Positions 1 through 28,829 of a DNA stretch of 28,829 nucleotides are shown here, piece after piece. The notes under the pieces are model-generated. The model ran no database searches and had not been told where the DNA came from. It saw nothing but the letters and a program-made list of their open reading frames with translations. Source of the DNA: a virus; IMG/VR virus record IMGVR_UViG_3300042903_000081, positions 1 to 28,829 of that record; one strand, given 5' to 3'. The position numbers and the translations under genes are program-made. Within the stretch, counting starts at the first letter, position 1, and the number at the start of each line of letters is the position of its first letter.

Positions 1-2
1 TG

Positions 3-467
3 TTCCGCGAGAGCGACGTGACTTGGTTCCTGTTCCCGACCATTACCTGGCAAGAAGAAGGGTTCGAGGAACAAGAAAACTGGTTCGAGCCCCGAGGAAT
101 TAGCTTACTAAGCGCCATTTATCGCTGCCCCGAAAAGATTCGGCTTCGCTGGTTGGGTGTTACAGAATCGGGCCGCGTGCTTGCGGGCCGGACAATTGTG
201 GACGCACTCCTACAACCAGAATGGGAAGGGCCTACCGACCTGACGGCATATTGGGCGGGCCGCAGCGAGCACAATTTACACAGCCTCCGAATGCGTTTCA
301 GCCCAATTGCCGTTTCCGCCGTGCACCTTGCGAAGCCAACGGAGGACAACTTGCGGAAGAGCAACGGACGCAAGGTATGTTGGGGCCAAATTATCGTTGG
401 CCTACATCCTAGCGCCAAAAAGTGGACTTTGCTCGATTACCACCAATTGGGGGGTACATATGCCTGA
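3..467 (+). CDS. Hypothetical protein, 5'-truncated by window edge
   Basis: The reading frame is open to the left edge (first complete codon at base 3) and ends at TGA 465-467, giving at least 154 residues. A GTG at 18 is available as a start, but nothing shows that it is used, so I treat the gene as partial. The visible part is rich in Trp and aromatic residues near the N-terminus (TWFLFPTITW) and ends in GLHPSAKKWTLLDYHQLGG. I see no signal peptide, membrane segment or recognisable catalytic motif. Its stop overlaps the next gene's ATG by 8 bases, so it heads or continues a rightward operon of DNA-metabolism genes. I do not recognise the family. Confidence 0.6.
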   Translation, partial: FRESDVTWFLFPTITWQEEGFEEQENWFEPRGISLLSAIYRCPEKIRLRWLGVTESGRVLAGRTIVDALLQPEWEGPTDLTAYWAGRSEHNLHSLRMRFSPIAVSAVHLAKPTEDNLRKSNGRKVCWGQIIVGLHPSAKKWTLLDYHQLGGTYA

Positions 468-1356
468 CAATATCTTGCCAACTAATACGGTTTTCGTTCT
501 CGGGGCAAGCGACCCCGAGATGGAGAGAATTTCGGCATGGCTGCACCATGCCCAAGCGATTGTCCTCATGGCCGGCAATCGCTCGAAGCGCTGGGTCAAT
601 CCGTCCGAAGCGTACAACACTAGCACGCTAATCGGCACAATTCCGCGTTCGATTCGTGTGTGCAACCACGTGCTTATCGAATGCGACGGGCCGGCATGCC
701 AAAAACTTCCTGGGCGCCGCGTTGTCGTTGACCATCACGCCGAAGGCCATCCTGGATACGGACAGGAACCTAGAGACTACTGGCGCGCAAGCTCCCTTGG
801 GCAGCTCGCTCGGCTGTTTGGCTACGGGCTCGACTGCGTCCCGTACCCAGTTTTTTACCGGCTTGGCAAAGGCTCAAGTCCGTGGCCGCTTCCGCCGTTT
901 GCCGCCAACGTCGCCGCGTGCGTGGCCGCCGCCGACCATTGTTTGCGCGCGGCCTACGCCGGACAATGCCCTGGGGTGACTCCGGAGACGCTTTTCGAGT
1001 TTCGGCTCGCCGAAAAAGCTCGCCACCGGAAGGTTTCTACCCTGGAGATTGAACGCCAGATTCACGAAGCCATCGTTGCGCTCCTGGGGGCACCGGAGAT
1101 TGAACTCGCTCCTGGTGTGTCAGTCAAAGACATGACAGAGCATCCAGTTGCCGAGCTTCCAGAAGCTAGCGCGATAATGCAAATCGGATTCTTGGGCCGC
1201 ATGAGCATCGCCAACAAAACAAAGTACACCTGCATGGGGGACCAAGGGCAGGTAAGCGCCTTCATGCAAATTTGGGCTCCGTCTCAAGGGCTCGCAGACA
1301 TCTATGGCGACCCCGTGCGTGGGTACGCGGGAGCATTCGAGGAGACGGCGCCATGA
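460..1356 (+). CDS. DHH-motif phosphoesterase-like phage protein
   Basis: This is a 298-residue protein. I chose ATG 460 rather than an upstream in-frame start because GGGGGG lies 5 bases before it and it overlaps the previous gene by only 8 bases. Near the N-terminus, VFVLGASDPEMERI (residues 11-24) resembles the first strand and Asp motif of DHH phosphoesterases. VVVDHHAEGHPGYG (88-101) carries the namesake DHH at 91-93, followed by RASSLGQLARLFG. A second conserved-looking block reads AAADHCLRAAYAGQCPGV. From memory, DHH followed by HPGYG, ASSLGQ and AADHCL blocks recur in uncharacterised actinophage and other phage proteins. DHH enzymes hydrolyse phosphodiesters in short oligonucleotides, cyclic dinucleotides or pyrophosphate using Mn ions. 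The true substrate here is unknown, and I do not see the C-terminal DHHA1 glycine motif, so activity is inferred. Confidence 0.6.
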   Translation: MPDNILPTNTVFVLGASDPEMERISAWLHHAQAIVLMAGNRSKRWVNPSEAYNTSTLIGTIPRSIRVCNHVLIECDGPACQKLPGRRVVVDHHAEGHPGYGQEPRDYWRASSLGQLARLFGYGLDCVPYPVFYRLGKGSSPWPLPPFAANVAACVAAADHCLRAAYAGQCPGVTPETLFEFRLAEKARHRKVSTLEIERQIHEAIVALLGAPEIELAPGVSVKDMTEHPVAELPEASAIMQIGFLGRMSIANKTKYTCMGDQGQVSAFMQIWAPSQGLADIYGDPVRGYAGAFEETAP

Positions 1357-2093
1357 ACCGTTCTCTCACGTTTCAAATTGGCCGCGAATACTACACGTTC
1401 ACTGCCCCAAACGACGCGCGATTCGTCGCATGCACCGACATCATCACCAAATTAGACAGCTATTTTGTGCAACGAGCAATCAGGGTGGCTCGCCATTTTC
1501 ATGAAACCGCCGCTCCTCCAATCGAACATGACCGGCATTACCGCTCAACCAAACACATCGAACTCCCTCGCTCGTGTCCTCACGAGTTTTTCTGCTCGGC
1601 ATGCAGAGACAGCCAGTTTCTCAGGGCATTCACTCACGACGGACATCCAAGCCCGTTCGCCGGAGTTAGTAAGCTAATCGAGCGACGTGACGACCTCATT
1701 GTGACGGAGATTGTCCGACCGAACCACGGCGCCGTTGTGACCTGGCTTAGGTTCGGAAAACGCTTCCATCCCGTTTGCGGACCGTGGTACATCGCCGAAA
1801 CCCGCTACCACTATGGCGTGGGCAAGACTCCTGACGCCGCCGTATCGGAGTGCCTTATCGCCGGAAAACCAAAGCCGGACGCCGATGGAATTCGGGGCGC
1901 AATTGTCTCAGTTTGTCGTGAGTTGTGCTCTGCGACTCACACTTGGCCTCAAAATACCCTGGAAGCATTGGCCACTGCCGTTGCCCGCCACGTGCAATGG
2001 GGATACGGGACCATATCATTGTGCGGATTCACTAGTTTGATTATGCAGCTAATTCATGAACAAGTATCGAGCGGCACCAACACTCGGGTTTGA
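1353..2093 (+). CDS. Hypothetical protein with Cys cluster
   Basis: This is a 246-residue protein. ATG 1353 overlaps the preceding TGA (ATGA), and GAGGAGA lies about 7 bases upstream, which favours this start over an upstream in-frame one. A CPHEFFCSAC cluster in the N-terminal half could bind zinc (C-x5-C-x2-C), although His and Cys spacing alone is weak evidence. Further on, WYIAETRYHYGVGKTPDAAV looks like a compact mixed alpha/beta segment. There is no signal peptide or membrane segment. It sits between the DHH protein and the DUF1064 nuclease in a tightly overlapping operon, which suggests a role in nucleic-acid metabolism or early takeover. I do not recognise the family. Confidence 0.6.
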   Translation: MNRSLTFQIGREYYTFTAPNDARFVACTDIITKLDSYFVQRAIRVARHFHETAAPPIEHDRHYRSTKHIELPRSCPHEFFCSACRDSQFLRAFTHDGHPSPFAGVSKLIERRDDLIVTEIVRPNHGAVVTWLRFGKRFHPVCGPWYIAETRYHYGVGKTPDAAVSECLIAGKPKPDADGIRGAIVSVCRELCSATHTWPQNTLEALATAVARHVQWGYGTISLCGFTSLIMQLIHEQVSSGTNTRV

Positions 2094-2445
2094 CTCGAAG
2101 GCCGAGCGCCTCCGGTACGAGCAGCTGAAACTGCTCGAACGCGCCGGACAAATTTCAGACTTAGCGTGCCAATTTCCCCTTCCGGTGACTCCAGACGGTT
2201 GCCCACCTCGGCACCTGATTGTGGATTTCATCTACCGGACGAAAGCGCCGAACGTAATCGCCGGAGTACCGGAAGGGACACTTGTTGCCGAAGACGTGAA
2301 AAGCAAGGCCACAGAGACGCAAGTTTGGGCGCTCAAGTGGCACCTGGCTCGATTCTACCACCAAGACTACACTTGGGTTACGAGCTACCTCGTCAAGCGC
2401 GGATACTTCCGCACGCGCCTCTGGCCGAGCCCCCCTACGCGCTGA
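2056..2445 (+). CDS. DUF1064-type PD-(D/E)XK nuclease
   Basis: This 129-residue protein matches the pattern of the DUF1064 phage family: GFDSKAERLRYEQLKLLERA followed by GQISDL (residues 11-36), then an Asp-bearing strand IVDFIY (D57) and the E-D-V-K block LVAEDVK (E79, D80, K82), then TQVWALKWHLARFY. D57, E79/D80 and K82 would form the metal-binding PD-(D/E)XK site. Family members are predicted to be endonucleases related to Holliday-junction resolvases and usually sit in phage replication or recombination modules, as here. The ATG overlaps the previous gene by 38 bases without an obvious Shine-Dalgarno sequence, suggesting coupled translation. The 3' end overlaps the convergent gene by 11 bases, leaving no room for an intergenic terminator. 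Confidence 0.75.
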   Translation: MNKYRAAPTLGFDSKAERLRYEQLKLLERAGQISDLACQFPLPVTPDGCPPRHLIVDFIYRTKAPNVIAGVPEGTLVAEDVKSKATETQVWALKWHLARFYHQDYTWVTSYLVKRGYFRTRLWPSPPTR

Positions 2446-3031
2446 CCTTGTAGCGGAGATTCTCTGCCAAAGCACGGAAGGCCACCCGCATTTCTTCCCG
2501 CTCTTCTTCACTAGCGCGATACGGCAGAGCTCGGATTTCTGCCTTGCGACTTTTCCGAGCGAGAAACTCGCCGATACTCTTGGGAATCGACTGCCATTCG
2601 CCGAAAGGTTTTTCCAAGGCCTGTCTGTAAAGTTGCTTTACAGCCGCTTTATAAACTTTTTTCCACTCGCTTGCGTAGTTTCCAACGTAAGTGCTTCCGG
2701 AAACTAGTTCGCTAACTTCTTTGTACTGTCTTCTGTTCACGAATGCGATTTCGGCGCTCGGGTATTTCCAGTCAAAGAAAATTTTTGCGCATTCAAGTCT
2801 GATTCTCGCCGGCTTTGGAACGTGCCGCATTGCCGTTCTTAACAGTCGGGCGCACGCTGACTTGACAAGGCCTTTCGGGATGTCGCCGACAGCCTCGGCG
2901 TAAGCCTCGGCAATTTCGTAAGAATTTCGCGCACCAAGAGCTTCGAGCAGGCGCGCGATAACGCCAGCAACGTCTTCTAGACCGGCTTGCTCAACAGTTA
3001 GTTCAACGCTTTGTTTAGTCCAATCGTTCAT
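2435..3031 (-). CDS. Possible helicase-loader-like replication protein
   Basis: This is a 198-residue protein. I chose the ATG at 3031 because GGGGGC lies about 7 bases before it; a GTG at 3052 would overlap the upstream stop. The N-terminal half is mostly helical, with LLEALGARNSYEIAEAYAEA, then GLVKSACARLLRTAMRHVPK and PARIRLE. The layout of a helical bundle with an LxR-T-x-x-hxPKPARI segment recalls phage helicase loaders and inhibitors (G39P-like, where 'Pt..EI' follows an aromatic/basic helix). The likeness is loose and I see no ATPase motif. The gene begins 13 bases after the replisome-organiser-like gene and is surely co-transcribed with it. An organiser followed by a loader is a common phage replication arrangement, so the function is inferred mainly from that context. 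Confidence 0.5.
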   Translation of the reverse strand: MNDWTKQSVELTVEQAGLEDVAGVIARLLEALGARNSYEIAEAYAEAVGDIPKGLVKSACARLLRTAMRHVPKPARIRLECAKIFFDWKYPSAEIAFVNRRQYKEVSELVSGSTYVGNYASEWKKVYKAAVKQLYRQALEKPFGEWQSIPKSIGEFLARKSRKAEIRALPYRASEEEREEMRVAFRALAENLRYKVSA

Positions 3032-3044
3032 TCTTTTGCCCCCT

Positions 3045-4196
3045 TTATACACGCTTTTTTCTCACTTTGTCAACCCAGTACTTATACGTCGATGCAAACT
3101 TCGCTGGCGAGATGTACTGGATGTCTTTTCTCGCTCGGAAGCACGTGCCTACGTACTCAGCCCATGCGGCCACGAATTCATCAAGCGCGCCATGCTGTAC
3201 AGCTCGCAGATGAATTTCGCGGAAGTGACGGGCGCATTGGCCGATGATGATTCTGTGCGCCTTTGCCCCAAAATACGAATCCCAGACAATGGCGTACGGA
3301 GTGAGCCATGTGATTTTGCCGGAGTATCCCTCGGGGACAAGGCGATGGACGGCTTCGCGCTCTAGTTGAGAGATTTCGTCGTCTAGCCAAGATGTGATTA
3401 TTTCGAGATTTTGCTTACGTATTTTTTGAATTTTCTCTGCCGTCTTGCCTGGATTTTTCTTCGGCTTGGGCAGCTCCGGAGAGACATCCACGACAGAGTG
3501 AGTGGCCGTTCCCATTCCCAGACATAGCGCGCTAGGATTTTTGCCTGCCTGCGCAGGAATTATCTGACTAGTTTGCGTGCTTTTTGGGCTCTGATTCGCC
3601 GAAATTAGCCGACTATTTTCCAAAATTTTGCGCGACTGAATTTTTTTTGCACACACCCCCTTTTCTCCCCCTAGTTCTTCCTCTCCCCCTTCCCTTTCTT
3701 CTCCTTCTTCCCCCCCTATAACCCCCCTATCTACCACTTCTGTCTCTACCCCTACTCTATCTTGTACCCCCTTTTCTACCCCCAATGAATCATCACCCCA
3801 AGACCAACTCGGTTGTTCTATCGAACAACCTCGTTGGTCTTCCCCTCTTCTTTTTTCGCTCACAATTTCAGCTTCGACAGGAGCCATTTCGATTAGCGCG
3901 ATAATCTTCTCTGGGTGAATTGCGTAAACGGATCCTCCGAGACTTTCGAGAATCTGGTGACGGGAGAGTAACTCCAGAGCCATTAGCGTTTCTGCCCGAC
4001 CGAGACCTGTAAGGTCCATGATTCGCTCTGGCTCCAGAACGGCAAAGAAAGCGCCGCCTGGACCTGGCTGGAATTCGAGTTCACCCAAGTGCTTGAGAAC
4101 AATCGCTGGGCCTACGCCGACAAGCCGAGCGAGAGCGCGTGAGTAAGACACGGCCTCGCCGTTGATGCGTGTGAGTTTCGTCTGCCACTCGTACAT
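3045..4196 (-). CDS. Replisome-organiser / O-like replication initiator
   Basis: This is a 383-residue protein with a G-rich leader (GGGGAGGGTAGGGG) immediately before its ATG. Three parts are visible. Residues about 1-105 look like a winged-helix DNA-binding domain (YSRALARLVGVGPAIVLKHL, then LTGLGRAETLMALELLSRHQ). Residues about 110-260 are a low-complexity linker rich in Glu and Gly. The C-terminal part (about 265-383) has WLTPYAIVWDSYFGAKAHRI and ends in YISPAKFASTYKYWVDKVRK, resembling the C-terminal domains of phage replisome organisers and DnaD-like proteins. Such proteins melt the phage origin and recruit the helicase loader and DnaB-type helicase. The linker coding sequence contains a 42-bp palindrome and a long C-rich tract on the plus strand, so the origin may lie inside this gene as in lambda O. 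The family call is by pattern only. Confidence 0.6.
   Translation of the reverse strand: MYEWQTKLTRINGEAVSYSRALARLVGVGPAIVLKHLGELEFQPGPGGAFFAVLEPERIMDLTGLGRAETLMALELLSRHQILESLGGSVYAIHPEKIIALIEMAPVEAEIVSEKRRGEDQRGCSIEQPSWSWGDDSLGVEKGVQDRVGVETEVVDRGVIGGEEGEEREGGEEELGGEKGVCAKKIQSRKILENSRLISANQSPKSTQTSQIIPAQAGKNPSALCLGMGTATHSVVDVSPELPKPKKNPGKTAEKIQKIRKQNLEIITSWLDDEISQLEREAVHRLVPEGYSGKITWLTPYAIVWDSYFGAKAHRIIIGQCARHFREIHLRAVQHGALDEFVAAWAEYVGTCFRARKDIQYISPAKFASTYKYWVDKVRKKRV
3656..3799. repeat. C-rich/homopyrimidine tract (G-rich on minus strand)
   Basis: On the plus strand this stretch is almost entirely C and T up to 3716, with C-runs of five at 3656-3660, 3667-3671 and 3685-3689, seven at 3710-3716 and six at 3722-3727. 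More C-runs follow at about 3767-3771, 3779-3783 and 3796-3799. The minus strand therefore carries many closely spaced G-runs able to form quadruplexes or triplex (H-) DNA. It encodes the Glu/Gly-rich linker of the replication protein. An AT-rich stretch (about 3598-3652, with a run of eight T) lies next to it and could be an unwinding element. Confidence 0.7.
3800..3841. repeat. 42-bp interrupted palindrome inside replication gene
   Basis: The arms AAGACCAAC (3800-3808) and GGTTGTTC (3811-3818) are mirrored exactly by GAACAACC (3823-3830) and GTTGGTCTT (3833-3841). Two-base TC steps (3809-3810 and 3831-3832) and a four-base centre interrupt the symmetry. That gives 17 matched base pairs. It could be a dimeric protein-binding site (such as an initiator box) or a cruciform, and it lies immediately beside the C-rich tract. 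It is too long to expect by chance, but its function is inferred. Confidence 0.75.
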
Positions 4197-4227
4197 CCCC
4201 TACCCTCCCCAAAAGAAAATTAGCCCG

Positions 4228-4503
4228 CTAATCGAGAGCGAACCAAGTATCGTTCAGTGCTACGTCATCAGGCCGCTTGGGTATTTCCGGCGCTTCGACC
4301 GTTTCCGGCGGAAGCGACGGAATGACGCCGAGCATCGTAAGGCCAAGAGTAATCGCCTGGGCAATCATCTCCGCCGTGGTCTTACCCTGCGCGTGCGCCC
4401 AGCGCTGAAGCCGCCCGTAGCGCGCCCAGCTAAATTCCACCACCACGCCAATCCTCTTGCGCGGCGGCTTCACGACTTTCTTGGCCTGATGCTTCTTCGG
4501 CAT
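4228..4503 (-). CDS. Ribbon-helix-helix DNA-binding regulator
   Basis: This is a 91-residue protein. I chose the ATG at 4503 because the lysine-rich start (MPKKHQAKK) gives a compact protein; a longer in-frame opening upstream would run through the divergent promoter. GVVVEFSWARYGRLQRWAHA followed by QGKTTAEMIAQAITLGL fits the ribbon-helix-helix fold: one beta strand, a helix, a turn and a second helix, as in Arc/MetJ/CopG-type repressors. The C-terminal tail is Pro-rich and probably disordered. It is transcribed away from the recombination operon, and repeated GCGCAC sites overlap that operon's promoter, so it may repress the recombination operon and its own gene. Downstream, 31 bases separate it from the replication genes it probably co-transcribes with. 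Confidence 0.65.
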   Translation of the reverse strand: MPKKHQAKKVVKPPRKRIGVVVEFSWARYGRLQRWAHAQGKTTAEMIAQAITLGLTMLGVIPSLPPETVEAPEIPKRPDDVALNDTWFALD

Positions 4504-4547
4504 GGCTGATTCTTTTACGGCCAATCGCTTCACTAAGCAAGGGCCTA

Positions 4548-4576
4548 TTGACAATTTTGCGCACTGGTGATATTTT
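4548..4576 (+). promoter_or_regulatory. Sigma70-type promoter for recombination operon
   Basis: A perfect TTGACA (4548-4553) is followed by a 17-base spacer and TATTTT (4571-4576, four of six consensus bases). It points to the annealase gene 32 bases downstream and lies in the short divergent gap between the ribbon-helix-helix gene and the annealase gene. Confidence 0.7.
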
Positions 4577-4584
4577 TCGCGCAC
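4554..4584. promoter_or_regulatory. Candidate paired operator over promoter
   Basis: ATTTTGCGCAC (4554-4564) and TTTTCGCGCAC (4574-4584) form an imperfect direct repeat with a 20-base period, about two DNA turns. One copy lies in the promoter spacer and the other just downstream of the -10 element, so protein bound there would block transcription. The neighbouring ribbon-helix-helix protein is the obvious candidate binder; that link is inference. Confidence 0.45.
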
Positions 4585-4590
4585 CAAACC

Positions 4591-4600
4591 AGAGGGAGGA
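4591..4600 (+). promoter_or_regulatory. Strong Shine-Dalgarno fixing annealase start
   Basis: AGAGGGAGGA ends 8 bases before the ATG at 4609 and selects this start over an in-frame upstream codon that overlaps the promoter -10 region. Confidence 0.75.
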
Positions 4601-4608
4601 TAAGCGCA

Positions 4609-6009
4609 ATGAAAGCAGACGTTGTGGCAACAACCCCGCGTGGCGAAGCTCGCGCCCAGCTCATTCAGCTCGCCAAAACCATGTGGTGGCCTGAGGCGCC
4701 CGAAAACATCGTTGGCCTAGCGCTCGACTACTGCGCTGTGCAGGGCATCGACATCATGCTGAGGCCCGTGCACGTCGTGAAAATCGCTGGCCAATGGCAA
4801 ATCATCCCTGGCATCGCGCTGCATCGCATCCGAGCGCAACGAAGCGGCGAAATGGTCGGCGTGCGCTTCGAATTCCCGCCTGAGGAAAGCTATGAAATTA
4901 AGCAATACAAGTTCTGGCGGCGCGATGGGCGCGGAAACCGCTACGCGGACACTCTCGAAATTCGCGTCCCGCCGTGGGTTCGCTGTCTCGTGCTTCGCTG
5001 GCAGCACGGAGAGCCGAGAGCCTACGAAGCTATCGAATACTGGGACGAATGCGTAAACCTCGATGCCACCGGAGCCATCTCCCCGATGTGGGCCCGTAGG
5101 CCACGCGGCCAACTGGCCAAAGTCGCCGAAGCCCAAGCCCTACGTCGGGCATTCCCCGAAGCCTGCCCGTCCGGTCCGACAATCGAGGAGATTGGCGACG
5201 AATCGAGCGACGAAGAGGCCCCCAAACTCGAAGCCACGCAGAAACGAGCCCCGAGAGGGGCCCTGGAGCGTCTCCGAATGGCCCAGGAAGCGAAAACTAC
5301 CCTCGGGGAAGGGTCTACCACTACCCAGGCCGAGAAGTCTTCCCAGAACGAAATCCTGAGCGCCACGGAGGCTGCCAAAAAGCAGCCCGAGCCGAATGCT
5401 CCCCCCGAAGAGTACTGGATTCACGCGGAGCATGTGTACGACGACGAGCTGCTTCGTGGCGTTCAGGAGCTAGAGCGCAAGGTTCACGACGCAACGGGGG
5501 AAAGTTTTCAGGCACTTCGCGAAGCACACAAAGTGAGCTTCGTTTCTGGCAATATGGACCTCACGATATACGTTTCGAAGCTCAAGGCCATGCTTTCCCA
5601 GGCTCAAGGCGAAGAAGCCGAGCCGAATGAGCCGGAAGTCGTGATTGAGCCGGAACCAGAGCCGGAGCCTGAGCCCGAACGCAAGGCAGCGCCCAAGAGC
5701 ACTCGGGGGCGGAAGAAGTTGGTTCAACAGGAACTTTTCAGTGAGCCAGAAAAAGCACCTGAACCAGAGCCTGAACAAGAAACTAGACAACAAGCTGAGT
5801 CAATTGAAGACAAAAACAAGATTTGCAATGACATTTTCAGGATTGAACGAGAGCTTTTGCGCACCCAGCCCATGATTGTGGCCCAGCTTAGGCGGCAGCA
5901 TCTTCCCAGCGGTTCGCTTGCGGAAGCAAGTCTCGTGGAGCTCATGGCGTACTGGGCGGTTCTCAACAAAGAAAAAGAAAGAATCGAAAAAGAAAGGGTT
6001 GGAAAGTGA
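4609..6009 (+). CDS. bet: Bet/Redbeta-type single-strand annealing protein with long acidic tail
   Basis: This is a 466-residue protein. Residues about 15-190 match the Bet (lambda Redbeta) family: an N-terminal helix with PENIVGLALDYCAVQGIDIM, a strand-rich core with IPGIALHRIRAQRSGEMVGV, PPWVRCLVLRW, a WDECVNL segment, and the signature KVAEAQALRRAFPE (171-184). The family anneals complementary single strands during phage recombination and replication, working with an exonuclease, here the next gene. It is much longer than lambda Bet (about 260 residues). Beyond about 200 come a disordered acidic segment, a helical block (about 281-340), a Glu-Pro repeat (about 347-360), and a second helical block at the C-terminus. 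QQELF at 373-377 fits the QxxLF pattern of sliding-clamp-binding peptides. The gene has a strong promoter and Shine-Dalgarno. Family confidence is high; the role of the tail is inference. Confidence 0.85.
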   Translation: MKADVVATTPRGEARAQLIQLAKTMWWPEAPENIVGLALDYCAVQGIDIMLRPVHVVKIAGQWQIIPGIALHRIRAQRSGEMVGVRFEFPPEESYEIKQYKFWRRDGRGNRYADTLEIRVPPWVRCLVLRWQHGEPRAYEAIEYWDECVNLDATGAISPMWARRPRGQLAKVAEAQALRRAFPEACPSGPTIEEIGDESSDEEAPKLEATQKRAPRGALERLRMAQEAKTTLGEGSTTTQAEKSSQNEILSATEAAKKQPEPNAPPEEYWIHAEHVYDDELLRGVQELERKVHDATGESFQALREAHKVSFVSGNMDLTIYVSKLKAMLSQAQGEEAEPNEPEVVIEPEPEPEPEPERKAAPKSTRGRKKLVQQELFSEPEKAPEPEPEQETRQQAESIEDKNKICNDIFRIERELLRTQPMIVAQLRRQHLPSGSLAEASLVELMAYWAVLNKEKERIEKERVGK

Positions 6010-6800
6010 TTGAGCAGCTAATCGAGAGCGCGCTTGCCAATGCAGTAGAGCCGAATTCTGCTCGCAGAATCTCGGCCTGGAATGCCGGCATGTGTGTTCG
6101 CCGTCTCTGGTACGGCGAGCACGGGGTCGAGCCTACAGACGCGGAAAGCTCGTTCGGGGTCATTCGCCGGTTCCTTGGCGAACAGATTGAACAACTACTT
6201 GTCACGGCTCTTGACATCACCGGTTTAAGCCTCCCTGGGGAGCAACTAGAGGCGCCAAGTCCGTTTCCCTCTGGACGGCGCATCTACACGGATTTGAATC
6301 TCGTGTTGGATGAACGAATCTTGGGCTCTGCCACGTGCCCCAAGCGCATGCGCATCTGGGACGCTCCCCAGGTGAGTGTTGTACTACACACTGCACATAA
6401 TGATTTTGTCAAGAGTACAATTCCAATTGTTGTTCCGGCTGATGTAAAAAGCATTGGGCAGTTTCAATTCGAGCGCCTTCTGGCTGGGGATTTTTCCGAC
6501 TATGAGGACCAGCTCGAAGTGTACATGCGGGCAAAGGGCGTCCCGTTGGCCATTGTGATTGGCTGCCATCGCGACTCTAGTAAGATAATTTTCGGGATTG
6601 TCCCGAGCACGGAGGCGCGGTGGGAAAAAATCAAGGGGAACATCTCGGTGGCCCTGGCTGATGAATTGCCGGAGCGCCCGTACGAGAAGAAGGAGAATTA
6701 CCCATGCGGCTATTGTCCTTATCGTTCGCTTTGTTGGTCGCCGTCGCATCCATCGGCGTCGGAGCTTATCGCGCAAGCGCAGGGAGCGTTGACTGCATAG
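6006..6800 (+). CDS. Cas4-like (RecB-family) Fe-S exonuclease
   Basis: This is a 264-residue protein. The GTG start overlaps the annealase TGA (GTGA), so translation is probably coupled. The layout matches Cas4/RecB-like nucleases: one N-terminal Cys in MCVRRLWYG (C30) and three near the C-terminus in PCGYCPYRSLC (C234, C237, C243), which would hold a 4Fe-4S cluster. The PD-(D/E)XK site is visible as an Asp-bearing strand (D96 in YTDLNL or D102), D146-V-K148 in PADVKS, and the QxxxY motif (Q169, Y173). Such enzymes resect DNA ends to leave single strands. Next to a Bet protein it takes the place of lambda Exo and would supply single-stranded DNA for annealing. The end of the gene is overprinted by the next reading frame. 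The family call is strong; polarity of resection is not visible. Confidence 0.8.
   Translation: MIEQLIESALANAVEPNSARRISAWNAGMCVRRLWYGEHGVEPTDAESSFGVIRRFLGEQIEQLLVTALDITGLSLPGEQLEAPSPFPSGRRIYTDLNLVLDERILGSATCPKRMRIWDAPQVSVVLHTAHNDFVKSTIPIVVPADVKSIGQFQFERLLAGDFSDYEDQLEVYMRAKGVPLAIVIGCHRDSSKIIFGIVPSTEARWEKIKGNISVALADELPERPYEKKENYPCGYCPYRSLCWSPSHPSASELIAQAQGALTA
6690..6695 (+). promoter_or_regulatory. Shine-Dalgarno for overlapping small exported gene
   Basis: AAGGAG lies 8 bases before the ATG at 6704, inside the nuclease coding sequence. It supports a real internal start in another frame. Confidence 0.65.
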
Positions 6801-7042
6801 AGCTCACGCGAACCTGTCTCGACACGCTGATTGAAGGCACGAGGGCGCTTGAGGCTTGCAAGCTAGAGCCTCACGCGGATGAGCTCTTTCTGAGTTACAA
6901 GAAGTTCATGGGAACCGTCACTCGCGTGGTCGAGGATTGCAATCTTCTTCTCGTGCCCATGCGAAGTGCTGGGGAGATTGCCGAGAAATGCAAGGAAACC
7001 ACGGAAAGTTTCCGGAGTCTTGCCTTGCAGTGCGCTCGGTAG
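6704..7042 (+). CDS. Small exported six-cysteine protein
   Basis: This is a 112-residue protein with a typical signal peptide: MRLLSLSFALLVAVASIGVG, then a likely signal-peptidase I site after A-S-A (residues 24-26). A lipobox is absent, so it is probably periplasmic or secreted rather than a lipoprotein. The mature part is helical and has six cysteines (31, 38, 52, 79, 96, 110), enough for three disulfides. The first 97 bases overlap the nuclease gene in another frame, and its Shine-Dalgarno AAGGAG lies within that gene. Possible roles include a periplasmic inhibitor, superinfection-exclusion factor or envelope-acting early protein. No family is recognised. It ends the rightward operon just before the convergent gap. 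Confidence 0.65.
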   Translation: MRLLSLSFALLVAVASIGVGAYRASAGSVDCIELTRTCLDTLIEGTRALEACKLEPHADELFLSYKKFMGTVTRVVEDCNLLLVPMRSAGEIAEKCKETTESFRSLALQCAR

Positions 7043-7043
7043 C

Positions 7044-7072
7044 TTGACAAAACTCGCAAGTTATGCTTTTAT
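7044..7072 (+). promoter_or_regulatory. Promoter-like sequence in convergent gap
   Basis: TTGACA (7044-7049) starts two bases after the stop of the six-cysteine gene and is followed, with a 17-base spacer, by TTTTAT (7067-7072, four of six consensus bases). No open frame of any length follows on the plus strand, so if active it would make a short non-coding transcript ending at the hairpin near 7211. Confidence 0.45.
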
Positions 7073-7078
7073 AGCAAC

Positions 7079-7217
7079 CGCACCAAGGGACCATGCCTGT
7101 TCACGCATGGTACTCCCCCTCACCCCCTGGGGGGCAGTCGGAACCGCAGCGGCTGCCCCCTGCTTCGCTTAAGCAAATGTCGGCACATGCGTCTATCTGC
7201 CGACATTTGCTCTACTT
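7079..7217 (+). ncRNA. Candidate structured small RNA
   Basis: Between the promoter-like sequence and the end of the convergent gene lie three successive stem-loops: ACCATGC/GCATGGT (7090-7096 with 7105-7111), GGGGGCAG/CTGCCCCC (7130-7137 with 7153-7160), and a 13-bp stem (7172-7184 with 7199-7211). A transcript starting near 7079 would be about 135 nucleotides and fully structured. No known RNA family is recognised. The alternative is that the hairpins serve only as bidirectional terminators for the two converging operons. Confidence 0.35.
7172..7211. terminator. Perfect 13-bp hairpin between convergent operons
   Basis: AGCAAATGTCGGC (7172-7184) pairs without mismatch with GCCGACATTTGCT (7199-7211) around a 14-base loop. 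It lies between the rightward recombination operon and the end of the leftward late operon, where a shared terminator is expected. There is no long T-run on either side (CTACTT rightward, TAAGCG leftward), so it is not a textbook intrinsic terminator. Confidence 0.6.
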
Positions 7218-7225
7218 AGAGGCCA

Positions 7226-10200
7226 CTACGGCGTAGGCGTACGTGTCCTGGTTGGCGTAACTGTTGGCGTTGGTGTCGGAGTATAGGGCGTGGGCGTTCC
7301 GAACACCACGTGTGGCGGGCGATAGTTAGGCACCACCTGCGAGCCTGGAGAGAGTCCGAGGCCAATCATGCGGGCGTTGTAGGTCTCTAAGAGGCAGAGT
7401 TCTTTCGGTTGGCATCCCGTCTGTCCACCAGCGCACATCCTGAACTCTCCTGGCAAGAAAGTCGTGAACAGGTTCGAGGTATTCGTTGCGTCAGTGGACA
7501 TCGTGCTTTGCGCATGGATTGGCCGCGAATCGAAAATTCTCCTGGCCGTGACCCACGTCGCAATGTTTTCCGAATGCGAGCCCTTGAGCTCAACAGGAGA
7601 CAGGAATCCGAGTGCAAGAGTTAGCTTGCTACCCGTTGCGAGGCTCGCCATGAGCTTCACGCAGCAGTCCAGATTATCTTGATAGCGCTTGCCACAGGCT
7701 TGCCCGTAGAAGTCGCACCAGAAGTCGCTTTCTTCGTGGAACGGCTGACACACGATGCCGCCGGTGGGCGTAGGAAGTGGTGTCGGCGTTTCGGTTGGCG
7801 TTTCGGTTATGGTGGGGGTCTGGGTTATCGTTGGAGTTTCGGTTGGTGTTCCGAGTCCTGGGCCTTCCGGCGGGAATTCGATTACTATTTCTTCGGTGGG
7901 CGTCGGAGTAGGAGTGGCAGTGGGCGTCAGAATTTCTTCTTCGCTCATCAAGAAGAACGCTTCCGGCAGGGGCGTGGGTGTCGGCGTCGGAATGAACCAA
8001 TAGACAGCTAGGCTTTCACTGCCACGATAATTGACGTTTGCAGAAAACGGCGCGCTCCCCATGAAGCTCACTCGATAATGGAGCTTGATGCCGCCTTGAG
8101 TGAGAATCGAATCCGCAGGAAGAAGGGCATTGATTCCCCAGACAGGAGTCAGATGGCCAGGGCTCACGTCCGGAGGAATGTACCTGGAATAGTTGGTTTG
8201 GTCTGACGTCGGGTACATGTTGTTCCACTGGTTTCGCCAGTACGGGCGGTTGAATGCAACTACGTCTGGTCCCCGCGTGCCGTTGATTTCTAGGGCGAGC
8301 TCCTCGATTCCCCAATCACCTGTAAGCGGCGGGTTAGCTCCCCAGTAATCACCGACCCCCTGGAATCCTGCCGTGACTCCACACACAATGGACCCTGGCG
8401 GCGGTGGATTGACCCATGTGGCACAATTCAAGTCTGGTTCGATAGTAATTTCCTTAGTGATGTAATTTGCCGTGCAGCACTCATAAGTGGCATAATAACA
8501 GATTGGTTTTGGCACCTCGCATGTGCTTTCAGTTTGCCCGCCGGTCGGACAAGAAGGCGAGGTTCCCGACACCGTCGGGCCTAAGCCAGTGCCGCTCACG
8601 CTCATTCTCATCTTATTTCCAGCAAATGTGATGTAGGACAATTGAGCATTTGGCGGACAAGTAATGCCTGCGCTTGTAGGCGTAGGACTTGCTGTCGGGG
8701 TTCGAGTTGGCGTGCTAGTCGGACCTGGCGCAGTGGGTGTAACAGTTAGCGTCGGGCTCAAGGTCGGAGTACCTTCATCGACCAAGAAGAAATCGATGGG
8801 CGTGGGCGAGCCGACTGTCGGCGTCAAAGTCGGTGTCCGAGTCGGAGTCTGAGTGCGGGTGTTGGTCGGGGTATGAGTAGGTCCGGTTGGCGTCTCCGTT
8901 GGAGTTGGAGTAATCGTCGGGGTATCTTCGTCGGTCAAGAAGAACGGCTCACTCGCTGGCGTATGAGTTCCGACAGGAGTCGGAGTGCGAGTTGGCGTGA
9001 TGGTAGGAGTATGGGTTGGGCCCGTTGGCGTTGGAGTTCGGGTGTGAGTTGGCGTCTGGGTTAGCGCGCTAGTTGGCGTTGGGCTGTCCTCGCTTACCAA
9101 GAAGAAGTCCGCTGGGCGCGCTGTTGGGGTCGGAGTTCCAGTTGGGGTATGCGTTGGCAAAGTGCCCGTCGGACTCAGTGTAGGCGAGGGCGTTGGTGTA
9201 GGAGTTTCTTCGCTGACAAGGAAGAAAAAGTCGGCTGGGGGCGCTGTTGGACCTGGAGTTCCGGTTGAAGTCGGAGTCCTGGTTGGCGTATGCGTTGGCA
9301 AAGTTCCGGTCGGAGTTGGCGTGGGCGAAAGCGTCGGTGCAGGAGTTTCTTCGCTCACAAGGAAAAAGTCAGCTGGAGGCGCCGTTGGGGTCGGGATTCC
9401 GGTTGAAGTCGGAGTCCTCGTTGGCGTATGCGTTGGCAAAGTGCCTGTTGGCGTCGGCGTAGGCGAGAGAGTTGGTGTAGGAGTTTCTTCGCTGACAAGG
9501 AAAAAGTCGGCTGGCGGGACTGTTGGGGTTGGCGTCGGTGTCTGAGTTGCAACAGAAGCAGAAGGGGTGGGAGTAGTAGTGGCGGTTCTGCTTGGGGTAC
9601 TAGTTGCGGTGCGCGTGGGAGTATGAGTCAGCGTTGAAGTTTGCGCGAAAGTCGGCGTTTCGGACGCAGTGGGCGTAGCGGTTGCTTCGTCCAGCAGGAA
9701 AAATTCAGCTACCACCGGAGTTGCCGTCGGGGTTTGAGTCGGCTGTGCTGTCGAAGTTGCGGTTCCCGTCCGCGTTGGCGTCGCAGTCGGAGTAGTCGTT
9801 CGAGTCGGAGTTCCCGTCGGAGTACTTGTCAAGCTAGGCGTCGGGCTTTCTTCGCTCAGAAGGAAGAATTCTGCGGGCGGAGCAGTCGGTGTGGGAGTAT
9901 CGGTCGGAGAGGGACTAAAGGTAGGCGTCCGCGTTGGGGTCGGCGTTGGCGTGACGGTGGGCGTAGGTGTGTCGGTTGGAAGCTGCTCTCGAAAGGCAAG
10001 CGCAACAATGTAGGAACCCCCCTGCGAGAAATTGTCACTCGCCTTGACGAATGCACAATCCCCTTGATTGGCATTCACGACCCCGCTCGAAGAGCAAATG
10101 GGCTGACTGGACGATACAGTACACGACGTTGCTGCCGAACAGGAGGAGAATGGGATTGGCGTCCTAGTGGCGCAGGGCTGGACACAGACGCGCAGCTCGA

Positions 10201-11497
10201 CCGGCGTCGGTGGCGGGGTCTCTCGCTGCACACGAAGGTTGAAAAACTGGCCCTTCACACCCACTGGTGCAAGCGGTTGGTATACCGATTGAGCCGATGG
10301 TATGAACCCGCCAGGGAGGCTCCACTCCGGCTTAGCGCCCGACCCAGTGAACGAACCAATTGTCCACGGCTGCACTTTTCCTGGAGTGGGAAGCACGTCG
10401 ATAGTTGCCCCGACAATCCCGTAGCTTGTGCTGGCATTGCCCTGTAAGTACAGCCGGTTGTTCGTGCCAACGATGCAACCAGGCAGAGAAGAACTTTTGA
10501 AGACATTTTGGTTCATCTGGGGCGACCCGCTTAGACAGCTAGTGCCACCAGACGGGTCTGTGAGGTCCAAATTCTTCGTGACGCTGAACGGGTTCGTGAT
10601 GATGAGGGATGTCGGTTCTCCGTGCAACCGGAATGCCTCCAGCGACAGAGGGATGGAGTAAAACACTGCTCCCCGAGTTATGACTGAAGAGCTTGAAGGA
10701 AGGCCAGCGAAAGTTCCGGCATCGGCCCCGCCAGACGGAACATTCATTGGTCCGAAGCTCGATGGGTTCGGTCGGTTGTTTTGTCCACGGAACGCAAGGA
10801 ATGGCAGCGGGTAGACATCGGGGCTTAAAGTGTCGCTCCCCAATTTCGTCATCCAGACTGCCGCGTTACACTCAACGCTCTGGGAGAGGCCAACGAAATC
10901 AATACGCAAATTGAATACACTAGCGTAATTATTCGCCAGCGTGGGGAAATCAATTCCTTTCTCCGCGCGACAATAGCCTGTCGAGTCGAGAACGCACTTC
11001 AGGTCCGTAAACGCCTGGTTCTTGACGACTGTGACAGTTGCCCCCGCCGCCGCTGGATTACAAACGACCTCGAAGCCCCGAACTCTGATTGCTGGCAGAG
11101 CGATACCGTGGCTCCAGTAACTTAGGTAGTCACAGCCATCGATGCCCTCATTGGTGAAGCATCTACGAGTAACGCCAGAATCAGCCCGAGTTTGGAGCCA
11201 CATTACCGCCGGAAATTCACCCGACGGAATTGGCGGAAGAGTTGGGGTCGGAGTGTTGCTTGGCGTGCTTGTGACTGTGGGCGTGGGAGTAATCGTCGGC
11301 GTCGCCGTAATCGTTGGCGAGAGCGTCGGCGTGGGCGTAAGCTCATCGACGAGAAAGAAATCCCCCGCAAGCGGAGTTGGGCTCGGCGTGGGCGTTGCAG
11401 TTTGGGCCGAAGCAACATGAGCGCTCAGCAGAAATACGAGCGCACTAAGCAGACAGCATGGAGCGAGCCGGTGGCCGCCATAGCGCATGACACACAA
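7226..11497 (-). CDS. Giant exported Pro-Thr-stalk protein with FFLxxE repeats
   Basis: This is a 1423-residue protein. The TTG at 11497 has AAGGG six bases upstream; an ATG three codons later (11488) lacks such a site. Residues 1-31 are a signal peptide ending A-S-A. Three Cys-containing, probably beta-rich domains (about 92-505, 943-1165 and 1246-1399) are joined by long Thr-Pro repeats. Each stalk is punctuated by an aromatic-acidic motif such as [14 protein letters not shown] count ten copies (nucleotides near 11350, 9860, 9695, 9498, 9360, 9220, 9098, 8935, 8785 and 7948), with variants [16 protein letters not shown] and AFFLMSEE. Thr-Pro stalks usually hold surface domains away from the cell and may be glycosylated. 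It is the last gene of the late operon, after the holin-like genes. It looks like an exported adhesin, receptor mimic or exclusion factor; the function is unknown. Confidence 0.8.
9205..9545. repeat. Tandem 138-141-bp coding repeats in Pro-Thr stalk
   Basis: The sequence beginning TTTCTTCGCT recurs at 9205, 9346 and 9484, giving units of 141 and 138 bases that encode 46-47 residues, each with one FFLVSEE motif and one Pro-Thr stretch. More diverged units flank it at about 9081, 8920, 9690 and 9850. One unit has an extra Phe codon (DFFFLVSEE), as expected from in-frame slippage. These repeats should be prone to copy-number change and to assembly error. Confidence 0.75.
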
Positions 11498-11503
11498 GCA
11501 TTG

Positions 11504-11508
11504 CCCTT
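11504..11508 (-). promoter_or_regulatory. Shine-Dalgarno supporting a TTG start
   Basis: AAGGG on the minus strand lies six bases before the TTG at 11497. The first in-frame ATG (11488) has no purine-rich sequence at the right distance. Confidence 0.5.
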
Positions 11509-11520
11509 AACAGCGTCGAG

Positions 11521-12339
11521 TTATTCGACGGTGAGGCGGACACCGGTAGCGAACATCGTACCCTGGTAATCGTTGGTGCAGAATGGGTCATATGACACGA
11601 ACTCAAAAATCGCGTCAGCGCCTTTTAGGGCATTGATTAGGTCTGCCCGCTGCTGAGCAGTGAGGTCAGTATCGACTCGACATTCGCCAGTTAGCTCAAT
11701 CTTGGCGGGGTTGAAAAGCGCATTGTTCAGACAAAATAGATTGCCCTGCCCGAACGGGTTTCCGCCGCTCGCGTTAAGGTCCACAAGAGTGCCACTGTCC
11801 GCATGGTCCTTCAGTTTGAAAGTGATATTATAAACGTCGAGAACGCTCGCGACCGTATACACTCCGTTAATCATTGGGATTTTTCCGGATTGGATAGGCG
11901 CAGAAAATCTATCGGCATCCGTATTTTGGTAGTTAAAATCATTCGTGACAGAAAATACGGCAGGGTAATGATGCTGCACAACGTAATTGGCAGCCTGTAC
12001 ACAGAGTTTTCCGCCACTGGGACCCCCAGGCACTCTGTACATTTGAACCCAGACTTCTTTGACCTTGGTCCACCCAGTATACTTGTACTGGGCTTCGAAT
12101 CCACGGAGCCCAGCATTGACGAACGGCATCTCAATGCCCTTGAATCGGTAGTCGGTCAACAGCGGGGGAGTGCCGCTCTGCGTAAGGCCCGTAACACCAA
12201 AAACCCGCTCAGCGAATTGGCCCCATTCGACGTTTTGGCGGAGAAGCGGCCTTAGGGCGGAGCCTGGGATGTAAATGTCGGCTGCCAGAGCTTGCATTCC
12301 GAAAAGCAGGACAAGAAGGACCGGAAGGACTTTACGCAT
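11521..12339 (-). CDS. Exported beta-rich protein
   Basis: This 272-residue protein starts with a clear signal peptide (MRKVLPVLLVLLFGMQALA, cleavage likely after A19), and GGAGG lies ten bases before the ATG. The mature part looks beta-rich with four cysteines (in GKLCVQ, NLFCLNN, GECRVD and PFCTND). The segment GIEMPFVNAGLRGFEAQYKY resembles [18 protein letters not shown] in the first domain of the adjacent giant Pro-Thr protein, hinting at a shared fold. It lacks Pro-Thr repeats itself. It lies between two Pro-Thr-bearing exported proteins with gaps of 20-25 bases, so the three probably act together outside the cytoplasm. No family is recognised. Confidence 0.7.
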   Translation of the reverse strand: MRKVLPVLLVLLFGMQALAADIYIPGSALRPLLRQNVEWGQFAERVFGVTGLTQSGTPPLLTDYRFKGIEMPFVNAGLRGFEAQYKYTGWTKVKEVWVQMYRVPGGPSGGKLCVQAANYVVQHHYPAVFSVTNDFNYQNTDADRFSAPIQSGKIPMINGVYTVASVLDVYNITFKLKDHADSGTLVDLNASGGNPFGQGNLFCLNNALFNPAKIELTGECRVDTDLTAQQRADLINALKGADAIFEFVSYDPFCTNDYQGTMFATGVRLTVE

Positions 12340-12359
12340 GGCTTCGAAACCTCCTTAGT

Positions 12360-13514
12360 TCAATTGCCACATACCATGTTTTTCAGTTGGGTTGCAAGAG
12401 TGCAGGCGTCAGGACCGCCAGGCGTCGGCGTGTTCGTTGGAGTGCGGGTCTGAGTCGGTGTGGCTGTTGGCGTAGGTGTCCCCTGTGGGGCAGGAGTAAA
12501 CGTTCGCGTCGGAGTGGGCGTGAACGTTCTCGTTGGGGTCCATGTAAGCGTTGGTGTGGGCGAACTTGGCACCGAACCAACCGCGATTCGCCACACGCCC
12601 ATTGTGCGGCGAGCGCCGTACAAGTAAGGCGGAATGTATTCCAGGTAGTCGGAACTTGGGGCGCTTAGAATCTCAAGCACTTGGCCCGTCCGACTTGCGC
12701 GCACGAGAAAATTTTGCGTGCCCGCTGCCGTGCTGTTGGGCGACAAGTATACATCCGTGCCAACTACGGCGATGCCACGGGGAGCAATTTGCGCATTGGC
12801 AAGATTCTGCCCGACCGTGAGCGACCCGTTCGTGTTGCCCCACGGAGTCCCAGCGAACACATCGACCCGACTCGTTGTGTTATCGATGACCCATGCCACC
12901 GAACACGTGTGGTCGGTCGTGTAAATCCGGTTCGGGCTTTCTTTGTCCACGTCCCACAAGCCCCACATTTTGAAACTCGAAAACGGCCCAGGCTCGCAGC
13001 CGAAATCGTTCGGCTGGTTCGAGAATGGGACTGGACTCACGGAATTAGTCTGCAAATTGACGAGGTGGAGCCGATAATTCAGCGGCGATGCTTGGTAGAA
13101 CGCCACGTTGCCAAGAAGCACCTGATTGGCTCCGTAATCGGTACCCGAGAAGGACATCTCGCCCGCTCCTGGGCTGATGGTCTTAATCAGGGCGCCAGTA
13201 TTCAAATCGAGGACATCCGTTTGGCTTCCCTTGAAACCAAGAATCACGCCCTGCATCACCAAGAGGCTCGAATAGACCGCAGGGATTTGGGATTGCTGGA
13301 GAGCGATGCTTCCGTCAGCGGCAATCCGATAAAGCCGAATCACATTGCCGCTTGGCGTCTGCACTCTTTCTGAAACGTACAGATTGCCGGCGTACGAACT
13401 CACCCCCAGAATGTACGTAGGCGCTGGGAACACGCTCGTGCCGCCCATAATCCACTCGACCTGGGCAGCCGACACGCGCGCAAAGAGGAGAAAGAGAATC
13501 GCAAGCCAGGCCAT
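12360..13514 (-). CDS. Exported beta-propeller-like protein with Pro-Thr tail
   Basis: This is a 384-residue protein. The hydrophobic start (MAWLAILFLLFARVSAAQ) is a signal peptide, although it lacks the usual basic N-region. An in-frame stop lies just upstream, so no longer start is possible. Residues about 20-310 contain repeated strand motifs of the type IAPRGIAVVGTDVYLSPN and YILGVSSYAGNLYVSERV, and LDLNTGALIKTI, typical of NHL/SMP-30/WD-like beta-propellers. A Thr-Pro stalk (about 313-365) leads to a short C-terminal segment with two cysteines (ACTLATQLKNMVCGN). The tail resembles the giant Pro-Thr protein and may place the propeller on the surface. It starts 3 bases after the small membrane-protein gene, so it belongs to the late operon. 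Confidence 0.7.
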   Translation of the reverse strand: MAWLAILFLLFARVSAAQVEWIMGGTSVFPAPTYILGVSSYAGNLYVSERVQTPSGNVIRLYRIAADGSIALQQSQIPAVYSSLLVMQGVILGFKGSQTDVLDLNTGALIKTISPGAGEMSFSGTDYGANQVLLGNVAFYQASPLNYRLHLVNLQTNSVSPVPFSNQPNDFGCEPGPFSSFKMWGLWDVDKESPNRIYTTDHTCSVAWVIDNTTSRVDVFAGTPWGNTNGSLTVGQNLANAQIAPRGIAVVGTDVYLSPNSTAAGTQNFLVRASRTGQVLEILSAPSSDYLEYIPPYLYGARRTMGVWRIAVGSVPSSPTPTLTWTPTRTFTPTPTRTFTPAPQGTPTPTATPTQTRTPTNTPTPGGPDACTLATQLKNMVCGN

Positions 13515-13516
13515 GC

Positions 13517-13702
13517 TTACTTATCCGTGTTGATTTTCAGGAATGCCCCAAGAATGAGCACGATAATGGCCGCAATGAACCGTGCCCATTCTTCTGGTGT
13601 TTCTGGCCACTTGTCCGGCACAATGCCCGCAGAAATTGCTGCGCCAAGGAACGTCGTAATTGGGCCTCGGTAGACGTTTCGAGGGTCGAACGAGATGTTC
13701 AT
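13517..13702 (-). CDS. Small membrane protein, possible second holin or antiholin
   Basis: This is a 61-residue protein whose ATG overlaps the stop of the upstream holin-like gene (ATGA). One clear membrane segment lies at the C-terminus (FIAAIIVLILGAFL) and a weaker one near the N-terminus (TTFLGAAISAGIV). Small one- or two-span proteins directly beside a holin are often antiholins or co-holins. There is no sequence family I can name. Confidence 0.55.
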   Translation of the reverse strand: MNISFDPRNVYRGPITTFLGAAISAGIVPDKWPETPEEWARFIAAIIVLILGAFLKINTDK

Positions 13703-14010
13703 GTCAAGTACCTCGTAAGTTTCTTTTTCAGGATTTTCGCAAGCAAGTCAAGTACTTCGATTCCAGCCCAGGCCCCAAGGCCAGCCAGTGAGAATGCCAC
13801 GTTCGGGTACATGTAGGCAGCCTCGCGAACCATCATGCCTACGATGACCGAGGCCAACATGCTTGTCAAAATTTGCCCGATTGCGGACACTAACGGTCGT
13901 GGTTGCACCGACCACTCGACGAATGCCCTTGCTGCGCCGCCAAGGATGCCGATGGCAATCAAGGCAGCGATAAACAGAAGAAGGTCTGTCAACGACTGTT
14001 TCTCGTCCAT
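13699..14010 (-). CDS. Holin-like membrane protein
   Basis: This is a 103-residue protein. I chose the ATG at 14010 because it follows the upstream stop directly (TGACATG), with AGGTG close upstream; an alternative 14040 start would overlap the previous gene by 29 bases. Three hydrophobic segments are visible (LTDLLLFIAALIAIGILGG, ILTSMLASVIVGMMV and VAFSLAGLGAWAGIEVLDLL), followed by a Lys-rich tail (LAKILKKKLTRY). Size, three spans and a basic C-terminus fit phage holins of the LydA/holin-superfamily-III kind, which form the holes that trigger lysis. No endolysin lies beside it, which is unusual. It could instead be another late membrane protein. Confidence 0.6.
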   Translation of the reverse strand: MDEKQSLTDLLLFIAALIAIGILGGAARAFVEWSVQPRPLVSAIGQILTSMLASVIVGMMVREAAYMYPNVAFSLAGLGAWAGIEVLDLLAKILKKKLTRYLT

Positions 14011-14011
14011 G

Positions 14012-15820
14012 TCACCTAACTGACTCAAGAAGATTCGCAAGAGCCTGCATTTCCTCCGGTGTTAGCGACACAGCAGAGGCTCTCCCGCCAGGAAACGGAG
14101 GCAACGGAGTCGGTTTTTGCGGGATACTTGGGACAGGGACAGGAATCGGCTCCAAGGACCCAGGAGCCGAAGTGGGAGATGAGGAAGACGGCATGATGAC
14201 TGGCATCGTAACTCCTGGCTGCATTTCCATTCCAAAGCCCACCGGCGCTTGAGCTTCACCGGTTTCGCTGGGAGTCACAGAACCTACAAGGGCCGCAAAG
14301 CCCACTCCCCACGGGAGCTGGCGGCGAAAATCTGGCGTACCTCGAATGCGGCGGAATATCCTTCCTGCCTCGGTTGGGTTGAACGAGAGACCGGTCACTG
14401 GCGCCTTTCCGATTTTCGGGTGCATCCAGGTGTGAAGATACGCTCTTTCGAGCGCGTCCTGAGAGAATGCCGGTGCGCCGCGATAGATGGCACGTATGAG
14501 TTCCTGGGTGAACTTGGGGTCGTATCTCGACGTCCCTTCAAGTTGCTTGGCAAGGGCCGGCGACATACGGATGTTCGCTTGCGTCACTGCGGGGTTCCAG
14601 TAGCCCGCTTCTGTAAGAGCCAGCTCTGGCTTGCTTTCTACTCCAGTTAGTCGCCTAAGCGTGTGCCACGCGAACTGCTTGGCTCTCGCGCCCGCCCATC
14701 GCTCAAGCGCCTCGGGTTCTGCTGAGAGGGCAGACTCGATTACGTTCGAAAGGCTGTCTCTTACATTTCGGGCAACCGATTGCGTAAGATGCACTTGAGT
14801 CGGGCTTCGCGCTTCTGCAAGCCTGCCCGCTCCCTGCGTGTAATGAATGATGGCAGAAAGAAGCTCGTCAGCTTCTTCAATCGGAAGTTTTACGATTTTA
14901 CCCCCTTCTGCATCGATGACCACTTTGTTGGGCATCAAATGCGAGAAGTTGGCTTCGATTTTGTCCCCGAACTTTCGGAAGACATCGCTCACATCGACCA
15001 TGAGGGGCGCATCTTCGGCAAGGCCCAACTTTTGCTTAAGAAGCTGAAAAGCCCGCTGGCGCTCGGCATTCATGGCTTCGTTGAGCGTTTGGCTTCCGTA
15101 GTAGAGCGGCCCAAGCGTTTCTCTTACGAGACTTGGGGACCTTTTAAGAGTTTGGGCAGATGCTCCAGTCGTTGCCTCTGGGAACCACTTGCGAATGATG
15201 TCGCGAAGCCGTTCGGTATCTGCCTTCGGCTGCTTTAACCGCGTCATGAGACCGGCCATGCCGGCGGAAAATGCTTGCTCGACAGCTCCTCGCCCAATCT
15301 CGGCCCCGACGTCCTTTCCTCTTCCAGCGGCAACCATTGCCCGCATTGCGACGGGCAGGATGTTGAGAGCAAGCGCAATTGCTCGGCCCTGCCACCCTGG
15401 TAGGCTGGAGGTAATCAGTTTCTTGCGGATAACATCGACAATCGCTTGCCCGCTAAGTTGGCCCATTTCTTCCGCTGTGAATGAGCCAATGATGTTGTCC
15501 AGGATTTGTTCAAGCGATACTCCAGGCTCCCGTTGGCTCTCTGGGTGAACTCCGAGCATCCGCTCGGCTTCCGTGCGCGCAGATGGTACAGCGGTAGTCG
15601 GTCTCGGCGCTGCAAGCCCGAATTCAGCCTGCGGGCCGATTGGCGCACCGCGTTCGAGTGGCGATGCTCCCGCTTGGGCCAGCTCTTCCTGGATAAGCCG
15701 CTCAATCAGCTGGCTTTGTAGCCTTGGGTCGAGCTGGGCGAAGGTCCGATACAGCTCGGGGTCGGACTGGAGTTGCTGGACAACCTTTTCAGCTAAGGAT
15801 TCTGCATCTACCGGCGGCAT
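14012..15820 (-). CDS. Putative internal virion / ejection protein
   Basis: This is a 602-residue protein. Its ATG overlaps the upstream stop (TAATG), with AAGGAG eight bases before. It is largely helical, with acidic Gln-rich helices at the N-terminus (SLAEKVVQQLQSDPELYRTF), a hydrophobic stretch (GRAIALALNILPVAMRAMVA, about residue 145-165), many basic helices, another apolar segment (WGVGFAALVGS) near residue 505, and a Pro-rich C-terminus. This composition and its position in a run of long helical late genes fit proteins packaged inside podovirus heads and ejected with the DNA. I see no lysozyme or transglycosylase motif. The assignment rests on context, not family recognition. Confidence 0.5.
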   Translation of the reverse strand: MPPVDAESLAEKVVQQLQSDPELYRTFAQLDPRLQSQLIERLIQEELAQAGASPLERGAPIGPQAEFGLAAPRPTTAVPSARTEAERMLGVHPESQREPGVSLEQILDNIIGSFTAEEMGQLSGQAIVDVIRKKLITSSLPGWQGRAIALALNILPVAMRAMVAAGRGKDVGAEIGRGAVEQAFSAGMAGLMTRLKQPKADTERLRDIIRKWFPEATTGASAQTLKRSPSLVRETLGPLYYGSQTLNEAMNAERQRAFQLLKQKLGLAEDAPLMVDVSDVFRKFGDKIEANFSHLMPNKVVIDAEGGKIVKLPIEEADELLSAIIHYTQGAGRLAEARSPTQVHLTQSVARNVRDSLSNVIESALSAEPEALERWAGARAKQFAWHTLRRLTGVESKPELALTEAGYWNPAVTQANIRMSPALAKQLEGTSRYDPKFTQELIRAIYRGAPAFSQDALERAYLHTWMHPKIGKAPVTGLSFNPTEAGRIFRRIRGTPDFRRQLPWGVGFAALVGSVTPSETGEAQAPVGFGMEMQPGVTMPVIMPSSSSPTSAPGSLEPIPVPVPSIPQKPTPLPPFPGGRASAVSLTPEEMQALANLLESVR

Positions 15821-17346
15821 TATTGGGCTCCTTGCCGCATCTGAAGCTCACGAATGATGTTCAGGATTCTTTGCTTTTGCTCGTTGGTAATGTTCGGCGT
15901 CGGCGCGCCAGGGGCTGTTGGCCCTTGCGGCGCACCCTGCGACTCGGGCCGCGCTTGCTGCTGCTGAACTTGCGGCTGAATTTGAACCTGTGGCTGTGCT
16001 TGCGGCAAAGCTGGCGCAACGGGTACTGCCTGGCCCTGAGACAGCGCTTCTCGCTGCCCTGCAATTGTTGGCTCCTGAATCGTCATTTGGTTGATGATGC
16101 CGAGATTTCTTGCAAGCTGAGATTTGCCTTCTGGAGTTGCCACAGCGGCAGGCGGCGGAAGCCACGCAGCCCCTGGATAGCGCGATAGCGGCACATTCTC
16201 GGTTCCAAGAACGTTTTGGAGCGTCTTACGAGCAAGATGGTCCATGTTCATGAGGTTGACCCAGGCGCTTGCGTAATCGACCTCCCCAGGCTCGACCATT
16301 TTTTGGAGGCCCTCGAACGCCCCAATCGCGCGCATGCCGATTTCGTCATACACGTTCCGGCCTAGCCCGATAATTTCAGACTTGGCATTCTTGAGAAGCT
16401 GGAGCACAGGGTCCTGAGTTACGGCTGCCAGGGCCTTGAGCTTTGCCCTTTGAATCGCCCGCTCAGCAGCACCTTTAGCGGTCATGGGCACAAGCCAACC
16501 GTTCATCTCGGCTGCAGCAATGGCGCGCGCCACTTGCGTAATCATGTTCAAAGCCGAAGTGGCCGCTTTGACTTTCTTTAGGTCATTGGCCCCGAGAAGC
16601 CGATACCCGTGCTCGAACATTTCTCGGACGGTCGCTGTTTGCAGTAACTCTGGTGGCGGTGGATTCCCAAGAACATCGACCCAACCGCGTCCAGACTGCA
16701 CAAGCTCGGCTGCGGCTTTCTCAAGGAATCTCTCTCTCTGGCTCGCCTGGCCTTGGCTCTTTCCCTCGCGCTGCCGTTGCATGGCCTTCGCTTCGGACTC
16801 AAGCATGAGGGCCTCGGGAATTTTAAGCCACGCATGTTCGGGCCTGAACGGCTCGCCTTTCTGCATCGCCTCTTGCATCGCAAGCGACGTGGCAATGTTG
16901 CCAAGTGTTCCAGACGGAAGTCCAAGCGTCTGTTGAGCTTGGGGCCCAATCGGCCTTGGTTCCCCACCGAACACTGGTGGCGGAACTTGCACAATCCCAG
17001 TCCGGCCCCTCAGATACTGGGGCAGCAAGAGCTGAACGCTCGCAGGCCCGAAGGCGCGAGCGAGATTGAGAGCATCCTGTGGCGAGAGTCTCTCGTTCTG
17101 AGTCATTGCCAGAAGCTCAAGGCCCTTGGCAAGCTCTTGGATTTGTTTTTCTTGCTCTCGCTTTTCCAGTTTTCTTTGGAAAATCTCTGCGTACTGCTTC
17201 TGAGCAGCCGGATTTCCGAGGCCGGCGCTCGTGGCGAGCATGACTTCGCCAAGACTTCTTAGCGTGTCCTTGGAAAGCGCCTTCGAGGCTGCTTTTGGCA
17301 GCGCCTCGATTGCAGTTGAGAAGATTTGGCCAACTTTCTCAAGCAT
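15820..17346 (-). CDS. Putative internal virion protein with Gln/Pro-rich C-terminus
   Basis: This is a 508-residue protein. The N-terminal half is alpha-helical with many charged residues (AQKQYAEIFQRKLEKREQEK). The middle contains Ala-rich helices (SALNMITQVARAIAAAEMNG), and the last about 60 residues are a Gln/Pro-rich disordered tail (PQVQIQPQVQQQQARPE). There is no signal peptide. It is coupled to the next gene by a TAATG overlap and lies 6 bases after the previous stop. Like its neighbours it resembles ejection or scaffold-type virion proteins by composition and location; no catalytic motif is visible. Confidence 0.5.
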   Translation of the reverse strand: MLEKVGQIFSTAIEALPKAASKALSKDTLRSLGEVMLATSAGLGNPAAQKQYAEIFQRKLEKREQEKQIQELAKGLELLAMTQNERLSPQDALNLARAFGPASVQLLLPQYLRGRTGIVQVPPPVFGGEPRPIGPQAQQTLGLPSGTLGNIATSLAMQEAMQKGEPFRPEHAWLKIPEALMLESEAKAMQRQREGKSQGQASQRERFLEKAAAELVQSGRGWVDVLGNPPPPELLQTATVREMFEHGYRLLGANDLKKVKAATSALNMITQVARAIAAAEMNGWLVPMTAKGAAERAIQRAKLKALAAVTQDPVLQLLKNAKSEIIGLGRNVYDEIGMRAIGAFEGLQKMVEPGEVDYASAWVNLMNMDHLARKTLQNVLGTENVPLSRYPGAAWLPPPAAVATPEGKSQLARNLGIINQMTIQEPTIAGQREALSQGQAVPVAPALPQAQPQVQIQPQVQQQQARPESQGAPQGPTAPGAPTPNITNEQKQRILNIIRELQMRQGAQ

Positions 17347-17352
17347 AGTAGG

Positions 17353-17775
17353 TTAGTACGGCGGACGGAGCATTGGAGTGTAGAATCCAGGTCCGTAGCC
17401 ATAATCTGGGCTTATTCCGACGGGCGGGCCAGGCAAGGGTTCTTGTGGCCGATTCATCATTTGGCTGAGAATGTACAATGCCAGGTACAGAGACTTTGCG
17501 GGGTCCGAAGTCGCAATGGGCTGAGAGCTCGTTGGAAGTCCCATTTTGATTGACCCTCTCTCCGACTCTCGCACGGACGGGAACAGTGGCGGAGTCTGTG
17601 GCCTCAGTAATTGACCCGTTTGAGTCATGATTTGGCCGAGTTGCTGAAGAGCACTGGCGTCCCCTCCGGAGCCTTTACTCCCTCCGCCTCCTCCCCCGAA
17701 AAGGCCGCCCAAAAAGTCCGCCGCTCCGCCTACAACGTCACCGAAGAAATCGCCAATGTCACTGAACAAGCCCAT
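17353..17775 (-). CDS. Small Gly-rich amphipathic virion-type protein
   Basis: This 140-residue protein has AGGAGA six bases before its ATG. The N-terminus is a Gly/Phe-rich amphipathic stretch (MGLFSDIGDFFGDVVGGAAD) followed by a run of glycines, a pattern common in short phage internal or DNA-transfer proteins that insert into membranes. The middle holds LQQLGQIMTQTGQLLRP, and the C-terminus is Pro/Tyr-rich. It probably belongs to the ejection apparatus encoded by its neighbours. The role is inferred. Confidence 0.5.
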   Translation of the reverse strand: MGLFSDIGDFFGDVVGGAADFLGGLFGGGGGGSKGSGGDASALQQLGQIMTQTGQLLRPQTPPLFPSVRESERGSIKMGLPTSSQPIATSDPAKSLYLALYILSQMMNRPQEPLPGPPVGISPDYGYGPGFYTPMLRPPY

Positions 17776-17784
17776 TTTTGTCTC

Positions 17785-18531
17785 CTAAAGCGCCAATGCG
17801 CTCAGAATCGATCCCCCGATTTGGAGCCCCGTGGAGAGCCAGTCTTCCCAATTCTTCGTTTCGTGAGACGTGGCTCTCGTCTGGGTACCAATGAGCTGAG
17901 GCAGCATCTGCAACGGGCCACGCTGCGTCTCAAGCTGGGTGGCCCAAGCATTCATGGCCTGGTCGAACTTCGCTTTGGCCTGTTGGAGCGCCACTTCGCG
18001 CGGCATTCCCGCAAGAGCTAGCGCGCTAGTCAACTGTCCCGCCTGCGAAGCTGCAAGGCTCGGGAGCATCTGAGCCGCACGGAAGCGGTTCTGAATGTCG
18101 AACTGCATGAGCGGGAGTTGAATTTCCGCAAGGCCCCGAGAGATTGCGTCCATCTGCGCGCCACTTGCTCCACGCCCCTGAAGAGCTTGCTGAGCGCGCA
18201 AAAATGGCAGCGTTTGCGTTTGAAACTGCTGCATTGCCGCCTGAGTCAGCGGACCCGCGCCAGGTGCCCCGCTTAGCATTGGGGTGAGCGCTTGGATGGC
18301 GGACTGAAAGATTGCTGGGTCCCTAAGAATTCCAAGCGCCTGCCCGAGAATGTCGGTCTCTTGTGCCGTCAATCCAGGGACATCCAAGAGGGGCGTTTGC
18401 TGCGCAAGCTGGGTAAGGCTCGGAAGCTCAGTTTGCGCTTCCCGCAGTTGCCCCACGCCTCCCAGGAGAACACCCTTCAGTTCGTCTGGAATTAACGGCT
18501 GAGTGGTCGAGATGTTGATGAGCTTGGCCAT
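17785..18531 (-). CDS. Helical internal virion / DNA-transfer-like protein
   Basis: This is a 248-residue protein, Gln/Ala/Leu-rich and almost wholly helical (AQETDILGQALGILRDPAIF, AAMQQFQTQTLPFLRAQQAL). A motif-like stretch GRGASGAQMDAISRGLAEIQ precedes RFRAAQMLPSLAASQAG, and it ends in a hydrophobic helix GLQIGGSILSALAL. Proteins with an 'RGxSGxQ...GLA' helical layout are, from general recollection, frequent next to ejection proteins in podovirus-like contigs. There is no signal peptide at the N-terminus. The gene starts 4 bases after the fibre-like gene's tandem TGA-TAG stops. Confidence 0.5.
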   Translation of the reverse strand: MAKLINISTTQPLIPDELKGVLLGGVGQLREAQTELPSLTQLAQQTPLLDVPGLTAQETDILGQALGILRDPAIFQSAIQALTPMLSGAPGAGPLTQAAMQQFQTQTLPFLRAQQALQGRGASGAQMDAISRGLAEIQLPLMQFDIQNRFRAAQMLPSLAASQAGQLTSALALAGMPREVALQQAKAKFDQAMNAWATQLETQRGPLQMLPQLIGTQTRATSHETKNWEDWLSTGLQIGGSILSALAL

Positions 18532-18535
18532 ACTA

Positions 18536-19264
18536 TCAGACTAGTTGATAATCGGCTGGGATGAGCTGAACAACCAGATGGTGCTTGTCAAGGTCGATTC
18601 CGGCATCCCCGAAGACTTTGAGTTCCACGTTCACGTTCCCCGTTGCTCTACCAAGAACGGCGTAGAACGTGTTGTGCAAAAAGTACGGCTGCGAACGTGG
18701 ATTGGGCCAGGGGTTGTCCCATACGGTTAGCTGGCTTACGGGCCCGCCAAGGGAGAATTCAAGAAAATAAGAAAGGCGGTTGAACGTGCTTGCGGCAGGG
18801 GGAATGGCGCTCAGTATCCCACTTGCCACAACGACATTTTCAGAAAATCCCGACGACGGAAGCGGAATTGCAACAGACGTGATGCTTTGCATCGTTCCGT
18901 CGGTCGTCGGCCCAGTATTGACAACCTTGTGCCGCACAATTGGAAGGGGGAATTGCGAGGGCAGTGAGCCAATTTTGCTGTCCGTGTACGCCTTTGCGGC
19001 GTTGAGCGCGCTTGTGGAGGCATTGGAAGCAAAGTGCTGGGCCAGTTTTTTGGTGCAGATACCCATGTCGTCTACTGGGTCTCCCCGCACCGTCACAAGC
19101 CCACTGGCTGGGTCGATTTCGAATGGATGCTCGAAGTTCTCCGAGGCAGCGCCAGAAAAGCCAAAAATCCTAAGAATCGATTGCGTAAGCCCTCGGATTC
19201 TCATCGCCCCGAGGGAGCGAGATTCTGTATCTGGCGGAGCTTGAGGATTCAGGGTGACAAGCAT
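18536..19264 (-). CDS. Fibre-like virion protein
   Basis: This is a 242-residue protein. The central segment has the pattern of phage fibre hinge regions: ICTKKLAQHFASNASTSALN followed by AAKAYTDSKI (residues about 69-98), recalling the 'ATKKYVD...A..YTD' motif of tail-fibre and collar proteins that form a trimeric coiled coil. It is preceded by a short beta segment (PFEIDPASGLVTVRGDP) and followed by a beta-rich C-terminal domain of about 130 residues (NRLSYFLEFSLGG, VNVELKVFGD), probably a jelly roll. It may be a short fibre, head fibre or adaptor exposed on the virion. Gene order after the small protein upstream and before ejection proteins is consistent. Confidence 0.55.
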   Translation of the reverse strand: MLVTLNPQAPPDTESRSLGAMRIRGLTQSILRIFGFSGAASENFEHPFEIDPASGLVTVRGDPVDDMGICTKKLAQHFASNASTSALNAAKAYTDSKIGSLPSQFPLPIVRHKVVNTGPTTDGTMQSITSVAIPLPSSGFSENVVVASGILSAIPPAASTFNRLSYFLEFSLGGPVSQLTVWDNPWPNPRSQPYFLHNTFYAVLGRATGNVNVELKVFGDAGIDLDKHHLVVQLIPADYQLV

Positions 19265-19265
19265 C

Positions 19266-19568
19266 TTAGGCTATGAAGCTAGGCATCGACCACACAGCTT
19301 GTGGCTGATTCTGCAACCGGATTCTAGTTGGATTCAGTCCCACAACGAGCACTTGACTGGGGTTTAGTGCTACACCATCGGCGAAAATTTGGCAACAAAG
19401 TCCGTCTGGGGAATTCGTGATTCGGGCCGGTGCTTCCCAAATGGAGTCGCTTACATCGACCGCCACGAGCTTCCATTGCATCGGAGACAGCACCAGTCGT
19501 GAGCCAGCGAAAAAGACTTGATTCGGAAAGTTGGGCGACGAGTAATGCTCCTGAAGGAATCGAATCAT
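19266..19568 (-). CDS. Small hypothetical virion-region protein
   Basis: This is a 100-residue protein. The ATG at 19568 overlaps the upstream stop (ATGA) and has GGGAGAG close before it; a TTG four codons earlier is less likely. The sequence looks beta-rich (QVFFAGSRLVLSPMQWKLVA, GVALNPSQVLVVGLNPTRIR) with a CC pair in the middle. It may be a small virion decoration or fibre-associated protein given its place before the fibre-like gene. No family is recognised. Confidence 0.5.
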   Translation of the reverse strand: MIRFLQEHYSSPNFPNQVFFAGSRLVLSPMQWKLVAVDVSDSIWEAPARITNSPDGLCCQIFADGVALNPSQVLVVGLNPTRIRLQNQPQAVWSMPSFIA

Positions 19569-22500
19569 GGTCTCTCCCAAACGATTAGAGGCAGATAATC
19601 GGGGGGATTGAGAACATTAACTCTTCTCAAGACCTCTCTGTCCACGAACAAGTAGGCCGGCTCGGCCCTTCTTACGAATCCGAATTGCTTCAAATACGCA
19701 GACAGGAGCGGTATAATTGTATTGTGGTATAATCTACCAATCGTCAGTGCATTCACTGCTTTTTCAAAATTTATGCCTTCGACTGCCCTTAGTACGCTAT
19801 TATGCTCCCATTCCCCTAATGGTTCGATGCCGTAAGTGAGCAGCGTTGGAACGTATTGTCCGTAGGTGGGAATCACGAGGTGTGGAACTGATTGAATTGT
19901 TTGTACTGTGAATGGCACCTCCCCCGCACGCACAAGTTTGGCAAGGTACTTGAGGTACGAGGAAATCGCTGCAGAAACGATTTCTGGTTCACGTTTCCCC
20001 CCAGCCATCCCACGGATTTCGGAGCTATCGAGGGCGCGAAGGAGCCTGCGATAACGAGAGCGAAACTGTAATCCAAGCGGTAACCCTTGCTCGATGGTCT
20101 GCAAACGGTCCCAGCCAATGGAACGTAGGTTATCGATTAACTCGGGAGTAAATTGCTCCTTGCTAAGTTCAATTAGAAAGTCCGCAGTAGCCTCCTTGGT
20201 TGTCAAATGCTCGTGGCGACGATAGGGGAGCTTTCTGAGTCTTGAGATTACCGCCTCTGGAGTCGTGTAGAGGTTATGCCAAAACGCCGACATCTCAAGC
20301 GGTGCAAGCCGCACTTGTGCGCTGTGATACTTGACCGCAATGGCCTCCGGTGTTGGTATCGCGATGTATCGAATGTCGCCCCTGTCGATGAGGTCCCTCA
20401 CTTCTTCATCTAAAGCAAAAATTGAATCGACGATTGCTTTTGGCCACTCAGTGATGATGGGCTTGATGGGGCGGAAGAATTCCTGCAAAAGCCGGTCATA
20501 CACTTTCCAGAGGGAAGTTGCGTACTCGTTCACTGCATCGAGCGCCTTGCCCCAATCTTGAAGTAACCTTGTCTCGGAAGGTCCGCTGCCTTCGATTACA
20601 GGTCCAGCAAAGTGGGGAGCCAATCGGGAGGAACGCTCGATGATGTGCAGGTGCATTGGATACACCCCAGCAGTCCCCATCTTGGACATCTCAGCCAGCA
20701 TCGACAGTTGGGGTTGCAACTGGACGAGGAGGTTGAATTTCTCTTTTTCCGAGAATCCAGATTTGCGCGCCAATTTCTCCGGAAGGCCCAGTATTTCGCC
20801 TGTGGCCAATTCGCTAAGAAACTCTTCGACTGGTATAAATAAGTTATACGCCTTCTCGAATTTCTCCTCCAGAAATTTTTGTTCAATTTCGTCAAAGACG
20901 GACCAATCTTGTTGTTCTGGCTTAGACCTGATTCGCTCTATTGACGCCCAATAATCAATTGCACCGCTCGCCCGAGTCGGGTGAGGAAAGTAGTAGCTCG
21001 TCGATTCCGTGCCCGATACGGCTGCGGTTAGATATTCATGGTGCAACAAGTCATTCCAAGACCGTGCACGGGACGGAAGCTCCAATGGGCTCAGCTTGGC
21101 AGCCAGCATTATCTGGCCAAGTGCCGTGCGGGCCATTTTCCTAAGACTCTCCTCGTCGTATTCCTCTGGCTCTCGGGGGCCCATCCTTCGCATCACCTTG
21201 ACGAGCGCATCTAATGCGTCGTTTAATTGATATGCTAATTCGCTAAATTGTGCGCTCGTAAACTCCTGGAACAACGTCTTTTGCGAAGGCGGTTTTCGCA
21301 AGAGTTCTTCAATGTACTTGCCGAACGGCAAAATGTCCGTCGCCTCAGCCGAGATTCTTCGGCCCCGCTGCCCAGAATGCTTGCTGAATAGTTTCTGAGC
21401 CAAGTCGCTTTGAATCTCATCGAAGACAAGCGCAAGTGGAAGATTGTCTCGATTATGCTCCCATTCTTGCAGTGCTTTTTTGAACGGCGACACAGAGATG
21501 TTGTTGATTGCGTATGATGCGTGAATAGCATCAACTGGGCCAGCGGCGCTCAATGCCGATTTTTCATAGTGGCCACGGGGCAGCTTCTCGTACATCTGGA
21601 ACGGAAGTCCGTGCAGCAGTTCGTATCTTCTTGCTTCTTTGCTTTTGGTAAGTATCTGAACGGCAACTGCCCTGCCGGTATCGGGGTAGATTCGCCCAGA
21701 CCGCACGTGTCGTTCCCATTCTGGGGCAACTAGGTAATACGTACCGTAGTTGTAGTCTGGATTGAACGCAGTCGCCACAACGGGTAGGTCCATCGTGTCT
21801 ACGATGGTGTCTACCCAATCGGCAATCGGGCGCGCCTCCAGCTCTTGTTTTCCAATTCGTCGTTGCCGCTCGGTTCTTGCAAGCCACCCTCCGGACTCGA
21901 CTTCGCCTGATAGCGGTCGAACATCACCGCCTTTGGCGCGAATGAACTTTTCTACTGCCTTTGCTCTTTCTTCGCTGAGGCCGGCAATCCCCCAATCCAG
22001 CGCGGCTTTCGTCAGCTCTTGCGGCGCCTTCACCCCAGACAAATCTTGCTGGCCAATGAGGAATTTGACTGCCTTATCAAGGTCAACGTCTTGTGACATC
22101 AGGGCCGCAACTTCATCGGGCTTAAGTTTGTTGAACCACTGGCGAAATGCCTGGCGGAATTTCTCACCAAGCCCAATTGAACGGTACTCGTGACCGAATC
22201 GGAATCCCAATCCATAAAATCGCTCATAGGGGAACATGCTCCCGCCAATGGCAGCGGCGAGAGCAGTCTTCTTGAGCGCTGCTTCGCTTAAGAAGAAAGC
22301 GTAGTTCAACGGGTCGAAAAGGGTTTTCTTCGCCTCTTCGGTTTCTCTTTCCTTTGCGGGGAGTTGTTCGACGGGCTTAAGCCCAGCCCTCTCGCGGAAT
22401 CTTCTCGCAAGGCCTATGGGCTCCGCGGGGATGGAAATTGTTTGGAATGGCTTCGGTTGCCCCAAGAGGGAAGCGGCCCCCTCCTGGAGGCCCTTCAGGC

Positions 22501-22618
22501 CCTTGCCCACACCGAAAACCCCCTGAACGAGAACGTCGGGAATCTCCAGCGTGCTTTCTACACCACGAGCTCCGGCCTTAGTTAGATAATCGAGAAGTCC
22601 CTGCTTTTTCTCAGGCAT
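19565..22618 (-). CDS. Giant polyvalent-type protein, divergent third relative
   Basis: This is a 1017-residue protein. The N-terminal about 120 residues are helical and end with a hydrophobic stretch (YAFFLSEAALKKTALAAAIG), loosely like the N-terminal modules of the two genes upstream. The most telling part is GHYEKSALSAAGPVDAIHAS (349-368) followed by ALVFDEIQSDLAQKL (396-410). This H-Y...H then EIQSD arrangement occurs in phage and conjugative-element large polyvalent proteins, where an 'EIQSDWHQ' domain of unknown activity recurs. Downstream, W-N-D-L-L (521-525) and SYYFPHPTRA (541-550) may complete that domain. The rest is helical without recognisable motifs. Encoded in the late operon, it is probably packaged and delivered with the DNA to act in the new host; that is inference. 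Confidence 0.6.
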   Translation of the reverse strand: MPEKKQGLLDYLTKAGARGVESTLEIPDVLVQGVFGVGKGLKGLQEGAASLLGQPKPFQTISIPAEPIGLARRFRERAGLKPVEQLPAKERETEEAKKTLFDPLNYAFFLSEAALKKTALAAAIGGSMFPYERFYGLGFRFGHEYRSIGLGEKFRQAFRQWFNKLKPDEVAALMSQDVDLDKAVKFLIGQQDLSGVKAPQELTKAALDWGIAGLSEERAKAVEKFIRAKGGDVRPLSGEVESGGWLARTERQRRIGKQELEARPIADWVDTIVDTMDLPVVATAFNPDYNYGTYYLVAPEWERHVRSGRIYPDTGRAVAVQILTKSKEARRYELLHGLPFQMYEKLPRGHYEKSALSAAGPVDAIHASYAINNISVSPFKKALQEWEHNRDNLPLALVFDEIQSDLAQKLFSKHSGQRGRRISAEATDILPFGKYIEELLRKPPSQKTLFQEFTSAQFSELAYQLNDALDALVKVMRRMGPREPEEYDEESLRKMARTALGQIMLAAKLSPLELPSRARSWNDLLHHEYLTAAVSGTESTSYYFPHPTRASGAIDYWASIERIRSKPEQQDWSVFDEIEQKFLEEKFEKAYNLFIPVEEFLSELATGEILGLPEKLARKSGFSEKEKFNLLVQLQPQLSMLAEMSKMGTAGVYPMHLHIIERSSRLAPHFAGPVIEGSGPSETRLLQDWGKALDAVNEYATSLWKVYDRLLQEFFRPIKPIITEWPKAIVDSIFALDEEVRDLIDRGDIRYIAIPTPEAIAVKYHSAQVRLAPLEMSAFWHNLYTTPEAVISRLRKLPYRRHEHLTTKEATADFLIELSKEQFTPELIDNLRSIGWDRLQTIEQGLPLGLQFRSRYRRLLRALDSSEIRGMAGGKREPEIVSAAISSYLKYLAKLVRAGEVPFTVQTIQSVPHLVIPTYGQYVPTLLTYGIEPLGEWEHNSVLRAVEGINFEKAVNALTIGRLYHNTIIPLLSAYLKQFGFVRRAEPAYLFVDREVLRRVNVLNPPDYLPLIVWERP

Positions 22619-22619
22619 G

Positions 22620-25600
22620 TCAGACTACCACCTGTTCTTGCTCTCGCGTGTCCTGTGCGCTTGCAAAATGTGCCCAGTCAAGCATGTCTTTGTCGATGGG
22701 CACCAGGTAATACCCTCCGAGAACCGCATGGCCAGTGGCGTGAGTAAGTCCAATTGAGCCGTAGATAGACTGGCGGTTCTTGCCCATCTGAGAAAGCAAT
22801 GTCATTAGTCTATCGAACAGCAAATTATCGTACAACACCTCAAAGTTGGGCACATTGGAAACCGATATAAAATCGCGAAAATCGGATAGAGTAATCCACA
22901 CGTTAACCGGAGTCCATCGTTGCATTATCTGGTCTGTGTAGCGCCCTTCTTCTTTGAGCTTGTTAACGATTCTTTGTATAAGCCGCCGTGGCGCGTAGCC
23001 CACTTCGTTCTCCAAAAAGCCTGGAATGGTGAAGTGCATGTTCGTACCCCCAACACTTTCTCCGAGATTTAGAGATTCAACTAGGATTCGCGCGGAAAAT
23101 CGGGGTTGGTCCATTGCGCCTACCCAACGCAACGATGGGATTGCGCCCGATGCAAACCCGACCCAATCGAAACCAAGTTTCTTGGCGGTGATGATACCAT
23201 CCCGAATCACCATATCGCGCCAATCCATGCCCCAGGGCCTGAAGAGCGCATTCACTATCCTGTCGCGCGTCTTGGAGACGTAAGAGAGAAATTCTTGCGC
23301 ATCCCTGCGAATCCGTTCGAGCTCGGTCTCGCTTATTGGTGTAACAGGGGCTTCCCACCACGCTTTTTCGTACGGGTCGATGTGACTCTGACTAAGAACG
23401 TCGTAAAGGCTTAAGCCATGCTTCTCCTGTAACGAACGCACAATTTCGTCCAGTTTTTTCCACAATACATTTTCCAGAAATCTGCTGAGCGCTCGTCTAA
23501 TAACAACGTGCGGGGCTTCTTTCGGGTCCACAAGCAGATTTAAGAGTGCGGCCTTTACAAGCGTGCGAACCTGCTCGGGTAGGTTTGGTTCGAGCAATCC
23601 AGTTGCAACGTTATAAAATCGCGGAATGCCAATAGTTTTGGCCATCCAGGGAATTCTTTGGCCTATCGGAGCGCTGCGCGGCGCTTTGTGGTACGTAGCT
23701 AGTGCTTCAATCAGCTCTCCGATGCCGAAGTCGCTCATTTTCTCTATGCCTGAGGCCGAAATGGGACTTTTGACGGCCAGAGCTGTGAGCATGAGTGTGG
23801 CTAAAAATTTCTCTGGCCTTTTTTCAAGGAGACTAATGTCCCATGCTGTGCCTCTAGTCATCTCTCTGAGAGGCGCAAAGACTGGCTGCCTTAGAACGCC
23901 ATACACGAAGTCGTCCCATGCTCGTTCGACTACCTCGCTTTTTTCCATGAACTCACGATAAATTTGCATCATCTGGTTCTTGTTCTGAACCAGCAAGCGA
24001 CGTAACTCAGGGTTTTGCTCGATGTCCGACTGCACCTCCGTAACGGCGAGAAATGGAACTTCCGCGAATCGAGTAGACACTCTGTGGTCCAGGGCCTCCT
24101 CTGTCGTTAGGGAGAAGAACTCCGAGAGCTTGTCATCCTCCCCCGTAAGTGGCCAGTCATCGAGCTTGCGCACAAAAAATGCTGCGCTTGGGTGCATGTG
24201 GCTGAATGCGAGCTGAACAGCACCTGGCGAAGTTAGATTCCCATAATGCTTCGGCGACTGAACTCCCGACACGAATTGAGAGCGGGCTACTGACAGGCTG
24301 CCCCCGTAAGCTACCCGCAGTTCATAATTCTGAGGAAATTGCCCATAATCGGCCTCCATCATCTTGGGGGTACCAAAATATACAACTGGCGCCTTTTTAG
24401 GTTTGACGCCAGGCCCAACCAGGGCAATGTCAGTCTCTGGACCCCTCTTGGCCGCCCACCGATAGAGGTCGTCGCGACTCACCTGATACACATGCTCAAT
24501 CATTTGGAATGGGTTTTTATCGCGGCCTTCGGGAATCGTACGATAAGCCCAGTACAATGCCTCCGACACATGATGGTGGAATGGCGGAAAAGGGGTGTGC
24601 CGGAAGTACTGGAGATGCCGTCCCTGAGCCGTTTCCACATCTGCTGCGCTGACATTATGGGCCTCCGGCAAATCCTTGATTACGTGCCGTTCTCGAATAT
24701 GAATGGGCACGAATCGGTCCGCCACGCGCTCGGCAAAACTTTTCACAATTTGGTCTGTTGAGGCCGAGGCATCGAGACCCAGCGCCTCAAGGATGCCGCG
24801 ATAATGCTTCGAAATTTCCTTGGGCGAGGCACCGCGCTTTTGTGCATCGAGCATGTCCTTAAGTTTGCTCACAGCCGTCCCGAGGTCGGACCCGAGCCAG
24901 TGGTAGAAGGTCTGGACATCCTTCCGCGATGCTTGCTCATGCAGGAACCGGAGCGCCTCTTGGGTTTCTGGAGACTCCGCGATGATGTTGTCGATTCGTT
25001 TTCCTTGCAGAGCCGCTTTCCCGAGGGCGAATGCCTGCTCAAGCCAAAAGCCTTCGCTCTCCGTGCCGGCAATCACCAGTTTCAACCCTGGTGGATAAAT
25101 GGCCGATTCCGTGATTTGCGATTCAGGACCTAATTCGGCTCCCACCGGAGTGGTAACAATTGTGCGTTGTCTTAATGTCGCTTTCTTGTGAGCTTGAGGT
25201 ATGTCAACATGAAAAGTACGGTACCTGATTCTGGCCGCCTGTTCGCTCAAATTCTCCATGCCGGTAGGCACAAGCGACTTCGGATGCTGGGGCTTAAGGC
25301 CAAACCAGGGCCTCCGTAAAGCCTGCCAATCGACGGCCATTCCCAGGACAGGGGCAGCGCCGGCAAGAATTTCGGGGAGAAAAGCTACAAGATTCGCAAT
25401 CCCCTGTTCCCGTTCGCTTGCCTGGGCGTACGGAGTTAGTCCAAAACTCTGCGCAACAGATTGAGGCAGCCGCTCAAGGTACTGCGCCACACCTCCGGTT
25501 GCCGGTCTCCCCGAGGCTAGTTCGCTAAGCGATCGGAGCACGGAAGCGCCCGTCGCCACAGGCTCGGCAATTCCTTCGAGCGTGCGACCGGCTAGCGTGC

Positions 25601-25640
25601 TAAGCGCAGATTTAAGGGTTTCGTCGTCAATTCGAGGCAT
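22620..25640 (-). CDS. Giant polyvalent-type protein, paralogue of the next gene upstream
   Basis: This is a 1006-residue protein starting at the ATG overlapping the upstream stop (TAATG). Its first about 105 residues closely match those of the adjacent 1009-residue protein: D-D-E-x-L-K, A-T-G-A-S-x-L-R, G-L-T-P-Y and A-S-E-R-E are shared in order. Other shared blocks are HLQYF, IEHVYQVSRDDLYRWAAKRG, LTSPGAVQLAFSHMHPSAAF, FLAVTEVQSDIEQNPELRR (EVQSD at 535-539), WGMDWRDMVIRDG (803-815), VGFASGAIPSLRWVGA, EVLYDNLLFDRL and GGYYLVPID. The EVQSD and later WxxMVIR...VGFASG blocks parallel the EIQSD domain of phage polyvalent proteins. The protein is otherwise of unknown function. It is encoded among virion genes, so injection into the host is plausible. 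Confidence 0.65.
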   Translation of the reverse strand: MPRIDDETLKSALSTLAGRTLEGIAEPVATGASVLRSLSELASGRPATGGVAQYLERLPQSVAQSFGLTPYAQASEREQGIANLVAFLPEILAGAAPVLGMAVDWQALRRPWFGLKPQHPKSLVPTGMENLSEQAARIRYRTFHVDIPQAHKKATLRQRTIVTTPVGAELGPESQITESAIYPPGLKLVIAGTESEGFWLEQAFALGKAALQGKRIDNIIAESPETQEALRFLHEQASRKDVQTFYHWLGSDLGTAVSKLKDMLDAQKRGASPKEISKHYRGILEALGLDASASTDQIVKSFAERVADRFVPIHIRERHVIKDLPEAHNVSAADVETAQGRHLQYFRHTPFPPFHHHVSEALYWAYRTIPEGRDKNPFQMIEHVYQVSRDDLYRWAAKRGPETDIALVGPGVKPKKAPVVYFGTPKMMEADYGQFPQNYELRVAYGGSLSVARSQFVSGVQSPKHYGNLTSPGAVQLAFSHMHPSAAFFVRKLDDWPLTGEDDKLSEFFSLTTEEALDHRVSTRFAEVPFLAVTEVQSDIEQNPELRRLLVQNKNQMMQIYREFMEKSEVVERAWDDFVYGVLRQPVFAPLREMTRGTAWDISLLEKRPEKFLATLMLTALAVKSPISASGIEKMSDFGIGELIEALATYHKAPRSAPIGQRIPWMAKTIGIPRFYNVATGLLEPNLPEQVRTLVKAALLNLLVDPKEAPHVVIRRALSRFLENVLWKKLDEIVRSLQEKHGLSLYDVLSQSHIDPYEKAWWEAPVTPISETELERIRRDAQEFLSYVSKTRDRIVNALFRPWGMDWRDMVIRDGIITAKKLGFDWVGFASGAIPSLRWVGAMDQPRFSARILVESLNLGESVGGTNMHFTIPGFLENEVGYAPRRLIQRIVNKLKEEGRYTDQIMQRWTPVNVWITLSDFRDFISVSNVPNFEVLYDNLLFDRLMTLLSQMGKNRQSIYGSIGLTHATGHAVLGGYYLVPIDKDMLDWAHFASAQDTREQEQVVV

Positions 25641-28600
25641 TAGGCAACAGCCGTTGGTTCTTCGATGACCGTATCGTTGGCGCTCGCGTACTGCATTATT
25701 GGCGCCAATTCCTGCACTGGGACCAAATAGTATCCACCCTCTTTCCCCAGTCGCCCTATGTTTGTTAAGCCAATTGCACCCTGAATGACCACTGGCGCAC
25801 CGCTGTGGTATCGCAATAGAGCTCGAACCCTATCTAGCAACAAATCGTCATATAGAACATCATATCTGGCGGAGGCATATCCTACCGACATAAAATCTCG
25901 GAAATCATTGAGAACGACCGAGAAATCCCGCTCGCCGTTTTCTATCCTTGGCATTACTCGCCTGAGCAGGCTTCGTGATGCTGTCGAAGGCTGACCATTG
26001 GCCTTTATATTGAAACGGTGGAATGTTTGCTCTGGACCGCTATTGATAAGAACTTGACTGCCGAACGGCACAGTTGCCGCGACCCAACGCCTTGCTGGGA
26101 CGCTTCCCGATGCGAACCCAACGTAGGGGACTTCTAAGTAGTAAGCAGTGGTGAATGCGTGCCGAATGACAAAGTCCCGATAATCTAGACCCCACGGGCG
26201 GTACTCCGCATTGAAGACCATCTTGGCCGTTTCATGCAGTTTCGGGAGAATTCCTTGGAGGTGGACGTCTCGAATCATCTCGCTCAACTGCCGCGCTTTC
26301 TCCTGATTCGACGGCGTCATCGCCATCATGTCGCGGGCCTTAGCCCCGATGAACTCCATGTCATATGTCGCCAGGTCTGACCAAGCGTGCAGGATAGACG
26401 TGCTTTGTGGTGGAATCTTAGGGCCATAAGCCTTAAGAGCATCCCAGGCGAAGTTGACCAAAGCATCTATTGTTGGCATTATTTGTGACTTCTCGGATGT
26501 AAGAGCTTTTTTTGCGATTAGGTCAACAAAATGGACGTAGCCCTCAAGAGGGTGATTCTCCATTTGTGAGCTAAAGAGGGAGAGAATCATCATTTTAACT
26601 GCCGCATCCAGGTCCGGCGCAACTTCTGGGGTCAGTGGGTCGCCAAAATATGTAAGCAATTGTGTCTTTGGGACCTGTATGCGACGAAAGATGTCGAGCA
26701 ATTTCTCGCCCGCGCGAGGATAACTGAATGGCTTATTAGCAAGCAAAGCCTGGACAAGCGCCTCTGTAAGCTCATTCACAGTAATTGTGGTACCCCTCCG
26801 GTAAAAATCCCGTTCCGGCACACCGGAGGTGTAAAACATGAGCGTTCCCAAGAACCCAAGCGGGTCCTTTTTGATACGCGCGAGCTCAAAGGGGCCACCT
26901 TCGAACAAGCTAAGAACGGCCTTGCTGTCTGGCAGTGATTCGACGGTCGCGAAGAATCTCTCCCACGCTCGGTTGGCTTTTTCCACGGTCTGCCAGAATT
27001 CAGCGCTGTTCTGGATGAGCTTTGTGTGGCCAACGACAATTTGCCTTCGCATTTCGGGGTTTTGTTCGATGTCCGATTGCACTTCGCTCACGGCTAAAAA
27101 TGGGGTCTTGCCCTCTTGCGACAACAGATTGACTTTGTCGGGATGCTCCCATTTGGCGAGAAATTCGCGAGCCTCGTCCTCCGGAATGGGCCATTCATTC
27201 ACTGGGCGCATCACGAACGCTGCGGAGGGGTGGAACTCCGAGAAAGCAAGTTGCGCGGAATCAGGTGGCGTTAGCCTGGGATAATGACGCGGGGCCCTCG
27301 TTTCGGGGAACAATTCCCTAATTTTTCGCGGGATTACCTTCGCTCGTGCAGTCTTTATGGGCCGGTCCTCCTCCGGCAGGTAAGGGATGCGAGACAATGC
27401 AGCATAGGGCTCGCTGGCCCATACGTCCGTGGCTGACATCAAAGCAAGAGCGGCGCGCGTTGGCCCTGGCCTTTTTGCTGCCCATCGGGCCAAATCTTTC
27501 TCTCGCACGACGTAGACGTTTTCCATGAGCTGAAGAGGCTCAAGGTGATTTCGATGAATCGAGCGGTAATAATTGCTCAGAATTGCACCTACTTCCGTGG
27601 ATAGCCCAGGAAGAGCAGAGTACTGAATGTGCTCAACCTCACTCGGCCAATGAATGACACCCTCAATCGGACCAAATAACTGTATACGCCTTTGTACAAC
27701 TGTGATGGGATAAAATCTATCCGCCAATATATCTTGCAATTTCTCGACTACTTTACGACCGAAATCCTTGGATAAGTCAATGCCCAAAAGCTCCGCCAGG
27801 CGTTTTTGCTCTTCTGCTATTTCCTGTTTAGGCGCTCCCTTTGCAATTCGGTCGGCTATACGTTGCGTTATTTCCATCGCCTTGCCGACGTCCTCCCCCA
27901 ACCAATAATGGAAGGACTTGATTTCCTTGCGGGAGAGAAGGTCCCTCAATTTTTCGCTAAGGGACACCATGTGGTACTGCGTAATTATCTCGGAGCCTGG
28001 TCTACCGAACTCCGTGATTGTTGCTAATGCACGCGGGCCGATTCCAGTAGGATATGAGTGCATGAATAATCGTGCCCCCAATGGCTGCACGTGACTGGGA
28101 TAATCAGATAATGCACTAGCCTCTTGTTTGTAGTAACCAAGCCCCTTTATGAATTCGTCGGGCGCACCGAATACTTCCTCACTCGAAGTGCCGGTTGGTT
28201 TAAAGTGGATAAACCCTTCTTTTTTGAGGCGCTCAGCCCATTTCGCATACTCTTCGGGACGATGTAACGCACCAGTTTTTTCAGTTTCGCCCCAACGGCG
28301 AGCAAACTCTATCCAGGATTGCGGCTTGCCGAGCGGTAGATTGCCTCCCTTCATTTTGGCCATGCCTAAGGCAGCGGCTCCGCCACCGGCTGCGAGAATC
28401 TCGGGCAAGAAGGAAATCAAATTGGCGATGGCTTTCTCTCGTTCCGATGCTTCGCTGTAGGGAGTGAGGCCAAATGCACGGGCAGTTCTTTCGGGAAGTT
28501 GCTCCAGAAATGGTGCAAGGCCTCCAGTGGCAGGCTTGCCAGTCGCAAGTTCGCTTAGTGCTCTTAGGGCACTCGCGCCTGTTGCGATACCCTCAGCGAA

Positions 28601-28669
28601 CTGTTCTGCTGTTCGGCCAGCGAGAGTGGCCAGGGCCTGCTTAAGTTTTTCGTCGTCGATGACTGGCAT
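25640..28669 (-). CDS. Giant polyvalent-type protein, first of the tandem set
   Basis: This is a 1009-residue protein whose ATG overlaps the upstream stop by one base (TGATG), with GGAG ten bases before. The N-terminal module (1-105) ends in an apolar helix (ANLISFLPEILAAGGGAAAL). FHYWLGEDVG (253-262) and VYVVREKDLARWAAKRPG (385-402) are shared with the downstream paralogue. RHYPRLTPPDSAQLAFSEFH (461-480) and FLAVSEVQSDIEQNPEMRR (524-542) form the polyvalent-type motif. RPWGLDYRDFVIRHAFTTAY (824-843) and YVGFASGSVPARRWVAA (849-865) may be its second half, interrupted by about 280 residues of helical insertion. It ends with DVLYDDLLLDRVRALLR and GGYYLVPVQ. No nucleotide-binding or protease motif is visible. 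Function is unknown; it is probably a delivered effector or ejection protein. Confidence 0.65.
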   Translation of the reverse strand: MPVIDDEKLKQALATLAGRTAEQFAEGIATGASALRALSELATGKPATGGLAPFLEQLPERTARAFGLTPYSEASEREKAIANLISFLPEILAAGGGAAALGMAKMKGGNLPLGKPQSWIEFARRWGETEKTGALHRPEEYAKWAERLKKEGFIHFKPTGTSSEEVFGAPDEFIKGLGYYKQEASALSDYPSHVQPLGARLFMHSYPTGIGPRALATITEFGRPGSEIITQYHMVSLSEKLRDLLSRKEIKSFHYWLGEDVGKAMEITQRIADRIAKGAPKQEIAEEQKRLAELLGIDLSKDFGRKVVEKLQDILADRFYPITVVQRRIQLFGPIEGVIHWPSEVEHIQYSALPGLSTEVGAILSNYYRSIHRNHLEPLQLMENVYVVREKDLARWAAKRPGPTRAALALMSATDVWASEPYAALSRIPYLPEEDRPIKTARAKVIPRKIRELFPETRAPRHYPRLTPPDSAQLAFSEFHPSAAFVMRPVNEWPIPEDEAREFLAKWEHPDKVNLLSQEGKTPFLAVSEVQSDIEQNPEMRRQIVVGHTKLIQNSAEFWQTVEKANRAWERFFATVESLPDSKAVLSLFEGGPFELARIKKDPLGFLGTLMFYTSGVPERDFYRRGTTITVNELTEALVQALLANKPFSYPRAGEKLLDIFRRIQVPKTQLLTYFGDPLTPEVAPDLDAAVKMMILSLFSSQMENHPLEGYVHFVDLIAKKALTSEKSQIMPTIDALVNFAWDALKAYGPKIPPQSTSILHAWSDLATYDMEFIGAKARDMMAMTPSNQEKARQLSEMIRDVHLQGILPKLHETAKMVFNAEYRPWGLDYRDFVIRHAFTTAYYLEVPYVGFASGSVPARRWVAATVPFGSQVLINSGPEQTFHRFNIKANGQPSTASRSLLRRVMPRIENGERDFSVVLNDFRDFMSVGYASARYDVLYDDLLLDRVRALLRYHSGAPVVIQGAIGLTNIGRLGKEGGYYLVPVQELAPIMQYASANDTVIEEPTAVA

Positions 28670-28829
28670 CAGAGCTGTACTCCAAATTCGTCGGTTCGCT
28701 CGGACACATTGCCAAGAACGGAGACGAAAGCAAAGAGTTCGCGCGAACGGAATTGGTAGCCTTGAATCGTAAGCTCCAGGTAGTTCGATGGAATCATCGC
28801 TGAGCCGTCGAGCGCACCTGGAAGCACGG
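28669..28829 (-). CDS. C-terminal end of unknown late gene, truncated by window edge
   Basis: The frame is open from the right edge to a TGA at 28669-28671, giving the last 53 residues, ending RSRELFAFVSVLGNVSERTD and EFGVQL. The visible piece looks beta-rich (YLELTIQGYQF). Its stop overlaps the ATG of the 1009-residue gene, so it lies upstream in the same late operon and is probably a virion protein. It is too short to identify. Confidence 0.5.
   Translation of the reverse strand, partial: VLPGALDGSAMIPSNYLELTIQGYQFRSRELFAFVSVLGNVSERTDEFGVQL

Follow-up and report, generated by a model that had tools for sequence, protein, structure and literature searches.

A putative docking motif repeated along the Pro-Thr linkers of a phage protein predicted to be secreted

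Introduction

Secreted scaffolds are seldom expected of phages. The phage studied here devotes about 4.3 kb to one protein predicted to be exported, in which a short aromatic-acidic motif, FFLxxE, recurs along Pro-Thr (PT) linkers. The ORF lies in a virus record of 28,829 bases, the whole of which was analysed and is called the window below. The locus raises the question of what such a motif is for, and whether it is maintained by selection or came with the repeats around it. A preliminary description of this DNA had presented the ORF as a phage-encoded surface stalk of an architecture unfamiliar in phages, and had named a partner-binding site, a protease site and a self-association element as possible roles of the motif. 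Should the motif prove to bind a partner, the phage would provide an uncommon example of multivalent linear-motif docking outside the cytoplasm, and this would prompt the question of what phages do in the periplasm or outside the cell late in infection.

Results

Architecture of the 1423-aa ORF

A phage gene set was recognised in the window by PHROG and Pfam matches, and the four genes listed below bear out the phage origin. Neither PHROG nor Pfam gave a terminase, portal or capsid gene within the 28,829 bases. The recognised genes are:

2056-2445: Holliday-junction-resolvase-like protein (PHROG/Pfam match)
4567-6009: RecT (PHROG/Pfam match)
6006-6800: Cas4-like exonuclease (PHROG/Pfam match)
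13699..14040, minus strand: holin-like protein (PHROG 785, 6384 and 2073), upstream of the 1423-aa ORF in the same gene run

The ORF under study is uninterrupted and starts with TTG, or alternatively with an ATG three codons on. At the N-terminus, the signal peptide leads into a PT linker that carries motif 1. Module 1 comes next and is joined to module 2 by a PT linker of 438 aa containing eight motifs; the PT linker between modules 2 and 3 holds motif 10, and a PT tail closes the protein:

7226..11497, minus strand: 1423-aa ORF with signal peptide, PT linkers, three Cys-rich modules and ten FFLxxE motifs
11405..11497, minus strand: signal peptide, residues 1-31, predicted cleavage after ASA (by eye and hydropathy)
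9983..11221, minus strand: module 1, residues 93-505, 14 Cys, dN/dS 0.11
8669..9982, minus strand: central PT-rich linker (residues 506-943), which carries motifs 2 to 9
7994..8668, minus strand: module 2, residues 944-1168, 8 Cys, dN/dS 0.25
7298..7759, minus strand: module 3, residues 1247-1400, 8 Cys, dN/dS 0.09

The modules could not be assigned to known families. Module 1 has no Pfam or PDB sequence match, modules 2 and 3 have no family match, and Pfam returned nothing for any of the three at E<=10. The only PHROG match of the whole protein is a low-complexity one, to phrog_15511 (unknown function). AlphaFold models built from a two-sequence alignment reached pLDDT values of 33 and 30, which are too low for a fold to be read from them.

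Export and the two co-directional neighbours

The N-terminus has a hydrophobic core and an A-x-A-like cleavage site, as judged by eye and hydropathy. With a 19-residue window the hydrophobicity peaks at 2.09 at residue 11, and after residue 40 it never rises above 1.28. Two further ORFs with signal peptides lie immediately upstream on the same strand, separated from the 1423-aa ORF and from each other by 23 and 20 bases, and both are candidate partners of the 1423-aa protein:

11521..12339, minus strand: 272-aa protein with signal peptide and 4 Cys
12360..13514, minus strand: 384-aa protein with signal peptide, C-terminal PT tract and 4 Cys

No relatives were found for the 272-aa protein or for the 384-aa protein, and no partner domains were recognised in either of them. 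Among PDB sequences, the 384-aa protein matched only the low-complexity PT part of a scaffoldin, at a non-significant E of 3.1. A beta-propeller was considered for this protein from repeats that look strand-rich by eye, and was not supported by sequence search or by a BLAST search for internal repeats.

The three signal-peptide ORFs contain 33, 4 and 4 Cys, compared with 3 Cys in all 4,989 aa of the ten late ORFs at 13699-28669, and the even number of Cys in each module of the large one (14, 8 and 8) fits with disulfide bonds outside the cytoplasm. By hydropathy, none of the three has a later clear membrane segment. Export of the 1423-aa protein via Sec is thus a well-supported prediction from its sequence, and the signal peptide and three Cys-bearing domains that the preliminary description had claimed are present, in support of a secreted modular protein. 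The surface stalk that it had also claimed is not supported, because no membrane helix, lipobox, LPXTG, SLH or other anchor or sorting signal was found in the protein, whose C-terminus reads ...RTRTPTP. Since no anchor was seen, the protein would probably be released with the virions at lysis.

Another reading of the ORF is a virion adhesin, that is a tail- or capsid-associated host-binding fibre whose apparent signal peptide serves envelope-linked assembly. This is unlikely. In its favour, the ORF comes after the late gene run, PT tracts occur also in phage proteins without signal peptides, and tail-associated tandem repeats exist as BACON domains in crAss-like phages, where they are a tandemly expanded phage-protein element thought to bind the host (PMC6949934). 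BACON is, however, a folded domain tied to tail proteins, whereas the element repeated in the window ORF is a linear one and the protein is secreted. The clear signal peptide speaks against a fibre, as do the Cys-rich modules next to nearly Cys-free late neighbours (3 Cys in 4,989 aa over the ten late ORFs at 13699-28669), and the 1423-aa protein has no match to trimeric-fibre, tail or other fibre families.

The FFLxxE array

Ten copies of FFLxx[ED] are present, as had been described, and all of them lie in linkers:

11339..11359, minus strand: motif 1, FFLVDEL (residue 47), between the signal peptide and module 1
9848..9868, minus strand: motif 2, FFLLSEE (544), conserved in the sister contig
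9683..9703, minus strand: motif 3, FFLLDEA (599), conserved in the sister contig
9485..9505, minus strand: motif 4, FFLVSEE (665), tandem copy
9347..9367, minus strand: motif 5, FFLVSEE (711), tandem copy
9206..9229, minus strand: motif 6, FFFLVSEE (757), tandem copy
9086..9106, minus strand: motif 7, FFLVSED (798), conserved in the sister contig
8924..8944, minus strand: motif 8, FFLTDED (852), conserved in the sister contig
8771..8791, minus strand: motif 9, FFLVDEG (903), conserved in the sister contig
7937..7957, minus strand: motif 10, FFLMSEE (1181), between modules 2 and 3, conserved in the sister contig
9129..9529, minus strand: tandem array of a 138-bp unit, 2.9 copies, carrying the motifs at 665, 711 and 757

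The consensus is FFL-[VLMT]-[SD]-E. Its E is invariant, but the second acidic residue of the motif as originally written is present in only 7 of the 10 copies. Thr/Pro repeats follow directly in nine copies and not, as had been stated, in each of them, since EIL intervenes in the tenth. The placing was called regular; the central array indeed has a spacing of 41-66 aa, but this is loose, and two copies lie outside it, one ahead of module 1 and one between modules 2 and 3.

The array is not what the composition of the linkers would give. When the 604-aa linker fraction was shuffled 2000 times, the mean was 0.0015 motif copies and the maximum was 1. In the linkers 21 of the 24 Phe fall inside the motif, and no decayed copies were seen. 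A pure DNA repeat is excluded because the paralogous copies show synonymous variety, with CTC, CTT, CTG and TTG as Leu codons and GAA and GAG as Glu codons. Because three of the copies belong to a single 138-bp tandem repeat, two of the ten count as recent duplicates and about eight as independent. The tandem array itself is, judged from the sequence comparison, a recent expansion; the sister contig holds one motif at this place.

The confinement of the motifs to linkers, where they flank every module, would suit a protease site at which an extracellular protease cuts after FFL and frees the modules. Processing of this kind is highly improbable, because three modules do not need eight copies in one linker, and no protease was recognised among the neighbour genes.

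Selection on the motif

Among 2.9 million viral contigs the sole relative found is IMGVR_UViG_3300036768_001221 (L002/L029), the sister contig. Its ortholog is 88% identical over the aligned protein, with a truncated N-terminus from which the signal-peptide part is absent, and synonymous divergence between the two is about 0.4 per site. The sister contig has seven motifs, all at equivalent places, so that all 7 comparable copies are kept and the motif is not absent in the close relative. When the copies of this one pair of sequences were matched by their flanking sequence, the core codons F, F, L and E of the seven pairs were identical in 26 cases and synonymous in 2, with 0 of 28 nonsynonymous, versus 15 of 63 nonsynonymous changes in the neighbouring codons (Fisher p=0.004). 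The flanks and spacers differ between the contigs in residues and in length, and the cores are unchanged.

A neutral-drift simulation, in which all cores rarely or never stayed intact, is biased by the recognition of copies by their cores. The argument from the paralogous copies is likewise partly circular, as these were picked out by their core; the comparison of orthologs is not tied to core recognition in this manner. These results make it plausible that FFLxxE is a selected, putative repeated binding site.

Alternatively, the motif copies could lack function and have arisen incidentally through slippage and duplication of the low-complexity linker. The three copies within the 138-bp tandem array missing from the sister contig fit with this. 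An array without function is nevertheless extremely improbable, because no core residue has changed at this synonymous divergence while the neighbours vary, and decayed copies are lacking. The motif is therefore not explained as an accident of recent repeat expansion.

Rarity of the motif

The search in bacterial and viral proteins that the preliminary description had suggested was run, and within a PT context it returned nothing beyond the sister contig. As an exact pattern, which variant motifs would escape, the motif followed by [ST]PTP was found in no other contig of the 2.9 million viral ones. In about 85,000 species genomes the pattern matched three times, never inside a Pro-Thr-rich protein. 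Among the 61 PT-rich ORFs of the fetched loci, FFL recurs only in the window ORF and in that of the sister contig.

Three other proteins of the window, a late one nearby, the Cas4-like one and the 272-aa one, served as further queries for relatives, again with no result beyond the sister contig. Against deposited phages, tblastn gave nothing for the exported proteins or for two late proteins, and RecT alone matched. In 400 genomes of Chloroflexota, the guessed host group (the true host may differ), neither a homologue of the modules nor a genuine match to the motif was found. Among the sequences searched, the FFLxxE array is thus private to the lineage of the window and its sister.

Secreted PT/Cys proteins in other phages

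The chassis that carries the motif is not unique. In IMGVR_UViG_3300036761_001542 (G002), which is 47.5 kb long and has matches to terminase, portal and DNA polymerase, several ORFs that lie between the terminase and portal genes or beyond them code for proteins with a signal peptide, TPT tracts and Cys. IMGVR_UViG_3300009169_000024 (G003; 62.9 kb) encodes one short secreted TPT/Cys protein, near recT-like and exonuclease genes on the opposite (convergent) strand. These proteins resemble the window ORF in being phage-encoded and in carrying TPT tracts and Cys-bearing segments behind a signal peptide; they lack FFLxxE and show no homology to it beyond PT composition. A signal-like pattern, AxAxTPTPT, passed a crude hydrophobicity filter in 7 of 80 loci among the matches listed, and some of these seven look spurious. 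At least two unrelated phages therefore have a secreted PT/Cys chassis, and what stands of the claimed unfamiliarity is the FFLxxE array, which was not found outside this lineage among the sequences searched. The literature search found no paper on PT-linked secreted phage proteins.

Two side observations concern G002. Its proteins at 30843 and 34550 share, by eye, a similar Cys-bearing module (L038, L048-L050). Its large terminase is given by two adjacent ORFs (L049, 8743-9936 and 9926-10630) that match consecutive parts of phrog_38; a frameshift, an intein remnant or a split gene are the options.

The existence of comparable secreted PT/Cys proteins in unrelated phages bears on a further reading, in which the exported repeats of a phage-encoded protein block receptors or virion adhesins at the host surface, as a decoy or for superinfection exclusion. 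Such a protein would be functionally similar to CwpV of Clostridioides difficile, which bears repeats, sits on the cell surface and has an effect on infection by phages (PMC4737114). The likeness is a functional analogy only, since CwpV is host-encoded, anchored to the cell wall and built of domain-sized repeats. This role is distinctly unlikely: the window protein has no anchor, its probably late expression near the holin would be late for exclusion, and neither the species genomes nor Chloroflexota, the guessed host group, yielded a host copy of the motif in a PT context.

Discussion

Proposed role of the FFLxxE array

The array looks like a low-affinity multivalent docking strip or sticker array because the motif is conserved while the spacers vary, in an extended linker of a secreted protein. 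We tentatively propose, at somewhat less than an even chance, that the 1423-aa ORF encodes a late-expressed, Sec-exported, disulfide-stabilised modular phage protein in which FFL-x-[S/D]-E is a putative repeated docking or sticker motif. Late expression is suggested by the shared strand and the position downstream of the holin-like gene, and the protein would be located in the periplasm or outside the cell. FFL-x-[S/D]-E would act as a short linear motif with a hydrophobic face, an acid cap and a proline fence, and the extended Pro-Thr linkers would serve as spacers. Many weak contacts from the repeated motif could then give a docking strip or a sticker array. The likeliest binding partners of the motif are the two exported neighbours encoded on the same strand, further copies of the protein itself or a component of the host envelope. 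Within the same proposal, the motif could instead be structural, for example packing against the modules.

The more specific version, a secreted scaffold with disordered linkers whose FFL-x-[S/D]-E array recruits co-exported proteins or cross-links envelope or virions, is possible but more doubtful. If it is true, the phage makes an extracellular sticker-and-spacer system with a previously undescribed linear motif. As the motif is short and the candidate partners are few, binding is directly testable by peptides.

A related reading is self-association. Here FFLV would be an aggregation-prone beta sticker, gate-kept by Pro and Asp/Glu, and intermolecular pairing would give an extracellular gel or fibre, such as one surrounding infected cells or released virions. 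Four hydrophobic residues followed by acids with prolines on either side, the spacing by extended linkers and the multiple copies are all consistent with this, but position 4 admits Thr, and the constancy of FFL plus E is stricter than aggregation requires. Self-association is a minor but real possibility.

Comparison with known systems

Scaffoldins also have a signal peptide and folded modules on Thr-Pro-rich linkers, and work by multivalent docking. The window ORF is like cellulosomal scaffoldins in the signal peptide and in modules joined by such linkers. It differs in that scaffoldins repeat cohesin domains, whereas the window ORF repeats a 6-residue linear motif within the linker and is phage-encoded. 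A cellulosomal scaffoldin was rejected, as no module has a cohesin or dockerin match in Pfam at E<=10.

The FFAT motif, E-F-F-D-A-x-E, is a eukaryotic VAP ligand found in disordered regions (PMC7610837). It shares with FFLxxE the short form, the acid-F-F start and an E five residues past the first F. FFAT was also rejected, because position 4 is here Leu in all ten copies and not D or a phospho-acceptor, and position 5 is V, L, M or T and not Ala. A eukaryotic FFAT partner is not expected for an exported phage protein.

Other genes of the window and the sister contig

Several observations concern genes outside the exported group. The adjacent late proteins at 22620-25640 and 25640-28669, of about 1,000 aa each and free of Cys, are paralogs with 69% identity over the first 91 aa and 29% over the last approximately 800. 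A third late protein of similar size (19565-22618) has no homology to these two by BLAST, and none of the three has a family match. EVQSD/EIQSD segments may point to a resemblance to phage polyvalent proteins.

In the sister contig (L029), a MoxR-type AAA ATPase-like protein and a VWA-domain-like protein, both putative and judged by eye, are encoded close together at 15253-16407 and 13295-14497, which is unusual in a phage. At 11463-13285 of the same contig, neighbouring ORFs of about 290-340 aa are alike by eye, with 'CWGQI/CWGTV' and 'WRYVVT'-like segments. Similar ORFs are partly present at 3-467 of the window; they may belong to an expanded family.
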